Shown in pieces: positions 1 through 64,000 of a stretch of 64,000 nt of DNA. The stretch spans positions 1 through 64,000 of the forward strand of contig JAUYEG010000163.1 of the NCBI GenBank assembly GCA_030691505.1, given 5' to 3'. The translations under genes and the position numbers were made by a program. The notes below the pieces were generated by a model. It saw nothing but the letters and a program-made list of their open reading frames with translations. It did not search any database and was not told the DNA's origin. The stretch's first letter is position 1; each line of letters starts with the position of its first letter. The stretch comes from Bacillota bacterium (GTDB lineage: Bacteria > Bacillota > Sulfobacillia > JAUYEG01).

Positions 1-456
1 ACCCGCCAGACACAGCAGGAAGTAGAAGTAGTACCGCCCCTGGGCGTGGCTCGAAGCCAGGTACGTCAGAGAAAACAACGCCGCCATCATCCACAGGAAC
101 GACGCGAACAACGCGAACAACAGCCCGAGCGGCGTGACCTCAAAGGACAGACCAAGGCCGACCAGGCCGTGCAGGCTGATCGTGCCCTGCGGCGCGCCGC
201 CGAGCCAAAGGCGGAGGAGCAACCCGAACGATGCGACGCAGGCGAGCGCCGTCCAGGCGCCGTAGCGTGCGGCAAGCCTGTCCGGGCGGCGGCCGTCGGA
301 AAGCGAAGTCATACGCCTGAAGAAAGAAAGCGCCAACGCGCCGAGAAACGGCAGGGCTAGAACGAGCAGCCACCATGAACTGGCCGTCCCCGCACCGGGG
401 TGAATGCCCGGCCCGGGGACTTCTGGAGTGTAGGCTGACGCCAAGAACCCTAGCAC
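1..456 (-). CDS. Antiporter-like ion-translocating membrane subunit (NuoL/M/N family), 3' part beyond window
   Basis: This is the N-terminal 152 codons of a hydrophobic protein on the minus strand; the gene leaves the window at base 1. The reading frame encodes a hydrophobic first helix (WWLLVLALPFLGALAL), a second and third membrane stretch and the motif GRYYFYFLLCLAG, matching the start of proton-conducting subunits of complex I, Mrp antiporters and group 4 hydrogenases. There is no ATG in a suitable place; I chose the GTG at 456-454 because an AGGAG lies 9 bases upstream. It begins 12 bases after the stop of another antiporter-like gene, so the two are surely cotranscribed. Whether it is a NuoL-, HyfB- or MnhA-type subunit cannot be told from this fragment. 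Confidence 0.8.
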   Translation of the reverse strand, partial: MLGFLASAYTPEVPGPGIHPGAGTASSWWLLVLALPFLGALALSFFRRMTSLSDGRRPDRLAARYGAWTALACVASFGLLLRLWLGGAPQGTISLHGLVGLGLSFEVTPLGLLFALFASFLWMMAALFSLTYLASSHAQGRYYFYFLLCLAG

Positions 457-468
457 GGGTCCTGGCTC

Positions 469-2073
469 CTAGGGCCCTAGAAGTAGCTTGGCCGAAAGCT
501 CGGACATATGCAGCGGCCAGTTGGCCGGCGAGAGCGAGAAAACCACGCAGCCCAGGGCCAGAACGACAATCGGGACAAGCATGGCCGGCGGCGCCTCGGC
601 AACGGAGCTCAGAAGGCGGCTCAAGCCCGCCGGCGCCGGCGAGGGTTCGGTTTGATCCCCCGCGACAAAACCGGCCACGATACCCGTGCTCACGCCGACA
701 TGCCTGGCATGAGCGTCGGGAGCGGCGTACCCTGCCGCCCGATCACCGGCGCGGGTGAAGAAAGCCGTGATCACAATGGGAAGGTAATACACCGCGTTCA
801 TCAGGCTGCTGACGATCAGCAGCACGGCGTAGAAAGGCTTGCCCGCCTCAAAAGCTCCGAGCGACAGCTCCCATTTGCTGATGAAGCCGTTGAGCGGAGG
901 GATGCCGATCATCGTCAGTGCGGCTACGGTGAAGCACGCCATCGTCACGGGCATACGTTGCCCCAGACCGCCGAACTCGCGGATGTCGCGCTTGCCCGTT
1001 TTCTTGATGATCGCCCCGGCGCAAAGGAACAAGCAGCTCTTCATGATTGCGTGCGCAAAGATATGGAAGATGTCGCCCGTCAGGGCCCTCTCCGAAAGCA
1101 GTGACATGCCAAGCAGGATGTAACCCATCTGCCCGATGCTGGAGTAGGCGAGCCGCCTCTTGATGTCCATCTGGGTGATGGCGACCGCGCTGCCGAGGAT
1201 GATGGTCACCGCGGCGGCGAACAACATCCCGGATGCCCAGCCCACAGCCCTGAAGAACCCGACCCCGTAGATGTTGTAGATGACCCTCAGCAGCCCGTAG
1301 GCGCCGGTCTTGAGCATGATCCCCGACAGGAGCGCGCTGGCGGGCGACGGCGCCACCGGGTGGGCGTCCGAAAGCCACACGTGCAGAGGGACCATACCGG
1401 CTTTCATGCCGAACGCGGCGACGAAGGCGATGAACGTGAACAGCGACAGCGGCGAAGACTGGGTGATGACTCCGATCCGGTCGAGGCTGACCGTGCCGCC
1501 CAACTCGAACGTCGCCACCAGGCCGAAGAAAAACGCCAGGCTTCCGGCGATGGTCATGAACAGGTACTTGAGGCCGGCGCGCATCGCAGCCGGGGTCTCC
1601 TCATGCACCACGAGCACGTAGGCGGGCAGCGACATGAACTCGAAGAAAAGAAACAGCGTAAAGAGGTCGCCGGCGAGGAAGGTCCCCACCGACCCCGACA
1701 GCGTCAGTACGAAGAACGAGTAGTAGCGCGTTTGGCCGTGCTCGTCCTTCATGTACTCGAGCGAGTAGATGGTCACCAGGAACCACACCGACGAGGACAG
1801 GAGCGCCAGGAAGAAGCTGAGGGTGTCCACGCGGAACGAAATACCCAGCGGGGGCAGGAAACCGCCGAACGAAGTCACGAGCGTGTTGCCCGCGGACACC
1901 GCGGGGTACATCGCCGCGGCCAGCACCGTCGTTCCCGCGGACGCAAACAGGGCAACCATGTTGCGGAGCCGGGCGGAGCTTCGCCCTGCAAAATAGACAA
2001 GGCCGGTGCACGCCATGGGAAACAGCGCCACGGCGGCCGGCAGCCACGAATAGACGATACGTCCTGGCATCAT
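469..2073 (-). CDS. Proton-conducting antiporter-like subunit (HyfF/NuoM/MnhD family)
   Basis: About 534 residues with some 14 membrane helices. It shows the hallmarks of the Proton_antipo_M family: a glutamate in FEFMSLPAYV, a lysine and histidines in GMKAGMVPLHVWLSDAHP, and another lysine in HAIMKSCLFLCAG, residues known in this family to form the ion path across the membrane. The start at ATG 2073 (or the next codon, 2070) is preceded by AGGAGG; an earlier ATG pair at 2097 lacks a ribosome site. It follows the mnhD-like gene after about 200 bases that hold a good promoter, so it may be expressed separately. It probably belongs to a hydrogenase or complex I-like machine continuing beyond base 1. 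Confidence 0.88.
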   Translation of the reverse strand: MMPGRIVYSWLPAAVALFPMACTGLVYFAGRSSARLRNMVALFASAGTTVLAAAMYPAVSAGNTLVTSFGGFLPPLGISFRVDTLSFFLALLSSSVWFLVTIYSLEYMKDEHGQTRYYSFFVLTLSGSVGTFLAGDLFTLFLFFEFMSLPAYVLVVHEETPAAMRAGLKYLFMTIAGSLAFFFGLVATFELGGTVSLDRIGVITQSSPLSLFTFIAFVAAFGMKAGMVPLHVWLSDAHPVAPSPASALLSGIMLKTGAYGLLRVIYNIYGVGFFRAVGWASGMLFAAAVTIILGSAVAITQMDIKRRLAYSSIGQMGYILLGMSLLSERALTGDIFHIFAHAIMKSCLFLCAGAIIKKTGKRDIREFGGLGQRMPVTMACFTVAALTMIGIPPLNGFISKWELSLGAFEAGKPFYAVLLIVSSLMNAVYYLPIVITAFFTRAGDRAAGYAAPDAHARHVGVSTGIVAGFVAGDQTEPSPAPAGLSRLLSSVAEAPPAMLVPIVVLALGCVVFSLSPANWPLHMSELSAKLLLGP

Positions 2074-2243
2074 TGCCCCTCCTGTGCCGGACATCATCCG
2101 GCAGCAACGACAACGAACTGTCTCGCTATCGCGACCTACGCAGGCTCGAAGCGAAAGTTCCTTGTTTCACAATTAGGACATCGGCGGCGGAGCAGCCGGT
2201 TTGTCTCGTCGGCGCAGTTTACTTAATGAGACGTTCACGGACC

Positions 2244-2273
2244 ATGATAGACCTGCTCGATCAAAGCTGTCAA
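2244..2273 (-). promoter_or_regulatory. Sigma-A-type promoter inside the antiporter cluster
   Basis: On the minus strand TTGACA (2273-2268), an 18-base spacer and TATCAT (2249-2244) give 11 of 12 consensus bases. It lies between the stop of the MnhD-like gene (2280) and the next gene (start 2073), leaving a leader of about 165 bases. It could give separate control to the last two antiporter-like genes and whatever follows them. Confidence 0.6.
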
Positions 2274-2279
2274 ACCCGT

Positions 2280-3758
2280 TTAGCGCAGCGCAAAGAAGCT
2301 CTTGGCGACCTCGAGCATGTGCTGGAGCGGGAACCGGGGCAGAAAACCGGTGAGCACGCACACGGCGGCCAGGATGACTATCGGCGCCAACTCGGCCGGC
2401 GGGCCCTCACGTCCACGGGGATGCCCGGGGTCAGGGCCAAAGTAGGCCGAGATGACAAACGGCAGATAGTACGCCCCGCTGAGCAGGCTGCTGGCAACGA
2501 CGAGCACGGCGTACAGCGGGCGGCCGAGGTCAAGTGCGCCGAGTGCGACGTACCATTTGCTGATAAAGCCGTTGGTTCCGGGAACGCCGATCATGGCCAG
2601 CGCCCCGATCGTAAAGGCCGCGGTCGTGAGGGGCATGGACCGGGCGATCCCGCTGAGCCCGGCCAAGTCCCGCTTGCCGGTGCGAGCGATCATCGCCCCC
2701 GCCGCAAGGAACAGGCATACCTTCATGACCGCGTGGTTGAAAACGTGCAGCAGGGCGCCTGCGACGGCATTCTCGCTGCGGAGCGACAGCCCAAAGAAGA
2801 TGTAGCCCATCTGAGCGATGGTCGAGTAGGCCAGCAGACGTTTGATGTCACGCTGCGCAATGGCCACGATCGACCCGAAGAACATCGCCCCCGCCGAGAA
2901 CCAGAACATGACGTAGGGCGCAGGCGAGCGCCAGAGCAGGTCTGGGCCCCATACCTGATAGCCGATGCGCGCCAGGGCCACAACGTAGACCTTGACCACC
3001 AGGCCGGAGAGCAGCGCGCTGGACGCCGACGGCGCCGCGCTGTGGGCATCCGGCAGCCACACGTGCAGCGGGAAGAGCGCGGCCTTAAGCCCGAACCCGA
3101 CCAGGTACAGCGCCAGAGCACCCATGGTGACCCTGGGGAATGAGGCGGCTGCCGCCGGCAGAGCCCGGCTGATTGCGTCCATGTCCAGGTAGCCAGTGAC
3201 GGAGTAGAGCATCGCGGTGGCCAGGAGCACGGCGCCGGAGCCCACGGCGGATAGAAGCAGGTACTTGAAACTGGCCTCGAGGGCGGCGGGGCGGCTGTCC
3301 ACGGAGATAATCCCGCATGCGGCGATCGAGCAGATCTCGGCCATCACGAACAAGTTGAAAAGGTCCTTGGCTATGACCAGGCCGGACATGCCCCCGAGCA
3401 GAGTGAGACACAGCGGCCAGTACCAGCGTTCCGCCTGCCGACCCAGTTCCGCCGGCTCGTGCGACTGCGCGAACAGGAGAATCAGCGTGGCCCCGCAGCC
3501 AAGCAGCGTAAGCACCACGGCTCCGAGAATATCGACCCGTACCTCGATGCCGAGCGGGGCCGGCCAGCCGCCCGTTGCGTATGTGAGCGGTCCGTTACGG
3601 GTGACCCTGCTCAGAAGCGACAGTGCGATGAACGCATGGATCGCGGCGGTACCGACAGCGCCCCATCGAGCGAACCCAATGCGGCGGCTTCCCATCCATC
3701 CGCACACAAAGGCGCCGAGGAACGGCAGGGCGATGACGAGAGCGGGACCGTGCGCCAC
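2280..3758 (-). CDS. mnhD: Mrp/Mbh antiporter subunit D (MnhD/MbhH-like)
   Basis: 492-residue polytopic membrane protein of the Proton_antipo_M family, the main ion-translocating subunit of Mrp antiporters. Visible motifs are FVMAEICSIAACG (helix 5 glutamate), GLKAALFPLHVWLPDAHSAAPS and NHAVMKVCLFLAAGA (conserved lysines and histidines). The open frame extends far upstream, but the family N-terminus and an AAGGAG 9 bases away point to GTG at 3758, two bases after the mnhC stop. It is the eighth gene of a minus-strand run E-F-G-MbhD-MbhE-B-C-D, the order known from archaeal membrane-bound hydrogenases and Mrp-linked complexes. Confidence 0.9.
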   Translation of the reverse strand: MAHGPALVIALPFLGAFVCGWMGSRRIGFARWGAVGTAAIHAFIALSLLSRVTRNGPLTYATGGWPAPLGIEVRVDILGAVVLTLLGCGATLILLFAQSHEPAELGRQAERWYWPLCLTLLGGMSGLVIAKDLFNLFVMAEICSIAACGIISVDSRPAALEASFKYLLLSAVGSGAVLLATAMLYSVTGYLDMDAISRALPAAAASFPRVTMGALALYLVGFGLKAALFPLHVWLPDAHSAAPSASSALLSGLVVKVYVVALARIGYQVWGPDLLWRSPAPYVMFWFSAGAMFFGSIVAIAQRDIKRLLAYSTIAQMGYIFFGLSLRSENAVAGALLHVFNHAVMKVCLFLAAGAMIARTGKRDLAGLSGIARSMPLTTAAFTIGALAMIGVPGTNGFISKWYVALGALDLGRPLYAVLVVASSLLSGAYYLPFVISAYFGPDPGHPRGREGPPAELAPIVILAAVCVLTGFLPRFPLQHMLEVAKSFFALR

Positions 3759-3760
3759 GT

Positions 3761-4123
3761 CTAGCCGCTCCTTGTGCGGCGGACGATTTCGTCCGCATCG
3801 AGGGTTCCCAGGTTCTCGTGGATCTTGATCGCCAGCGCGAGCGCGAACGCCGTGGTGCTGACGGCAATGACGATTCCTGTGAGGATCAATGCCGAGGGAA
3901 GCGGGTTGACGAAACCCGCCGCCGTGCCGGCGGCTCCGATCGGCGGCCTGCCCCCCCGCACATAGCCGAGCGACACGACAAACAAGAACACCGCGGTGTC
4001 CATGATGTTCATGCCGATGATCTTCTTGATGAGGTTGCCGTGGGTCAGCATGGTGTACAGGCCCACAGCGAAGAGGACCATCGCGCCCAGGAAATTGAGG
4101 TGGCCGAGGAGCTGCTGGCTCAC
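3761..4123 (-). CDS. mnhC: Mrp/Mbh antiporter subunit C (NuoK-like)
   Basis: 120 residues with three membrane helices, resembling NuoK. The middle helix carries IIGMNIMDTAVFL and the last ALILTGIVIAVSTTAFALAL, both typical of MnhC. It starts with GTG at 4123, overlapping the mnhB stop in a GTGA arrangement, which implies coupled translation. It forms part of the ion channel of the antiporter module next to MnhD. Confidence 0.9.
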   Translation of the reverse strand: MSQQLLGHLNFLGAMVLFAVGLYTMLTHGNLIKKIIGMNIMDTAVFLFVVSLGYVRGGRPPIGAAGTAAGFVNPLPSALILTGIVIAVSTTAFALALAIKIHENLGTLDADEIVRRTRSG

Positions 4124-4569
4124 GGCTCATCCACCTCGCCTGATGCGCCGCCGCCGCTCCAGATCCGGGCGACGAGGCCAAAAACCGTTGCCGCGACCTT
4201 GACGCCCACCGCAGCCCCCAGAAGCCACACCGCACCCGAGGAAAAGAGCTTGCCCGGCGTCCCGGACGGAAAGCCCGCCCCCAGGTTGGTCAGAAAAAGG
4301 CTCCCCCGGAAGACCGCCACCAGCCCGATGAGGACATACCCGGAACTGCCCAGGGTGTCGAGGTTGCCCAGCGAGTTTTCGTTGAAGACCTTTTCGGCAT
4401 GGTGGAATCCCCATGAGAGGGCCGCAAGAATGAGGCCTGCCGCGATGATCGTGCCGCCGGCGAACCCCCCGCCGGGCGAAAGATGCCCATGCGTGATGAC
4501 GTAGGCGCCGTAGACTGTGATCAGCGGCAGCAGATACCCCGCGATGGTCGACAGGATGAGGTCATGCAC
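4120..4569 (-). CDS. mnhB: Mrp/Mbh antiporter subunit B (MnhB/MbhF-like)
   Basis: 149-residue membrane protein with the MnhB signature HGHLSPGGGFAGGTIIAAG in its first half and four predicted helices. The longest frame starts 28 codons earlier, but those residues are arginine- and proline-rich and unlike the family; GTG at 4569 follows GGAGGG at 6 bases and overlaps the end of the preceding mbhE-like gene by 8 bases. Confidence 0.9.
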   Translation of the reverse strand: MHDLILSTIAGYLLPLITVYGAYVITHGHLSPGGGFAGGTIIAAGLILAALSWGFHHAEKVFNENSLGNLDTLGSSGYVLIGLVAVFRGSLFLTNLGAGFPSGTPGKLFSSGAVWLLGAAVGVKVAATVFGLVARIWSGGGASGEVDEP

Positions 4570-4852
4570 CTCGATCCCTCCTCCGGTGGCTGAGCACCGA
4601 GGCAGTGGCGGCGGCCGCCGTGAACAACACGGTGGCCTCGCCAAGGGTGTCAAAGGCCCGGTAGTCGAACACCACGGCGGTCACGGAGTTGACCGCTCCC
4701 GTATCCTTAACGGTGTCAAGCACGTACCGCTCAAAAACCTCGTTGCGGTTTGGGGCGTCGGGAGCGCCGAACTCCGGCAGAGCGTAGGCAATGACGCCCA
4801 TCATCCCGCTGACGAGGACGACTGTAAAGATGACCAGAGCCGCGCGGCTCAC
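4562..4852 (-). CDS. mbhE: Mbh-type subunit E (equivalent to part of the MnhA C-terminus)
   Basis: 96 residues with one N-terminal membrane helix, a loop and a second helix. The motif VVFDYRAFDTLGE is characteristic of the hydrogenase 4/Mrp MbhE family, which in Mrp antiporters is fused into MnhA. It starts with GTG overlapping the stop of the upstream gene. A separate MbhD plus MbhE pair, rather than one long MnhA, makes this module closer to Mbh-type complexes than to a free-standing Mrp antiporter. Confidence 0.85.
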   Translation of the reverse strand: MSRAALVIFTVVLVSGMMGVIAYALPEFGAPDAPNRNEVFERYVLDTVKDTGAVNSVTAVVFDYRAFDTLGEATVLFTAAAATASVLSHRRRDRGA

Positions 4853-5091
4853 TCCTCGCGCCTTCTAGTCCGGCTGACGGCGCCGATGAGCAGCAGGGTC
4901 GTGACCCCCGCGCCGACGGCCGCCTCGGTTATCGCCACGTCAGGAGCGCCCAGCATCTGCCAGTTTATGGCCATCAACAGGCTGTAAGAGGCGAAAATGA
5001 CGACCGCACCGAGGAGGTCACGTGTCCGTTCGACCGCGAGGCCGCAGGATACCAGCAACACCACGAGCAGGGCGCTGAAGACTAGGTGCAA
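4849..5091 (-). CDS. mbhD: Mbh-type subunit D (DUF4040, equivalent to part of MnhA)
   Basis: 80 residues with three short helices and the DUF4040 motif QMLGAPDVAITEAAVGAG, known from MbhD and the C-terminal part of MnhA. The start is a TTG at 5091 behind AAAGGAGAGG and overlaps the end of mnhG by 10 bases. It ends in a basic tail, RTRRREE, at the cytoplasmic side. Confidence 0.85.
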   Translation of the reverse strand: MHLVFSALLVVLLVSCGLAVERTRDLLGAVVIFASYSLLMAINWQMLGAPDVAITEAAVGAGVTTLLLIGAVSRTRRREE

Positions 5092-5459
5092 GGACCTGAC
5101 CTCTCCTTTCCAGGAACGGCGTCAGGCCCGGCGGAAGACGCGACGCCGCCGTCCGACAGCCGCAGCGTGCCGGGAAGGGCCCGCACACCGGACCGGTACG
5201 CGGCCCTGGCCATGCAGTGCGCGGCAGTCGGGCTGGTGATCCAGATGAAGACCACCAGGAAGATCAGTTTGACGACGGTCGTCGGGTCGCTGGTCACAAC
5301 CGCCAGGCCCAGCAGCCAGAGCCCGGCCCCCAGGCTGTCGCTCTTGGCGGCCACGTGCATGCGTGTATAAACGTCAGGCATCCGCAGGATGCCGATCGTC
5401 CCCGCCAGCAGAAAGAACGTGCCGGCCACCAGCAACAGGGCCGCGACCAGTTCGCGCAT
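5082..5459 (-). CDS. mnhG: Mrp/Mbh antiporter subunit G
   Basis: About 125 residues. The N-terminal 90 carry the MnhG pattern: a helix, then GILRMPDVYTRMHVAAKSDSLG, then two helices ending in WITSPTAAHCMARAAY. The remaining 35 residues are a polar tail not needed by the family. Two adjacent ATGs are possible; the second (5459) has the better spacing of 6 bases from GGAGG. Confidence 0.9.
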   Translation of the reverse strand: MRELVAALLLVAGTFFLLAGTIGILRMPDVYTRMHVAAKSDSLGAGLWLLGLAVVTSDPTTVVKLIFLVVFIWITSPTAAHCMARAAYRSGVRALPGTLRLSDGGVASSAGPDAVPGKERSGPCT

Positions 5460-5488
5460 CATACACCTCCGTCAAGCACACCGGCCTT

Positions 5489-5758
5489 CTAGGTGGACGG
5501 CCCGCCCCGTTCGAGGTAGGTCGCCACGCCGATTGTGGCCAGGAAGCCTATCAGGCCGTACACCAGCGCGACATCAACGAAGAAAGGCTGCCTGGCCGCG
5601 ACCGAAAGACCGGCGATAAGAACCAGGGCCTTGGTGCCGATGACGTTGATGGCGACCATCCGGTCGGCCACGGTCGGGCCGACGGCGGCGCGGGCGAGGC
5701 ACAGTGCGATCATGATTAGAAGAAAGGCCAACAGAGACCACAGCACGGGATCAAGCAT
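5489..5758 (-). CDS. mnhF: Mrp/Mbh antiporter subunit F
   Basis: 89 residues, three helices, with the MnhF-type segment RAAVGPTVADRMVAINVIGTK. The ATG at 5758 overlaps the last codons of mnhE and follows GGAGGGG at about 7 bases; a longer frame from 5776 is less likely. The gene lies between mnhE and mnhG, in the usual E-F-G order. Confidence 0.9.
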   Translation of the reverse strand: MLDPVLWSLLAFLLIMIALCLARAAVGPTVADRMVAINVIGTKALVLIAGLSVAARQPFFVDVALVYGLIGFLATIGVATYLERGGPST

Positions 5759-6290
5759 CGTCGGCCCCTCCCCCAAACGCTTTTTCGAGGCCGCGTACCC
5801 GCCACTCAGCAGCCCATTCAGGCAGCGTCGCAGCCGCGGACCGGGTCAAAGTATGAACCAGGAAGCCGTCCCTGTCCATCTCGACGGTCAAAGTCCCCGG
5901 AGTCAGGGTAATCGAGTTGGCGAGAAGCACACGGCCCCAATCAGAGCTAAGATGCGGCCGGTACGCCATGAAAACCGGACTCACCGGGAGCTTGGGGTCA
6001 AGGACGATCAGCGCGACCTGGATGTTGGCCTTGACGACCTCGACCATCAGGAAGGCCAAGTAGGCAAGCACCCTGAAAGGGGCGCCCAGTCTGGCAGCCA
6101 TCGGTCGTCCCAATGGTCTGGTCTCGTGGGAAGGTCCCGGAGCGACACGCCAGCGCACAACCAGCGCCACGAGTACGACGGCGGCGCCGAGCACGAGATG
6201 CTGGAGGTCCCACGCTCCACCGAGTGCGAACCAGAACAGAAGAAGCCCGAGAAACGAGGCCGCGTGGCGACCGGGGAATACCCTCAACAT
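5751..6290 (-). CDS. mnhE: Mrp/Mbh antiporter subunit E
   Basis: 179 residues: two N-terminal helices and a soluble C-terminal half with the family motif LLANSITLTPGTLTVEMD. This is the first gene of the minus-strand antiporter module and is divergent from the formate dehydrogenase cluster that starts 400 bases away. MnhE is needed for antiporter assembly in studied systems, although its exact job is not known. Confidence 0.9.
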   Translation of the reverse strand: MLRVFPGRHAASFLGLLLFWFALGGAWDLQHLVLGAAVVLVALVVRWRVAPGPSHETRPLGRPMAARLGAPFRVLAYLAFLMVEVVKANIQVALIVLDPKLPVSPVFMAYRPHLSSDWGRVLLANSITLTPGTLTVEMDRDGFLVHTLTRSAAATLPEWAAEWRVRGLEKAFGGGADDA

Positions 6291-6690
6291 GCCGGCCTAC
6301 CGCCCCTCGACCGCGATCATTGAAGAGCCGATACGCGATGGTCTTAGGCCACGCTCCAACCCCGCGGCCCACCTGACGGCTGGATTGCCTGCCGTGTAAG
6401 ATTGACTGCCGAAAGGGAATATCCTGCTTCGCGTGGAACTCAGGTGAGAAGTGCTCGTCGTCGGGGTCAATCAATGTGTTAGATAATGTATGCGCCGTTT
6501 GGCTGCGGACGGGTTGACCGAAGGCGCAATGCACCATACCATTGAACCTGAAGACGGGCAAGATTGTGTTTACTAGGACCTGTTTGTATCTGTGACTGAC
6601 GGCACTAAGTCTCGGCGTGGATTGTGATTATGTGCACTGGTGCTTTTCAGGGTTCTCATGTAAGGTGCCGCAACCAGGGGTGAGCGATCG
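6291..6690. other. Divergent intergenic region between antiporter and formate dehydrogenase operons
   Basis: No convincing gene was seen. The composition is clearly more AT-rich than the flanking genes, especially 6470-6660, as expected for divergent promoters. One candidate promoter toward fdhE is listed separately; I could not identify a clear promoter toward mnhE. A shared regulator acting on both operons is possible but no obvious operator palindrome was found. Confidence 0.6.
6514..6542 (+). promoter_or_regulatory. Candidate promoter for the fdhE-fdh-rnf operon
   Basis: TTGACC, a 17-base spacer and TACCAT on the plus strand lie about 150 bases upstream of fdhE. The -35 box is good and the -10 box weak (4 of 6), so this is a tentative call. 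Confidence 0.35.
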
Positions 6691-7569
6691 ATGCAGGAGC
6701 CAGACCGCGGACATGAGGTCTTCGGCGCGCCTGTGCTCGGCGCGTCCCTACAGCGCTACCGTCGCGAGGGGCGGGCGGCACCGGAGTTGCTGAGCCTCGC
6801 CGCGGCGCTGGCGGCGCTGCAGGTTGAGCTGCATGCGGAGCTGACCGATGCTCCACCGCCGCAGGATGCCTCCCCTACTCCTCCGGCGGACTGGGCTGCC
6901 GACGCTCTCCGGCGTACCGCTGACGTGGTCGCCGCCCATTCGCCTCAGAGCGTGCCGGCGCTGGCCGGGTTTGCCGCCGGCGCCGCCAAGCTCGAGACAG
7001 GATTGCTGGCAGCGGCGGCCCGCGGCGAGGCCCCGGCGGTGGCCGAGGTGGCGGGCGTCACCGGCGCAGCGCCGGCGGTCGCAGTCTATGTCCTGCGGGC
7101 GGCGCTGCAGCCCCACCTTGCCTGGCGCTTCGGAGCCGGCTCCGCCTGCGCCGGGGATCTGCCATTCCCTGTCCGGCAGTACTGTCCGGCATGCGGCGGG
7201 CGCCCGCTGATGGGCAAACACACGGAGCCGGACGGGCACCGGTTTCTGCGCTGTACCCTGTGCGGCCACGAATGGGCCTACCCTCGCATGGCTTGCCCTG
7301 CCTGTGGTGAGTCCGAGCAGGCCAAGCTGGAGTCGTTTTTCGTCACAGGCGACGAGGGGCACCGGGCGTACCTGTGCGCGACATGCAAGCGATACACCAA
7401 GGTTTCTGACGAAAGGCTTCTGGGGGGCCGGGTTTACCTGCCCCTGGAGGATATGGTGACCCTGCACCTGGATGACCTGGCCCGCGAACGGGGCTACACC
7501 CCGGTCAGCGAGGATGGGCCCGACGATCCGGAACAGGGCAGGAAGGTATCTCAGTGGGGAGAGAGGTGA
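6691..7569 (+). CDS. fdhE: Formate dehydrogenase accessory protein FdhE
   Basis: 292 residues. The N-terminal half is helical and variable; the C-terminal half has four CxxC knuckles (CPACGG near residue 166, CTLCGHEW near 190, MACPACGE near 203, CATCKRY near 229), the rubredoxin-like metal sites of the FdhE family. FdhE assists assembly of Tat-exported, respiratory formate dehydrogenases. It is the first gene of the cluster and ends 7 bases before the catalytic subunit, which fits this role. Confidence 0.9.
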   Translation: MQEPDRGHEVFGAPVLGASLQRYRREGRAAPELLSLAAALAALQVELHAELTDAPPPQDASPTPPADWAADALRRTADVVAAHSPQSVPALAGFAAGAAKLETGLLAAAARGEAPAVAEVAGVTGAAPAVAVYVLRAALQPHLAWRFGAGSACAGDLPFPVRQYCPACGGRPLMGKHTEPDGHRFLRCTLCGHEWAYPRMACPACGESEQAKLESFFVTGDEGHRAYLCATCKRYTKVSDERLLGGRVYLPLEDMVTLHLDDLARERGYTPVSEDGPDDPEQGRKVSQWGER

Positions 7570-7576
7570 TGAGGGA

Positions 7577-10500
7577 GTGAAGCTTTCCCGTAGGTCTTTC
7601 CTCAAGCTATCCGGGATGACCGTTACGGCGGCAGCCTTGACCGGGCTCGGTTTCGAGGTCCGGCAGGCCGCGGCGGCGCCGCTGCGCACCGCCAATGCCC
7701 AGGAGACGACAACCATATGCCCGTACTGCGGCGTCGGTTGCGGCATTGTCTGCCATTCGGTCAACGGGAAAGTGGTCAACTGCGAGGGCGATCCTGACCA
7801 CCCGATTAACCTCGGGTCACTCTGCAGCAAGGGATCTGCCCTGTATCAGTTGACCAGCAGCAACGAGCGGCGCCTCAGCAAGGTGAAGTACCGCGCGCCG
7901 GGCTCGGATCGCTGGGAGGAAAAGACCTGGGATTGGGCGATCACCGAGATCGCCAAGCGTATCCAGAGGACGCGCGACGATTCCTTCGTGACGACCGACG
8001 CATCCGGTGTGACGGTCAACCGGGCCGAGGCCCTCGCATGCATGGGCGGGGCCGCGCTCGACAACGAGGAGTGCTACGCGTACAGCAAATTCGCACGGGC
8101 GCTTGGTGTTGTCTGGCTGGACCACCAGGCGCGTATATGACACTCTGCCACGGTCGCCGGTCTGGCGCCATCATTCGGCAGAGGGGTAATGACCAATCAC
8201 TGGGTGGACCTCAGGAACACCGACTGCGCCCTGATCCTGGGCGCCAATGCGGCCGAGAACCACCCGATGTCGTTTAAGTGGCTGCTCCGCGCAAGGGAGA
8301 CTCGCGGGGCCAAGATCATCAGCGTAGACCCGCGGTTTACCCGCACCTCGGCGGTCTCTGACCTGTACGCACCGCTCCGCCCAGGGACGGACATCGCCTT
8401 CGTGGGCGGGATGATCAATTACGCGCTTGAGAATCGCCTGTATCACGAGGAGTATGTGCGGGAGTATACCAACGCGTCCTACATCATCAGCAGCGCCTAT
8501 TCTTATGAAGACGGGCTGTTTAGTGGATATGACGCGGCCAAGCGGGCCTACGACAAGAACCAGTGGGCCTACGAAATGGACGCGGCCGGCATCCCGCGGC
8601 GGGATAAGACGCTCAGCAATCCGCGTTGCGTTTTCCAGCTGCTCAAGAAGCACTTTGCCCGCTACGATGCGGAAACTGTCTCGAGCATAACGGGTTGCCC
8701 AAAGGACAAGTTCCTCGCGGTCGCGTCAGCCTTCGGTACGACCGGCGCAGTCGACAAAGCCGGAACGATCCTGTACGCCATGGGTACCACGCAGCATACG
8801 GTCGGCACCCAGAATGTGCGGGCATTCGCGGTCCTCCAGCTTTTGCTCGGCAACATCGGCAGACCGGGCGGGGGCATCCAGGCCATGCGCGGCGAGTCCA
8901 ACGTTCAGGGCTCGACCGACGCTGCGCTGCTGTTCCATCTATTGCCAGGATACCTCAAGGTTCCGGCGTCGGACATGCCGGACCTTGCCACGTATCTTGA
9001 CAAGACCACTCCGAAGACAGCCGACCCGGACAGCGTCAACTACTGGAAAAACACACCCAAGTTCACTGTCAGCCTGCTGAAGGCATGGTTCGGCGAGGCC
9101 GCGACGGCCGAGAACGAATTCGGCTACCAGTGGCTACCCAAGGTGCATGCGGGCAGGAACCATTCGCACATCGCCATTTTCGAGGCGATGTATGAAGGCC
9201 AGATCAAGGGCCTGATCCTGATGGGCCAGAACCCGGCCGTGGGCGGCCCCAACGCCAACAAGGAGCGCAAGGCGCTGGCCAGGCTCGACTGGATGGTCGC
9301 CGTGGACATATTCGAAACCGACACGTCGGTGTTCTGGAAGGGCCCGGGGGTCGACCCCAAGACCATCCAGACCGAGGTGTTTCTGCTGCCGGCCGCGGCG
9401 TCGACGGAGAAGGAAGGCAGCGTCTCCAACAGCGCCCGCTGGATGCAGTGGCGGTACGTGGCCGCGCCCCCACCGGGCGAGGCCAAGCCGGACCTGGACA
9501 TCATCGATATGCTGTACAAGAAGGTCAAGGGCCTGTACGCAGGCTCCACCGATCCCAAGGACCAGGGTTTGCTCAGCCTCACCTGGGACTACGGGTCTCA
9601 CCCTGACCCGCACCGGGTGGCCAAGGAAATGAACGGATACGACCTGGTTACCGGCAAGTTGCTGGTCAACTTCACAAAGCTGATGGACGACGGCGCCACC
9701 TCGTGCGGCAACTGGGTCTACTCCGGCTGCTACACCGGGGACGGCAACATGTCGGCGCGGCGGGACGCCTCCGACCCGAGCGGCCTTGGGATCACGCCCA
9801 AGTGGGCCTGGGCATGGCCCGTCAACCGGCGCACGGTGTACAACCGCTGCTCCGCGGACCCGAAGGGGCAGCCATGGGATCCAGAGCGAGCACCGTTCCG
9901 CTGGGATGCGGCCACTGGCGCCTGGGTATCCTTCGACGTACCCGACTTCGTGGCCACCGTTCCGCCGGAGAAGTCCGCAGCCTCGCCTTTCATCATGCGT
10001 GTCGAGGGTGTGGGTTGCCTGTTCTCGCGTGAGCTAAACGAAGGTCCTTTCCCCGAGCACTACGAGCCGTGGGAGACCCCCGTGGCCAACGGGATGTCTT
10101 CCCAGAATATCAACCCGGCCGTCAAGTTCTGGGGCGAGGCGGACAATGCCAAGGGCGACAAGGCGCAGTATCCGCTCATCGGCACGACGTACCGCGTCAC
10201 CGAGCACTGGCAGGCGGGCTCCATGACGCGCAACTGCCCGTGGCTCGCGGAGGCGATGCCGGAGATGTTCGTTGAGCTGAGCCCGCAACTGGCGCAGCAA
10301 AAGGGCATCTCCAGCGGCGAGACCGTCAAGGTCGTCGGCGCCCGCGGCGAAGTGCTCGCCAAGGCCTGCGTGACCTCCAGGTTTGCCCCGTTTAACGTCG
10401 AGGGTCAGACCTGTCACGTCATCGGCCTTCCGTGGCATTTCGGGTACAACGGGTACGTCACCGGCGGCCCGGACAAGAAGCGCAGCTACGCGGCAAACCA

Positions 10501-10582
10501 ACTCACGGCGCACATCGGTGACGCGAACACCACGATCCCTGAGTACAAGGTGTTCCTGTGCGATCTAAGGAAGGTGACCTAG
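7577..10582 (+). CDS. fdnG: Formate dehydrogenase catalytic subunit, selenocysteine-containing, Tat-exported
   Basis: About 1001 residues, read through an in-frame TGA at 8138-8140. The frame continues without interruption, and the TGA sits exactly where FdnG/FdhF enzymes carry selenocysteine: HQARI-Sec-HSATVAGLAPSFGRG, residue 188 (Sec196 in E. coli FdnG). Start GTG 7577 follows GGTGATGAGGGA. The N-terminus has a twin-arginine signal (SRRSFLKLSG), then the [4Fe-4S] site CPYCGVGC near residue 48 and the molybdopterin-guanine dinucleotide domains. It oxidises formate to CO2 (reversible in some enzymes), probably outside the membrane. The next genes are the iron-sulfur subunit, rnfC and rnfD; no cytochrome b partner follows. 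Expression requires SelA/B/C/D, not encoded here. Confidence 0.95.
8138..8183 (+). promoter_or_regulatory. Selenocysteine codon and SECIS hairpin
   Basis: The UGA (8138-8140) is followed by a hairpin: lower stem CTCTGCC (8143-8149) with GGCAGAG (8177-8183), and an upper mini-helix around CGCC (8155-8158) and GGCG (8164-8167) closed by the loop GGTCT. The loop is the same as the SelB-binding loop in the E. coli fdhF SECIS, and the distance from the UGA fits bacterial SECIS elements. Confidence 0.9.
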
Positions 10583-10583
10583 A

Positions 10584-11393
10584 ATGGCCAAGGCGATCCT
10601 CGTTGACACCACCAAGTGCACAGCGTGCCGGGCCTGCCAGGTTGCCTGCAAGCAGTGGAACCAGTTGCCCGCGACGGTCACCGGGTTCGGGGGGACCTAC
10701 GAGAACCCGCCTGACTTCCGCGGATCGTATACCCGCGTGCTGTTCAGCGAGTCGGTCAAGGACGGCGAGGTGCGCTGGAACTTCGCCAAGACGCAGTGCA
10801 TGCACTGCACAGACGCCGCATGCGCGATGGTCTGCCCCACAGGGGCCATCCGCAAGAGCGAGTTCGGCACGACGGTGATTGACGCCGCAAAGTGCATCGG
10901 CTGCAACTACTGCATCGCCAACTGCACTTTCGGGGTCATCTACTTCGACCGCGCGCTCAACCGGGCACGCAAGTGCGACATGTGCTATGACCGGATGAGC
11001 AACGGGAAGACCCCCGCCTGCGCCAAGGCCTGCCTGACGGGCTGCCTGCAGTTTGGGGAGCGGAGCGAAATACTGGCCAAGGCTCAGGCCGCCGTCGCGG
11101 CGGCCAAGAACCGCGGGCTGGCCGGAGCTCAGGTATACGGCCAGACCGAGGTCGGCGGCCTCGGCTGGATCTACGTGCTCAAGGATGCGCCGGCGGCCTA
11201 CCGGCTCCCGGCCGCTCCCGAGCCGCCCGTGACGGCCAGGTTCTGGCAAGCGCTCTTCCAGCCCGCGCGGATCGTGGCCGGGCTGGCAATCCTGTTCGGC
11301 CTGTGGAGCAACCGCAAGCACTCGGCCGACCTCGCCCCCGCCCCGGAGGGCACTGCCACAGGCGCGGGCAGAGCAATCAGTGCTGGCAAGTAA
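10584..11393 (+). CDS. fdhB: Formate dehydrogenase iron-sulfur (beta) subunit, membrane-anchored
   Basis: 269 residues. Sixteen cysteines in four ferredoxin-like groups (CTACRACQVAC, CMHCTDAACAMVC, CIGCNYC with CIANC, and CDMC with CAKACLTGC) should bind four [4Fe-4S] clusters, as in FdnH. A single hydrophobic segment near residues 220-238 (ARIVAGLAILFGLW) with a basic stop (SNRKH) resembles the FdnH anchor that contacts the cytochrome b subunit, but no such subunit is encoded here. It should take electrons from the catalytic subunit and pass them to a membrane partner; the adjacent rnfD is the obvious candidate. It starts one base after the catalytic subunit ends. Confidence 0.92.
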   Translation: MAKAILVDTTKCTACRACQVACKQWNQLPATVTGFGGTYENPPDFRGSYTRVLFSESVKDGEVRWNFAKTQCMHCTDAACAMVCPTGAIRKSEFGTTVIDAAKCIGCNYCIANCTFGVIYFDRALNRARKCDMCYDRMSNGKTPACAKACLTGCLQFGERSEILAKAQAAVAAAKNRGLAGAQVYGQTEVGGLGWIYVLKDAPAAYRLPAAPEPPVTARFWQALFQPARIVAGLAILFGLWSNRKHSADLAPAPEGTATGAGRAISAGK

Positions 11394-11420
11394 TCTCGTC
11401 ATGCGAACGGAGGGAGCGAA

Positions 11421-12755
11421 GTGAGCGTCAAGACCTTCACTCGTGGCGGCGTCCATCCGCCCGAGCACAAGGAGCCCACCGCCGGGTCGCCTATTCGCGA
11501 GATTCCGCCAGCACCGGAGATGGTTGTCCCGCTGTCACAGCACACCGGGGCTCCATGCGAGGCGACTGTGGCGGTTGGCGACCGGGTTATGGCGGGTCAG
11601 AAGATCGGAGACTCGGAGGCCTTTATCTCCGCGCCGGTGCACTCACCCGTGTCCGGCACGGTCAAGGCCATTGAAATGCGTCGGGTTTTCACGGGGGCGA
11701 TGGTACGCTGCGTCGTCATCGCCCCGGATGAGCACCAGGAACAGGCCGCCCAGACTGAGCGGCGCGACTGGCGGGCTCTTGCGCCCGACGAGATCAGGAG
11801 CATAGTTCGTCAAGCGGGCATCGTCGGGCTGGGTGGAGCGGCTTTCCCGGCGAGCGTCAAGATCGCGCCGCCCAAAGACAAGCCAATTGACAGCGTGATT
11901 ATCAACGGGTGCGAGTGCGAGCCGTTCCTGACCTGCGACCAGGCCTTGATGCTTCTCCGGCCGGACGACCTGATCGAGGCGACCCGGCTGCTGATCAAGG
12001 TTGTGGGCGCCAGGCGCGGCTACATCGGCATCGAGCTCAACAAGCCGGACGCCATTGAGCTTCTGGCAAGCAAGCTCAAGGAGGACCCGGAGATCTGCGT
12101 CGTACGTTGTGAGGTCAAGTACCCGGAGGGCGCGGAGAAGCAACTGATCAAGGCCGTTTTGGACCGCGAGGTGCCTCCCGGCAAGCTTCCGAGTGAGGTC
12201 GGGGCCCTGGTCCACAACGTTGGAACGGCGCTGGCGATCCTCGACGCGGTGGCCCAGGGAACGACCCTGACCAGGCGCGTGGTGACTGTAACCGGAGCTG
12301 TCGCCCGGCCGGGCAACCTGGAGGTCCGGGTCGGCACCCCGGTAAGCCACCTTATCGAGCAATGCGGCGGCTTTGCGGGTCAGCCCGGCAAGGTCATCTT
12401 GGGTGGCCCGATGACAGGCTGGGCGATCGAGGACCTCGGCGTTCCGGTGCAAAAAGGCACCTCGGGCGTTGTCGTCCTAACCCGCGAGTACATGGACGCC
12501 CACCCCACGCTTGCGTGCGTGCGCTGCGGCAAGTGCGTCGAGGTCTGTCCGATGGGCCTGATGCCCAACATGATCGGTATCTACGCCGAGCGCGGACGGT
12601 ACGACGATGCGGAGAAATGGAACGCCATGGACTGCTTCGAGTGCGGCGCCTGCGCGTATGTCTGCCCGTCCAAGCGGCCGCTGGTCGACTGCGTGAGGAA
12701 GAGCAAGCAGGCGATCAACGAGAAGCATCGCCGGCAGAGGGAGGCAAAATCATGA
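11421..12755 (+). CDS. rnfC: RnfC-like NADH-binding electron-transfer subunit
   Basis: 444 residues, full length for RnfC. In order: an N-terminal barrel-sandwich domain, a nucleotide/FMN-binding domain with GLGGAAFP near residue 136 and KYPEGAEKQL near 235, an SLBB region, then two [4Fe-4S] motifs (CVRCGKCVEVCP near 365 and CFECGACAYVCP near 403). In Rnf complexes RnfC sits on the cytoplasmic side and exchanges electrons with NAD(H). The start is GTG 11421 behind GGAGGGAG. Neither rnfB, G, E nor A follows; only rnfD does, overlapping by ATGA, so C and D are made together and with the formate dehydrogenase. Confidence 0.92.
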   Translation: MSVKTFTRGGVHPPEHKEPTAGSPIREIPPAPEMVVPLSQHTGAPCEATVAVGDRVMAGQKIGDSEAFISAPVHSPVSGTVKAIEMRRVFTGAMVRCVVIAPDEHQEQAAQTERRDWRALAPDEIRSIVRQAGIVGLGGAAFPASVKIAPPKDKPIDSVIINGCECEPFLTCDQALMLLRPDDLIEATRLLIKVVGARRGYIGIELNKPDAIELLASKLKEDPEICVVRCEVKYPEGAEKQLIKAVLDREVPPGKLPSEVGALVHNVGTALAILDAVAQGTTLTRRVVTVTGAVARPGNLEVRVGTPVSHLIEQCGGFAGQPGKVILGGPMTGWAIEDLGVPVQKGTSGVVVLTREYMDAHPTLACVRCGKCVEVCPMGLMPNMIGIYAERGRYDDAEKWNAMDCFECGACAYVCPSKRPLVDCVRKSKQAINEKHRRQREAKS

Positions 12756-13699
12756 TCGGCCGCAATCTGGTTGTCACGCCGCCCCCGCACCTGAAGCAGC
12801 GGGATGCCGTGGCCCATGCAATGCGGGACGTGGCCCTAGCCCTGGTGCCGGTGACTCTGGTGGCGTTTTACTTCTTCCGTCTTAACGCGGTGATCATGTG
12901 GGTTCTCTGCGTGGGCGCCGCTGTGTTGACGGAGATCGTCGTCCGGCCGATGCTGGGCCAGAAACCTCAGATAGGCAACATGAGCGCCGTCGTCACCGGC
13001 TGGCTGCTCGCGCTGTGCTTCTCGCCGACCACCGCCTGGTGGACGGCGGTAATCGGCGCGATCCTGGCCGTCGGCGTGGCCAAGGAACTAATGGGCGGAC
13101 TCGGCTGGAACTGGTTTAACCCGGCGCTGTTCGGCCGGGTCGTACCGGTCGTGCTCGCCCCGCTCTTTTCCTGGATCGGACCGGTCCTGAGCTCGACAAG
13201 GTTCCGGTTCGCGATGGCCGACGTGATGAGCCAGGCGACTCCGCTGGCCATGCTCAAGGGCCGCGATCTTGCCGGGGCGCCCACTCCGGTCGACCTGTTG
13301 ACCGCATATCCGGGCGGGGCTCTCGGCGAGGTGTCGGCTCTGGCGCTGATCGCCGGCGGGCTGTACCTGATGTTGCGCAAGCACATCAGCTGGCGGATCC
13401 CGGCCGGCATGATCGCAACCGTGTTCGTGCTGACGCTGGTCCTGGGGCGGTACCCCGTACACCAGGTGCTGTCCGGAGGACTGCTGCTGGCGGCATTCTT
13501 CATGGCGACAGACTGGGTCACGGCCCCGGTTACGGGCAACGGCCGGCTGATCTTCGGGATCGCCATAGGCGTGCTCGTGGTGCTGTTCCGTGTGTTCGGT
13601 GCTCCGCCTGAGGGCGTCGGGTTCTCGGTTCTCCTGATGAACCCAACCGCACACTGGATCGACCGCATGACCAGGCCGAAGCTGTTCGGCCAGAAGTAA
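12752..13699 (+). CDS. rnfD: RnfD-like flavin-carrying membrane subunit
   Basis: 315 residues with about nine or ten helices. The ATG at 12752 overlaps the rnfC stop; the open frame runs further upstream but only inside rnfC. Conserved RnfD/NqrB segments are GGLGWNWFNPALFGRV near residue 112, MSQATPLAML near 156, and LLMNPTAHWIDR near the end. In RnfD/NqrB an FMN is covalently bound to a threonine in an (S/D)GAT motif; here the motif reads SQAT, with the threonine kept and glycine replaced. RnfD is expected to carry electrons across the membrane to RnfC; here its donor would be FdhAB instead of RnfG. Confidence 0.9.
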   Translation: MIGRNLVVTPPPHLKQRDAVAHAMRDVALALVPVTLVAFYFFRLNAVIMWVLCVGAAVLTEIVVRPMLGQKPQIGNMSAVVTGWLLALCFSPTTAWWTAVIGAILAVGVAKELMGGLGWNWFNPALFGRVVPVVLAPLFSWIGPVLSSTRFRFAMADVMSQATPLAMLKGRDLAGAPTPVDLLTAYPGGALGEVSALALIAGGLYLMLRKHISWRIPAGMIATVFVLTLVLGRYPVHQVLSGGLLLAAFFMATDWVTAPVTGNGRLIFGIAIGVLVVLFRVFGAPPEGVGFSVLLMNPTAHWIDRMTRPKLFGQK

Positions 13700-13775
13700 G
13701 ACGCCTGTAGGACTGAAGCAAGACCGGAGCGAGATGCACGCTAAGACAGCAACAAAACGGCAGTGCACCTAAAGC

Positions 13776-13821
13776 AAGCCGCAGGGGCCAGCATGAGGGT
13801 AAGGCCGGCCCCTGCGGCTTT
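13776..13821 (+). terminator. Strong hairpin after rnfD
   Basis: A perfect 14-base inverted repeat (13776-13789 and 13807-13820) with a 17-base loop ends in TTT. It lies 76 bases after the rnfD stop and before tatA, so it probably ends the fdh-rnf transcript. Confidence 0.75.
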
Positions 13822-13885
13822 GGACTTGGCGGCGCGGTCCCGCAAGGATAAGCTATACTCCGTAGCGTGACGGGGGGAACTGAGC

Positions 13886-14110
13886 ATGCGCATTGGCGTG
13901 TGGGAGATCGTGGTCGTGCTGCTGGTCGCGTTGATCCTGTTTGGGCCCAATCGTCTGCCGGAGATGGGCAAAGCGCTGGGCAAGGCGATCAGAGAGTTCA
14001 GGCGGGCCACCTCTGACCTCGGCAGGGAACTCGAGCAGGCCCGCGAGGAACTCGAACGCCCGGCGGAGGAGCAGACGCACGAACAACCCACGCAGCAGAA
14101 ACCGGAGTAG
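13886..14110 (+). CDS. tatA: Sec-independent translocase subunit TatA
   Basis: 74 residues: one N-terminal helix (EIVVVLLVALILFGPNRLPEM), the FGP hinge, an amphipathic helix (LGKAIREFRRATSDLG) and a charged glutamate-rich tail. TatA forms the transport pore of the twin-arginine pathway. It sits next to tatC and just after the operon whose catalytic subunit carries a twin-arginine signal. A TATACT at 13854 may be its -10 box, but I see no good -35. Confidence 0.93.
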   Translation: MRIGVWEIVVVLLVALILFGPNRLPEMGKALGKAIREFRRATSDLGRELEQAREELERPAEEQTHEQPTQQKPE

Positions 14111-14113
14111 TCC

Positions 14114-14839
14114 GTGAGCCGGGCGGCTAATCCTGAGCAGTACCAGCTATCCCTGGGCCAACACCTGCTGGAACTGCGGGCGCGGTTCCTGCGGGCGGCG
14201 TTGGCCATGGCCGTGACGACGGCCGCTTCGCTCGGCCTTTCGCGCCGTTTGCTGGAGCTGCTGCTCCGCCCCGTGCCGGAGATCTTCTTTTTTGCCCCAG
14301 GGGAGGCGTTTGCGGCCCACCTCAGGGTTGCCTTCCTGATCGGAATACCCCTGGCCTGGCCGGTCGTGCTCTACCAGATCTTCGCCTTCATCGCGCCGGG
14401 GCTATATCCGGCTGAAAGGCGGGGCCTCGCAATACTGCTGCCTGTCGGCACGGTGCTGTTTATCCTCGGGCTCGCGTTTGGATATCTGGTGATGATTCCC
14501 GTGGTTTTGGTGTGGCTGCGCGGGTTCGCGACAGGGGGCGTCACCGCCGCGATCTCGCTCAGCACGTATGCCGGTTTCGTTACACGCGCGCTGCTGCCGT
14601 TCGGGATCACCTTTCAGCTCCCGCTTGTCGTCGGCGTATTGAGCCGGATCGGCATGGTCACGGCGGGCTCCATGGCCGGAGCCCGCCGGTGGGTGTACCT
14701 GGGCATAGCCGTCGCCGCGGCGCTGCTTACGCCGCCCGACGTAGTATCGCAGATCCTCATGGCGTTGCCGATGGTCGTGCTTTATGAACTGTCAATCGTC
14801 ATTGCTCGCCTCATAGCCCCGCGCACCGGCGACGCCTAG
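14114..14839 (+). CDS. tatC: Sec-independent translocase subunit TatC
   Basis: 241 residues, six helices. It carries the signal-recognition motif HLLELRARF near the N-terminus and FIAPGLYPAERRG after the second helix, both diagnostic of TatC. Start GTG 14114 lies 3 bases after tatA. It recognises twin-arginine signals such as that of the formate dehydrogenase upstream. Confidence 0.94.
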   Translation: MSRAANPEQYQLSLGQHLLELRARFLRAALAMAVTTAASLGLSRRLLELLLRPVPEIFFFAPGEAFAAHLRVAFLIGIPLAWPVVLYQIFAFIAPGLYPAERRGLAILLPVGTVLFILGLAFGYLVMIPVVLVWLRGFATGGVTAAISLSTYAGFVTRALLPFGITFQLPLVVGVLSRIGMVTAGSMAGARRWVYLGIAVAAALLTPPDVVSQILMALPMVVLYELSIVIARLIAPRTGDA

Positions 14840-14859
14840 CCCTGGTTCTAATCCAGGGC
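14839..14859. terminator. Hairpin shared by the converging tatC and dat genes
   Basis: GCCCTGG (14839-14845) and CCAGGGC (14853-14859) form a 7-base stem with loop TTCTAAT, covering the space between the two stop codons. It could end transcription from both sides, though no T-run follows. Confidence 0.4.
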
Positions 14860-15726
14860 GGCGGTAACGACCGCCCTGCCCCCTGTCTCGCGGGCGACCT
14901 TCTCAGCATAGTACCCCATCAGGCGGCGAGTCACCTGGCCGGGACGGCCGTCACCGATAGCCCGTCCGTCGATTGCCGCCACCGGCAGGATCTCAAACAC
15001 GCTGTTGGTGATGAAAGCCTCCGGCGCAGCCAGCGCCTGGCCCAGGGTGACCGCCTGCTCCTCGACACGCAGGCTGGCATCCGCGCACAGCTCGAGGATG
15101 ATGGTGCGGGTGACGCCCGCGAGAATGTTGCGGGACAGCGGGGCTGTACGAACGACGCCGTCCACCACCGCGAAGAAGCTGGAGGCGGCGCTTTCGTTGA
15201 CCAGGCCGTCGTGTCCGACGAGCAGCGCCTCGAAGCATCCCTCGCGGTTGGCCGCGGTCATGGCCTGGCAGTTAGCGAGCAAGTTGAGTGACTTGATGGC
15301 GCAGTGGGACCAGCGATCGTCAACCTGGCTCCGGAGCCCGATCCCGTTCCGGTGCAGCGCGGGCGCGAACGGCCCCAGTTGAACGGCCATCACCATCAGG
15401 CTGGGCTTGATGGTTTCCGGAAACGAGTGCCGCCGGGGGGCTACCCCGCGCGTGACGTGGATGTACACGTACGCGTCTTCGGGGCTGCGGGACTCGATCT
15501 GGTCGAGAATGCGCCGGAACTCATCTTTGCTGTAGAGCAGGAAAAGGTCCAGGCCGCGCAGGCTGCGGTCCAGCCTGGCAAGATGGAGCTCGCGGGTGAA
15601 CGGCGCCCTGCCGTAGAGCCGGTATACCTCGTAAACCCCGTCCCCGAAAAGATAGCCACGGTCAAGGACACTGACCTTCATGTCGTCGGTGGTGCCCCAC
15701 TGGCCGTCCAGGAAGACCGGATGCAT
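14848..15726 (-). CDS. dat: D-amino-acid transaminase (class IV PLP aminotransferase)
   Basis: 292 residues of the branched-chain/D-amino-acid aminotransferase fold. KSLNLLANC near residue 145 contains the lysine for pyridoxal phosphate; SRNILAGVTR and ITNSVFEILPV match the cofactor-binding loops. Length and the N-terminal FLDGQW...VLDRGYLFGDGVYEV pattern favour D-alanine transaminase, which makes D-glutamate for the cell wall, over IlvE, but sequence alone does not fix the substrate. It is the last gene of a minus-strand run and converges on tatC. Confidence 0.85.
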   Translation of the reverse strand: MHPVFLDGQWGTTDDMKVSVLDRGYLFGDGVYEVYRLYGRAPFTRELHLARLDRSLRGLDLFLLYSKDEFRRILDQIESRSPEDAYVYIHVTRGVAPRRHSFPETIKPSLMVMAVQLGPFAPALHRNGIGLRSQVDDRWSHCAIKSLNLLANCQAMTAANREGCFEALLVGHDGLVNESAASSFFAVVDGVVRTAPLSRNILAGVTRTIILELCADASLRVEEQAVTLGQALAAPEAFITNSVFEILPVAAIDGRAIGDGRPGQVTRRLMGYYAEKVARETGGRAVVTAALD

Positions 15727-15730
15727 GCCG

Positions 15731-16570
15731 CTAACCCCCGCTCGGCCTGTGCCCCTGGCGGGTGAAAGCCCCGCTGAGGAAGGCCCAGATGATAATCGCC
15801 AGGATGAACAGAGTTCCCAGCGTAAGTGCCGTCATATGCCTGGCGGCCGCGCGCCGCCCCGTGCCCAGCAGCTCGTAGTCGGCAGTGGCCCGCCCGCCCG
15901 GAATAGCGGCGTCCACGCGGCCCTCCTCGGCCAGGCCGGCCGCCTCGCCCGCCGCCGTACCGGCGGCCGCGATCATGGAATGCACCCCGTGGTGCGAAGC
16001 CACCCACGCGCCGTAGGCCGGGCCGAGGCCGCCGCCGTCAACCACCATAACGAGCAGGTCGGCGTCATCCAGCCGCCTGAATGTATGCGCCAGAGGCATG
16101 AGGTTGAGGTCTTCGCCGGCATGGTCCCGTCCTCCCGCAGCGTCGGCAAATCCGGCGATGCACGCGCCGGCGTATTGCTGTCCGCCCGGGCTGCGAGAGC
16201 CAAGATGAATGGCTGCCTGGCCGTAGGTCATCCTGGCCTGAGACAGCGCCGTACGGACGGCGCGTTCCACCCGGACCGCGGTCTCTGTGCCAAAGCTGGC
16301 CACAACGACCCGTCCCCCGCGCCGTAGAACGTGAGCGAGCACGGCCGCCAGCTGACGGTCGCCTTCGGGGTCGCGGTAGTCGGCAAGGATGGTCACATAC
16401 GGGGCCGTCCCCATCGACTCGACGAGGTCAAAGGCCTGCTGTGCCTCTGGTGTGATGTGGCTGCTGAACGCTACCGGGAACATCAGCCCGATGGCGATTA
16501 GCGCGATAAGCAGCCCGTAGATCAGGAGCCGAATACGGTGATCCCGCCGCCGGTCACCCTCCTCGGCCAT
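15731..16570 (-). CDS. Conserved-looking membrane protein of unknown function
   Basis: 279 residues that I do not recognise. One helix near residues 14-35 and one near 246-268 enclose a domain of about 200 residues. The domain has alternating beta-like and helical stretches (APYVTILADYRD, GGRVVVASFGTE, DADLLVMVVDGGGLG), suggesting a Rossmann-like fold outside the membrane. Start ATG 16570 lies within the end of the cyclo-ligase gene, so the two are coupled. It ends 4 bases before dat. No catalytic motif is evident. Confidence 0.7.
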   Translation of the reverse strand: MAEEGDRRRDHRIRLLIYGLLIALIAIGLMFPVAFSSHITPEAQQAFDLVESMGTAPYVTILADYRDPEGDRQLAAVLAHVLRRGGRVVVASFGTETAVRVERAVRTALSQARMTYGQAAIHLGSRSPGGQQYAGACIAGFADAAGGRDHAGEDLNLMPLAHTFRRLDDADLLVMVVDGGGLGPAYGAWVASHHGVHSMIAAAGTAAGEAAGLAEEGRVDAAIPGGRATADYELLGTGRRAAARHMTALTLGTLFILAIIIWAFLSGAFTRQGHRPSGG

Positions 16571-17237
16571 CGGGCATGTCCCCCTTCGCAAAGCGCCTAA
16601 TCCGCAGCTCCGTAACCAGCAAGTCGAGCGGCTGATCGTGGGGGCCGGCTGGTACAGCCGGGTGCACCTGTAGCTCGTAGGCCAGGCCGCACGCCACAGG
16701 TCCGGCGGAGTGCCTTCCGGCGGCGCCGGGTGCGGCCGGCCTCCTCGCCGCCGGACCGGGCTCCTCACGCCAGCCTCGCAGCAGGGCGTCGTAGAACCCA
16801 CCGCCATACCCCACACGCTGTCCACGGACGTCAAACGCGACCCCAGGAACAACCACCAGATCGATGCGCGCCGGATCAGCCGGCGGACAGCCTTGGCCGG
16901 GCTCAGGAATCCCCCAGCCGCCCGGACGCAGCTCTGCAAGGTCACTCACAATACGCAGGTCGAGCCGCGGTGTGCCGGCCTGGACGGCGGGAAGGACGAG
17001 AGTTCGGCCGGAGCGCAGGATATCGAACAGCAGGGGCCTGGTGTCGAGTTCACCCCGAAAGCTGGCAAAGGCCATGACCGTCCGCGCGGCGCCGTATTCC
17101 GGCAGCCCGACAAGACGCCAGCAGGCGAGCCCTCCCAGCATTACGCTAAGATCCAAAGGCAGGCTGGCCCGCCGGTCGAGCGTCTCCCGGCGGCACCGCC
17201 TTTTGGCCGCTCGGAGGCTGGCGGTGTGGACGGACAC
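16554..17237 (-). CDS. 5-formyltetrahydrofolate cyclo-ligase
   Basis: 227 residues. The family signature PGVAFDVRGQRVGYGGGFYD near residue 130 forms the ATP and folate site, and the N-terminal KRRCRRETLDRR fits the ATP-binding arginine/lysine region. A proline- and alanine-rich insertion follows the signature. The enzyme converts 5-formyl-THF to 5,10-methenyl-THF with ATP. Its place behind the biotin carrier gene looks like simple co-transcription. Confidence 0.88.
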   Translation of the reverse strand: MSVHTASLRAAKRRCRRETLDRRASLPLDLSVMLGGLACWRLVGLPEYGAARTVMAFASFRGELDTRPLLFDILRSGRTLVLPAVQAGTPRLDLRIVSDLAELRPGGWGIPEPGQGCPPADPARIDLVVVPGVAFDVRGQRVGYGGGFYDALLRGWREEPGPAARRPAAPGAAGRHSAGPVACGLAYELQVHPAVPAGPHDQPLDLLVTELRIRRFAKGDMPDGRGG

Positions 17238-17258
17238 GGGCTTTCTGCTACCTCGCGG

Positions 17259-17723
17259 CTACTTGATGACCAGAAGAAGGTCGCCGGCGTTGACCGCCGC
17301 GCCCTTCTGGACCGCGACCTGAGTCACCGTGCCCGCGGATGGGGCCATTATCTCGTTCTCCATCTTCATGGCCTCGAGGATACACAGCACCTGTCCGGAC
17401 GAAACGGCCTGCCCTGCGCTCACCCGCACGTCCACAACCGTCCCGGGGAGCGGAGCCGAAACGCGGATCCCCCCGGCGGGCGCGGCGGCAGGGACAGCCG
17501 GCGCGGCCTTGGGCGCGGCCGGGCGCAGCGCCGGGGCGCTTGGTCCGGCAGGCGGCGCCGCCGGGGCCGCACCTGGCGGAGTGGCCTGTACGGGTGACAC
17601 CGCTGCCGGCGCCGTCTGGCCCTGCTGCGGACCAGAAACGCGAGTAACAGCGGGGGAGGCGCCCATTTCCTCCACCTGTACTTCAAATACCTCACCGTTT
17701 ACAGTAACGCGGAAAGTCCTCAC
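17259..17723 (-). CDS. Biotin carboxyl carrier protein of an acyl-CoA carboxylase/decarboxylase
   Basis: 154 residues: a short N-terminal beta region, a long alanine- and proline-rich linker (about residues 30-80) and a C-terminal biotinyl domain with EAMKMENEI, where the lysine carries biotin. Start GTG 17723 is chosen because the preceding frame overlaps mmdA and lacks family features. It follows the carboxyltransferase gene by 64 bases, as in propionyl-CoA carboxylase and methylmalonyl-CoA decarboxylase clusters. Confidence 0.88.
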
Positions 17724-17787
17724 GTCGGCTTGGCTAGCTCCTCTCCCTTGGCCCGCGGCAGCCAGGACGCAAACAGCGTCCCGGCCC

Positions 17788-19338
17788 CTAGAGCGGGATG
17801 TTGCCGTGCTTTTTGGCTGGTCTCGACTCACGCTTGCTCCTCAGACTGCGGAGAACCTCAATCAGCACCGGACGTGAGTCCTCCGGGGCGATGACAGCCT
17901 CAATGTACCCCCGCGCTGCGGCAGGGTACGGGGTCGCGAACCGGGCCCGGTATTCGGCTTCCTTGTCCCGGCGGGTCTGCACGGGATCCCCGGCCTGCTC
18001 GATATCGCGACGGAAGATTATGTTGGCGGCGCCCTCGGGCCCCATCACGGCGATCTCAGCGGTCGGCCACGCGGCGGAGAAATCCGCTCCGAGCGACCGG
18101 CTGCACATTGCGAGGTAGGCCCCACCATACGCCTTGCGCAACACGACGGTGAGCTTGGGCACCGTGGCTTCCGAATAGGCAAACAGCAGCTTGGCGCCGT
18201 GACGAATGATCCCGCCGTACTCCTGGGCTGTGCCGGGCAGGTAGCCCGGGGTGTCGACGAAGGTCAGCAGCGGGATGTTGAACGAGTCGCAGAAGCGGAC
18301 AAACCGGGCCGCCTTGTCCGACGCATTGATGTCGATGCACCCCGCGAGCACCTTGGGCTGATTCGCCACAACGCCGATGACTTGGCCGTCGAGCCGCGCG
18401 AAGCCGGTGACCATGTTGGCGGCGTACCACTGGTGGGTTTCGAACAGATCGCCATGGTCCAGGATGGGGCGTATCACGTCCCGCACGTCATAGGGACGGT
18501 TGGGGTCCGCGGGCACTGCGGCTGCCAGGGCGGGGTCGCGCCTCTCGGGGTCATCGGTCGGCTCCGCCTCGGGTGGATCTTCGAGATTGTTGGCGGGCAG
18601 AAAGGACAGGAGCTTCTTTACCTGGGCCAGGCATTCAGCCTCGCCGGCGGCGTGGAAGTGGGCCACGCCGCTGGTCTGGTTATGCGTCGGCGACCCGCCG
18701 AGGTCCTCAAGGCTGACATCCTCGCCCGTTACGGCCTTGATAACCTGCGGGCCGGTGATGAACATCTGGCTTGTCTTATCCACCATGAAGACGAAGTCCG
18801 TCAGCGCCGGCGAGTACACCGCGCCGCCGGCGCAGGGCCCGGCGATTACCGAGATCTGCGGGATAACCCCGGATGAGAGCGTGTTGCGGAAGAAGATGCG
18901 CCCGTAGCCGTCAAGAGCGTCGATTCCCTCCTGGATGCGGGCGCCGCCGGAGTCGTTGATGCCGACGAGGGGGGCACCCACCTTTGCGGCCATCTCCATG
19001 ACCTTGACGATCTTGCTGGCGTGCGCCTCTCCGAGGCTGCCGCCTATCACCGTGAAATCCTGGGCAAACGCGTACACGGGCCGTCCGTCGACGCGGCCGA
19101 AACCGGTGACCACGCCCTCGCCCGGCGCCTCAGTCCGGTCCATCCCGAACTCGATGCACCGGTGGCGTGCAAACATGTCCAGCTCGGTGAAGCTATCCTG
19201 GTCAAACAGCTGTGCCAGGCGCTCGCGCGCGGTGAGCTTGCCCGCACGGTGCTGGCGCTCCGTGCGTTCAGGGCCGCCGCCGCCGATTACCTTGGCCTTC
19301 TCGGCCGCCAGCGCGGACAGCTTTTCCTCAATGCTCAT
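17788..19338 (-). CDS. mmdA: Methylmalonyl-CoA/propionyl-CoA carboxyltransferase subunit
   Basis: 516 residues with the two crotonase-like halves of acyl-CoA carboxyltransferases. Visible are [12 protein letters not shown] and [12 protein letters not shown] in the N half, [16 protein letters not shown], and [14 protein letters not shown] with [12 protein letters not shown] in the C half. It transfers CO2 between methylmalonyl-CoA and biotin on the adjacent carrier. No biotin carboxylase and no sodium-pumping MmdB lies nearby, so it cannot be decided whether the complex is a decarboxylase, a carboxylase or a transcarboxylase. It overlaps the epimerase gene. Confidence 0.92.
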
Positions 19339-19748
19339 GATCTGGGTTCCCCTCTTTGGCTCAATTCGATTAGCACTCCGTGCGTGGACTTCGGGTGCAG
19401 GAAAGCGATCAGCTTGCCGCCGGCGCCGGTCCGCGGCGTCTCGTCGATCAGCCTGAGCCCCGCGGCCCGGGCGGCGGCGAGCGCGGCCGGCAGGTCGGGC
19501 ACCGACAGGCTGATGTGGTGTATACCCTCGCCCCGGGCGGCCAGGAACTTGCCAACCGGTCCGTCCGGATCGGTCGGCTCAAGCAGCTCGATGTGCGCCG
19601 GACCCAGCGCAAGCATCGCGACCTTCACGCCCTGCTCCGGCACCGTCTCAATGGCGTCGAGCGAAAGGCCGAGCGCCTCCCGGTAGGCAACAAGGGCGGA
19701 CTCGATCTCGCGCACGGCTATGCCGATGTGGTCAAGCTCCGTGTTCAT
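19335..19748 (-). CDS. mce: Methylmalonyl-CoA epimerase
   Basis: 137 residues of the vicinal oxygen chelate fold with metal ligands in DHIGIAV, GIHHISL and VLIELSQ. It interconverts the S and R forms of methylmalonyl-CoA between mutase and carboxyltransferase. ATG 19748 matches the family N-terminus; an ATG at 19763 lies too close to the AGGAGG but cannot be excluded. Its end overlaps mmdA. Confidence 0.92.
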   Translation of the reverse strand: MNTELDHIGIAVREIESALVAYREALGLSLDAIETVPEQGVKVAMLALGPAHIELLEPTDPDGPVGKFLAARGEGIHHISLSVPDLPAALAAARAAGLRLIDETPRTGAGGKLIAFLHPKSTHGVLIELSQRGEPRS

Positions 19749-19787
19749 GCCCCTGACGCCCATCTCCTCCTTACCCCCCGTCTCCTT

Positions 19788-21470
19788 CTAGGGTAGCGAG
19801 GCCGCGCGGTATTCCCCGAAGACGCCCCGCAGGACCTCGCACAGCTCACCAAGCGTCGCCCGCGCCTTGACCGCGGCGAGGCAGAGGGGCACGAGGTTGT
19901 CGGTTCCCGCCGCCCCCTGTCTTACTGCATCGAGCGCCTGCCGCACGGCGATCCCGTCGCGTCCCGCCCGGACCCGGGAAAGCCGCCCGAGCTGCGCCTT
20001 TTCGACCGCGGGATCCACGCGCAGCAGGCCCGACGGCGGGGCCTCGTCCGTGGTGAATGCGTTGACGCCCACTATCACGTGACGGCCGGCCTCGACCTCG
20101 CGCTGAAACCGGTAGGCGCTCTCGTGTATCTCACGCTGGACGAAACCGCCTTCGATGGCTTCGACCGCTCCACCCAGTTCGCTCAGCCGCTCAAGATAGT
20201 CAGCCGCCTCGCGCTCGATCCGGTCGGTCAGGGTTTCAACGAAATAGCTGCCGGCGAGAGGGTCTATCGTGTCGGCTACCCCTGCCTCATGGGCGATGAC
20301 CTGCTGGGTTCGCAGGGCCGTCCGGACGGAATCTTCCGATGGCAGGGCCAGCGCCTCATCTTTCGAATTGGTGTGCAGCGACTGCGTGCCTCCGAGCACG
20401 GCGGCCAGCGCCTGCAGAGCCACGCGCACCACGTTGTTCTCGGGCTGCTGGGCGGTCAGCGTCGAGCCGGCGGTCTGAGTATGGAAGCGAAGCATCCACG
20501 ACCGGGGGTCGCGGGCCCCGAACTGCTCGCGCATCATCCTGGCCCACAGTCGCCGCGCGGCGCGGAACTTGGCAACCTCCTCGAAGAAATCCGAGTGCGA
20601 GTTGAAGAAGAACGACAGCCGCGGCGCAAAGCTGTCCACATCGAGTCCCCTCTCCACCGCCGCCTGCACGTACGCAGCGGCATTGGCCAGCGTGAAGGCC
20701 ACTTCCTGGACGGCGGTGGCGCCGGCCTCTCGAATGTGATAGCCGCTGATGCTGATCGTGTTCCAATTGGGTACGTGTTCGGAGCAAAACTGGAAGATAT
20801 CCGTGACCAGCCGCATTGACTGGCGCGGCGGGAAGATGTATGTGCCGCGCGCGACGTATTCCTTTAGCACATCGTTCTGGACCGTTCCGCCGAGCCTGTC
20901 CAAGGGGACGCCCTGCTCCTCCGCGAGTGCCAGGTACATGGCCAGAAGGATCGCCGCTGGGGCGTTTATCGTCATCGAGGTGGTCACCTTGTCGAGCGGG
21001 ATCCCGTCAAACAGAACCTGCATGTCCGACAGCGTGCAGACGGCGACCCCTACCCTTCCAACCTCACCCTCCGCCAGAGGGTGATCCGAGTCGTAGCCCA
21101 TCTGCGTCGGCAGGTCGAAGGCGATGGACAGCCCGGTCTGACCCTGGTCGAGCAGGTAGCGGAAACGGCTGTTGGTTTCCTCCGCGGTGCCGAACCCGGC
21201 GTACTGGCGCATGGTCCACAGCCGCCCGCGGTACATCGTGGGCTGGACACCCCGGGTGAACGGGAATTCCCCAGGGAAACCGAGGTCGCGCACGTAGTCG
21301 AGCCCGGATACGTCCTGTGGCGTGTACAGCCTCTCTATGGGCAGGCCGGAGGCGGTCGAGAAGCCCGGCGACCGCTCCGGGAACCGGGCCAACGCCTTAC
21401 CAAGAGTGCCGGCTTCCCATCTGGCCCGGGCCGCCTCAAGCGCCCCGGGGTCACGCTCGTGCTCAGCCAT
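19788..21470 (-). CDS. mutA: Methylmalonyl-CoA mutase, catalytic (substrate-binding) subunit
   Basis: 560 residues, the TIM-barrel part only. It has [13 protein letters not shown] and the substrate-binding blocks [18 protein letters not shown] and [15 protein letters not shown]. The C-terminal B12-binding domain with DxHxxG is missing and must be encoded elsewhere as a small subunit; it is not in this window. The enzyme interconverts succinyl-CoA and methylmalonyl-CoA. It is followed by mce, mmdA and the biotin carrier and preceded by gdhA. Confidence 0.93.
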
Positions 21471-21549
21471 CAATCATGCCCCCTACAGCCCCAGGCCGCC
21501 TGTCCCGAGTCCATCGCGCGGGCAGGCTGTCCTTCGCGCCGGAGCGGGA

Positions 21550-21585
21550 GGGCCCGGCGGTCTTGTGGGCCGCACCGCCGGGCCC
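21550..21585 (-). terminator. GC-rich hairpin after gdhA
   Basis: GGGCCCGGCGGT and its exact complement (21550-21561, 21574-21585) form a 12-base stem between gdhA and mutA. No T-run follows on the minus strand, so it may attenuate rather than stop transcription or protect the gdhA 3' end. Confidence 0.45.
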
Positions 21586-21644
21586 CGCGATTCCAAGACA
21601 GGCCGATCTGAGGTTGCCCCGAACCGGCCCGCGTGTACCGGGTT

Positions 21645-22898
21645 CTAGCCGAGCCAGCCGCGGACACGCATGGCGTCCGCGACGCGCTTGACGGCGACCA
21701 TGAAAGCCGCCGCGCGCATGGAAACCCCCTTGGCCTTGTGCATGTCGTAGACGGCGGTGAACGACTTGACCATCATGGGTCCAAGCTTCTCGTTGACTTC
21801 CTGCTCGCTCCAGTAGTAGCCCATCAGGTTCTGAACCCACTCGAAGTATGAAACCGTGACACCGCCGGCGCTGGCCAGGATGTCCGGGATGACGAAGATG
21901 CCCTTGGAGAACAGGACCTCGTCGGCCTCCGGCGTGGTGGGGCCGTTGGCGGCCTCGCCGATGATGCGGGCCTTGACCCCGCCCGCGTTGGCGGAGGTGA
22001 TGGAGTTCTCGAGGGCGGCGGGGATCAGGATATCGCACTCGACGGTCAGGCTCGAGCCCGCCGGCAGATTCTTGGCCCCGGGGAAATCGGCGACGGTGCT
22101 GTGCTTGGTCTTATGGGCCAGGATTGCTTTGGGATCCATGCCGGCCGCATTGTAGACGCATCCGCGGGAATCCTCGGCGCAGATGATCTTGACGCCTTTT
22201 TCGGCGAGGAGGATGGCCGCGATGCTTCCCGCGTTGCCGAAGCCCTGGATGGAGGCCGTTGCCTTGGCTGCATCAACGCCGAGCTTCTTGCAGGCCTCGA
22301 GGACCACGGTCACGCAGCCGCGGGCCGTCGCCTCGTTGCGTCCGAGCGAGCCGCCGAGGATGATCGGCTTGCCCGTAACGACCCCGAATCTGTTGCGTCC
22401 CTGCAGTTTGGAGTACTCGTCAGTGATCCACGCCATGATCTGGGCGTTGGTATAGACGTCCGGAGCCGGGATGTCGATGTCATCGCCGATGAGCGGAGCG
22501 ATCCTCTCGGTGAACGCGCGGGACAACCGCTCGAGCTCGCCCTGCGACAGCTCCTTGGGATTGCACTTGACCGCCCCTTTGCCGCCGCCGTACGGCAGCC
22601 CGAGGGTGGCGCACTTGAAGGTCATCCACATCGAGAGCGCCCTGACCTCGTCGGCATAGGTGCCCGGGTGGAAGCGGAGCCCGCCCTTGTATGGGCCCAC
22701 GGCATCGTTGTGCTGTGACCGCCAGCCCGTGAAAACCTTGACCGTGCCGTCGTCCATCTTGACCGGGAAAGAAACCTCGAGGAACCGCTTGGGCTGCTTG
22801 AGCAGTTCGTAGGCAGCCGGTTCGAGCCCCAGCTGATGACATGCTTCTTTGACCTGTCCCTGACAGATGAGGAAAGGATTCATGGTTTGCTCGCTCAT
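21645..22898 (-). CDS. gdhA: Glutamate dehydrogenase (Glu/Leu/Phe/Val family)
   Basis: 417 residues. GPYKGGLRFHP near 69 and LPYGGGKGAVKCNP near 104 hold the substrate-binding and catalytic lysines; IQGFGNAGS is the dinucleotide-binding loop of the Rossmann domain. The length and motifs fit the hexameric GdhA/RocG type, usually NAD-dependent and catabolic. It converts glutamate to 2-oxoglutarate and ammonia. Located between the KOR operon and the methylmalonyl-CoA genes, it suits glutamate breakdown. Confidence 0.92.
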   Translation of the reverse strand: MSEQTMNPFLICQGQVKEACHQLGLEPAAYELLKQPKRFLEVSFPVKMDDGTVKVFTGWRSQHNDAVGPYKGGLRFHPGTYADEVRALSMWMTFKCATLGLPYGGGKGAVKCNPKELSQGELERLSRAFTERIAPLIGDDIDIPAPDVYTNAQIMAWITDEYSKLQGRNRFGVVTGKPIILGGSLGRNEATARGCVTVVLEACKKLGVDAAKATASIQGFGNAGSIAAILLAEKGVKIICAEDSRGCVYNAAGMDPKAILAHKTKHSTVADFPGAKNLPAGSSLTVECDILIPAALENSITSANAGGVKARIIGEAANGPTTPEADEVLFSKGIFVIPDILASAGGVTVSYFEWVQNLMGYYWSEQEVNEKLGPMMVKSFTAVYDMHKAKGVSMRAAAFMVAVKRVADAMRVRGWLG

Positions 22899-23037
22899 TG
22901 CCTTACTTTCGCCTCCCCGCCAACTGAATAAGTTATCGCGTCATCCTGTCCTTGCCGTCGCGGCATCGCGCGTGCGGCCTCCAGGTTGTCAGCGCACTGG
23001 TGCTGCCTTTTCGCGAACCCCCCCTCGATCCGACTGC

Positions 23038-23062
23038 GGCCGCCGCACGCGGGCCGGCGGCC
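23038..23062 (-). terminator. Hairpin just after korC
   Basis: GGCCGCCG (23038-23045) and CGGCGGCC (23055-23062) form an 8-base stem starting 5 bases beyond the korC stop on the minus strand. No T-run follows. Confidence 0.4.
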
Positions 23063-23067
23063 AAAAC

Positions 23068-23613
23068 TCAGGATACTTCGTCAGACATCCGCACCGCGGC
23101 CATTCCCGCGGCAAAGGCCTTCATGTTGAGCTCCTCGGTGCCGCGGGGAACCCGGGCACGTACCGCGCGCTCGACTGCCGCCGCGCTGACGATGCCCGTG
23201 GCACGCGTCAGAACGCCGAGCGCGACGATGTTGGTCGTTAGTTCACGGCCGGTAACCTCGAGTGCAAGCCGGGCGATCGGTACCCGGACCACCCTGGCGC
23301 CCTCAGGCCAGGGCCCCTCGACGTGCTCTTCGTCGGCGACAAGCACGGCGCCCGGCCCTACCTTTCGCCCGTACGCCTCATGCGCTTCCTGGCTCAGGAC
23401 GAGAACCGCGTCGGGGACGGTCACCTTGGGATAGTCGATGTCGGTGTCGGACACCACAACTTCAGCCTTGGACGCGCCGCCGCGGGATTCGGGACCGTAC
23501 GACTGGGTCTGAACGGCGTTGAGTCCGTCGAAAATCGCCGCTTCGGCAAGGATAATGCCAGCCAAAATCACGCCCTGGCCCCCCTGCCCTGATAGCCGGA
23601 ACTCGTAGCGCAT
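23068..23613 (-). CDS. korC: 2-oxoacid:ferredoxin oxidoreductase, gamma subunit
   Basis: 181 residues with the family opening RLSGQGGQGVILAGIILAEAA and the QSYGPESRGGASKAEVVVS loop, which help bind CoA and close the active site in this enzyme family. It overlaps the stop of korB (TGATG). It is the last gene of the operon GntR-korD-A-B-C. Confidence 0.92.
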   Translation of the reverse strand: MRYEFRLSGQGGQGVILAGIILAEAAIFDGLNAVQTQSYGPESRGGASKAEVVVSDTDIDYPKVTVPDAVLVLSQEAHEAYGRKVGPGAVLVADEEHVEGPWPEGARVVRVPIARLALEVTGRELTTNIVALGVLTRATGIVSAAAVERAVRARVPRGTEELNMKAFAAGMAAVRMSDEVS

Positions 23614-24440
23614 CAGGATTTGCCCTCCCGCTCGGCGCCCAGCCTGGCTACCAGTTGCTCGTAGCTGCGGGCGTATTCCGGCCGCACGGCGTGGTGGAGC
23701 ACGCCGGTGAGGATCTTGCCCTGCAGTTGCTCGGGGGTCATCTTGGCCGCGGCCTTGACGTTTACCGTGTTGTCACGCTGCCAGCGCAGCATCTGGGCCG
23801 CGTTCCCGAGCTTGTTGCGGCGCCCGTAGGAGACCGGGCACTGGCTGATGGCCTCCACGAAAGAGAACCCGTCGTTTTGCAGGGCCTGGTATATCAGGTC
23901 GGTCAGGGCGACAGCGTGATGAGCCGTCCCGCGGGCGACAAACGAGGCGCCGGCGGCACGGGCCAGTTCGCAGAGGTCAAACGCCGGCTCCACCTGGCCG
24001 TACGGGGCCGTCGTGGCGAACGCGCCCAGCGGGGTGAGCGGCGAGTACTGGCCTCCGGTCATTCCGTAGACGCTGTTGTTGAAACAGATCGTCGTGACCC
24101 CGATATTGCGCCGGGCGGCGTGGATCAGATGGTTGCCGCCGATCGCCGCGGCGTCGCCGTCGCCCGTGATCACGATTACCCGTCTTTCGGGGCTCGCAAG
24201 CTTGACGCCGGTTGCGAAGGCCAGGGCGCGCCCGTGCGTGGTGTGCAGGGTGTTGAAATCGAGATAGCCCGGCGCCCGGCCGGCGCAACCGATCCCTGAG
24301 ATCATGACCACGTCGTCCTTGGGCGGGTCGATGCGGGCAATGGCCCTTAACAGGGCGCCCAGGATCGTGCCGTGGCCGCAGCCGGGGCACCAGATGTGCG
24401 GCAACGCATCGGAAAGCAGGTAGTCGCGCGCTGTGGCCAT
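23613..24440 (-). CDS. korB: 2-oxoacid:ferredoxin oxidoreductase, beta (TPP-binding) subunit
   Basis: 275 residues. WCPGCGHGT near residue 17 provides cysteines for a [4Fe-4S] cluster; GDGDAAAIGGNHLIHAARRN with the following NNSVYGMTGGQ is the thiamine pyrophosphate and magnesium site of KorB-type enzymes. The start overlaps the korA stop (TAATG). Confidence 0.94.
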   Translation of the reverse strand: MATARDYLLSDALPHIWCPGCGHGTILGALLRAIARIDPPKDDVVMISGIGCAGRAPGYLDFNTLHTTHGRALAFATGVKLASPERRVIVITGDGDAAAIGGNHLIHAARRNIGVTTICFNNSVYGMTGGQYSPLTPLGAFATTAPYGQVEPAFDLCELARAAGASFVARGTAHHAVALTDLIYQALQNDGFSFVEAISQCPVSYGRRNKLGNAAQMLRWQRDNTVNVKAAAKMTPEQLQGKILTGVLHHAVRPEYARSYEQLVARLGAEREGKS

Positions 24441-25588
24441 TACCGAACCTCCCGTAGCGCTTCGTAGATCTGGGCCGGCGGGAAGAGCTCCGTGTCAACG
24501 CGCGTAAGGCTCACCACTCGGGGCTCACCGCGCCCCCGACATGCGTAGCGCTCGACCTCGCCGACAAGCTGCCCGAGGTTGAGTTCCGGGACGATCACCA
24601 CGCGGGCCCGCGACGCAAGATCGGCCACTTTGACCGCCGGGAACGGCCAGATGGTCTGCAGGATGAGAAGGCCGGCCTTGATGCCGGCCTGCCGAGCTGA
24701 GCGGACGGCCTCCTTGGCGGAGCGGGCCGGGCTGCCCGCCGCGATAACCAGCACCTCCGCGTCGGCCGTCGCCACCTCTTGAAACAGCCCCCACCGCTGG
24801 GCGGCAAGGCTCATCTTGCCGTTTAGCCGGCGCACCAGCCGGTCAACCTCGGCGGGCGACGCGAATGGCCTGCCGCGTTCGTCGTGGTTGAGCCCCGTGA
24901 TGTGATGGCGGTAGCCGCTGCCAAAGTCGGCCATCTCCGGCACGAGGTCCGGGGTGTGGGCATAGGGGACAAAGTCCTCGGGCGCTGTCCGGCTGGGATC
25001 CGGGCGCCGGCGGTCGACTACCCTGACCTCGCTCTGCCCGGGCAACTCGACCCTCTCGCGCATGTGCCCAATGACCTCATCAAGGAGCACGATCGTCGGC
25101 ACGCGCAGGTCTTCGGCGCAGTTGAAAGCCGCCACGGTCAGGTCAAAGGTGTCCCGCACCGAGTACGGCGCGAGGACCACGATGGGGTGGTCGCCGTGTG
25201 TGCCCCAACGGGCCTGCATGATGTCGCCCTGTCCGGGAGCGGTCGGACCGCCCGTGCTGGGGCCGGCACGCTGGACGTTGACGACCACGCAGGGCACCTC
25301 GCACATTGCCGCGAACCCGATATTCTCCTGCTTGAGGGAAAAACCCGGGCCGCTTGTGGCGGTCATGGCCTTGGCCCCGCACAGCGAGGCCCCGATAATC
25401 GCGGCCATGCTCGCAATCTCATCTTCCATTTGAATGAACTTGCCGCCAAGCCGCGGCAGCCTCTCGGCCATCAGCTCGGCGACCTCAGTCGACGGGGTGA
25501 TCGGATACCCGGCGAAGAACCTGCAGCCGGCCGCGATAGCACCTTGGACGCAGGCTTCGTTGCCCTGAACCAGGCGAGCCGGTTCCAT
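24440..25588 (-). CDS. korA: 2-oxoacid:ferredoxin oxidoreductase, alpha subunit
   Basis: 382 residues with the pyrimidine-binding domain start LVQGNEACVQGAIAAGCRF and GYPITPSTEVAE. With korB, C and D it forms a four-gene enzyme that oxidises a 2-oxoacid plus CoA to acyl-CoA, CO2 and reduced ferredoxin. The substrate is inferred, not shown: the neighbourhood of gdhA and methylmalonyl-CoA mutase favours 2-oxoglutarate giving succinyl-CoA, but a branched-chain or other 2-oxoacid enzyme would look similar. Confidence 0.93.
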   Translation of the reverse strand: MEPARLVQGNEACVQGAIAAGCRFFAGYPITPSTEVAELMAERLPRLGGKFIQMEDEIASMAAIIGASLCGAKAMTATSGPGFSLKQENIGFAAMCEVPCVVVNVQRAGPSTGGPTAPGQGDIMQARWGTHGDHPIVVLAPYSVRDTFDLTVAAFNCAEDLRVPTIVLLDEVIGHMRERVELPGQSEVRVVDRRRPDPSRTAPEDFVPYAHTPDLVPEMADFGSGYRHHITGLNHDERGRPFASPAEVDRLVRRLNGKMSLAAQRWGLFQEVATADAEVLVIAAGSPARSAKEAVRSARQAGIKAGLLILQTIWPFPAVKVADLASRARVVIVPELNLGQLVGEVERYACRGRGEPRVVSLTRVDTELFPPAQIYEALREVR

Positions 25589-25591
25589 GCG

Positions 25592-25858
25592 TCAGTCCTC
25601 CCGCGCCCCGGATTTGCGGGGCCTCTCTGCCACCGTGACCGCGAAGTCGGGGCAGATGATCTCACAGAGCCGGCAGTACGTGCATGCATCAGGCTGGGCG
25701 AGCTCCGGATACTCCTTGGACCCTACCGCCAACGCCTTGCGGGGGCAGAACTCCACGCATATGCCGCACTTCTTGCACCATTCCAGGTTGAAAGTGACCG
25801 GCTGGCTGCTGCCTGCGTCCATCCCCGACCTCCGTCCGTCCAGCTCTCCAGCCATCAC
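25592..25858 (-). CDS. korD: 2-oxoacid:ferredoxin oxidoreductase, delta (ferredoxin-like) subunit
   Basis: 88 residues with two [4Fe-4S] motifs, CKKCGICVEFCP and CTYCRLCEIICP. The first codon (GTG 25858, or ATG 25855) overlaps the end of the GntR gene. It passes electrons from the TPP subunit to ferredoxin. Confidence 0.92.
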   Translation of the reverse strand: MMAGELDGRRSGMDAGSSQPVTFNLEWCKKCGICVEFCPRKALAVGSKEYPELAQPDACTYCRLCEIICPDFAVTVAERPRKSGARED

Positions 25859-26829
25859 TGGGTGAGCCTGGTTTCTTTCTTGTCAACGAGCGCGGAACGC
25901 AGCATGTTGACCGAGCCCTCATCCGGCCGATAGACGAATTCAATGACTTCCATCGGCTCCGGCAGCAGACGCTGGACCTCGCGGTTGCGTCCGGGGGACA
26001 CAAGAACGGCGCGGACCTGACCGAGGAGGCCGGCGACGTCCTCCTTGCGGTGGGACGTACAGACGAGAAACTCCGGGAAATCCAGGCCGGCCATGCTAAG
26101 CGAGTCCTGCACACTTTGGGCGAAAAGCTCCGAGTTGCATACAAGGCCGATGGGCTCGCGCGGCAGGCGGGCGACGCGGATCATCGTCGTGATGTCCGCG
26201 TCCAGGGCGATGCCGATAACCTCGTGCGCCCGCTCGGGAACCAGGGCTTTAAGCTGATCCAGGTGGAAGAAGGTCGTAACGATCATGTCGGTGTGCCGCA
26301 GCAGCTCAAAGTCCGCGGGCCTGACATCGGCGAAGTCCTCGATCGCAAGGGGATTGATATGCACGCCCGAGCCCAGCTCAAGCTCCTTGGCGAAGTAGTC
26401 GACCTGTTCGCGGTTGCACTCGACAAAGGTCAGCTCGAGGTGACTCAAGAACTCCTTTTTCTCGCCGGCCCGCCTTACGACCATGCTCGCGAACTCATCC
26501 AGGCTGAAGCCAATCTCGAGGGCATCGCTGAGCGAGGAGTCGATTATCCGGAGCAAGCGGTCCTCACGGCTGCGCCTGCGCTTGGCGTCGTCCTGCCCGG
26601 CGACGAACGTGCCCTTGCCCTGATACGACACCAGCAGACCGTCGGCCTCGAGCTCGCGGTAGGCCACGCTGACGGTGTTGCGGCTGATCTCCAGCTCCTC
26701 CGCCAGGGCACGCTCGGTCGGCAGCTGCTTACCCCGCTCCCAGAAGCCCGTGCTGATCAGATACTCGATGTGCTTTTTGAGCTGCAGGTAGATAGGGATA
26801 CCGCTCTTGCGGTCGATTACCACCTTCAC
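25855..26829 (-). CDS. GntR-family transcriptional regulator
   Basis: 324 residues. Residues 1-76 are a winged helix of GntR type (PIYLQLKKHIEYLI, LPTERALAEELEISRNTVSVAY, YQGKGTFVAG). The rest resembles neither FadR nor the aminotransferase-fused MocR type; its alternating strands and helices (DMIVTTFFHLDQL, PIGLVCNSELF) suggest a two-lobed ligand-binding fold. It is the first gene of the kor operon and overlaps korD, so it likely controls its own operon, perhaps sensing a 2-oxoacid, amino acid or CoA ester. Confidence 0.85.
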   Translation of the reverse strand: MKVVIDRKSGIPIYLQLKKHIEYLISTGFWERGKQLPTERALAEELEISRNTVSVAYRELEADGLLVSYQGKGTFVAGQDDAKRRRSREDRLLRIIDSSLSDALEIGFSLDEFASMVVRRAGEKKEFLSHLELTFVECNREQVDYFAKELELGSGVHINPLAIEDFADVRPADFELLRHTDMIVTTFFHLDQLKALVPERAHEVIGIALDADITTMIRVARLPREPIGLVCNSELFAQSVQDSLSMAGLDFPEFLVCTSHRKEDVAGLLGQVRAVLVSPGRNREVQRLLPEPMEVIEFVYRPDEGSVNMLRSALVDKKETRLTQ

Positions 26830-27131
26830 GGCCTCACCACCCAGACCTTTGTGGGCTTCGCCCGACCAGGACGGGGACGTATAACCGTCTCTCGAAACCT
26901 TCTCTACTGTGCTTCACGGCCCTCAGTTGCATTATACGGCCATGGCCCAATGGATTGGTCTTTCTCTCCTTATGGCCCAATCTCCTGCTTCCCACCGTGA
27001 CCACTAGAACAAGAACGAGCCCGCACACTTAAGTGGCACACCCGGAGGGGTGCGCCCGCTGTAAGTCGGGGCTCCGCACTGAAGGGCCGGCTTGGCTTGC
27101 AGTGGGCAGCGCCGCCGGACCGGCGCGCTGG
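26830..27131 (-). other. Intergenic region upstream of the GntR-kor operon
   Basis: About 300 bases without a gene. The half near the regulator gene holds the promoter and repeat elements listed separately; 27000-27131, next to the yajC stop, shows nothing I can name. Confidence 0.6.
26931..26981 (-). promoter_or_regulatory. Promoter and probable GntR operator
   Basis: A perfect TATAAT -10 box reads on the minus strand at 26936-26931. Upstream of it lie two exact copies of ATGGCCCAAT (26942-26951 and 26972-26981), 30 bases apart, and a palindrome CCAATGGATTGG (26947-26958) placed between the -10 and the -35 position. No good -35 box is present. This is the layout of an autoregulated operator; binding by the adjacent GntR protein is inferred. 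Confidence 0.55.
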
Positions 27132-27413
27132 TTACTCGCGGAACATGCGTGTGATGGCGCTCTTCTCGATCTCCACTTCCACCTTTTCGGCCAGGCGAAG
27201 CTTGATCGTATCGTCCTTGAGCCCTGCCACCCAGCCGATCAACCCGCCTGAGGTGACTACCCGGTCGCCTTTCTTCATCTCCTTGAGCATCTTCACCCTC
27301 TCGCGATGCTGGCGTTGCTGAGGGCGTATCAGCATCAGGTACATGGCACCGTAGGCCACGACAAGGAATAGCAGCATGGGGGCCATCGAACGAAGCGCGT
27401 CGGGCATTTGCAT
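27132..27413 (-). CDS. yajC: Preprotein translocase accessory subunit YajC
   Basis: 93 residues: one N-terminal helix (LLFLVVAYGAMYLML), the IRPQQRQ motif right after it, then KKGDRVVTSGGLIGWVAGL in the soluble domain. This is the YajC family, which associates with SecDF; secD is not adjacent here. It follows tgt by 24 bases in the common order queA-tgt-yajC. Confidence 0.93.
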   Translation of the reverse strand: MQMPDALRSMAPMLLFLVVAYGAMYLMLIRPQQRQHRERVKMLKEMKKGDRVVTSGGLIGWVAGLKDDTIKLRLAEKVEVEIEKSAITRMFRE

Positions 27414-27437
27414 CTCCCCTTACAAGTTAGCTCGTCC

Positions 27438-28574
27438 CTACGTTCCTGCCTGGACAGGCGCCTCCTGCCGGCACCGCCAGAAGTCGGCGGCGAACTGCTC
27501 AAACCGGTGGCCGATGATCGCCTGGCGCATTCCGGCCATCAGCCGGGCCAGGTAGCGTAAGTTGTGCACGGAAAGCAGGTTGGCCGCGAGCATCTCGCGG
27601 GCAGAGATGAGGTGGCGGATGTATGAGCGGGTGAAGTTGCGGCAGGTGTAGCAGTCGCAATCCTCCTGGATGGGGCGCCGGTCGTTCGCGTAGGCGGCGT
27701 TGCGGACCACGATCCGCCCTTCGGGGACGAGCGCCGTGCCGAGCCGCGCGGTCCGCGTCGGCAGCACGGAGTCGAACATGTCCACACCCCGCCGCACTCC
27801 CTCAATAAGCAGGTCGGGCGTTCCCGCCCCCATCACGTACCTGGGGCGGTCGGCCGGCAGCAGCGGCACGGTCGCCTCAAGCACCTCGAACATGATCTCC
27901 TTGGGCTCGCCGACGCTGAGGCCGCCCAGCGCATATCCCGGGAGGTCCAGCGCCAGAAGACCTTCCGCGCTGCGGCGGCGCAGGTCGCTGAAGACCCCTC
28001 CCTGCACGATTCCAAAGAGCGCCTGGCTCTCCGGGTTGGCCTGCGCCCGGCGACAGCGCTCAGCCCAGCGCGTTGTGCGGTCCACAGCCAGCTCGGCGTA
28101 GGCCCTGTCGGCGGGGTACGGCAGGCATTCATCCATCGGCATGATCATGTCCGCGCCAAGCAGCCCTTGGACCGCCATGGCCTGTTCCGGGCCGTATTCA
28201 AGCAGGGACCCGTCAAGATGCGACCGAAACCTGACCCCCTGCTCGGTTACATCTAGCAGGCGGCCGAGCGAGAACACCTGAAACCCGCCGCTGTCGGTCA
28301 GAATCGGGCCCCGCCACCCCATGAACGAGTGCAATCCGCCGTGCGCCGCGATCACGTCCTCGCCGGGCCGCAGGTGAAGGTGGTATGCATTGCTGAGAAC
28401 AACCTGGGCCCCTGTGGCCTCGAGATCCGCGGGGCGCAGGCTCTTAACCGTCGCCTGGGTCCCGACCGGCATGAACGCCGGGGTCAGGAACTCGCCGTGA
28501 GGCGTGACGGCACGGCCGGCCCGTGGGCCCGCGACAGGGTCCGCATCTGCCGCAACCAGCTCAAAACGAAGCAT
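27438..28574 (-). CDS. tgt: Queuine/preQ1 tRNA-guanine transglycosylase
   Basis: 378 residues. DSGGFQVFSL holds a catalytic aspartate and GGLSVGEPKE the base-binding loop; CDCYTCRNF provides zinc ligands near the C-terminus. It exchanges guanine 34 of tRNAs with GUN anticodons for preQ1 on the route to queuosine. ATG 28574 behind GAGGAG is the start; a longer frame is not family-like. Confidence 0.95.
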   Translation of the reverse strand: MLRFELVAADADPVAGPRAGRAVTPHGEFLTPAFMPVGTQATVKSLRPADLEATGAQVVLSNAYHLHLRPGEDVIAAHGGLHSFMGWRGPILTDSGGFQVFSLGRLLDVTEQGVRFRSHLDGSLLEYGPEQAMAVQGLLGADMIMPMDECLPYPADRAYAELAVDRTTRWAERCRRAQANPESQALFGIVQGGVFSDLRRRSAEGLLALDLPGYALGGLSVGEPKEIMFEVLEATVPLLPADRPRYVMGAGTPDLLIEGVRRGVDMFDSVLPTRTARLGTALVPEGRIVVRNAAYANDRRPIQEDCDCYTCRNFTRSYIRHLISAREMLAANLLSVHNLRYLARLMAGMRQAIIGHRFEQFAADFWRCRQEAPVQAGT

Positions 28575-28620
28575 GTTTTCAGCTCCTCGCCTGCTTCCGT
28601 TGACGCCGGCAGCCGGCCGT

Positions 28621-29655
28621 TCACAGCACGAGCATGCCATCACCGAAGCTATAAAACCGGTACCTAAGCGAGACCGCGGCGCTGTATGCCGCGCTCAGGG
28701 CAGGCCAGCCGGCCATCGCCGCTGTAAGAAGCAGCGGCGTGGACTTGGGCAGGTGGAAGTTGGTCAGCAATCCGTCGATCGCCTGGAACGCCCACCCCGG
28801 GTAGATGAACAGGCCTGAGGCTCCGCTGCAGGCCCGCACCGCCCGACGCTCGGTGCTGTAGGCGGTCTCCAGAGTCCGCGTGACGGTGGTGCCCACGGCG
28901 ACGACCCGTCCGCCTGCCCGGCGGCGGCCGGCGATCTCGCGGGCGGCGGGCTCGCCGACCTCGAACAGCTCTTGTTCCATGCGGTGGTCCTCGATCGTCT
29001 CCGAACGGAGCGGCTGAAACGTGCCGTAGCCGACATGGAGCCGGACGAAAACCGGCAGTATGTCGCGGGCCACGAGTGCCCGGAGCAATGCCGGTGTGAA
29101 GTGCAGGCCGGCGGTCGGCGCGGCGACCGAGCCCTCGACCCGTGAGTACACGGTCTGGTAGTGCTCCGGGCTCTTGAGCCGGGCCTTGATATACGGCGGA
29201 ACGGGCATTTCTCCGCGCAATCGGAGCAAGGAGGCGACGCCGTCGTCATCGATGCCGACAAACCTGACCAGCCACTTGCCGCCGGGAAGCCGTTCGGTCA
29301 GCAGCAGCCGGGCCGGCGCGGCCCCGACATCTACCTCGACGCCGGGCCTCAGGCGCCGTCCGGGTTTGACCAGCGCCTCCCAGCACAGGCGCCCTTCCAG
29401 AGGACGGAGCAGCAGAACCTCAACCGCGCAAGGGGGGGTAGCGGTTCCGTGCAGGCGCGCGGGAATGACCCTGGTGTCGTTGAGGACGACGCAATCACCG
29501 GGCGCGAGGATCTCCGGCAGCTCACGAAAAACGTAATGTCTGATCCGCCCGTCCTGCCGGCACAACACCAGCAGGCGGCAGGAATCACGGGGCTCTGCCG
29601 GTTCCTGCGCCACGAGGTCGTCGGGCAACGAATAGTCAAATAGGGCTAGCTGCAC
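28621..29655 (-). CDS. queA: S-adenosylmethionine:tRNA ribosyltransferase-isomerase QueA
   Basis: 344 residues. The N-terminus LFDYSLPDDLVAQEPAEPRD and motifs LNDTRVIPARL, VGYGTFQPLRSE and NFHLPKSTPLLL are those of QueA. It transfers the ribosyl part of SAM to preQ1 in tRNA, giving epoxyqueuosine. With tgt and the nearby queH it covers the late steps of queuosine formation. Confidence 0.95.
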   Translation of the reverse strand: MQLALFDYSLPDDLVAQEPAEPRDSCRLLVLCRQDGRIRHYVFRELPEILAPGDCVVLNDTRVIPARLHGTATPPCAVEVLLLRPLEGRLCWEALVKPGRRLRPGVEVDVGAAPARLLLTERLPGGKWLVRFVGIDDDGVASLLRLRGEMPVPPYIKARLKSPEHYQTVYSRVEGSVAAPTAGLHFTPALLRALVARDILPVFVRLHVGYGTFQPLRSETIEDHRMEQELFEVGEPAAREIAGRRRAGGRVVAVGTTVTRTLETAYSTERRAVRACSGASGLFIYPGWAFQAIDGLLTNFHLPKSTPLLLTAAMAGWPALSAAYSAAVSLRYRFYSFGDGMLVL

Positions 29656-29676
29656 AGGTGTAGCTTACCACGACGG

Positions 29677-31041
29677 CTAGCGCTGTTCGAGCACGGTCCC
29701 CTGATAGTAGTAGGTCAGGATGCGGTCATATGTCCAACCCTGCAGGGCGAGCGCTTGGGCCCCGTACTGGGACATCCCCACCCCGTGGCCCCATCCCCGG
29801 CCGGAGAACTCGACAGAGCCGACGACGACTCCCTTATGCAGTACCGCGTAGTTGGATGGCCGGTACAGCAATTCGTCGACGCCGCGGGCGTAGGACTGCC
29901 CTACTTTCTTGACCAGGGAGGAAGGGTCAGACGAGTCAGCTCCGGCCACAACGACCTGGTCGCCGTACGGGATGTACGCGACCACATCGGATAAACCGCC
30001 GGCAACCAAGGATACTTCGAACCAACCGCTCTGAAGCCCGAGGAATCTCCGGGAGTCCTCGCCGCGCAGCGTTACGGAACCCGTCGTTCCGATATAGGTC
30101 ATACTCAGCGTGCGCCCGGAGACGCCCTTCTCGTCTGAAGGAATGATGGAAACGAGCTGCCCGATCGGGAATCCGGCGGTCGCGAGCTTGGCCGACACCT
30201 CGGCCGGAGTCATGGTGCGCTCCCAGGCATACTTGGGGGAATCCTGGTCAAAATCGGGCACGCCCCGCAGGTACGGCCGGTAAGACATCCAGACGTTCTC
30301 ACTGTGCTCCGTGTGGCCGCCGGATGACGCGTGGTAAAAGGCGGAAATCGGCTGGCCCCCGTATGTCACCACCTGGCCGCGCGTGGCACGGACGGCCGCG
30401 GACGCTGCCGGGTCCTCCGAGCTGTGCCCGCCGTAAACCTGAGACTCGGTGGTCGCCAGCAGGTCGTATGGGGCACCAGCGGCCAGCATGCCGGTTATCT
30501 GGGAGACGGCGTAGCTACGGGCGGCAACCGCCTGCGCCTTGAGCGCCTCGGTGGGCCATATGGGGGGCATCTCCCGCGGCACGACCCCCAGCAGGTAGTC
30601 TTCGAGGGCCACCCGGTTGACCACCACGAGCTTGCCGTCATCACCGAGCAGGAGGTCAAGCTCGCCGCGATAGCTTCGGGAGCCCACCGTGACCAGGCCG
30701 GCGTAGCCCGGCGCAATACGTAGCCGGAGCGGAGCGCTGAAAGGACCGTGGTCTCCCAGTGCGATCATCCCGAGCGTCGTGCGAAGGCGGAGCGCGGCCG
30801 CGGCCTGGGCCGAATATAGAACCTGGCCCGAATACAGGGCCAGCACTTCATACGGGGCGGTCGCGCCCACGGTTGCCGTATCCTGCCCAAGAGCCACGGC
30901 CACCCTGGCCTCGGCAGGCAGCGGCGCCCCCGTGCTTGCCGCGGCGGCGAGCGGGCCCAGCACCCAAGACAGGGTCATGAACACGGTCAGTAACAGCGGC
31001 GCCAGACGGCGCGCGCGACGATTTGGATCAGTGGGCAGCAT
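29677..31041 (-). CDS. SpoIID/LytB-domain protein (SpoIID-like)
   Basis: 454 residues. A signal peptide or anchor (LAPLLLTVFMTLSWVLGPLAAAAS) is followed by a variable region and the SpoIID domain: VALEDYLLGVVPREMP with the catalytic-type glutamate, LKAQAVAARSYA, SGGHTEHSENVW and GRGWGHGVGMSQYGA. SpoIID is a peptidoglycan lytic transglycosylase of engulfment. The protein is longer than classical SpoIID (about 340 residues) and lies with sigI/rsgI rather than with spoIIQ, so it may be a paralogue. ATG 31041 has GAGG at 7 bases. Confidence 0.88.
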   Translation of the reverse strand: MLPTDPNRRARRLAPLLLTVFMTLSWVLGPLAAAASTGAPLPAEARVAVALGQDTATVGATAPYEVLALYSGQVLYSAQAAAALRLRTTLGMIALGDHGPFSAPLRLRIAPGYAGLVTVGSRSYRGELDLLLGDDGKLVVVNRVALEDYLLGVVPREMPPIWPTEALKAQAVAARSYAVSQITGMLAAGAPYDLLATTESQVYGGHSSEDPAASAAVRATRGQVVTYGGQPISAFYHASSGGHTEHSENVWMSYRPYLRGVPDFDQDSPKYAWERTMTPAEVSAKLATAGFPIGQLVSIIPSDEKGVSGRTLSMTYIGTTGSVTLRGEDSRRFLGLQSGWFEVSLVAGGLSDVVAYIPYGDQVVVAGADSSDPSSLVKKVGQSYARGVDELLYRPSNYAVLHKGVVVGSVEFSGRGWGHGVGMSQYGAQALALQGWTYDRILTYYYQGTVLEQR

Positions 31042-31080
31042 GACCGACCTCCCCGGAAAGGCTGGCATGGGCATACGGCC

Positions 31081-31096
31081 GGCGGGCTCGCCCGCC
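31081..31096 (-). other. Small GC hairpin between rsgI-like and spoIID-like genes
   Basis: GGCGGG and CCCGCC with loop CTCG form a stable 6-base stem in the 85-base gap. It could reduce read-through; no T-run is present. Confidence 0.3.
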
Positions 31097-31126
31097 GCGG
31101 ACGGGGGCGTGGCCGGATCGTGATGA

Positions 31127-32314
31127 TCAGCGGTCCTTCTTCTCGGCTCGCTTGGTGGCTCGGCCCATTTCGTCGTCCCCGAGGATCTGCCTAAGACGGT
31201 CGATCACCTCGACAGCCCTCTGTTTCGCCTCATTGGCGCCCCTTCCTTTGACGACCGGGAAGGTCCCGAGCTCTGTTGGACCTGAACCCTGCTGGCCGGG
31301 CGCCGTGCCGACTCCCGGCTTTGCGCCGGAGCCAGGCTGGTCCGCAGGCGGGACGGCGCCTGTTCCCGGCGTCTCAGGACCGGAAGGCGTCCCGCCTGGG
31401 TCGCCGCTTGCCGCGGGTGTGCGGGCGGAATTGGCCTTGGCCTCATGCCGTCGCCAGGTTTCCTCAAGATGATCGTCCTTCGCGGCGCGGGCGAGGATCT
31501 CGCCGGGCTTAAGGCCGGCCGCCGTGATAACCTTTAGCAGATCGGACGTGAGGGCATCGCTGACCCGCACGTCGGCTCCGGCATCCAGCGCCGCCAAAAG
31601 CACGACGTACTTGCCGGGAGTCAGTCCCGAATCACGGGCCGCCGTCGCGACAACCGCGGGCACGGAAATCACCGCGCTGGGAAGCGCCGAAGTTTCGCGC
31701 CCGGCTGCCTGCGCCAGATGCCCCACCGCGGTAGCGCGGACTTCCTCCAGGCGGGCCAGGAAGCCCTCGCTCAGCACCTCGCCCTGGACCAGGGGGCTGG
31801 CGCCGATGATCAGCCAGCGCTCCTCGTCCGAACCGGCAACCGACGCCGACGCCTTGTCCGCAAGGCGCAGCAGAAACTCCCCAAGGGGCTGGCGTGCCGG
31901 CGTCAGCCCGTCGAGCAGCAGTTCACCCGCCTCATCGGCAGCCTGGGCGTAGACGACGCGCAACACCGAGTTGACGTACACGTTGACGCCAGGATTGATG
32001 TCCACCGAGACCATCGCCACCGCGGGCAGAGGGGTGAAGTACATCGACACGGTTGCGATGAGCAGGGCGAGAAGAAGTCCGGTCGCCACCGCAGCCGAAA
32101 GCCGCAGGCCCCGGGCGAACGCCGAGGAGGGCATCGCCAGGCCCTCGAGCAGGGCTATCTCGTCGCCGGGCCGCGCACCGGTAAACGGCAGACGCAGCCG
32201 GTGCACCCTGCCGCCCGGTCCGATGACGGTGACCTGCCGGCCGCGCGCGCTGAGCACGAGCCCCCTCTGGGACTCCGGCGCGATCAAGCTGTCACCACGT
32301 CCAGTGCGCAGCAT
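31127..32314 (-). CDS. RsgI-type anti-sigma-I factor
   Basis: 395 residues. An N-terminal cytoplasmic domain of about 60 residues (GLVLSARGRQVTVI, GDEIALLEG) matches the RsgI N-domain that binds SigI. One helix (about 72-95) is followed by VSVDINPGVNVYVNSVLRV, the signature of the conserved middle domain. The C-terminal part is rich in glycine, proline and threonine (about 290-350) and ends basic; no carbohydrate-binding or enzyme domain is attached. It starts 3 bases after the sigI stop with a good ribosome site. Confidence 0.88.
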   Translation of the reverse strand: MLRTGRGDSLIAPESQRGLVLSARGRQVTVIGPGGRVHRLRLPFTGARPGDEIALLEGLAMPSSAFARGLRLSAAVATGLLLALLIATVSMYFTPLPAVAMVSVDINPGVNVYVNSVLRVVYAQAADEAGELLLDGLTPARQPLGEFLLRLADKASASVAGSDEERWLIIGASPLVQGEVLSEGFLARLEEVRATAVGHLAQAAGRETSALPSAVISVPAVVATAARDSGLTPGKYVVLLAALDAGADVRVSDALTSDLLKVITAAGLKPGEILARAAKDDHLEETWRRHEAKANSARTPAASGDPGGTPSGPETPGTGAVPPADQPGSGAKPGVGTAPGQQGSGPTELGTFPVVKGRGANEAKQRAVEVIDRLRQILGDDEMGRATKRAEKKDR

Positions 32315-32317
32315 GAC

Positions 32318-33049
32318 TTACTCCCCCGCTTGCCCCGGCCCCGGCTCCAGATACCCGGCCAGGTACTCATAGTCCCCCATCAGTATCAGGGACAGGGCAA
32401 TGATGTATTTCCGGTGGCGCTCAAGGCTCTTGCGGCCAAGGCGCGCCCGCTCGACCAGTTCGCGCAACGGAAGCCGACGGCGCTCACGTAGGTACTCGCG
32501 CATCACCTGGTTCGCGGCGAGCATGCGCGCCGCCTCAAGACAGTTGGCGCGGGCATCGCGGTGGCTCGGCGCCGACCGGACCAGGTCTTCAAACGTCACC
32601 CCGTACTGCCGCAGCTCGTCGCTGAACATCAGCACCTCATGCTGCCTCAGCTGAGACTCCTGATGCTCCCGCACCGCAAGCTCGGTGATCGCCAACTGGA
32701 CCGGGGGCGCCCGTCCGGCCCGGTCGTCGTCATCCTGGTCGTTTCCGGCGACCATGAACCCCGCCAGCAACTCACGGCCCTCGCGCGACTGTCGCCGCAT
32801 GTAGTCGATCGTCCGCCGCCGCACCACTTCGCGGGCAAAGGCAGGGAATACTCCCAGCTCCGGCCGGAAGCTCCTGGCGGCTTCGTCCAGAGCCAGGAGC
32901 GCCACAGTGCTCAGGTCATCCTGCCCGAGACGCACGAACCTGCCGCTGACCCGTGACGCCACGCTCATTGCGAAGGGGGCGTATGCTGAAAGCAACTCGT
33001 CCCGCGCTCCGGCGTCGCCCCGCCGAACTTGGACGAGGAGGTAGTGCAG
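32318..33049 (-). CDS. sigI: RNA polymerase sigma-I factor
   Basis: About 243 residues of the SigI family: LVQVRRGDAGARDELLSAY and FPAFAREVVRRRTIDYMRRQ form region 2, and LPLRELVERARLGRKSLERHRKYI the C-terminal helix-turn-helix. The usual longest ATG/GTG/TTG start is TTG 32995, but family similarity continues upstream to at least 33049, where a CTG is the only plausible start before an in-frame stop. I therefore extend the gene and mark the start as uncertain. It is cotranscribed with its anti-sigma factor. Confidence 0.85.
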   Translation of the reverse strand: MHYLLVQVRRGDAGARDELLSAYAPFAMSVASRVSGRFVRLGQDDLSTVALLALDEAARSFRPELGVFPAFAREVVRRRTIDYMRRQSREGRELLAGFMVAGNDQDDDDRAGRAPPVQLAITELAVREHQESQLRQHEVLMFSDELRQYGVTFEDLVRSAPSHRDARANCLEAARMLAANQVMREYLRERRRLPLRELVERARLGRKSLERHRKYIIALSLILMGDYEYLAGYLEPGPGQAGE

Positions 33050-33167
33050 GCGTCCGGTCCCGCCGGCGCCACCGGTGTCAAAGCCTCCATGACGGGGCAG
33101 CAGATCCTAACACTCCATCCTGGCTAGAGCTTTCGACAGAGACGGGGCTCTTTCGGGGGCAGGGCTG

Positions 33168-33398
33168 CTATAGCCTTCGCAGCACACTGAGCAGCATCGT
33201 CAGCACAACGCTGACCAGAATGCTGCTTACCAGTGGTATCCGGATCGTCAGCCCCTCGCGCTCGATTGCGATATCTCCGGGGAGCCGTCCGAACCAGCGG
33301 AGAAAGCCCCCGGATGTCGGGAGCAGCAGGCCCAGGAGAATGAGCGCCAGGCTGATCCCCAGCAACAGAACACCAAGTCGCAGCAATCCGTCTTTCAC
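33168..33398 (-). CDS. Small membrane protein, DUF2905 family
   Basis: 76 residues, two helices joined by the loop RWFGRLPGDIAIEREGLTIRIPLVSSI, which is the DUF2905 signature. Function unknown. Start GTG overlaps the queH stop. In other Firmicutes such genes are also found next to ruvB and queA. Confidence 0.85.
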   Translation of the reverse strand: MKDGLLRLGVLLLGISLALILLGLLLPTSGGFLRWFGRLPGDIAIEREGLTIRIPLVSSILVSVVLTMLLSVLRRL

Positions 33399-33994
33399 GA
33401 GCGGCCCTCCCGCACAGGGCGCTTGTCCCCTGGCGCGTAGCGTTCAAACTCGCTAAACACGCAGCCGCAATAGCCTTGGTGGTAAAGCCCCAGGGCTCTC
33501 GATTCAACCCTGCCTTGTCTGAAGCCTGCTCGCCAATCCTGGTAAACAAAGGATAGCCCACATTCTGCGGCAACCTGCCGGGCCACGGCTGCCAGCCGCT
33601 CGTGCTGCTGGTACGGAGATACCAGCAGAGTGGTCGAAATCGCCCCGAGCCCGATCTCCTGTGCCTTCCGCGCCGTTGCCTCGAGGCGTATCCGATAGCA
33701 TTCGGAGCATCGCTCGGGGCCCGCCCCGAACGGCAGGACGCGCGTGAGGTAGTCCCGAAGCGCGTAGTCGTCACGCACCTCGAGCGGCAGGCCGACGGCT
33801 GCCGCCATCGCACGGCAGGACTGCAGGCGCAGCATGTACTCGCGGTAGGGGTGGACGTTGGGGTTGTACCAGAAGCCGACCGGCCGGCTGCCGGCCTCCC
33901 GCAGCTGGCGCACCGGCCACGTCGCGCAGGGCCCGCAGCATATGTGCAGCAGCACTTCACCGGGAATGACCGGCGATGGTGCGGGCTCAGGCAA
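33395..33994 (-). CDS. queH: Epoxyqueuosine reductase QueH
   Basis: 199 residues with the cysteine pairs [17 protein letters not shown] and YCGCVFS that bind an iron-sulfur cluster and metal in QueH (DUF208). QueH performs the last step to queuosine as a B12-free alternative to QueG. Start TTG 33994 overlaps the ruvB end by 8 bases, behind GGAGG. Confidence 0.93.
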
Positions 33995-35027
33995 ACAGGG
34001 TCCTCCCTTCCGGGGGGCAAAGCCCGAGATGACGGTACGCAGCCGGGCTCACCAACCGGCCGCGCGGCGTCCGCTGGATAAAGCCAAGCTGCATGAGGTA
34101 TGGTTCGTAGACATCCTCGATCGTATCCGGTTCCTCTCCCACAGCGGCCGCGATGGTCTCGACTCCGACCGGCCCGCCACCGAACTTCTCTGCCACCGCC
34201 CGTAGAATCATCCGGTCCACCTGGTCAAGCCCCAGGTCGTCGACGCCCAGCATGCGAAGCGCCTCGTCCGCCACGGGCCGGGTGACCGTGCCGTCGGCGC
34301 GTACCTGGGCGTAGTCCCTGACCCGTTTGAGCAGCCGGTTGGCGACACGCGGCGTCCCGCGGCCGCGCCGGGCGATTTCAAGAGCGCCGGCCGCGTCAAG
34401 CGGCACAGCCAGGAGGCGGGCCGCCCGCACCACGATCCGTTCAAGCTGGTCTTCAGAGTAGAAATCGAGCCGGCTGACCACGCCGAACCGGTCCCGCAGC
34501 GGCGAGGTCAGCAGGCCGGTCCGTGTGGTGGCGCCGATGAGGGTGAACCGCGGCAACTCGAGGCGGATCGATTTGGCGCTCGGCCCCTTGCCGAGGATGA
34601 TGTCCAAGGCGTAGTCCTCCATCGCCGGGTAGAGGATCTCCTCGACCGTGTGGGTGAGACGGTGGATCTCGTCAATGAAAAGCACATCTCTGTCTGCGAG
34701 GTTGGTCAGCAGCGCGGCCAGATCGCCCGGACGTTCGATCGCGGGCCCGGAGGTAATCCTCAGGCCGACCCCCAGCTCGCCCGCGATGATGTGCGCCAGC
34801 GTGGTCTTGCCCAGTCCCGGCGGCCCCGAGAGCAACACGTGGTCCAGGGCCTCGCCGCGCTGGCGGGCCGCCTCGATGAACACCCGGAAGCGCTGCACGG
34901 TCTGCTCCTGGCCCACGAACTCGTCGAGAGCACGCGGCCGCAGGCTCAGATCCAGCGGGCGGTCCTCTTCCCGGCGGCGGCCGGATACCACCCTCTCTAT
35001 CTCAGGGAGCTGTCCTTGGCTGCTCAT
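33987..35027 (-). CDS. ruvB: Holliday junction branch migration ATPase RuvB
   Basis: 346 residues: [13 protein letters not shown], Walker [10 protein letters not shown] near 69, Walker [11 protein letters not shown], sensor GATTRTGLL with LRDRFG, and the C-terminal winged helix [15 protein letters not shown] 35027 follows AAAGGA by 6 bases; the frame starting 12 codons earlier is less likely. It drives branch migration with RuvA. Confidence 0.96.
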
Positions 35028-35049
35028 CGTGTTCCTTTCGTCCGGCACT

Positions 35050-35667
35050 TTATTTTGCCGCAAGGTACCGCAGCGCTCTGCGGATCAGTTGCTCGGGGCC
35101 CAGGTCCGGCGGCGCGCCCCCGTCCCGCGCAACCGCCTCAACCGCCAGCACTGCTTCAGCCCTGCTGTATCCCAGCGTTTGAAGGGCCTGTACCGCCTGG
35201 CCGATCGGCCCCGCCGCCGGGTCGCCGACCCCTGCAGAAAGCCGGAGGTCCTCCGCGCCGGCGGGAAGCGAAACCTTGTCCTTGAGCTCCAGAACCATGC
35301 GCTCGGCGGTCTTGCGCCCGATTCCGGGAATCCGCCGCAGGGCCTCCACGTCCTGGAGAGCCAGCGCCTCGAGCAGCGCGGCCGGGGTCGCCGCCGAAAG
35401 AGCCGATAACGCCAGTTTGGGGCCCACCCCGCTCACCCGGAGCAGCAGGTCAAACACCTCGGCCTCCGGCGCGGTGGCAAAGCCGTATAGCCCCGGCCCG
35501 TCCTCACGCCAAACAAGCCTCGTCTCAAGCCGGCACGGCTGGCCGATGTCCGGGAGGCGGCAGCGCGTGGAGAGAGGCACCAAGACGCGGAAACCCATTC
35601 CGGAGACGGCTAGGACGGCCCATTCAGCGCCCGCCGCGCTGAGCTTCCCTTCCAGAAAGACGATCAT
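35050..35667 (-). CDS. ruvA: Holliday junction DNA-binding protein RuvA
   Basis: 205 residues beginning MIVFLEGKL, with two helix-hairpin-helix motifs ([14 protein letters not shown] and [15 protein letters not shown]) and the C-terminal RuvB-contact domain ([11 protein letters not shown]). Its start overlaps the ruvC stop by 4 bases. Confidence 0.95.
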
Positions 35668-36185
35668 GGCAGGACGGCCGCGGCGCCTGTCCTGCCGGAC
35701 AGCAGGGCCCGCAGCGGGGCCGAATGAAGACAACAGGCCGCGATTGCGAGCGCGTCCGCAGCATCGTCCGGCCGGGGAAGGCCCGGCAAACCGTAGAGGG
35801 CCTTGACCATTGCCTGAACCTGTTGTTTGGAGGCCCCGCCGTAACCGGTTACGGCCTGCTTGACCTGGACGGGGGTGTACTCGCAGACCTCCAGGCCCAG
35901 GCGGGCCGCGGCGACCAGGGCCGCGCCGCGGGCCTGGCCGACGGCAAAGACATTGCGGGCACTGCGCCCGAAGAATAGCTGCTCCACCGCCATAACGGAG
36001 GGACGGTGGGCAGTGCCCAGATCCTCAAGCGCCCGGCAGATGGCACCGAGCCGCCCTGCGAGGGGCATTGTCGGGGGTGTGCGGACCACGCCGTATTCGA
36101 CCGCCTCGAGCTGACCGTTCTTGCCCTGGCCGGCGATGGCAAAGCCCGTGGAAGCCACACCAGGGTCGATCCCCAGCACAAGCAC
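35664..36185 (-). CDS. ruvC: Crossover junction endodeoxyribonuclease RuvC
   Basis: 173 residues. LGIDPGVASTGFAI holds the first catalytic aspartate, MAVEQLFFGRS a catalytic glutamate and GLPRPDDAADALAIA the C-terminal aspartates. GTG 36185, behind a GGGGG run, matches the family N-terminus better than ATG 36215, which has no ribosome site. Confidence 0.95.
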   Translation of the reverse strand: MLVLGIDPGVASTGFAIAGQGKNGQLEAVEYGVVRTPPTMPLAGRLGAICRALEDLGTAHRPSVMAVEQLFFGRSARNVFAVGQARGAALVAAARLGLEVCEYTPVQVKQAVTGYGGASKQQVQAMVKALYGLPGLPRPDDAADALAIAACCLHSAPLRALLSGRTGAAAVLP

Positions 36186-36262
36186 GGCCTCACCCCCCCC
36201 AGTTGGCGGTGTCATTAGGAACCGAGCGAGGAGTTCTGCGGGTGGGGTGTGTTTGTCCTGCC

Positions 36263-36895
36263 CTAGTCGGGCAGGCCCTCCAGGTAGCGTTCGACTGACT
36301 GGTCGCCGCGAACCACGATCCCGGCGCCAAGCCTGTCCCGGTCCGCGGCCGGCAGGACATCGAGGGAGATGCCGGTCACTCTTAGCAGCAGCAATCCGGT
36401 GACCGGGCGTCCATAGAAAACCGCGATCTTGCCGTCGAGGGCGCCGAGCGTGCGGTATTCAGCCATCTCCGGACAAAGGCCCGGCACAACCCGGTGGACC
36501 TCAACTTCGGAGGCGCCGAACGAGTCTAGTTGCCATTCGGTGAGCCGGCCGGCAAGCTCGCCTTCGTCAAGGCCGGCGAGATCCTCACCTGCCGGGGCCG
36601 ACCGGCGCTCCGTGCACCCGCAGCCGGAATAGGACGTGACGTAGGTCAACAGGGTCCGGTCTGTGGTTCGGACCTGCAGCAGGTCAACCGTTCCGGGAAG
36701 GTCGCCAAGTTGCCGCTGCCCCGGCGCCGGTTCCTCGGTCCGTGGAACGACGGGGCCGGGCAGGGTGCCGAGCGCGGCGCCCACCGTGAAGCCGATCAGG
36801 AACAGCGCCAGTAACAGCAGGACAACAAGCGCGGGCACCGTTGCCCGCGGAAGCCGTGTGCCGATCCAGCGGAGCGATCGCCGGTGTGAGGACAC
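36263..36895 (-). CDS. bofC: BofC-like sporulation checkpoint protein
   Basis: 210 residues. One helix near residues 18-42, then an exported region, and the BofC C-terminal domain near 150-210 (YRTLGALDGKIAVFYG, ISLDVLPAADRDRLGAGI). BofC delays SpoIVB-triggered activation of sigma-K in Bacillus and often precedes ruvC or ruvA, as here. GTG 36895 with AGGAGG at 9 bases is chosen over the TTG that directly touches the ribosome site. Confidence 0.8.
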   Translation of the reverse strand: MSSHRRSLRWIGTRLPRATVPALVVLLLLALFLIGFTVGAALGTLPGPVVPRTEEPAPGQRQLGDLPGTVDLLQVRTTDRTLLTYVTSYSGCGCTERRSAPAGEDLAGLDEGELAGRLTEWQLDSFGASEVEVHRVVPGLCPEMAEYRTLGALDGKIAVFYGRPVTGLLLLRVTGISLDVLPAADRDRLGAGIVVRGDQSVERYLEGLPD

Positions 36896-36973
36896 CGCAA
36901 CCAACCTCCTGACCGCGCAAGCGGGTCTTGTGACCCAAAAGCGCAGTCAGTCGGTTATTGTCCCCAAAGCCTG

Positions 36974-37747
36974 CTACGATATGCGGTCTGGCGCGGTGCC
37001 CGGCCGGGGCTCGGATGAGCCGGCAGGCTCGTGGTTGGTGTAGACAGCCTGAACGTCGTCGTGGTCCTCGAGCATGTCGACAAGGCGCTCGACTCGTTCC
37101 AGGTCATCCCCTCCCACGCTGACCGTGGACTGGGGCAGACGGACAAGCTCGCTGTGCGAGACCGGCATTCCATTTTGCGCAAAGGCCGACTTGACGGGTT
37201 CAAGACCCGAGACGCTGGTGACCACGACAAAGGAGTCGCCTTCGTCGCGCACATCCTCAGCGCCAGCTTCGAGAGCGGTCATCGTCACCGCATCTTCATC
37301 CAGGTGCCGGCTCTCCCGGTCCAGCACCAGGAGCCCTTTCTTGGAGAAGAGCCAGGAAACGCAGCCAGCCTCCCCCAGGCTGCCGCCGTTGCGGGAGAAG
37401 AGGTAGCGCACGTCGGCCGCCGACCTCCTCGGGTTGTCGGTCGCGACCTCGACGAGGACGGCGACGCCGCCGGGGCCGTATCCCTCGTACAGCGACTCAT
37501 CGTAATGCGCGCCGTCGAGCTCCCCTGCCGCCTTCTGAATCGCCCGCTGGATGTGGTCCATGGGCATGTTTGCCTCGCGCGCCTTGTCGATGGCCATCCT
37601 CAGCCGCAGGTTGCCGTCGGGGTTGGGCCCGCCCTGACGGGTTGCGACAATCAGCGCCCGGCCGAGCTTGGTGAACACCTTGCCCCGCTGGGCATCAACA
37701 CGTGCCTTGTGGCGCTTGATGGTCGCCCATTTCGAATGCCCTGACAC
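36974..37747 (-). CDS. yebC: YebC/TACO1-family protein
   Basis: 257 residues starting (M)SGHSKWATIKRHKA with GTG 37747, followed by GGPNPDGNLRLR, and NMPMDHIQRAIQKAAGE, then the acidic C-terminal half. The family was first described as a transcription regulator and later members relieve ribosome stalling on proline stretches; which applies here is not visible. Confidence 0.94.
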   Translation of the reverse strand: MSGHSKWATIKRHKARVDAQRGKVFTKLGRALIVATRQGGPNPDGNLRLRMAIDKAREANMPMDHIQRAIQKAAGELDGAHYDESLYEGYGPGGVAVLVEVATDNPRRSAADVRYLFSRNGGSLGEAGCVSWLFSKKGLLVLDRESRHLDEDAVTMTALEAGAEDVRDEGDSFVVVTSVSGLEPVKSAFAQNGMPVSHSELVRLPQSTVSVGGDDLERVERLVDMLEDHDDVQAVYTNHEPAGSSEPRPGTAPDRIS

Positions 37748-37832
37748 CTTGCGCACCCCCCCAAAACGCCGGGCGGCCGGGTGTCGTGGCCGTCCTCTAG
37801 AAGCTTAGCACAACCGCCGGAGTATTCCAGGG

Positions 37833-38618
37833 TCAGTGACGCGGAGTCGGCGGCAGCGCGCGCTTGTGGGCGCTCCTCCGGTGCATACGCTCCACCCGGT
37901 CCCGCAGCTCGGGACGGCCTGATCCGGACGCCAGGTACTCGTCGAGCTCGGCGTAGGTCATCCCCATCTCGCCCTCGTCGGTTTGACCTTCCCACAGGCC
38001 AGCCGTGGGCGGCCGCTCGATGACCTGCGCGGGAATGCCGAGGACTGCGGCGACTGCACGCACCTCGCGCTTTAGCAGGTGGGCAATGGGCTGTATGTCG
38101 ACCCCCGCGTCGCCGTACTTCGTGGCGTAGCCGACATATGTCTCGGCCCGGTTGCCCGTCCCCACCACAAGCAGGTTGTTAACGTTGGCGAAGTAATAGA
38201 GGGTCAGCATCCGCAGCCTCGGCTTCAGGTTGGCCTGGGCCAGCTTGACGATTTGGGCCGGCGTAGCCGCACCGCCCGCCTCGCCCACCGGTAGGCGGCT
38301 CGCTGCGTCGCTCAGCGCCCGGAGCATCTCGTCGTAGGGCCCGTCCAGGGCGACAGCGGCGGTCCGGATGCCTGTGGCGGCGGCGACGGCACGCGCGTCC
38401 TCAACATCGCGCCCGGCGCTATGACAGGGAAGTATCAACCCCAACGCCCTGTCGCCCACGGCCATGCGGCACAGCCCGGCGACCACCGCGGAATCAATCC
38501 CGCCGGATACGCCGACCACCGTGCCGTCCGCCCCGGCGGCCTCGACCTGCGCGGCGATCCACGAGGCCAGCCGGCCGGCCAGTGCCCGGGCCGCGTCATA
38601 TGCAACACCCTGGTTCAC
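37833..38618 (-). CDS. nadE: NH3-dependent NAD synthetase
   Basis: 261 residues of the PP-loop ATPase fold: GVSGGIDSAVV near 36, GTGNRAETYVGYATKYGD for the deamido-NAD site, RPPTAGLWEGQTDEGEMG near the C-terminus. No glutaminase domain, so it uses free ammonia. GTG start overlaps the larE stop (GTGA). Confidence 0.94.
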   Translation of the reverse strand: MNQGVAYDAARALAGRLASWIAAQVEAAGADGTVVGVSGGIDSAVVAGLCRMAVGDRALGLILPCHSAGRDVEDARAVAAATGIRTAAVALDGPYDEMLRALSDAASRLPVGEAGGAATPAQIVKLAQANLKPRLRMLTLYYFANVNNLLVVGTGNRAETYVGYATKYGDAGVDIQPIAHLLKREVRAVAAVLGIPAQVIERPPTAGLWEGQTDEGEMGMTYAELDEYLASGSGRPELRDRVERMHRRSAHKRALPPTPRH

Positions 38619-39508
38619 GAGACTTCACCCTCCCCCTGGCGCCCACCGAGTCCGAGCGCGGCATTGAGACTGCCCATCCGGTAGCCCGCAAGATCGGCGC
38701 AGATGTAAAGGTAGCCGAGATCCGCCAGAGCGGCGAGCACACGGCGCCGCTCGGAGAAAAGACGGTCAAGGTCGCCGGTGGCGACCTCGATCCGCGCCAC
38801 GTCGCCGTGGTGCCGCAGGCGGGCGCCGCGGAATCCGAGCGTGGCGAGAGCCTCCTCGCCCCGGCGCACCCTCTCCAGGCCTGATGCGGTGATCGGCGTG
38901 CCATACGGAAACCGGGAGGCAAGACAGGCCATGGCCGGCCTCCCAGGGTCCGGCAGCCCGAGCCGTTGGCTCAGGTGGCGCACAGCACCCTTGTCCAGGC
39001 CACATTCCGCTAGCGGGCTGCGCACCCCGATCTCCTGAGCGGCCAGTTGCCCGGGCCGGTAGTCCAACCCGTCATCGGCGTTTGCCCCGTCGACCAGCCA
39101 GCCGAGGCCGAGCAAGTGCTGCAGGTCGCGGAAGCGAGAGAATATTGCCAGCTTGCAGTGATAGCAGCGGTCGGGCGGATTCTCGGCCACGCCGGGCAGG
39201 GAAAGATGGTCCAGCGGGACCTCCAGGTGCTCGATCCCAAGCTGCCAGGCCAGAGCCCTCGCCCTGGCGAGGTCATCAGGCAGGAAAAGCGCGGACACGC
39301 CCGTGACGGCGACCACCCGGTGGGGAAGCTCCTGGGCGCCGATCGCCGCGACGAGTGACGAGTCGACGCCTCCCGACAGCGCCACCATGGCGCTGCCGAG
39401 GCCCCGCATCACCTGGCGCAGGCAGGCCTCGGCCTGGTCGAGCTCAGCCGTGTGGAGCTCGCGCTCGTGCGCCTGCTGGTCAGATGTCATGCCCATCGCT
39501 TGCCACAT
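38615..39508 (-). CDS. larE: LarE-type ATP-dependent sacrificial sulfur transferase
   Basis: 297 residues. VALSGGVDSSLVAA near 43 is the PP-loop; RCYHCKL near 114 and PAMACLASRFPYG with Cys195 match LarE, where one cysteine donates its sulfur to the nickel-pincer cofactor of lactate racemase-type enzymes. No larB or larC lies nearby, so the target is open; many LarE homologues occur alone. Three in-frame ATGs (39508, 39496, 39490) are possible. Confidence 0.87.
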   Translation of the reverse strand: MWQAMGMTSDQQAHERELHTAELDQAEACLRQVMRGLGSAMVALSGGVDSSLVAAIGAQELPHRVVAVTGVSALFLPDDLARARALAWQLGIEHLEVPLDHLSLPGVAENPPDRCYHCKLAIFSRFRDLQHLLGLGWLVDGANADDGLDYRPGQLAAQEIGVRSPLAECGLDKGAVRHLSQRLGLPDPGRPAMACLASRFPYGTPITASGLERVRRGEEALATLGFRGARLRHHGDVARIEVATGDLDRLFSERRRVLAALADLGYLYICADLAGYRMGSLNAALGLGGRQGEGEVS

Positions 39509-39582
39509 CCTTTCGATCGGGACGCCCGGGCTCGCACGAGGGGCGGCAACGCGCGGCCAACGTGGGATCCGGGCAGGGCAAT

Positions 39583-40077
39583 CTACCGGGAGAGCCTTTG
39601 TGCATCAGGGGTGCTAGGCCCGGGGTGTAGATGGATCTCATCGCCGCCGCCCGTCCGGCTGTCAAGGATCTCGACGATTGCCGGTCCGCGCCAGCGCGAA
39701 CGCAACCGGCGGTCGTAGCGGTTGACCGCGACAAATCCGAGCACGAGTGCAACGATCATCCCGGCGGTGGCGCCCAGCTCCGCCTGGCCCCCCAGGCGGC
39801 CGCCGACAACCCACCCGAGGATCGCCCCTGCCGCGGCCGCGATCGTCGGTATGCCGTACGCCCAGAAGGCCGCCTGGACAACGCCCAGATCAGGCAACTG
39901 GACTCGCACAAGGTCGCCGGGCCGGGCCCCGGCCAGGTTTGCCGCGCTGAGGACGAGGTCGTGTCCGGGATGAGCCAGCTGGTGGCACAGGCCGCATTCA
40001 GCGCACGCGGCGTTGCGGGTCATGCGCACGGACGCCTGGTCCGCGCGCACCTCGGTGACCACCCCGGCCTCCAGCAT
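39583..40077 (-). CDS. RseC/SoxR-reducing-system family membrane protein
   Basis: 164 residues. An N-terminal domain with the cysteine motif CAECGLCHQLAHPGH, then two helices (about 68-88 and 98-116) and a polar tail. This matches RseC, which works with Rnf/Rsx-type complexes in reducing SoxR in Escherichia coli and is widespread in Clostridia with unclear role. Its presence in a genome with rnfCD is suggestive only. Confidence 0.82.
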   Translation of the reverse strand: MLEAGVVTEVRADQASVRMTRNAACAECGLCHQLAHPGHDLVLSAANLAGARPGDLVRVQLPDLGVVQAAFWAYGIPTIAAAAGAILGWVVGGRLGGQAELGATAGMIVALVLGFVAVNRYDRRLRSRWRGPAIVEILDSRTGGGDEIHLHPGPSTPDAQRLSR

Positions 40078-40622
40078 CTCCTAACCTCCCAGCCCGCGGC
40101 ACCGGGGGGCGGACTGCGCCCGCTTCGCCCGGCCGTCTCGTACCGCCGCCACCCGTTCCGGGCCCGGTTCGGACCCTAGGTGCCTTGCCAAAGCCCGTTT
40201 CTTCCCGGCCGGGGGCATTACCTCCGGGCTCTTAGCCGCTACGCTTCAGTTTGCCCGTCCGCATCGCCCTCGCCTCGCCGAGACCGAAGATAAACAGCCC
40301 GAGCGGGATAAGCACCACCCGGTCAGTACGCGGATCAGGACGGCCGGCATCAGCTGGCCGTCGAGCAAGGCGGCCCGGCGCAGGCCCGCAGGGTATACGT
40401 GTGCGTGGACGACGGCGGAACGGCTCGTCGTGCGGAACACGGCCCTGGTGGCCCCGCTGCAGCCGGGCCTCGGGGGCGGTACGAACCTGACCTGTTCTAG
40501 AATGCTCAGGTGCTGAGCCCAACCTGTCCTTTTCTGCGCTGATCCCGGGTCGGACCTGACGGCCCCTACCCGTCTCAGATGGCTAACCGAGGCGTCTCGC
40601 GACGTGATGAGTCAATCCTCGC
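40078..40622 (-). other. Region between yunB and rseC with no intact gene
   Basis: Apart from the broken frame described at 40231-40500, I see nothing convincing. The part 40085-40230 is GC-rich with small inverted repeats and no open frame resembling a family; 40500-40622 may hold the leader of the broken frame. Confidence 0.5.
40231..40500 (-). pseudogene. Possible frameshifted small membrane-protein gene
   Basis: Two reading frames each look coding over part of this stretch. From about 40490 to 40325 one frame gives a plausible soluble segment (AVVHAHVYPAGLRRAALLDG, then QLMPAVLIRVLTG) with high GC in third positions; from about 40320 to 40232 the next frame gives a hydrophobic end (VVLIPLGLFIFGLGEARAMR). 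A single lost base near 40322 would join them into one protein of about 90 residues. It could be a decayed gene, a sequencing slip or chance. Confidence 0.3.
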
Positions 40623-41279
40623 CTAGTTGCCGATCCGCACGTAGGTGTTGGGCACAGCGCCGACGATAATGGCCTGGGCGATGGGGAGACGGGTGTGGAC
40701 TTCCTGAGTGGACCGGACAAAGGGGACCACGATGTGCATCTGAAAGACAATGTCTATGTAGACAACATGCCGGGTCTGGTTGATCCCTGCTTCCTGGAAC
40801 TCCTCCGTCACGGTGCCCTTGACCGTTCCCACGGCCGTCACATAGGCCGGGATGCGCGGTCCGATGTTGAAGAACAGCTCGGCGCCAAGGATCTGGTTGA
40901 GGGGGACCTGCACCTTGATATCGCGTATCTCGCCGATATCGTCCTGAATCGCGGTGATGGCGGTCGCCAGAATACGGTTGATCTCGAGTACGTTGGGCTG
41001 CATAACCGAGACCCGGCCGGAGTTGTCTTTGTCGATCCTGACGAGGCTGTCGTACGTGATCGTCGGGAGGATCTCCTCATTGATCACCCTGGATACGGTC
41101 TTTGTGGCGATGCCCTGGGCCCGCACCTCCGCGAGCTTGAGCACCACAGGGGCCAGACGGGTCTCCATGCTGTAGAGGATGAACAGCACGAAGAACAGCG
41201 GGATCAGGAGGGCCCACGGAACCCGGCGGCGCCTCGAGCTACCCGCCCTCCGAAACCGCACGACACGCCGGCGCCGCAT
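40623..41279 (-). CDS. yunB: Sporulation protein YunB
   Basis: 218 residues: a very basic N-terminus, one helix (WALLIPLFFVLFILY), and the YunB domain (VRAQGIATKTVSRVINEEIL, VSVMQPNVLEINRILATAI, FFNIGPRIPAYVTAVG). Known in Bacillus to be made in the mother cell under sigma-E; molecular role unknown. ATG 41279 or GTG 41288 may start it. Confidence 0.9.
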   Translation of the reverse strand: MRRRRVVRFRRAGSSRRRRVPWALLIPLFFVLFILYSMETRLAPVVLKLAEVRAQGIATKTVSRVINEEILPTITYDSLVRIDKDNSGRVSVMQPNVLEINRILATAITAIQDDIGEIRDIKVQVPLNQILGAELFFNIGPRIPAYVTAVGTVKGTVTEEFQEAGINQTRHVVYIDIVFQMHIVVPFVRSTQEVHTRLPIAQAIIVGAVPNTYVRIGN

Positions 41280-41326
41280 CGACCCCACCCCCGTGGCCCC
41301 ATCCTATGCGGGCGCACGGGGAGCGG

Positions 41327-42562
41327 TCAGTGGCCGCGGCGCAGGCGAACGTGCCGGCGCCTTCCGACCTGCAGGACAGCGCCGTCGGCGACGTCCACGT
41401 CCTCATCCTCGAGCAGCCTGCGGCCGTCCAGCCTCACCGCCCCCTGGCGCAGGAGCCGCTTGGCCTCGCTGCCGCTGGACGCCAGCCCGCCGAGCACGAC
41501 GAGGCGCGCCGCCCAGATCCGGCCGTCCTGGAACTCGGCAGGGTCCAGCGTGACCTCCTCACTGTGCTCGGGCAGATTGCGCTCCTGGAAAACGTGCCGG
41601 AACGCGTCCTCCGCAGCCACCGCGGCCTCGTCGCCGCAGTACATCTCGACCAGCCGGCGGGCAAGGTCCATCTTGATATCCCGCGGGTTCACACCGCCCT
41701 CCGCGAGGTCGCGAACCAACCGGTCCACGGTTTCGACGGGAAGGTCCGCGGTCAGCCGGAGGTAGTCAGGAAGCAGCCTATCCGGGATGCTCATCGTCCG
41801 GCCGTATATCTCGCCGGGGGCGTCGTCAATGCCGATGTAGTTGCCCAGACTCTTTGACATCTTTTCCGTGCCGTCGGTGCCCACGAGGAGCGGCAGGGTC
41901 ATCGCCACCTGCGCCTCAAGTGAGAAGCTGCGCATCACGTCGCGCGTGGCCACGAAGTTAAACGTCTGGTCCGTGCCCCCGAGCTCGACATCCGCCCGCA
42001 GGAACACCGAGTCATACGCCTGGGCCAGCGGATACATAAACTCGTGAACGTGTATCGGCCGCCCTTCGCGATAGCGGGCGGCGAACTCATCCCGCTCGAG
42101 CATCCGGGCGACGGTCTGGGTCGCCGCCAGCCGGATCACTCCGGCGAAATCGAGCCCGCCGAGCCAGTCGTTGTTGAAAACCACATGCGTGAGCCCGGGG
42201 ACGAGGATCTTGAAGATCTGCTCCTCGTAGGTGCGGGCGTTGGCCCGGACCTCTTCTTCGCCGAGTTGCCTGCGCGTCTCCGACTTGCCGCTGGGGTCGC
42301 CGATCCGGCCCGTGAAGTCGCCTATCACGAAGTAGACCTCGTGGCCAAAGCTCTGGAACTGCCGCAGCTTGCGGAGCGGGACCGTATGGCCGAGGTGAAT
42401 GTCCGGCGCGCTCGGGTCGGCGCCGAGTTTTACGCGCAACGGCACGTCAGTCTCCTGGGCCCTCCTGAGCTTGGCAAGCAGGTCCTCCTCGGTGATGACG
42501 TCGACGGCGCCGCTCACCAGAACCCTGAGCTGCTCGCTGGCCGGCACCTCGGATACTCTCAC
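41327..42562 (-). CDS. tyrS: Tyrosyl-tRNA synthetase
   Basis: 411 residues. The class I signatures are present: HLGH in PSAPDIHLGHTVPLRK near residue 48 and KMSKS in GTEKMSKSLGNY. The C-terminal S4 RNA-binding domain (SEAKRLLRQGAVRLDGRRL) is complete. The layout is that of the TyrZ-like, rather than the E. coli-like, TyrRS group. GTG 42562 behind AGGGGG is the start. A T-box leader with a UAC specifier precedes it. Confidence 0.95.
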   Translation of the reverse strand: MRVSEVPASEQLRVLVSGAVDVITEEDLLAKLRRAQETDVPLRVKLGADPSAPDIHLGHTVPLRKLRQFQSFGHEVYFVIGDFTGRIGDPSGKSETRRQLGEEEVRANARTYEEQIFKILVPGLTHVVFNNDWLGGLDFAGVIRLAATQTVARMLERDEFAARYREGRPIHVHEFMYPLAQAYDSVFLRADVELGGTDQTFNFVATRDVMRSFSLEAQVAMTLPLLVGTDGTEKMSKSLGNYIGIDDAPGEIYGRTMSIPDRLLPDYLRLTADLPVETVDRLVRDLAEGGVNPRDIKMDLARRLVEMYCGDEAAVAAEDAFRHVFQERNLPEHSEEVTLDPAEFQDGRIWAARLVVLGGLASSGSEAKRLLRQGAVRLDGRRLLEDEDVDVADGAVLQVGRRRHVRLRRGH

Positions 42563-42632
42563 GTTCCGTTCCCCCTGTCGTGCGTATGGTCGCTCCAGGC
42601 GCGATGACCGCCTTACGCCAACGCCATAAATG

Positions 42633-42943
42633 AAAAAGCCCACCCCTCAGGGGCGGGCGCTAAGGCCGCGGTACCACCCTGTTTGGCCCGGACAGACTGC
42701 CCGGACCATCTCATCGCCGGCCGGCGCGCCACGTGGAGATGCGACTGCCGGACCGCGGCCCGATAACGGCGGCCGGCCGGCACGGCCTACTGCGCCCGGG
42801 GGCGGTTGGGCCTGCGGCTTGCGGGCGTATTCGCGCGGCGGCCTGGTGCCTTTCGCAGCGAACCGGCTCTCTTGAACCCGGCCGTGCCGCCTACTATTCC
42901 CGCTCATCGCCTTCGAACACTGTACTGGCTTTGGTGCCTGGCT
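42633..42943 (-). promoter_or_regulatory. T-box riboswitch of tyrS
   Basis: The minus-strand leader has the 5' stem I block GGCGATGAGCGGGAATAGTA, a specifier UAC (42829-42827) in a GAAUAC context, the T-box GGGTGGTACCGCGG (42680-42665) and an intrinsic terminator whose stem (42638-42659) ends in TTTTT. Uncharged tRNA-Tyr should stabilise the antiterminator. This fits the gene downstream. Confidence 0.93.
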
Positions 42944-42949
42944 GGCTGG

Positions 42950-42978
42950 ATTATAGCATGCCGCCGGCTCATGTCCAA
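42950..42978 (-). promoter_or_regulatory. Promoter of tyrS
   Basis: Minus strand: TTGGAC (42978-42973), 17 bases, TATAAT (42955-42950). The perfect -10 box and its position just upstream of the T-box stem I support it; the -35 box is poor. Confidence 0.55.
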
Positions 42979-43100
42979 CCCATGCGGAGTGGACACCCAC
43001 ATGGGGCCGGCGGCTGTGCGCCGGTCAGGCTGCAGCCGACGACGCAGCGCGGTGCAGGGGACGTTTGCCGGCCCCGCGAACCATAGCTGCCACAAGGTGT

Positions 43101-43106
43101 TATAAT
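43101..43106 (+). promoter_or_regulatory. -10 box for the penicillin-binding protein gene
   Basis: A perfect TATAAT lies 60 bases before the ATG. No matching -35 box was found at the usual distance, so the promoter may need an activator or be chance. Confidence 0.35.
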
Positions 43107-43166
43107 CTTGTCTCGACCGCCGGGATGCGGGTGGCAGGGCCGCAGGGCCTACGCTAGGAGGAAGCC

Positions 43167-45725
43167 ATGCAAGCCAAAGCGAGCAAGGTGCGCAAGCGTC
43201 GAGAGAGTGCGACCAAGGCCCGGCCGTGGGCGGGCCCGGCCCGCAGGATTCTGCGTATCCTGCTTCTCGCGGTCCTGGCCGCTGGGATTGTGGGCGGCGG
43301 CCTTTTGGCGGGGTTCCTTTACTCGTCCTGGCGCGATCTGCCGGCCCTTAGCAGCATTGAGCCAAGGCTGCTGTCAACCTCATTCCTCTACGACCGCAAC
43401 GGTGAGCAGGTCACCGGGCTAATCGGCCCCGAAAACCGCATTCCGGTCACCCTTGCCGACATACCGCAATCGCTCAAAGACGCCTTCATTGCCCGCGAGG
43501 ATTGCTATTTCTACACCCATCGCGGCTTCGTGGTACGATCCATTATCCGCGCAGCCTACCAGGACATCTTCGGCGGCAGCTTTCAGGGCGGCAGCACGAT
43601 CACCCAGCAGCTGGCGCGCACAGCATTTCTCAGCCTGGACCAGACCATGAAGCGCAAGGTGCAGGAGCTAATCCTCTCGCTGCAACTCGAGCGCTCTTTC
43701 ACCAAGAACGAGATTCTTGAGATGTACCTCAATCAGATTCCGCTGGGGCACGGCGGCTACGGGGTGCAGGCCGCCGCCACCAACTACTTCAACAAGCACG
43801 TCTCACAGCTCACCCTGGCCGAGTCCGCGATGATCGCGGGGATGGCCAAGAGCCCGGGGCGTTTTTCGCCGTACGTCAACCTCGAGCAGGCCCGGCGCCA
43901 ACAGCACACGGTGCTGGCGCAGATGGTCAAATACGACTACATAGACCAGGCTGCGGCCGACGCCGCCTATGCCGAGGAACTCGTGCTGACCGGGCTTCCG
44001 AGCCGCACCACGTACCCGTACCCTTTCTTCGTGGACTACGTTCTCGACCAGCTTCTCAACGTACACAAGCTTGATCCCGAACTCATTTACTCCGGCGGCC
44101 TACGGATCTATAGCACCCTCGACCAACCCACCCAGACTGCCGCGGAGGCCGGGGTGGCCAAATACGCCCCCAATCTCCCGCGTAAGGATAACGACAAGGG
44201 AGAGAGCGCCGAGGTCGGCCTGGTCATCATGGAGAACGAAACCGGCTACCTGCGGGCGATCGTGGGCGGGGTCGAACACCGCCAGAAACTGCAGTTTAAC
44301 TTCGCTACGCAGTCTAAACGGCAGCCCGGTTCGGCGTTCAAGCCGATAGTGGACTACACGCCGGCGATCGATCTCGGTTACGGTCCGGCAACGCTGGTCG
44401 ACGACGCGCCGGTGGTCCTGTTTACCCTCAGCGGCGAAAGCTGGACGCCGTCCAATGTGAACAGCAGGTTTGTGGGGCTGGTTAACTTCCGGACTGCCCT
44501 CGAGAAGTCAATCAACACGGCCGCGGCCAGAGTCCTCAACATGATCGGTATTCGGACGGGCATCGACTACGCGCGGCGTATGGGCATCACCAGCCTGGTC
44601 ACAGAGGGGACGTTTAACGACGTCACCAACGCCCTCGCGCTCGGCGCGCTGACCAACGGGGTCTCGCCGCTTGAGCTCACGCGGGCCTATGCGGTTCTGG
44701 GCAACCGGGGCGTCAAGGTGCAGCCGCTCGCCGTTCTCCGCGTTGAGGACCGTTTCGGCCACGTGCTGGTGGACAACCAGCCGCGCCGCGAGGTCATCCT
44801 CAGCGAGCAGACGGCCTGGCTGATGTCGGACATTCTCACCGGGGTCATCCACAACGCAGGGGGCACCGGCTGGCGGGCCAAGCTCAACGGCGACTGGATC
44901 GCGGCCGGCAAGACCGGCACCTCCGAGGATAGCGCCGACGCGTGGTTCGCGGGCTACACGGCCCTGTATTCCGGCACCGTGTGGCTTGGCTATCCCAAGG
45001 AGCGCATTTCGATGGGCAAGGTACAGGGCGGCATGTACCCCGCGCTGATGTGGAAAGAGGCCATGGATGCGGTTCACGCGGGTCTTGAGCCCGTGGGTTT
45101 CGAGCGGCCCAAGGACATCGTGGACGTCGCCGTCTGCAAGAAATCGGGTAAGCTGCCCGGCCCGAACTGCCCGGCCGGGGATATCGGCACGGACGTGTTC
45201 CTGAAGGGCACTGAGCCCACCGAGGTGTGCACGACCCACGTCTCAGCCCGCGTGTGCCTGGGCGATGAGCACAGCCTGGCCGGCCCGAACTGCCCGCCGG
45301 AACTTGTCGTCTGGCGGACCTTCATCCGCCGCCCGGAGCCCTATTTCCCGTGGATCACATCCGAGGGTGTGGCTCTGGTCCCGCAGGATGCGGGGTCCGA
45401 AGTTCCGCAGGAGACGTGCAGGGTCCATTCTCCACCCGAACCGTTCGTGCCCGACCGGGTCGTTGAGGTCGTCATGAACGCCAGCAAGTACGACCCGGCG
45501 GTGATTCAGGTCTCGCACGGAAACCGCGTGAGGTTGGCGCTTACCGCCGTGGATCAAGCGTACGGCTTCGCTCTGCAGGGCTACGGGGTTTCGGCGCTGT
45601 GCCCGGCCGGACAGACAGTCACCCTGGACTTCGTGGCCGACCGCGCGGGGACGTTCTACTTCTTCTGCAACATGGACATCGGCGACACCAGATCCAAGAT
45701 GGTCGGGAGGCTGGTGGTCAACTAG
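43167..45725 (+). CDS. Class A penicillin-binding protein with C-terminal cupredoxin-like domain
   Basis: 852 residues; AGGAGG precedes the ATG. A basic cytoplasmic tail, helix 28-50, then a glycosyltransferase 51 domain (REDCYFYTHRGF near 110, GGSTITQQLART near 142) and a transpeptidase domain with active serine 389 in PGSAFKP, SINTAAA near 450 and KTGTSED near 582. These build and cross-link peptidoglycan outside the membrane. Residues about 640-750 contain several cysteines, including two PNCP motifs. The last 85 residues (VVEVVMNASKYDPAVIQVSHG to KMVGRLVVN) resemble the CuA/cupredoxin domain of cytochrome oxidase subunit II and nitrous oxide reductase, but only one cysteine and the methionine of the copper site remain. 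Confidence 0.92.
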   Translation: MQAKASKVRKRRESATKARPWAGPARRILRILLLAVLAAGIVGGGLLAGFLYSSWRDLPALSSIEPRLLSTSFLYDRNGEQVTGLIGPENRIPVTLADIPQSLKDAFIAREDCYFYTHRGFVVRSIIRAAYQDIFGGSFQGGSTITQQLARTAFLSLDQTMKRKVQELILSLQLERSFTKNEILEMYLNQIPLGHGGYGVQAAATNYFNKHVSQLTLAESAMIAGMAKSPGRFSPYVNLEQARRQQHTVLAQMVKYDYIDQAAADAAYAEELVLTGLPSRTTYPYPFFVDYVLDQLLNVHKLDPELIYSGGLRIYSTLDQPTQTAAEAGVAKYAPNLPRKDNDKGESAEVGLVIMENETGYLRAIVGGVEHRQKLQFNFATQSKRQPGSAFKPIVDYTPAIDLGYGPATLVDDAPVVLFTLSGESWTPSNVNSRFVGLVNFRTALEKSINTAAARVLNMIGIRTGIDYARRMGITSLVTEGTFNDVTNALALGALTNGVSPLELTRAYAVLGNRGVKVQPLAVLRVEDRFGHVLVDNQPRREVILSEQTAWLMSDILTGVIHNAGGTGWRAKLNGDWIAAGKTGTSEDSADAWFAGYTALYSGTVWLGYPKERISMGKVQGGMYPALMWKEAMDAVHAGLEPVGFERPKDIVDVAVCKKSGKLPGPNCPAGDIGTDVFLKGTEPTEVCTTHVSARVCLGDEHSLAGPNCPPELVVWRTFIRRPEPYFPWITSEGVALVPQDAGSEVPQETCRVHSPPEPFVPDRVVEVVMNASKYDPAVIQVSHGNRVRLALTAVDQAYGFALQGYGVSALCPAGQTVTLDFVADRAGTFYFFCNMDIGDTRSKMVGRLVVN

Positions 45726-45785
45726 CGGAGCGGGGGGCTGACGGGTATCGGGCCGGCGGATCCCGTCCGGGCGTCCTGGGCGGAA

Positions 45786-48215
45786 TTAGCGCAGTTCAGC
45801 CATCGCGACTCCGTCGCCGCCTTCGTTGGGCATTCCCGGCAGCACCAAGAGAACGTGCGGGTGCGCGCGCAGATGAGCCACGACCGCCTCGCGCAGCGCG
45901 CCCGTTCCCTTGCCGTGGATCACCCTGACCTTGCGAGCGCCTGCCAGTAACGCGTCATCGAGGTATTTATCCACACGCTCGATAGCGTCGAGCACTGTCG
46001 CGCCGCGGAGGTCGATCTCGGGCGAAAACGCCGCCGCCCGCTCTGCTGCCAGCCCGGGGGGCCGCGCCCCGCTGCCCCCCGCACCCTCGCCGCGCCCCGC
46101 CGCGCCCGCGCCGCTCGCGGTTCCGGCCCCACCCGTCTCGCCCCCCTCCGCTTGAACCAGGTCGCTGGCATCGGCCATCACGCGCATGATGCCCACCTGG
46201 ACCGCGACCTGCCCGGCCGAGTCGGGCGGAGTCAGGATGTAGCCCTCCTGCCCGAGCCGCAGCAGCCGGACGCGAAGCCCGGGACGAATCGACGCCGCGT
46301 CGATCGCGCCGCCGGGGACGGCCTCGGCCGGCGCGTCCGCCAGAAGGATTTCCGCCTCGGCGCGTGCGTCCTTGAACCGCTCGCGCAGTGCGGCGATGCC
46401 GCGCTCGACATCACGGCGGTCGGTGGCGCCCGCGAGCCGCCGCAATTCCTTGGAAATGGATTCGAACTCCGCGCGGGCGCGTGCCACTGCCTGGCGCAGG
46501 TCGGAACGCAGACGGTCGCGCGCCTCGCGCCACTGCTCTTCCAACTCGCGGAGCCGCGCCTCGTACTCGAACTTCAACGCCATGGCCTCGCGCCGGGCGC
46601 GTGCGGTCTCCTCGCGCTCAAGCTGGGCCTGATTGCGCTCCTCGACCAGGTCGCGGATCATGTCCTCAACCTTGATCCGGTCATCGCCGATCAACTGGCG
46701 GGCCCGCTCTGTGATCTGTCCCGCGAGCCCCAGCCTGCGGGCGATCGCAAGGGCGTTGCTCGAGCCCGGCACGCCGATGCTCAGCCGAAAGGTGGGGGCG
46801 AGCGTTTCCGGGTCAAAGGACACCGAGGCGTTGGCAATGCCGCCCCGGGTATACGCAAACGACTTGAGCTGCCCGTAATGCGTCGTCGCCATGGTCCGGC
46901 AGCCGCGGGCGTGCAGGGTTTCGAGCAACGCCACGGCCAGGGCGGCGCCCTCCACAGGGTCAGTCCCCGCCCCCACCTCGTCAAGAAGCACCAGGGACCG
47001 CTCCCCCGCCTGCCCGAGAATCCGCACGATGTTCCCCATGTGGGATGAGAAGGTGGAGAGGCTCTGCTCGATGCTCTGCTCGTCGCCGATATCCGCCAGC
47101 ACGTGTTCGAAGACGGTGGCCACAGGGCCGGGAGCGGTGGGCACGAACAGTCCCGCCTGTGCCATCACGCTGAGCAAGCCGGCGGTCTTGAGCGTGACGG
47201 TCTTGCCGCCCGTGTTGGGGCCTGTGATGACCATGATCTGAAAATCGCTGCCCAGCCGGATATCCACGGGCACCACGGTATCGGACGGCAGCAGGGGGTG
47301 GCGCGCCGCCGGGAATTCAAACCGAGCCGCCTCGGCCAGCTGGGGCCGGCACGCCCGGTAGTCCTCGGCCAGGCGCCCCTTGGCCAGCGCGAAATCGAGC
47401 TGCCGCAACACCGCAAGGGCTACCTGCAACTCATCGGCATGCGCCCCCACGTTCTGGGATAGCTCGGCGAGAATCCGCCGCACCTCGTCCCGTTCCTCAA
47501 TTGCCAGCCGCCGCAGCTCATTGTTGAGGGGGACACACGACGCGGGCTCGACAAAGACAGTGGCGCCCGAGGACGACACGTCGTGGACGACTCCGGGGAG
47601 CGACCCGCGCGACTCCTGACGCACGGGGAGCACCCACCGTCCCTCGCGCATCGTGACGATGGATTCCTGGAGACTCCGGGCGTACTCGGGGCTGCGCAGG
47701 TAGGACTGCATCCGCTCGCGCACCCGCTCGCCGAGGATCCGCTGCTGGCTCCGCAGGCGGTACAGCCGGTCGCTTGCGCGGTCGGCTATCTCGCCCTGGT
47801 CGCTTATGGCAACGGCGATGGCCTGAACGAGCGCGGACGGGTAGGTCACCGGCGCGGCGAGCGCCGCAAGGCCCGGGCACAGCGCGGCCTGCTGCACAAC
47901 GAAGTCCCGCAGCGAACGTGCCGCCCGGGCGGTATCGGCGACGGCGCGCAGTTCCAGCGGGTCGAGCACACCGCCCAAGGACGCCCGGCGGACCTCTTCG
48001 CGCACGTCATGAATTCCGCCAAGCGAAGGGAGCTGAACTGTCGTTAAGAGCGCGTGTGCCTCGGCTGTTTCCTGCAGCGCATCGGCGACGGCGACCCTGT
48101 CGGTGCTGGGTTGGAGCTCAAGCGCGGCCTCGCGCCCGAGCGGGGACGCGGCGCGGTCCGCGAGGGCGGCCAAGATGCGATCAAACTCCAGGATCCTGAG
48201 CGTCTTGGGGTCCAT
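45786..48215 (-). CDS. mutS2: Endonuclease MutS2
   Basis: 809 residues: MutS core and lever regions, the ATPase domain with Walker A GPNTGGKT near 332 and VLLDEVGAGTDP, a long charged coiled coil (about 505-640), a glycine-, alanine- and proline-rich linker (about 685-730) and a C-terminal Smr nuclease domain with IDLRGATVLDAI and VIHGKGTGALREAV. MutS2 limits recombination and, in Bacillus, acts on collided ribosomes. ATG 48215 behind GGGAGG begins the family N-terminus MDPKTLRILEFDRI. Confidence 0.95.
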   Translation of the reverse strand: MDPKTLRILEFDRILAALADRAASPLGREAALELQPSTDRVAVADALQETAEAHALLTTVQLPSLGGIHDVREEVRRASLGGVLDPLELRAVADTARAARSLRDFVVQQAALCPGLAALAAPVTYPSALVQAIAVAISDQGEIADRASDRLYRLRSQQRILGERVRERMQSYLRSPEYARSLQESIVTMREGRWVLPVRQESRGSLPGVVHDVSSSGATVFVEPASCVPLNNELRRLAIEERDEVRRILAELSQNVGAHADELQVALAVLRQLDFALAKGRLAEDYRACRPQLAEAARFEFPAARHPLLPSDTVVPVDIRLGSDFQIMVITGPNTGGKTVTLKTAGLLSVMAQAGLFVPTAPGPVATVFEHVLADIGDEQSIEQSLSTFSSHMGNIVRILGQAGERSLVLLDEVGAGTDPVEGAALAVALLETLHARGCRTMATTHYGQLKSFAYTRGGIANASVSFDPETLAPTFRLSIGVPGSSNALAIARRLGLAGQITERARQLIGDDRIKVEDMIRDLVEERNQAQLEREETARARREAMALKFEYEARLRELEEQWREARDRLRSDLRQAVARARAEFESISKELRRLAGATDRRDVERGIAALRERFKDARAEAEILLADAPAEAVPGGAIDAASIRPGLRVRLLRLGQEGYILTPPDSAGQVAVQVGIMRVMADASDLVQAEGGETGGAGTASGAGAAGRGEGAGGSGARPPGLAAERAAAFSPEIDLRGATVLDAIERVDKYLDDALLAGARKVRVIHGKGTGALREAVVAHLRAHPHVLLVLPGMPNEGGDGVAMAELR

Positions 48216-48361
48216 CGCCGACCTCCCCCCCCCGGTCCCGCAGTCCCCCGGTCCCTCCACATGCAACCCAATACTAATCGGCCCGACCGGCCGGAGCAAC
48301 GCCGGCGCGGCAGTGCGGATTGCCGTGCGCCCGTGCGGCTGCCCGAGGCCCGGCATCCGGG

Positions 48362-49258
48362 TCAGCCCGGTGCGGCCAGTGCCTCAAGCAGCCCTGCGAC
48401 GCCGGTCAGATCGGTGCACGACCGTGCGGCTTCGTGCGGCGGCCAGACCACCAAGGGTACCGGGTTGAGGGTGTGCGTGTCGCACGACATGTCCTCGATG
48501 TTCCCGTGATCGCTGAAAAGAACAAGGCGCACCGGCGAAACGCCGGGGGGTCCGCCGGCGTACGCGGCCTGTCGCCCACCTCCCAAGCCAAGCCCGTCAA
48601 GGACAGCCGCGAGGAACGCGTCCAGCCGCCGCAGCACATCCCGCGCGCGCCCGCGGTCGCCGCTGTGCCCGGCCTGGTCGGTGAGGAAGTACTCCAGGAC
48701 GGTCAGGTCATGCCTGGCGGCCACTCGCAGGGCGGTTTCCGCAGCGCCGCGCGCGTCAAGCCGGGGAACGTCTTCACCCTGGGCGCACAGCGCGTCGCCG
48801 GTGAGGTCATGGTGAACGCCATCGCCGCGCCTGAGGCTCGCCGCGTCGCGGAGCGGCAGCCCGGCGCTGACCGCCGCCAGCGTGCTGCACGACGCGCGCA
48901 TGTGGCCCGCGGCCATCATCCTCAGGTAGGCGCGGCTGTACGTGTTGAGAAACGCGGCCTTGCCGCCCGCCGAGGTCACGCGGGAGTAAAAGGTCCCACG
49001 AGCAAGCAACCGCCGCAGAGACGGCCCGGGGAAGCCCTGCACGTGCCGCCCCGCGACGGCTGCGGCGTTGACTCCGGTGAACAACGTCGCCTGACCGGTG
49101 GCGCTCTGAGGCAGGCCGGGCACTTTGAGCGTGGCGTCGAGCGGCACGGCCCCCGCAAGCAACCACGGAAGGACCTCCAGCTTGGAGTCGAGAACCGGGT
49201 TGTCCTCGGTGTCGGGGCGGCCCAGGCCGAGCCCGTCCACAAACACCGCCAGGACCAT
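48362..49258 (-). CDS. Alkaline-phosphatase-superfamily metalloenzyme, related to phosphoglycerate mutase
   Basis: 298 residues. Metal-ligand motifs of the superfamily are visible in order: VFVDGLGLG near residue 5, QSATGQATLFTG near 54 with the expected nucleophile, FLTDQAGHSGD near 205, LFSDHGNIED near 258 and THTLNPVPLVVW near 272. It is much shorter than cofactor-independent phosphoglycerate mutase (about 510) and lacks its inserted domain, so its substrate is unknown. Its ATG overlaps the polX stop. Confidence 0.8.
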   Translation of the reverse strand: MVLAVFVDGLGLGRPDTEDNPVLDSKLEVLPWLLAGAVPLDATLKVPGLPQSATGQATLFTGVNAAAVAGRHVQGFPGPSLRRLLARGTFYSRVTSAGGKAAFLNTYSRAYLRMMAAGHMRASCSTLAAVSAGLPLRDAASLRRGDGVHHDLTGDALCAQGEDVPRLDARGAAETALRVAARHDLTVLEYFLTDQAGHSGDRGRARDVLRRLDAFLAAVLDGLGLGGGRQAAYAGGPPGVSPVRLVLFSDHGNIEDMSCDTHTLNPVPLVVWPPHEAARSCTDLTGVAGLLEALAAPG

Positions 49259-51015
49259 CAGCGGGAGCGGGCCAGTCGGCGGCGCCGCCACTCGAGCAGT
49301 TGCTCCAGCGAAAGCGCGTTGAGCACATCTTCGCGCCGCACCCATCCACGCCGCGCGGACCACACGCCCATCTCCATGTCGCCCAGATTGCGGTGGTCGT
49401 GCGCATCGGTGCTGATGGCGATCTTGACCCCCGCCCCGACGGCCCGCCGGGCCATCGGCGGCGGAACGTCGAGCCTGTGGGGCGATGCGTTAAGCTCAAG
49501 CGCGGTACCCGTTTCGGCGGCGGCCGCGATGAGCGCCTCCGAGTCGAGCTCGTAGGGCTGGCGTGCACCGATGATCCGCCCTGTCGGGTGGGCGATGACA
49601 TCCACCAGCGGGTGCCTGGCGGCGCCGACAAGCCTGGCCGTAAGGTCCGGGCCGTCGCGGCGCGATGGCGTGTGCACCGCCGCGACGACCCAATCGAGCC
49701 GCCGCAGCACCTCGTCCGGCAGATCAAGTTCGCCGCCGGCAAGCACCTCGACCTCGCACCCACGGAGGATGCGGCAGCGCCCGCCGCCGCGGTTGAGTGC
49801 GTCGATGTCCTCCGCCTGCGAGGCGAGGCGCTCGGAGGTCAGGCCCCGGGCAAACGCGAGTGAACGGCTGTGGTCGGTGATGGCCAGGTATTCAAGGCCA
49901 CGGGCGGCCGCCGCCCCGGCGAGGACGGCCGCCGGGTCGCGCCCGTCGCTCCAGTCCGTGTGGGTGTGCAGGTCGCCCCTGATGTCAGCCGGGTCGACCA
50001 GTTCGGGAAGCCGGCTGCCCGCAGCGGCCTCGATTTCGCCGGTATCCTCGCGGAGCTCGGGCGGGATATACTCGAGGCCGAGGGCCGCGTACAACTCCGC
50101 CTCGGATCGCGCTGCCAGAGGTGGGGCCTCCAACCCTGGAGGGTCCTCCGCGCCGGGCAGACACGTCAGCCCGTATTCGTTTAGCCTCAGCCCCCGGCTC
50201 TTGGCGAGCTCGCGCAACCGGACGTTGTGCTCCTTGGAACCGGTGAAGTACAGCAGGGCGGCGGCGTACTGCTCGGGAGCGACGGCGCGAACATCCACCT
50301 GAAAGCCGTCACGAACCCGTACGCTGGCCTTGGTGTCGCCCAGCGCCAGGACCTCGCTCACAAATGGCCCCGCCGCGAAAGCGTCCAGAACCTCTCGTGG
50401 CCTGAGCGTGGAAACAAGCAAGTCCAGATCCCCGACGGTTTCCAGCCCGCGCCGGAGGCTGCCCGCGTAGGCCGCCGCGACGACGCCCACATGGCCCCGC
50501 AAGACTGACAGCAGGCCTTGAGCCAGGGGCAGCGCGGTGGCGATGGGTGTCCGCCCGCCCCAGCGCCGCACCCCTTCGATGCCGGCCAGTACCGCGGCAG
50601 CACGCTTGCTCCCCCAACCGCGCAGCGCCGCGAGTCGCCCGTCGCCCGCTGCGTCCTCAAGCCCGTCCAGGTCGGAAACGCCCAACTCACGCCAGATCAT
50701 GGCGGCGCTCTTGGGACCGACGCCGGGAACGCGCATCAGCTGCAGAATCGCGGGGGGAAGCTCGGCGCGCAGTTCCTCCAGGAGCCGGCAGGTGCCGGTT
50801 TGGAGGATCTCCTCGATCTTGCGGGCGAAGCTCTCGCCGATGCCGCGAACGGTCTCTAGCCCGCCACGCCGGTGTACCTCGGAAAGGGGCTCGGGGTGCT
50901 CCTCTATCGATTGCGCCGCCCTCTGGTAGGCGCGCAGCTTAAAGCCTGCCAGCCCTTTGAGTTCGAGCAGGGCGGCCATCTCGTGAAAACGCGCTGCCAG
51001 CTCGGCGTTGGTCAT
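49258..51015 (-). CDS. polX: DNA polymerase/3'-5' exonuclease PolX
   Basis: 585 residues. An N-terminal helix-hairpin-helix and polymerase beta-like part (VPGVGPKSAAMIW, AGSLRRGLETVGDLDLLVS with the catalytic aspartates) and a C-terminal PHP nuclease domain (GDLHTHTDWSDGRDP near 348, AITDHSRSL, ISTDAHDHRNL). Family X polymerases of this type fill short gaps in base-excision repair. It lies between zapA and the metalloenzyme gene, in the zapA-polX-mutS2 order common in Firmicutes. Confidence 0.95.
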   Translation of the reverse strand: MTNAELAARFHEMAALLELKGLAGFKLRAYQRAAQSIEEHPEPLSEVHRRGGLETVRGIGESFARKIEEILQTGTCRLLEELRAELPPAILQLMRVPGVGPKSAAMIWRELGVSDLDGLEDAAGDGRLAALRGWGSKRAAAVLAGIEGVRRWGGRTPIATALPLAQGLLSVLRGHVGVVAAAYAGSLRRGLETVGDLDLLVSTLRPREVLDAFAAGPFVSEVLALGDTKASVRVRDGFQVDVRAVAPEQYAAALLYFTGSKEHNVRLRELAKSRGLRLNEYGLTCLPGAEDPPGLEAPPLAARSEAELYAALGLEYIPPELREDTGEIEAAAGSRLPELVDPADIRGDLHTHTDWSDGRDPAAVLAGAAAARGLEYLAITDHSRSLAFARGLTSERLASQAEDIDALNRGGGRCRILRGCEVEVLAGGELDLPDEVLRRLDWVVAAVHTPSRRDGPDLTARLVGAARHPLVDVIAHPTGRIIGARQPYELDSEALIAAAAETGTALELNASPHRLDVPPPMARRAVGAGVKIAISTDAHDHRNLGDMEMGVWSARRGWVRREDVLNALSLEQLLEWRRRRLARSR

Positions 51016-51022
51016 CCGGCCG

Positions 51023-51343
51023 CTAGGTTTTCCCCTGGCGCTTGGCCCACTCGTCCTCGAAAATCGACGTCAGGGTTGCATGTTCTTGCCGCAACCTGAA
51101 AAGCTCGTCCGCGATCTGCAGGGCGGCGAGCACGGCCACGCGGCCCGTACCCAGTTTGCTCTGGTTGCCGGCCACGCGGCGCATCGCGGAGTCGACGTAC
51201 TCGCCGAGCGCTCTGAGATGCTCCCCATCGGCAGAGGACTTGAGCGGGTAGTCCTCGCCGTAGACCCTGAGGATGACCCGGCCCCTGGTCCCCTCCTGGC
51301 CCGTGGCCTTGATGTGGCCCAACCCTTGTGTGGGATCATGCAT
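51023..51343 (-). CDS. zapA: Cell division protein ZapA
   Basis: 106 residues. VILRVYGEDYPLKSSADGEHL is the ZapA N-terminal strand region, followed by a helix with VAVLAALQIADELFRLRQE. ZapA bundles FtsZ filaments at the division ring. The first 20 residues are extra, and an internal start is possible. Confidence 0.88.
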   Translation of the reverse strand: MHDPTQGLGHIKATGQEGTRGRVILRVYGEDYPLKSSADGEHLRALGEYVDSAMRRVAGNQSKLGTGRVAVLAALQIADELFRLRQEHATLTSIFEDEWAKRQGKT

Positions 51344-51378
51344 GCATGCTCGCCTCCGCCGGATTACATTTGCCGCCG

Positions 51379-53352
<1,974 letters not shown>

Positions 53353-53369
53353 CACCCGTGTCCTCCTTC

Positions 53370-53626
53370 CTCATCCGGCCGCAAAAAGGGCCAGCGGTCG
53401 TGACCGCTGGCCCGTATGTCCCGGATGAGCGCACCCGAAGGTGCTGGGCGGGTTGTTGCACTACCGGCTGATCTGCGCCGCACGTGCCAGCGGGTAAGCG
53501 GAAACAGCCCGTGCAGGCAAACACGCCCGCACGGGCAGCGCTCTCCCCTCAGACCGTCAGCACGGCGCCGTTCATCGCGGCTCGAAGACCTCCCCGTATG
53601 CGGAACAGACCAGACGCACCCGTTGC
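53370..53626 (-). promoter_or_regulatory. Structured attenuator leader of the ABC-F gene
   Basis: The minus-strand leader of about 270 bases holds in order: two tiny overlapping reading frames (15 and 8 codons, the second at 53575-53549), a hairpin (53536-53525 with 53518-53507), an anti-terminator segment CCGCTGGC (53493-53486), an outer stem half (53429-53421), a terminator (53413-53388 plus T-run) and the other outer half (53378-53370) directly before AAGGAGG. The anti-terminator segment is exactly complementary to the 5' arm of the terminator, so the two folds exclude each other. Confidence 0.65.
53383..53413 (-). terminator. Leader terminator of the ABC-F gene
   Basis: A perfect 12-base stem (53388-53399 with 53402-53413, minimal loop) followed by TTTTT on the minus strand, about 30 bases before the ABC-F start codon. 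It can stop transcription before the gene. Confidence 0.85.
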
Positions 53627-53632
53627 GGGTTT

Positions 53633-53662
53633 ATCCTAGCAGATGCCGCTCAGGACAGTCAA
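53633..53662 (-). promoter_or_regulatory. Promoter of the ABC-F leader
   Basis: Minus strand: TTGACT (53662-53657), 18 bases, TAGGAT (53638-53633). It begins 36 bases after the pheT stop and would start the leader near 53626. Confidence 0.5.
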
Positions 53663-53697
53663 CCCGAACGCACAACATCCGCCGGCCGGCCCCTGCC

Positions 53698-56205
53698 CTA
53701 CTGCGCCCGCAGGACCCCGCCCGCATCCGCCATTCGTCCGACGATCTGAGCGCAGGTGAGGTCGACCTGTTCATCTGTCAACGTCTGCTCGGGAGACCGG
53801 AACGTCAGGGCAAAGGCAAGGCTGCGCTTCCCCGCACCGACCTGGGCGCCCCGGTACACGTCAAAGAGGCGCAGGTCTGTGAGGGTTTCTCCGCCGGCCT
53901 CGGCGATGATCCGGGTCACCCGCGCCGCGGGCAGGTCGTCGGGCACAACGAACGCCAGGTCCCGTTGCACGGCGGGGAATCTCGGCAGTCCGCGGAAAAC
54001 CCGGTAGGGACCGGAGAGCTCGATCATGGTCTCGAAGTCGAGCTCCGCAAGGTAGACCGGCGGTCGGAGGCCGTAGCCGGCTGCGGCGTCCGCCGTCAAT
54101 TCGCCGAGCCAACCGAGCGCGCGGTCGTCGCAGGAGATGGTCGCCGTCCTGCCGCGCCGGGTAAATGCCGCAGTGCCGGGCTCGAACGACAGGTTATCCA
54201 GCCGCATCGACTCGGCCAGCCCCTCGATGACGCCCTTTAGCAGGTAGAAATCCACAGGGCCGTCCCCGCCGCGCCAGTTGGCCGCCCCCGGCGCCGTTCC
54301 GGTCAGCACGATGGCCACCCGCAGCGGCTCTGACGGGAGGTCTGTGAGCGGCAGAGACTGAGGGAGGTACACCCGGTTGATCTCGAAAGCATGCAGGTCC
54401 GTGACTCCGTACCCGGCGTTGTAGCCAAGCACCCGGAGGAGGTTGGGGACCAGCGACGTCCGCATCCGGGCCTGGTCCTCGGTCATCGGATTGGCCAGGG
54501 GAATCGAGAGCCTCCACGGGTGATCCGGCGGGAGCATCAGCCTGTCAAACTCGGCGGCGGAGTGATACGAGAACGTGACGAGCTCATCAAGCCCGTAGCC
54601 ACGCAGGACCTGTCCGGCAGCCATTGTCGCTGCACGCCGGGCCGGCCGCGCGGTCAGCGGCATGCCTCCGGACGGGAGAGCGGGCTCGATGCGGTCATAG
54701 CCGTAGGCCCTGGCGATCTCCTCCACGATGTCCGCGCCGCCCTCGATGTCCGAACGCCGCGTGGGCACCTCCACCCGGAGCGTGCTTCCGGCGCCATCGG
54801 GGCCGGCCGGACCCGGCTCCACCGATGCGTCGAGCCCGAGGGTTGCCAGCAGAGACACCATCTGCGCGCCGGCTATTGGTGCTCCGGCGAGCGTCCGGAC
54901 GTAGTCCGTAGATACACGAACGGTCATTGGCGTCGTGGCCGCCGCCACGACGTCAATGACCCCGGAAACGCGGCGGGCTGCCCCGATCTCGGAAAACAGC
55001 CCTGCGGCCCGTTCGATCGCGCGCACGGTCCCGGACGGGTCGACCCCCTTTTCGAACCGGATCGAGGCCTCCGTGCGCAGCCCCAACCGGCGCGAAGTGC
55101 GACGCACGCTTATCGGGGCGAAATGTGCCGACTCAAGGAACACGCGCCTGGTCGTCGGGCTGATCTCGGTGTTGGCGCCGCCCATCACGCCCGCAATGGC
55201 CACCGCGCGGTCCGCATCGGCAATGGCAAGGTCGTCCGGTCCCAGCTCGCGTTCGGTCCCGTCAAGACTGACCAGCCGTTCGCCGTGCGCCGCCCGCCGG
55301 ACCACGATCCGCCTTCCGGAGAGCGTGTCGAAGTCAAACGCGTGCAACGGCTGACCCAGCTCAAGCATTACGTAGTTAGTTACGTCAACCAGTGAGTTGA
55401 GCGGACGCAACCCCCCCGCGATGAGCCTCCGCTGCATCCAAAGCGGCGACGGGCCTACCACAACGTCCTCAAACAGCGCCCCCGAATACCGATCGCACAA
55501 CTCCGGCGCGGCAATGACGACCGCCGCGGCCTGGCCGGCCTCGCCCGAGGCCAGATCCCGGGCCGCCGATGAACTCGCCGGACCGGTCAGGGCGTGATCG
55601 CCGGTTCCCGGCGCAGGCTCGCGAAGAGCCGCACCGCTGACCGCGGCCACCTCGCGAGCGACGCCGAGCATGCTCTGGCAGAACACCGCGTAGTTGGGCG
55701 TCAGGTCAAGCTCCAGCACCTCATCATCGAGGCCGAGCAGCGAGATGCAGTCCGTCCCGGGCGCCGTGCCCGCCGGAAGGATCACTATGCGGTCCTCCGC
55801 CTCAGTCCCGTGTCCGAGGCCAAGCTCCGCAGCGGAGCACATCATGCCCTGGGAAACTATGCCCTTGAACTCCACCGGGCCGATCGTCTGGCCACCGGGC
55901 AACGCCCCCCCGGCAGCGACGACCGGGACGATATCGCCGGCGCGGAAGTTGCCGGCGCCGCTGACCAGGGTGACCTTGCCGGCCGGGCCCAGGTCGACAT
56001 CCGCGACCAGCAGCTTGTCGAGCTCGGGGTGCTTTTGGACTCTCAGAACCAGTCCGGCCGATATACCGCGCGCACCGGCCCAGGGCTGCTCGATGGCGTC
56101 AATCGTCAGGCCGGCCATCTCCAGGCGACCAAGCAACGCCTGTAGCTGCGCCTTTTCGGAAGGCAGATCGACGTAGTCCCTCAACCAGGACAGGGAAACC
56201 CTCAT
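53698..56205 (-). CDS. pheT: Phenylalanyl-tRNA synthetase beta subunit
   Basis: 835 residues, full length. After MRVSLSWLRDYVDLP comes the EMAP-like tRNA-binding domain (about 40-155), the B3/B4 editing domain, B5 and core modules, and the C-terminal anticodon-binding FDX-ACB domain (FPAVQRDLAFVVPDDLPA, YRGAQVGAGKRSLAFALTF). With PheS it forms the alpha2-beta2 enzyme. It begins 11 bases after pheS. Confidence 0.96.
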   Translation of the reverse strand: MRVSLSWLRDYVDLPSEKAQLQALLGRLEMAGLTIDAIEQPWAGARGISAGLVLRVQKHPELDKLLVADVDLGPAGKVTLVSGAGNFRAGDIVPVVAAGGALPGGQTIGPVEFKGIVSQGMMCSAAELGLGHGTEAEDRIVILPAGTAPGTDCISLLGLDDEVLELDLTPNYAVFCQSMLGVAREVAAVSGAALREPAPGTGDHALTGPASSSAARDLASGEAGQAAAVVIAAPELCDRYSGALFEDVVVGPSPLWMQRRLIAGGLRPLNSLVDVTNYVMLELGQPLHAFDFDTLSGRRIVVRRAAHGERLVSLDGTERELGPDDLAIADADRAVAIAGVMGGANTEISPTTRRVFLESAHFAPISVRRTSRRLGLRTEASIRFEKGVDPSGTVRAIERAAGLFSEIGAARRVSGVIDVVAAATTPMTVRVSTDYVRTLAGAPIAGAQMVSLLATLGLDASVEPGPAGPDGAGSTLRVEVPTRRSDIEGGADIVEEIARAYGYDRIEPALPSGGMPLTARPARRAATMAAGQVLRGYGLDELVTFSYHSAAEFDRLMLPPDHPWRLSIPLANPMTEDQARMRTSLVPNLLRVLGYNAGYGVTDLHAFEINRVYLPQSLPLTDLPSEPLRVAIVLTGTAPGAANWRGGDGPVDFYLLKGVIEGLAESMRLDNLSFEPGTAAFTRRGRTATISCDDRALGWLGELTADAAAGYGLRPPVYLAELDFETMIELSGPYRVFRGLPRFPAVQRDLAFVVPDDLPAARVTRIIAEAGGETLTDLRLFDVYRGAQVGAGKRSLAFALTFRSPEQTLTDEQVDLTCAQIVGRMADAGGVLRAQ

Positions 56206-56216
56206 GCCGCCACCCC

Positions 56217-57236
56217 CTACACTTGGCCCAAGAGCCGCCAGTCGTTGACGAACAGCAGCCGGACGTTGTCAATCTCGAAGCGCAGTTGAGCCTGACGGTC
56301 CAGGCCCATGCCGAAGGCGAACCCCGTCACCTGCTCCGGGTCGTAGCCGCCGTGCCGGAGAACGTTCGGATGGACCATGCCTGCGCCCAGGATCTCGACC
56401 CACCCGGTGCCCTTGCAGACGCGGCAGCCCTTGCCGCGGCACCAGGCGCACGTGACGTCGACCTCGGCGCTGGGCTCGGTAAACGGAAAGTAGCTGGGAC
56501 GCATCCGGACCTGCGTTTCTGCTCCATAGAAGCGGCGCGCGAACTCCAGGAGCACGCCCTTGAGGTGCTGCAGCCCGATGCCCCTGTCGACCAGCAGCCC
56601 TTCGACCTGGTGAAACATCGGGGAGTGGGTGATGTCGTCGTCGCGGCGGAACACGCGCCCCGCGTGGACAAGACGCACGGGGAGCTTGGGGGCCATCTGC
56701 CGCATCATTCTGATCTGCACAGGCGAGGTTTGTGTGCGCAGCACGATGTCCCGCGACACGTAGAACGAATCCTGCATGTCGCGCGCCGGGTGGTCTCTGG
56801 GCACATTGAGCGCCTCGAAGTTGAAGTAGTCGGTCTCTATCTCATTGCCCTCGACCACGTCAAATCCCATCCCCAGGAAGATGTCCTCGACCTCCTGCCA
56901 GACGCGCATCAGCGGGTGGGCCCTTCCGGGGCTGGGCAGCGTACCGGGCAGCGTGACGTCGAGCCGGTCGGTAGCCTCGGACTTGCTCTCGGGCAATGCC
57001 CGCATCTCCTGTGCGCGGGCACCGATGAGCTCAGTCAACTCACGGCGAAGCTGGTTTGACTGCTGACCCGCCGCCGGGCGCTCCTCCGGGCTGAGGTCCC
57101 CCAGAGAACGGAGTATCAGCGTCAGTTCACCTCGCCGCCCCAGGTATCTGAGCTCCAGTTCGCGCAGGGCATCCGGGTCGCCGGCGGCCGCGACCTCCGA
57201 CCGTGCCTTGCGGCCGAGCTCCGCCAGTCGTTTCAT
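56217..57236 (-). CDS. pheS: Phenylalanyl-tRNA synthetase alpha subunit
   Basis: 339 residues: an N-terminal coiled coil (1-85) and the class II core with GRAHPLMRVWQEVEDIFLGMGF, RTQTSPVQIR, HSPMFHQVEGL and FGMGLDRQAQLRF. ATG 57236 is best spaced from GGAGG; two other start codons lie 3 and 6 bases upstream. A T-box leader with a UUC specifier controls the operon. Confidence 0.96.
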   Translation of the reverse strand: MKRLAELGRKARSEVAAAGDPDALRELELRYLGRRGELTLILRSLGDLSPEERPAAGQQSNQLRRELTELIGARAQEMRALPESKSEATDRLDVTLPGTLPSPGRAHPLMRVWQEVEDIFLGMGFDVVEGNEIETDYFNFEALNVPRDHPARDMQDSFYVSRDIVLRTQTSPVQIRMMRQMAPKLPVRLVHAGRVFRRDDDITHSPMFHQVEGLLVDRGIGLQHLKGVLLEFARRFYGAETQVRMRPSYFPFTEPSAEVDVTCAWCRGKGCRVCKGTGWVEILGAGMVHPNVLRHGGYDPEQVTGFAFGMGLDRQAQLRFEIDNVRLLFVNDWRLLGQV

Positions 57237-57251
57237 CACCATACCTCCCAC

Positions 57252-57590
57252 AAAAGAAAACACCCGTCCGCCTCGGGACGGGCTCGCCGTGCTACCACCC
57301 CATTGGGGGCCAAGGCCCCGCTCGCAGCACAGAGGGACACCGGTGCCCTCGATGCCTATCGCCGTTAACGGTGCGAATCGCCGGCACGGCCTACGCAGCA
57401 CAACCGGGCCAACCGGCTATGCCTTAAGCCTGCGGCTCAGGGGAGAACTTGGTCCGGTCCGTCCCGGGAGGGCTCCCAGTCTGAGGCCACTCCTCCCTGC
57501 GCGGGACGTTGCCGGCTACTTTGCCCCGTCATCGCCCTTGACGCGCCCGCTGCCGCGGACGCCACACTGTGTTGTCTGTCTGGCCTGGTT
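57252..57590 (-). promoter_or_regulatory. T-box riboswitch of pheST
   Basis: On the minus strand: stem I opening AGGGCGATGACGGGGCAAAGTA, a specifier UUC (57447-57445) in CAAGUUC context, a T-box GGGTGGTAGCACGG (57302-57289; a variant of the usual TGGNACCGCG), and a terminator (57263-57269 with 57276-57282) followed by TGTTTTCTTTT. It should sense uncharged tRNA-Phe. Confidence 0.92.
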
Positions 57591-57597
57591 GGTGGGC

Positions 57598-57678
57598 CTA
57601 CTCGCTCAGTTTCTTGTACAGCAGGTAAGCGGTAATGGAGCCGGTGATCTCAAACAGCCGCCAGAAAATGTCGGCCAT
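57598..57678 (-). CDS. yqzL: Micro-protein of the YqzL family
   Basis: A 26-residue frame, ATG 57678 to TAG 57598. It contains DIFWRLFEITGSI followed by TAYLLYKKL, closely resembling YqzL of Bacillus (FTWKVFSQTGNIDTYLLFK). TAGGTG precedes the ATG. Function unknown. It lies between a good promoter and the pheS T-box, so it would be made whenever the pheST promoter fires, irrespective of the riboswitch state. Confidence 0.75.
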   Translation of the reverse strand: MADIFWRLFEITGSITAYLLYKKLSE

Positions 57679-57725
57679 GCGCACCTACTGACCACACCCC
57701 TTTGTCCCTGCGTAGCATCACGGAG

Positions 57726-57754
57726 ATTATACCATCGGCCAATTGGGCACACAA
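57726..57754 (-). promoter_or_regulatory. Promoter for yqzL and pheST
   Basis: Minus strand: TTGTGT (57754-57749), 17 bases, TATAAT (57731-57726). The perfect -10 box lies 48 bases before the yqzL ATG. Confidence 0.6.
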
Positions 57755-57848
57755 GCCAACGCGATGTCTCAAGAGCAGGGATATGCCGCATGTAGCTGGG
57801 ATTTTAAGATGAGTGAGGCACCTGCGGCGCACGGGGGTTCCGTCAGCC

Positions 57849-59192
57849 CTAGCCGACCAGGACCCTCTCCGGCGGGTAGTGGACCCCGGCGGAATTGGCC
57901 TTGGGCGGACCCAGCGCCACGGCCAAGGTGATGGGACCGACCCGGCCCGCCAGCATGGTCAGCGGGATGAGGATGCGGCCGATTGTCGACAGCTTGGCCG
58001 TAATGCCCAGGCTCAGGCCGACTGTGCCGAACGCGGACATGGTCTCAAACAGGACGCTCACAAACCCGGTGTGTTCTGTAAACATGAGCACGCCGGCCAC
58101 CGCCAGAACTAACATGGTCGAGAGAACGCCGATCGCGTGAGCCCGCTCGACCAAGTCGCGCGGGATGCTGCGGCCGCCGGACTCGAGTTCATGGCGTCCG
58201 CGGAGCGTGGACAGCATGCTACCCAGGAAGACCCATGCTGTCGTGGTCTTGATGCCGCCCCCCGTCCCCGCGGGTGATGCCCCGACAAACATAAGCGCCA
58301 GAACGAGTAGTATGGTGCTCTCCCTAAGCATTGCGGTGGGAACTGTGTTGAAGCCGGCGGTGCGGGGAGTCACGGCCATGAACCACGCCGACAGGAACTT
58401 GCCGTGCGCCGGAAGACCGCCGAGGGTCCCGGGATTGCGGTACTCCATCAAGAAGATGAGGGCAAACGCGGATGCCAGCAGCACGCCTGTCACGCGGAGC
58501 ACGATCCTCGTGTGAAGCGTCAGGCGCCCATCCTTGCGGCGCTCGACGATATCCTGGAGAACGAGGAAGCCAAGCCCCCCGATTATGATCAGTCCGGTCA
58601 CTGTCAGGACGACAAGAGGGTCGGATGCGAACCGCTCAAGGCTGTCGCCGAAGAGATCGAAGCCCGCATTGCAGAAAGCCGAAACCGCATGGAAAACCCC
58701 GAAGTAGGCCGCGCGCGGCAGCGGCATGTCGAGAGCGAAGCGCGCTGTGAGCAACGCCGCGCCAATCGCCTCGCATACGACGGTGAACGCGAACACGGAC
58801 CGCAGCAGCCGGACCAGCCCGGAAAGGCTTCCCCGGCCCAATGACTCCTGGATGAGCAGGCGGCCGCGGAGCGTGATCCGTCGTCCGATGAGCGCATAGA
58901 AGAACGTGGCCAGGGTCATGAGGCCCAGCCCGCCTATCTGTATCAGGGCCAGGATGGTGAGCTGTCCAAACAGCGAAAGGGCTGCTCCGGTCGGCACGAC
59001 GACGAGTCCCGTGACGCACGTGGCCGAACTGGCCATGAAGTAGGCGTTGATCAGGCCGATGCTCTCGCCGCTGGCGGATGCCGCCGGCAGGCTCAAAAGC
59101 ACGGTGCCGACGGTGATCGCCAGCGCAAAGCTCAGGACGATGGTCTGAGGCGGAGTCGGCCCCCAGTGTTTCGATCCCGCTAGAGCTGCCAT
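57849..59192 (-). CDS. ktrB: Potassium uptake channel subunit KtrB/TrkH
   Basis: 447 residues with four pore repeats, each having a filter-like loop: SATCVTGLVV, SAFCNAGFDL, TPRTAGFNT and SAFGTVGLSLG. The first and fourth repeats, as usual, hold the glycine that selects potassium. Length and the GTGGGIKTTT stretch in the third inner helix favour KtrB over TrkH. It follows the regulatory subunit by 3 bases. Confidence 0.93.
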   Translation of the reverse strand: MAALAGSKHWGPTPPQTIVLSFALAITVGTVLLSLPAASASGESIGLINAYFMASSATCVTGLVVVPTGAALSLFGQLTILALIQIGGLGLMTLATFFYALIGRRITLRGRLLIQESLGRGSLSGLVRLLRSVFAFTVVCEAIGAALLTARFALDMPLPRAAYFGVFHAVSAFCNAGFDLFGDSLERFASDPLVVLTVTGLIIIGGLGFLVLQDIVERRKDGRLTLHTRIVLRVTGVLLASAFALIFLMEYRNPGTLGGLPAHGKFLSAWFMAVTPRTAGFNTVPTAMLRESTILLVLALMFVGASPAGTGGGIKTTTAWVFLGSMLSTLRGRHELESGGRSIPRDLVERAHAIGVLSTMLVLAVAGVLMFTEHTGFVSVLFETMSAFGTVGLSLGITAKLSTIGRILIPLTMLAGRVGPITLAVALGPPKANSAGVHYPPERVLVG

Positions 59193-59195
59193 GGA

Positions 59196-59852
59196 CTAGC
59201 GGGCTTCCAGCCGCCTGATGCTCTCGTTTGGCCCGATGACCACCAGGACGTCCCCTTCCATGACAACGTCATCGGCCTTGGGCGATACGTTGATCTTGCT
59301 GCCTTTCTTGACAGCCATGACGTTGACGCCGAATCGCGCCCGCAGGTCCAGCTGGCGGAGGTTCTTGCCAACCAGCCGGTCCCCGGCCATAACCTCAGCG
59401 ATGGAATTATCCGGAGACAGCTCGATGTAGTCAAGGACGCTCCCGGCGACCAGGTTGTGTGCGAGCCGGATGCCCATGTCGCGCTCCGGAAACACGACCC
59501 GGTCGGCTCCGATCTTCTGCAGTACCTTGCCGTGCTGGTCATCGCGCGCCTTGGCTACCACCAGGGGCACGCCCTGTTCCTTAATCATCAGCGTGGCAAG
59601 GATGCTGCTCTGGATATTGGAACTGATCGTGACCACGCAGACGTCGAAGTTGCGGATTCCGAGCGACCGAAGCACTTCCTCATCCGTGACATCCGCCTGG
59701 ACGACATGGGTCAGGACATTGGCGAGCGGCCGGATACGCTCCTCGAGAAGGTCGACACCAAGGACGTCATGGCCGGCCTCGGCCAGCGCACGAGCAAGAC
59801 TGGCGCCAAACCGGCCCAGCCCGACCACCGCGAACTGTTTCACCGCGGGCAC
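59196..59852 (-). CDS. ktrA: Potassium uptake regulatory subunit KtrA/TrkA
   Basis: 218 residues: RCK N-domain with VVGLGRFGASLARAL and an acidic residue at the end of the second strand (GVDLLEER), and a C-terminal RCK-C domain (AGDRLVGKNLRQLDLR, VMEGDVLVVIGPNES). It binds adenine nucleotides and gates KtrB. Confidence 0.94.
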   Translation of the reverse strand: MPAVKQFAVVGLGRFGASLARALAEAGHDVLGVDLLEERIRPLANVLTHVVQADVTDEEVLRSLGIRNFDVCVVTISSNIQSSILATLMIKEQGVPLVVAKARDDQHGKVLQKIGADRVVFPERDMGIRLAHNLVAGSVLDYIELSPDNSIAEVMAGDRLVGKNLRQLDLRARFGVNVMAVKKGSKINVSPKADDVVMEGDVLVVIGPNESIRRLEAR

Positions 59853-59870
59853 CCCCCTTGCGCTAGCACT

Positions 59871-60230
59871 CTACGCTCCGAGCGTCGCCCGTGCTTTGGC
59901 AACAAGCTGGCCAAACGCACCGCTGTCGCTGACGGCCATCTCGGCCAGCATCTTGCGGTTGACCTCGACCCCGGCACGGCGCAGCCCATTGATAAACTTG
60001 CTGTAGGACATGCCGCTCTGCCGTGCGGCGGCATTGATCCGGGTAATCCACAGGCGGCGGAAGTCGCCTTTGCGCTTGCGCCGGTGAACGTAGGAGTACC
60101 AGAGAGATTTCATCAGGGTTTCGTTGGCCGGGCGGAAGAGCTTGCTGTGCGTCCCGCGGAAACCTCTAGTCAGCTTGAGCACTTTCTTGTGACGCCGGTG
60201 GGCGGTTACGCCCTTCTTTACGCGTGCCAT
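59871..60230 (-). CDS. rplT: Ribosomal protein bL20
   Basis: 119 residues, highly basic, with MARVKKGVTAHRRHKKVLKL and SKFINGLRRAGVEVNRKMLAE. Last gene of infC-rpmI-rplT. L20 represses this operon in Bacillus by binding the leader; the leader here has a suitable terminator. Confidence 0.97.
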   Translation of the reverse strand: MARVKKGVTAHRRHKKVLKLTRGFRGTHSKLFRPANETLMKSLWYSYVHRRKRKGDFRRLWITRINAAARQSGMSYSKFINGLRRAGVEVNRKMLAEMAVSDSGAFGQLVAKARATLGA

Positions 60231-60297
60231 TAGAGGTCCTGCTCCTTTCGGTGAAAGCCAGCCGCACGACCGACGCGCGGCAAGTCAAGGTCTTGGG

Positions 60298-60501
60298 CTA
60301 TTTCTGGCTGTAAGGCAGCAGGGTCATAACCCGCCGCTCATCGGCTGAAGTCACGGCGGCGGCCATGTTCAGGCGCCGCTTGCGCTTGGCGTTTTTCTTG
60401 CGCCGGAGGTGCCCCATGTACGCGTGTTCGTGGAAAAACCGGCCTGAACCGGAGACGCGAAACCGCTTGGAGGCGCTCCGGTGCGTCTTCATCTTAGGCA
60501 T
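60298..60501 (-). CDS. rpmI: Ribosomal protein bL35
   Basis: 67 residues starting MPKMKTHRSASKRFRVSG at ATG 60501; the longer frame adds unrelated residues. The basic HLRRKKNAKRKRRL segment fits bL35. Confidence 0.96.
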   Translation of the reverse strand: MPKMKTHRSASKRFRVSGSGRFFHEHAYMGHLRRKKNAKRKRRLNMAAAVTSADERRVMTLLPYSQK

Positions 60502-60572
60502 GTCATGTGCCTCTCTTCCGAACAATGCTATGGATGCTTGCTCTCAGGATCGCGCCGGGGCGCCATCGCGCG

Positions 60573-61130
60573 CTAAAGCTCTACCGGCTCCTGCTCGGTC
60601 TTGGTTGCCGGCCGCACCGCCCCGGGCTTGGGCTGGATCATCATTGTCATGAAACGTCCTTCCATGCGGGGGGGCCGCTCCGGCGCCCCGATGTCCGATA
60701 GCTCCCGGACCAGACGGTCGAGCACCTGCCGGCCCAAATCCGAATGGACGATCTCCCGGCCCCGAAAGGTGATGCTTGCCTTTACCTTGTCTCCCTCTTC
60801 CAGAAAGCGGCGCGCGTTACGCAGCTTGACCGAGAAGTCGTGCTCCTCGATGGTCGGCCGCATCTTGAGCTCCTTGATATCCACGATCTTCTGGTTCTTG
60901 CGGGCCTCGCGGTCCCGTTTGGCCTGCTCATACTTGAACCGCCCGTAGTCCATGACCTTGCATACAGGCGGTCGGGCGGTCGGGGCGACTTCGACGAGAT
61001 CCAAGTTTACCTGCTGGGCGATGCGCAACGCGTCCCGCAACTGCAATATCCCAAGCTGCTCGCCGGTTTGGGAAATGAGACGTACGTCGCGCGCGCGTAT
61101 TCCGTCGTTAATCCGTAGGTCCTTGCTGAT
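60573..61130 (-). CDS. infC: Translation initiation factor IF-3, with an ATC start codon
   Basis: 185 residues. ATG/GTG/TTG starts would cut off the conserved N-terminus; the frame continues upstream as SKDLRINDGIRARDVRLISQ, aligned with Bacillus IF-3, and reaches ATC at 61130-61128 preceded by AAGGAGG at 9 bases. Non-standard AUU/AUC starts are a known feature of infC, letting IF-3 repress its own translation. The rest has the linker (EQAKRDREARKNQK) and the C-domain (IEEHDFSVKLRNARRFLEEGDKV). Confidence 0.95.
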   Translation of the reverse strand: MSKDLRINDGIRARDVRLISQTGEQLGILQLRDALRIAQQVNLDLVEVAPTARPPVCKVMDYGRFKYEQAKRDREARKNQKIVDIKELKMRPTIEEHDFSVKLRNARRFLEEGDKVKASITFRGREIVHSDLGRQVLDRLVRELSDIGAPERPPRMEGRFMTMMIQPKPGAVRPATKTEQEPVEL

Positions 61131-61165
61131 CGCTCGCTCCCTCCTTGAATTGGATTTCTCCCGGC

Positions 61166-61322
61166 AAAGAAAAACACACCGGGCGCAGGAGCCTAGCCCG
61201 GTGCGTCACGACCTGAAGCGCAGTCCAATCGAACTACGGCCCGGACGCAACCCTACCGACAGCCGAGGGCGCCGTAGGGTGAGGAGGCATTAGCTCCTTC
61301 TTAGAGTCAGACCTGATTCAAC
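61166..61322 (-). promoter_or_regulatory. Leader of the infC operon with terminator (L20-type attenuation)
   Basis: Between the start point near 61322 and infC, the minus strand holds a stem CACCGGGC with GCCCGGTG (61203-61196 and 61184-61177, 11-base loop) followed by TGTTTTTCTTT, a strong terminator placed before the gene. Further upstream segments (61262-61310) can pair in other ways. This matches the attenuated infC leader of Firmicutes, where L20 is the effector; the L20 binding fold itself was not verified. Confidence 0.7.
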
Positions 61323-61328
61323 TGCTTG

Positions 61329-61357
61329 ATTATACATGGCCCATTTTCATATTTCAA
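61329..61357 (-). promoter_or_regulatory. Promoter of infC-rpmI-rplT
   Basis: Minus strand: TTGAAA (61357-61352), 17 bases, TATAAT (61334-61329); 11 of 12 consensus bases at ideal spacing, in an AT-rich patch. Confidence 0.8.
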
Positions 61358-61418
61358 CGATATGCGCCTCTCGCGTGCGCCTCTCGCGCACCTGCCCGTC
61401 GCGTGCGCCCCGCGACCG

Positions 61419-63179
61419 TTACCTCGCGCGGCTTCGGACCTCGTCTCCCAGCCGCCGCTGGAAGTCCTCAATGCTCATGCCGCCAAGATCACCCTCGCCG
61501 CGCCGCCGCACCGAGAGCTGGCCCGAGGCGGCCTCGCGGTCCCCGATGACGATCATGTACGGGATCTTGTCTACCTCCGCGCCTCTTATCTTGAAACCGA
61601 TCTTCTCGTTGCGTGTGTCGAGCTCGGGCCGGTACCCGGCAGCCCGCAGGCGTTCCGTCACCTCACCCGCGGACGCGTGGTGGCGGTCGGCGATGGGCAG
61701 GACTCTGACCTGGACGGGCGCAAGCCAGGTGGGAAAGGCGCCGGCGTATTCCTCGATCAGCAGGCCGATGAATCGTTCCATGGCCCCGTAGCAGGTGCGA
61801 TGAAGCATCACCGGCCGGTGCTGCTGCCCGTCTGGACCGATGTACGTGAGGTCAAAACGTTCGGGCATCTGGAAATCGAGCTGGATCGTGCCGCATTGCC
61901 AGGTGCGCCCCAGGCTGTCGCGCAGGTGGTAGTCGATCTTGGGCCCGTAGAAGGCACCATCGCCGGGGTTGAGCTTGTATGCCGCGCCTTTTTCGATGAG
62001 CGCAGACTCGAGCGCCGAGGTCGCCAGTTCCCATTGCGCGTCCTCGCCCATCGAGTTCTCGGGGCGCGTGGACAGCTCCACGTGGTACTTGAGTCCGAAT
62101 GCGCTGTAGATGTCGTGGAAAAGCTCCATCACTCCGACGATCTCATCCTTGACCTGATCCGGCGTCATGAAGATGTGCGCGTCATCCTGGGTGAAGTTGC
62201 GTACACGCAGGAGCCCGTGCAGCACGCCGGACAGCTCGTGCCGGTGGACAAGCCCGAGCTCGGCGACACGAAGAGGGAACTCCCGGTAGCTGTGCAGATC
62301 CTCCTTGTAGAGGAGCATCGCGCCCGGGCAGTTCATGGGCTTGATGGCATGAAGCACGTCGTCGATCTTGGTGAAGTACATGTTGTTCCGGTAGTGATCC
62401 CAGTGGCCGGAGCGATGCCAGAGCTCCTCGTGGAGCACGACCGGCGTCCTGACCTCCAGGTAGCCCCTCCTTTGGTGCTCGTCGCGCCAGAATCCCTCGA
62501 GGAGCCGCCAAAGGATCAGCCCTTTGTTGTGCCAGAACGGGAAACCCTGGCCCTCATCGTGCAGCGAGAATAGGCCCAGCTGGCGCCCCAAGACACGGTG
62601 GTCGCGCTTCTTTGCTTCCTCGATGCGGAAAAGGTACTCGTCAAGAGCCTCTTTGGTCGGGAACGCCGTACCGTAGATGCGTTGCAGCATCGGCAGGCGT
62701 TCGTCGCCACGCCAGTACGCCCCCGCCAGAGACATCAGTTTGAAGTGCTTGATCGCGGATGTTGAGGCGAGGTGCGGCCCGGCGCACAGGTCGACGAAGT
62801 CCCCTGACCGGTAGATGGTGATGGGCACGCCGTCCGGCAGTTCCCGCGCCAGCTCCACCTTGTAGGGCTCGCCACAGGACTCAAACAGGTCGAGCGCCTG
62901 CTGCCGGGTGAGCTCCGTGCGCTCGAACGGATGCCCTTCGGCGACCACCCGCCGCATCTCGGCCTCAATGCGGTCGAGGTCGCCGGGCCCAAAGCCGCCG
63001 GGGATGTCGAAATCGTAGTAAAACCGGTCTTCGATCGCCGGGCCGATGCCCAGCCTTGCCTGCGGGAAGAGCCGCTTCACGGCGGCAGCCAGCACGTGCG
63101 CGGCGCTGTGCCGGAAAGTGTCCCGCGCCTGCTCGTCGTCCCAATTCAGGCTGTTTGCGCTGCTTTTCTCGTCTGCCAT
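61419..63179 (-). CDS. thrS: Threonyl-tRNA synthetase lacking the N-terminal TGS domain
   Basis: 586 residues, about 55-60 shorter than Bacillus ThrS. After a short tail the sequence enters the editing domain at once (DTFRHSAAHVLAAAVKRLFP, with the HxxxH zinc/editing motif). The catalytic core has MNCPGAM near 285, VHRHELSG, and MLHRTCYGAMERFIG, supplying the cysteine and histidines for zinc; the anticodon-binding domain closes the protein. ATG 63179 has AGGAGG, and the T-box leader directly upstream leaves no room for a longer N-terminus. Confidence 0.95.
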   Translation of the reverse strand: MADEKSSANSLNWDDEQARDTFRHSAAHVLAAAVKRLFPQARLGIGPAIEDRFYYDFDIPGGFGPGDLDRIEAEMRRVVAEGHPFERTELTRQQALDLFESCGEPYKVELARELPDGVPITIYRSGDFVDLCAGPHLASTSAIKHFKLMSLAGAYWRGDERLPMLQRIYGTAFPTKEALDEYLFRIEEAKKRDHRVLGRQLGLFSLHDEGQGFPFWHNKGLILWRLLEGFWRDEHQRRGYLEVRTPVVLHEELWHRSGHWDHYRNNMYFTKIDDVLHAIKPMNCPGAMLLYKEDLHSYREFPLRVAELGLVHRHELSGVLHGLLRVRNFTQDDAHIFMTPDQVKDEIVGVMELFHDIYSAFGLKYHVELSTRPENSMGEDAQWELATSALESALIEKGAAYKLNPGDGAFYGPKIDYHLRDSLGRTWQCGTIQLDFQMPERFDLTYIGPDGQQHRPVMLHRTCYGAMERFIGLLIEEYAGAFPTWLAPVQVRVLPIADRHHASAGEVTERLRAAGYRPELDTRNEKIGFKIRGAEVDKIPYMIVIGDREAASGQLSVRRRGEGDLGGMSIEDFQRRLGDEVRSRAR

Positions 63180-63243
63180 CAGTCGCCCTCCTGTAGTAGC
63201 CGGCCCCGCCCCACTCCGCCCGTCCTCCTGGCCCCGCCGGGAA

Positions 63244-63516
63244 ACAAAGAACCCGCCCCTCTAGGGACGGGCCTGGCCCGCGGTTCCACCCTGGTCGGAC
63301 AGTGGACTGCCCGGCTCGCGTGCCGTTAACGGAGCCACCCGGGCGACCCTACCGGCCGCCTGCTTGACGGCTTTGGGGTTGCCGCTCGGAGGGGGTTTTC
63401 ACCGCCCGCTGGTCCGGCCGCTCGCAGCCCTTCACGGCCTTCTCTGGGAAACCGCTGGCGGGGGTTACTCGTCCTCGTCATCGCTTTAGGTCCCGCAACG
63501 CGGGACGCTTCCAGTT
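63244..63516 (-). promoter_or_regulatory. T-box riboswitch of thrS
   Basis: On the minus strand: stem I opening AAAGCGATGACGAGGACGAGTA, a specifier ACC (63396-63394) in GUGAAAACC context, the T-box GGGTGGAACCGCGG (63293-63280 region) and a terminator stem (63252-63272) followed by TTCTTTGTTT. It should respond to uncharged tRNA-Thr. Confidence 0.92.
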
Positions 63517-63522
63517 GCTGAT

Positions 63523-63551
63523 ATTCTAAGCCCCCGGCTCCATAACCACAA
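63523..63551 (-). promoter_or_regulatory. Candidate promoter of thrS
   Basis: Minus strand: TTGTGG (63551-63546), 17 bases, TAGAAT (63528-63523), just upstream of the T-box stem I. The -10 box is good, the -35 box weak. Confidence 0.45.
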
Positions 63552-63631
63552 GTGCCGGGCAGGCCTTGGGCCGGGCAGACCTTGCCGCCCCTGGCGCTTG
63601 CCGACGCGAGGACCGCCGGGCGCAAGGACTT

Positions 63632-64000
63632 TCAATGAAAGAGGTGCTCATGCTCCTCGTAGGGACGGCGGACCCGCAGGCCGCAGAGCTCGCACCCGCG
63701 GCAGATGGTCACTCTGTCGGCAAAGACCGCCCGCAACGTGCGCAGGCCGTCGTTGTCGATGCCGGGCAGAGCGTGCAGCTTGAGGCGCCGCGGTGCGATG
63801 GTGATAAGCGCGCTGATAAGGAGGTCGTCGCGGTTGATCTCCTTTTGTCCCGCCTGGCTGAGGGACTCTTCGAGATACTGGTCGCTGATCGAAGTGCCTT
63901 CATCATCCAGGAGCCGGAATCCCCCGTCAGGGCTCACGAGGACGTGGACACGCTCAATACGCGGTTCCTGGGCCGTGAGGAAGTGGCGGAGCAGCAAGAT
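63632..64000 (-). CDS. ytxC: Putative sporulation protein YtxC, C-terminal part (5' end outside window)
   Basis: 123 codons open to the right edge. The end of the protein shows FLTAQEPRIERVHVLV, LLDDEGTSI, SALITIAPRRLKLHAL and VFADRVTICRGCELCGL, the pattern of the YtxC family C-terminus. ytxC lies just upstream of thrS in Bacillus too. Its role is unknown. Confidence 0.8.
   Translation of the reverse strand: MLLLRHFLTAQEPRIERVHVLVSPDGGFRLLDDEGTSISDQYLEESLSQAGQKEINRDDLLISALITIAPRRLKLHALPGIDNDGLRTLRAVFADRVTICRGCELCGLRVRRPYEEHEHLFH

Follow-up and report, generated by a model that had tools for sequence, protein, structure and literature searches.

An exported formate dehydrogenase operon with RnfC and RnfD as a probable membrane wire to NADH

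Introduction

For syntrophic and acetogenic anaerobes, which live close to the thermodynamic limit, it is an open question how NADH is coupled to the exchange of formate or H2 with their partners. The operon studied here raises it in a concrete form: how could a formate dehydrogenase that is predicted to be exported exchange electrons with the cytoplasm when the genes that follow it are rnfC and rnfD? A first-pass annotation had proposed that the two Rnf proteins act as a wire between formate and NAD, and our analysis supports this interpretation. Judged from its anatomy, the operon quite likely encodes a membrane-bound, pump-free, reversible and electrogenic formate:NAD+ oxidoreductase, in which RnfC and RnfD probably form a bare membrane wire between formate outside and NADH inside. 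Further, the phenomenon is wider than first proposed, as molybdenum enzymes of a second class use the same arm.

Results

Anatomy of the operon

The features of the operon are listed in Table 1; the window is the whole 64,000-nucleotide stretch that was analysed. Profile matches and coordinates bear out the gene order read in the first pass: fdhE, a selenocysteine-containing and Tat-exported fdnG, a four-cluster fdhB, rnfC and rnfD. The gap is 1 bp between fdnG and fdhB and 27 bp between fdhB and rnfC, and rnfC and rnfD overlap by 4 bp, so there is no room for a further gene. As proposed, the operon has no cytochrome b (fdnI) and no rnfA, rnfB, rnfE or rnfG; a gene for an FMN-binding (NqrC/RnfG-like) partner is likewise missing from it.

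Table 1. Features of the operon and of its immediate surroundings in the window.
Feature	Position	Strand	Support
fdhE, formate dehydrogenase accessory protein	6691..7569	+	Pfam FdhE_central, over cut-off; TIGR01562 58 bits, below NCBIfam trusted cut-off
fdnG, catalytic molybdopterin subunit, predicted exported	7577..10582	+	TIGR01553 1314 bits (cut-off 814, profile search); GTG start
SECIS-like hairpin, directly 3' of the Sec codon	8143..8183	+	apical loop GGUCU; -19.4 kcal/mol, z -1.93
fdhB, four [4Fe-4S] cluster subunit with C-terminal membrane-anchor helix	10584..11393	+	motifs, PDB match
rnfC paralogue	11421..12755	+	TIGR01945 521 bits; Pfam; PDB 7zc6_C 5.8e-129
rnfD paralogue, membrane flavoprotein	12752..13699	+	TIGR01946 272 bits; alignment; fold match
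Terminator-like GC-rich hairpin closing the operon	13776..13820	+	-34.1 kcal/mol, z -2.65; perfect 12-base arms
tatA, Tat export	13886..14110	+	profile and Pfam matches
tatC, Tat export	14114..14839	+	profile and Pfam matches

FdnG carries the Tat motif RRSFL (in KLSRRSFLKL). Its selenocysteine corresponds to an in-frame TGA at 8138-8140, within the active site DHQARI-U-H, and SelB is found in the same genome. An Rfam scan of the window at the gathering threshold gave zero matches, the SECIS-like hairpin included.

The cluster cysteines of FdhB are invariant in an alignment with 20 relatives. Its best PDB match is E. coli FdnH (1kqf_B, 1.2e-52), and it scores 190.7 bits against TIGR01582, under the cut-off of 334.7. 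The C-terminal helix is predicted at residues 216-250, in a single-chain model that is only fair (pLDDT 67).

According to Pfam, RnfC has a NAD(H)/FMN domain (Nuo51-like), an SLBB domain and two [4Fe-4S] motifs. No signal peptide is seen in its sequence, so it should be cytoplasmic. RnfD contains PF03116 alone, the NAD domain being on the separate RnfC. Its residues T163, N123 and D254 align with T156, N123 and D249 of Acetobacterium woodii RnfD (9eri_D), and by this alignment T163 would bind the covalent FMN, and N123 and D254 the riboflavin. The predicted fold matches 9eri_D and 7zc6_D with TM scores of 0.81-0.82; the loop at 146-161, the one that matters for a contact with FdhB, has low confidence in the single-chain fold.

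The strong terminator noted earlier stands in part: a stable hairpin does close the operon, but a simple terminator scan misses it because of its short T run and long loop. Just beyond it lies tatA, which is probably linked functionally to the operon.

Other Rnf genes and cytochromes in the genome

Another contig (C67) holds a complete rnfCDGEAB-apbE operon that has a C and a D of its own. The rnfC and rnfD genes next to fdhB are therefore dedicated paralogues, and an incomplete Rnf caused by an assembly gap is ruled out. Two objections that the first-pass annotation had raised against itself do not apply: the other rnf operon does not lack C and D, and no FdnI-type cytochrome b (PF01292) is present anywhere in the genome, which rules out an FdnI encoded elsewhere as far as PF01292 is concerned. 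The annotation had also suggested looking for rnfABGE, and these other Rnf parts do exist in the genome.

The same largely holds in other genomes with the RnfC-RnfD module. PF01292 was found in neither this genome nor most others (absent from 30/34 tested module genomes and from all 7 of high quality). That such genomes would have no other Rnf subunits is ruled out, since RnfA/E is present in 55 of 57, usually as part of one complete Rnf.

Conservation of the module

RnfD of the module type was found at 74 loci, in a collection that was gathered with motifs of the module clade and is thus biased toward one clade. The hosts, many of them MAGs, are mostly Bacillota, with others labelled Actinomycetota, Dehalococcoidia and Desulfovibrio. 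RnfC adjoins RnfD in 70 loci (two as fusions with HydA), and 42 loci adjoin FdnG. No rnfA, rnfB or rnfE occurs in any of the 74, and an RnfG-like gene in one (L132). The conserved neighbourhood that the wire proposal called for is thus there, and by recurring in dozens of genomes it goes far beyond chance. Typical gaps are mostly 0-3 bp between fdnG and fdhB, about 20 bp between fdhB and rnfC and about 30 bp between rnfC and rnfD. All scored full-length FdhB proteins have a hydrophobic C-terminal helix, and nearly all full-length FdnG proteins a Tat motif. Standalone RnfD-like genes of another family (f25; L147-L149) turned out on testing to be unrelated to the module.

In a tree with 22 canonical RnfD, three of them with solved structures, all 75 module rows fall on one side of a branch with an SH-aLRT of 100. 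Module RnfC is likewise split from canonical RnfC (support 97). The riboflavin N and D are retained in 75/75 module RnfD, and the FMN position is Thr in 72 and Ser in three. Apart from the two HydA fusions, module RnfC keeps the NADH/FMN site and both Fe-S motifs. The outer linker over the FMN, which in RnfD carries a weak contact of RnfG (PMC9588780), is typically 36 residues in the module and 27 in canonical RnfD. Module and canonical RnfC looked alike at the C-terminal end, the part to which RnfB binds in A. woodii.

Other partners of the same arm

In 10 of the 74 loci a molybdenum enzyme of polysulfide/thiosulfate-reductase (PhsA/PsrA) type takes the place of FdnG, beside RnfC and RnfD of the same clade. 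The molybdenum enzyme and Fe-S subunit of these operons resemble PsrA-PsrB of polysulfide reductase PsrABC (PDB 2VPW), but no PsrC/NrfD-type gene was seen beside them; RnfD-RnfC or HydA::RnfC stands in its place. In the latter (L045 and L131) an [FeFe] hydrogenase is fused to an RnfC part that has lost the NADH/FMN motifs and kept both Fe-S clusters. Both kinds of partner occur in one cultured host, Anoxynatronum buryatiense, which has a formate dehydrogenase locus (L069) and a PhsA-type locus (L110); the module is also present in a complete genome (G052).

From this anatomy, the module is best read as an interchangeable, pump-free transmembrane electron arm for exported molybdenum enzymes. 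The two-part wire appears to be a general, hitherto undescribed route from outside enzymes to the NADH pool. It is fairly probable that these operons represent an undescribed enzyme class, namely exported Mo/Fe-S oxidoreductases wired directly to cytoplasmic NADH by a dedicated RnfD-RnfC arm, or through an [FeFe] hydrogenase fusion, with no quinone, cytochrome or ion pump.

Discussion

A possible electron path

The gene content, its conservation, the common clade, the kept cofactor motifs and the lack of other membrane subunits point to a complex in which FdhB would contact RnfD. The first-pass annotation relied on a flavin of RnfD near the outer face that is followed by RnfC. This fits the Rnf structures, where RnfD has a covalent FMN near the outer face and riboflavin near the inner face, with the RnfC clusters next (PMC11889175, PMC9588780). 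In A. woodii, RnfD takes part in electron transfer only and not in Na+ transfer (PMC11889175).

FdnG would be folded inside together with FdhB, exported by Tat, and oxidise formate or reduce CO2 at the outer face. Electrons would run through the four Fe-S clusters of FdhB to the FMN of RnfD, cross the membrane to its riboflavin, and continue through the two clusters and the FMN of RnfC to cytoplasmic NAD+. RnfD would then replace FdnI, and FdhB would replace RnfG. Two charges would be moved per formate, near enough to equilibrium for the activity to be reversible. With formate supplied, the enzyme would generate NADH and a proton motive force; during syntrophic or acetogenic growth, it could spend membrane potential so that electrons from NADH leave as formate outside.

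Alternative explanations

The frequency of RnfA/E in module genomes keeps another explanation alive, in which RnfC and RnfD of the operon join RnfA, B, E and G of the genome in a formate-linked supercomplex, with the formate dehydrogenase either supplying electrons to the pump or drawing them from it. This frequency can be compared with 163 of 300 phylum genomes that have any RnfD relative, and the conservation of the Rnf cores makes mixing conceivable. However, the complete rnf operon has a C and D of its own, the number of RnfD per genome mostly equals the full Rnf plus the module copies, the module proteins form separate clades, and the linker at the RnfG docking site differs. Further, a Dehalococcoidia MAG (G344), perhaps incomplete, has the module and no RnfA/E was seen in it. 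Such a supercomplex is therefore unlikely. It is even less probable that electrons leave RnfD for a quinone or another carrier instead of NAD+. The related NqrB does use quinone, and an AKE motif is common to NqrB and orphan RnfD in the alignment. Against this stand the adjoining RnfC with its NADH/FMN and Fe-S motifs and the futalosine pathway, the menaquinone pathway covered here, which is missing in 33/34 genomes including this one. A purely regulatory or coincidental co-location, with a formate dehydrogenase independent of RnfC and RnfD, is hardly credible: a few loci do have RnfC-RnfD-FdhB with no adjoining FdnG (L040, L042/L098, L065, L071, L083, L088), but the tight gene order recurs across dozens of genomes, and genes for any other membrane subunit are lacking.

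The net direction is a different matter, with an even chance that the flow is mainly outward: electrons from NADH or hydrogenase inside would reduce CO2 to external formate, membrane potential would be consumed, and the wire would serve to dispose of electrons in syntrophy. This does not exclude the formate:NAD+ oxidoreductase, because it is the same machine with the opposite net flow. One published holder is a syntrophic acetate oxidiser (PMC5080403). An acetyl-CoA synthase gene is found here and, in total, in 18/34 module genomes; the genes further downstream in the window include mmdA and those for methylmalonyl-CoA mutase and 2-oxoacid:ferredoxin oxidoreductase. The PhsA/PsrA-type partners are reductases, and the HydA::RnfC fusions imply that electrons move from inside to outside. 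On the other hand, formate oxidation is the usual reaction of selenocysteine-containing FdnG enzymes in the FDH-N family.

Relation to known systems

FdnG, with its Tat signal and selenocysteine, and FdhB, with four clusters and an anchor helix, are like those of E. coli FDH-N (FdnGHI, PDB 1KQF). In contrast, there is no FdnI and presumably no quinone; with RnfD-RnfC instead, the acceptor should be NAD+. The flavin, Fe-S and NADH-site motifs of RnfD and RnfC are those of Rnf (A. woodii 9ERI, Clostridium tetanomorphum 7ZC6), but the operon has C and D alone of the six RnfABCDGE subunits, the module proteins are in a clade apart and the outer linker is longer. Without RnfA, B, E and G there would be no ferredoxin port and no RnfA/E ion pump of the kind proposed for A. 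woodii.

The use of half a path as a one-way membrane wire has a parallel in Nqr/Rnf-like half systems (Meheust et al. 2021, PMC8238504; PMC10979944). In these, NqrB/RnfD forms one protein with a NAD domain of the NqrF type, an FMN-binding protein is the partner and the flavinylation site of RnfD is lost. Here, RnfD has no NqrF-like PF00175 fusion and retains the FMN Thr, RnfC serves as the port for NAD, and a Mo/Fe-S enzyme is the partner on the outside. In the syntrophic acetate oxidiser unFirm_1 (Frank et al. 2016, PMC5080403) RnfC/D adjoin a formate dehydrogenase, very probably in the same arrangement, and RnfC and the formate dehydrogenase were detected in the metaproteome; the genes were called a truncated Rnf, and the paper gives no mechanism, family or distribution. 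The novelty claimed in the first pass must thus be narrowed slightly: RnfC/D beside a formate dehydrogenase and other half-Nqr/Rnf wires were already known.

If the formate:NAD+ reading is right, a pump-free two-charge wire would directly answer how NADH is coupled to formate exchange in many lineages that have neither FdnI-type cytochromes nor, so far as the tests go, menaquinone. If the wider enzyme class is real, the exchange of formate or sulfur compounds with the outside would be a direct and reversible user of membrane potential. The Rnf pump would be modular, with its RnfD-RnfC half working alone as a plug-in membrane arm. This would bear on the evolution of Rnf and Nqr, and it might be of use in engineering CO2-to-formate conversion.

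Finally, genes for Tat export are also found beside several related operons (L041/L091, L074, L106, L110, L120 and L131).

Genes of the operon

Gene calls and profile matches place the five genes of the fdhE-fdnG-fdhB-rnfC-rnfD operon where the first-pass annotation had put them, with the same identities. The fdnG frame has a GTG start and is open if one TGA is read as selenocysteine. This codon falls within the active-site motif of the family, folding finds a hairpin with a GGUCU loop 3' of it, and SelB is encoded in the genome. FdnG carries a Tat motif. FdhB resembles E. coli FdnH in its four cluster motifs and its C-terminal helix. The genes are separated by gaps of 1 bp and 27 bp and then a 4-bp overlap; with spacing so near zero, no further subunit is hidden between them. 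Where a strong terminator had been proposed after rnfD, folding finds a strong hairpin, followed by tatA and tatC.

Coordinates of features in the window and at related loci
Feature	Location	Position	Strand	Remark
Operon fdhE-fdnG-fdhB-rnfC-rnfD	window	6691-13699	+	
fdnG GTG start	window	7577	+	
fdnG selenocysteine TGA	window	8138-8140	+	
Mrp-type Na+/H+ antiporter cluster (D-like and E subunits)	window	469-6290	-	divergent from the operon
mmdA (methylmalonyl-CoA decarboxylase alpha), methylmalonyl-CoA mutase, glutamate dehydrogenase, 2-oxoacid:ferredoxin oxidoreductase	window	17788-25588	-	
SpoIID/LytB-domain protein	window	29677-31074	-	
RnfG of the complete Rnf	L003	8029-9099	+	356 aa
[FeFe] hydrogenase-RnfC fusion	L045	6995-10015	-	one-contig genome
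[FeFe] hydrogenase-RnfC fusion	L131	4553-7588	+	hydrogenase of NCBIfam group A6
RnfG-like protein, RnfC, RnfD	L132	7884-10993		Dethiobacter MAG

Distribution and phylogeny

In a survey of 300 genomes of the phylum, the closest RnfD relatives were found in six other genomes, none of which has rnfA, B, E or G beside RnfD; two of these loci (L039 and L041) have the full fdhE-fdnG-fdhB together with rnfC and rnfD. A second survey, scanning GTDB contigs with eight such RnfD and the motifs of their own clade, gave 79 loci. The total is 74 non-redundant loci with RnfD of this module type; RnfC is present in 70, and rnfA, B or E in none of the 74. FdnG is found in 42, and the neighbourhood is conserved in relatives. 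Of the other loci, ten encode a PhsA-like enzyme and lack FdnG, 13 have no partner but an Fe-S subunit, and nine, mostly short contigs or contig-end matches, show no partner.

Gaps between the genes are short and constant across loci. Every full-length FdhB that was scored has a hydrophobic helix at its C-terminus. Most FdnG are Sec proteins; those of L041/L091 and L074 have Cys. Among the named holders, Anoxynatronum buryatiense has the module twice, and MAGs with the labels Symbiobacterium, Dethiobacter, Tindallia, Candidatus Solincola, Dehalococcoidia and Desulfovibrio also carry it; misbinning may lie behind some of these labels.

RnfC-RnfD-FdhB operons at L040, L042/L098, L065, L071, L083 and L088 have no adjoining FdnG, and their catalytic subunit may be encoded elsewhere or be of a different kind. 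At L132, the one locus of 74 with an RnfG-like gene, the FMN_bind protein is followed only by RnfC and RnfD, and may represent a third type of partner on the outer side. In family f25 (L147-L149) an RnfD-like gene stands with neither RnfC nor other Rnf genes nearby; at L147 it adjoins ABC transporter genes.

In a tree of 75 module-type RnfD and 22 canonical ones, including the solved A. woodii, C. tetanomorphum and A. vinelandii proteins, all 75 module-type rows fall on one side and the canonical on the other (branch SH-aLRT 100). The RnfC tree has the same split (support 97). The trees show that the collected sequences form one family; as the scan used motifs of that clade, they are no proof against further families. 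Within the RnfD tree there are at least five changes of partner type, indicating that the RnfC-RnfD arm outlives its partners.

Relation to the complete Rnf

The genome measures 2.88 Mb and is 95.9% complete. The rnfABGE genes missing from the operon lie on its contig C67, in an rnfCDGEAB-apbE operon that is complete. Since this operon has its own RnfC and RnfD, the pair in the window is not a half missing from a split Rnf. Nor was a separate fdnI found elsewhere: a profile search of the genome gave no PF01292 cytochrome b.

The main doubt is whether the module's RnfC and RnfD cooperate with the complete Rnf. RnfA/E score above the family cut-off in 55 of 57 module genomes, typically with one complete Rnf; the apparent exceptions, G344 and G341, are both MAGs and possibly incomplete. 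In most cases a genome has as many RnfD genes as it has full Rnf operons and modules taken together, so the module is no substitute for a missing Rnf part.

The RnfG of the complete Rnf looks like a tandem pair of FMN-binding domains. Three more formate-dehydrogenase-like proteins of about 900 aa, with NuoG-like N-terminal regions, are encoded on contigs C113, C19 and C95 (L154-L156) and are probably cytoplasmic; the gene on C19 has an in-frame TGA.

Cofactors and proposed electron path

In published Rnf structures electrons pass from RnfG FMN to RnfD FMN, RnfD riboflavin, the RnfC clusters, RnfC FMN and NAD+, the RnfD FMN being covalent and on the outer side and the riboflavin on the inner (PMC11889175; PMC12174285); one of these studies describes RnfD as an electron conductor only. 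T156, N123 and D249 of A. woodii RnfD align with T163, N123 and D254 in the window. The two riboflavin residues are conserved in all 75 module-type sequences and the FMN threonine in 72, the remaining three having serine; RnfC retains its NADH/FMN and cluster motifs, and the flavin transferase ApbE is present in 56 of 57 module genomes. The window RnfD model matches the A. woodii (9eri_D) and C. tetanomorphum (7zc6_D) structures with TM 0.81-0.82. The extracellular RnfD linker covers the FMN and weakly holds RnfG (PMC9588780). The NPA-ATPL segment leading into it is typically 36 residues in the module type versus 27 in canonical RnfD, which fits a changed outer partner, although docking of FdhB there is not thereby proven.

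We propose that electrons from formate outside would pass through FdnG, FdhB, RnfD FMN, RnfD riboflavin and RnfC to NAD+ inside, or would run in reverse, with NADH inside reducing CO2 outside. The CO2/formate potential is about -430 mV and that of NAD about -320 mV. Two electrons crossing the membrane over this span of about 110 mV would roughly balance a membrane potential of like size, making the wire reversible: it would conserve energy when formate is plentiful and, where formate runs short, spend it on moving electrons from NADH to CO2.

Partners of the PhsA-like type are similar to thiosulfate/polysulfide reductases; for one of them, the best match of known structure is PsrA (2vpw_A, 4.9e-118). 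At L045 and L131 RnfC is placed behind an [FeFe] hydrogenase, in operons that also encode a Tat-exported PsrA-like enzyme and RnfD. The fused RnfC has lost its NADH/FMN motifs, the glycine-rich and ECEP ones, and kept both 4Fe-4S motifs. On the simplest reading of these sequences, electrons from H2 inside would pass through the hydrogenase, RnfC clusters, RnfD and the Fe-S protein to the reductase outside, bypassing NADH, a picture that favours RnfC-RnfD as a two-ended wire.

Previous reports and metabolic setting

RnfC and RnfD beside a formate dehydrogenase were reported in one syntrophic acetate oxidiser by Frank et al. 2016, and its RnfC and formate dehydrogenase were found in the proteome (PMC5080403). 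For another, Timmers et al. 2018 listed RnfC, RnfD and two RnfG and no other Rnf parts (PMC6295475). Half-Nqr/Rnf wires with different partners have also been described (PMC8238504, PMC10979944). In the open-access papers covered, we found neither the RnfC-RnfD module family nor its distribution described, and nothing on the Psr-type class, the fusion to hydrogenase or the mechanism.

An acetyl-CoA synthase gene is present in 18 of 34 module genomes, including this one, and the window contains methylmalonyl-CoA and 2-oxoacid oxidation genes, suggestive of propionate or amino-acid oxidation. Together these genes make formate exchange with partner organisms plausible. The SpoIID/LytB-domain protein is a hint of spore-forming ancestry.
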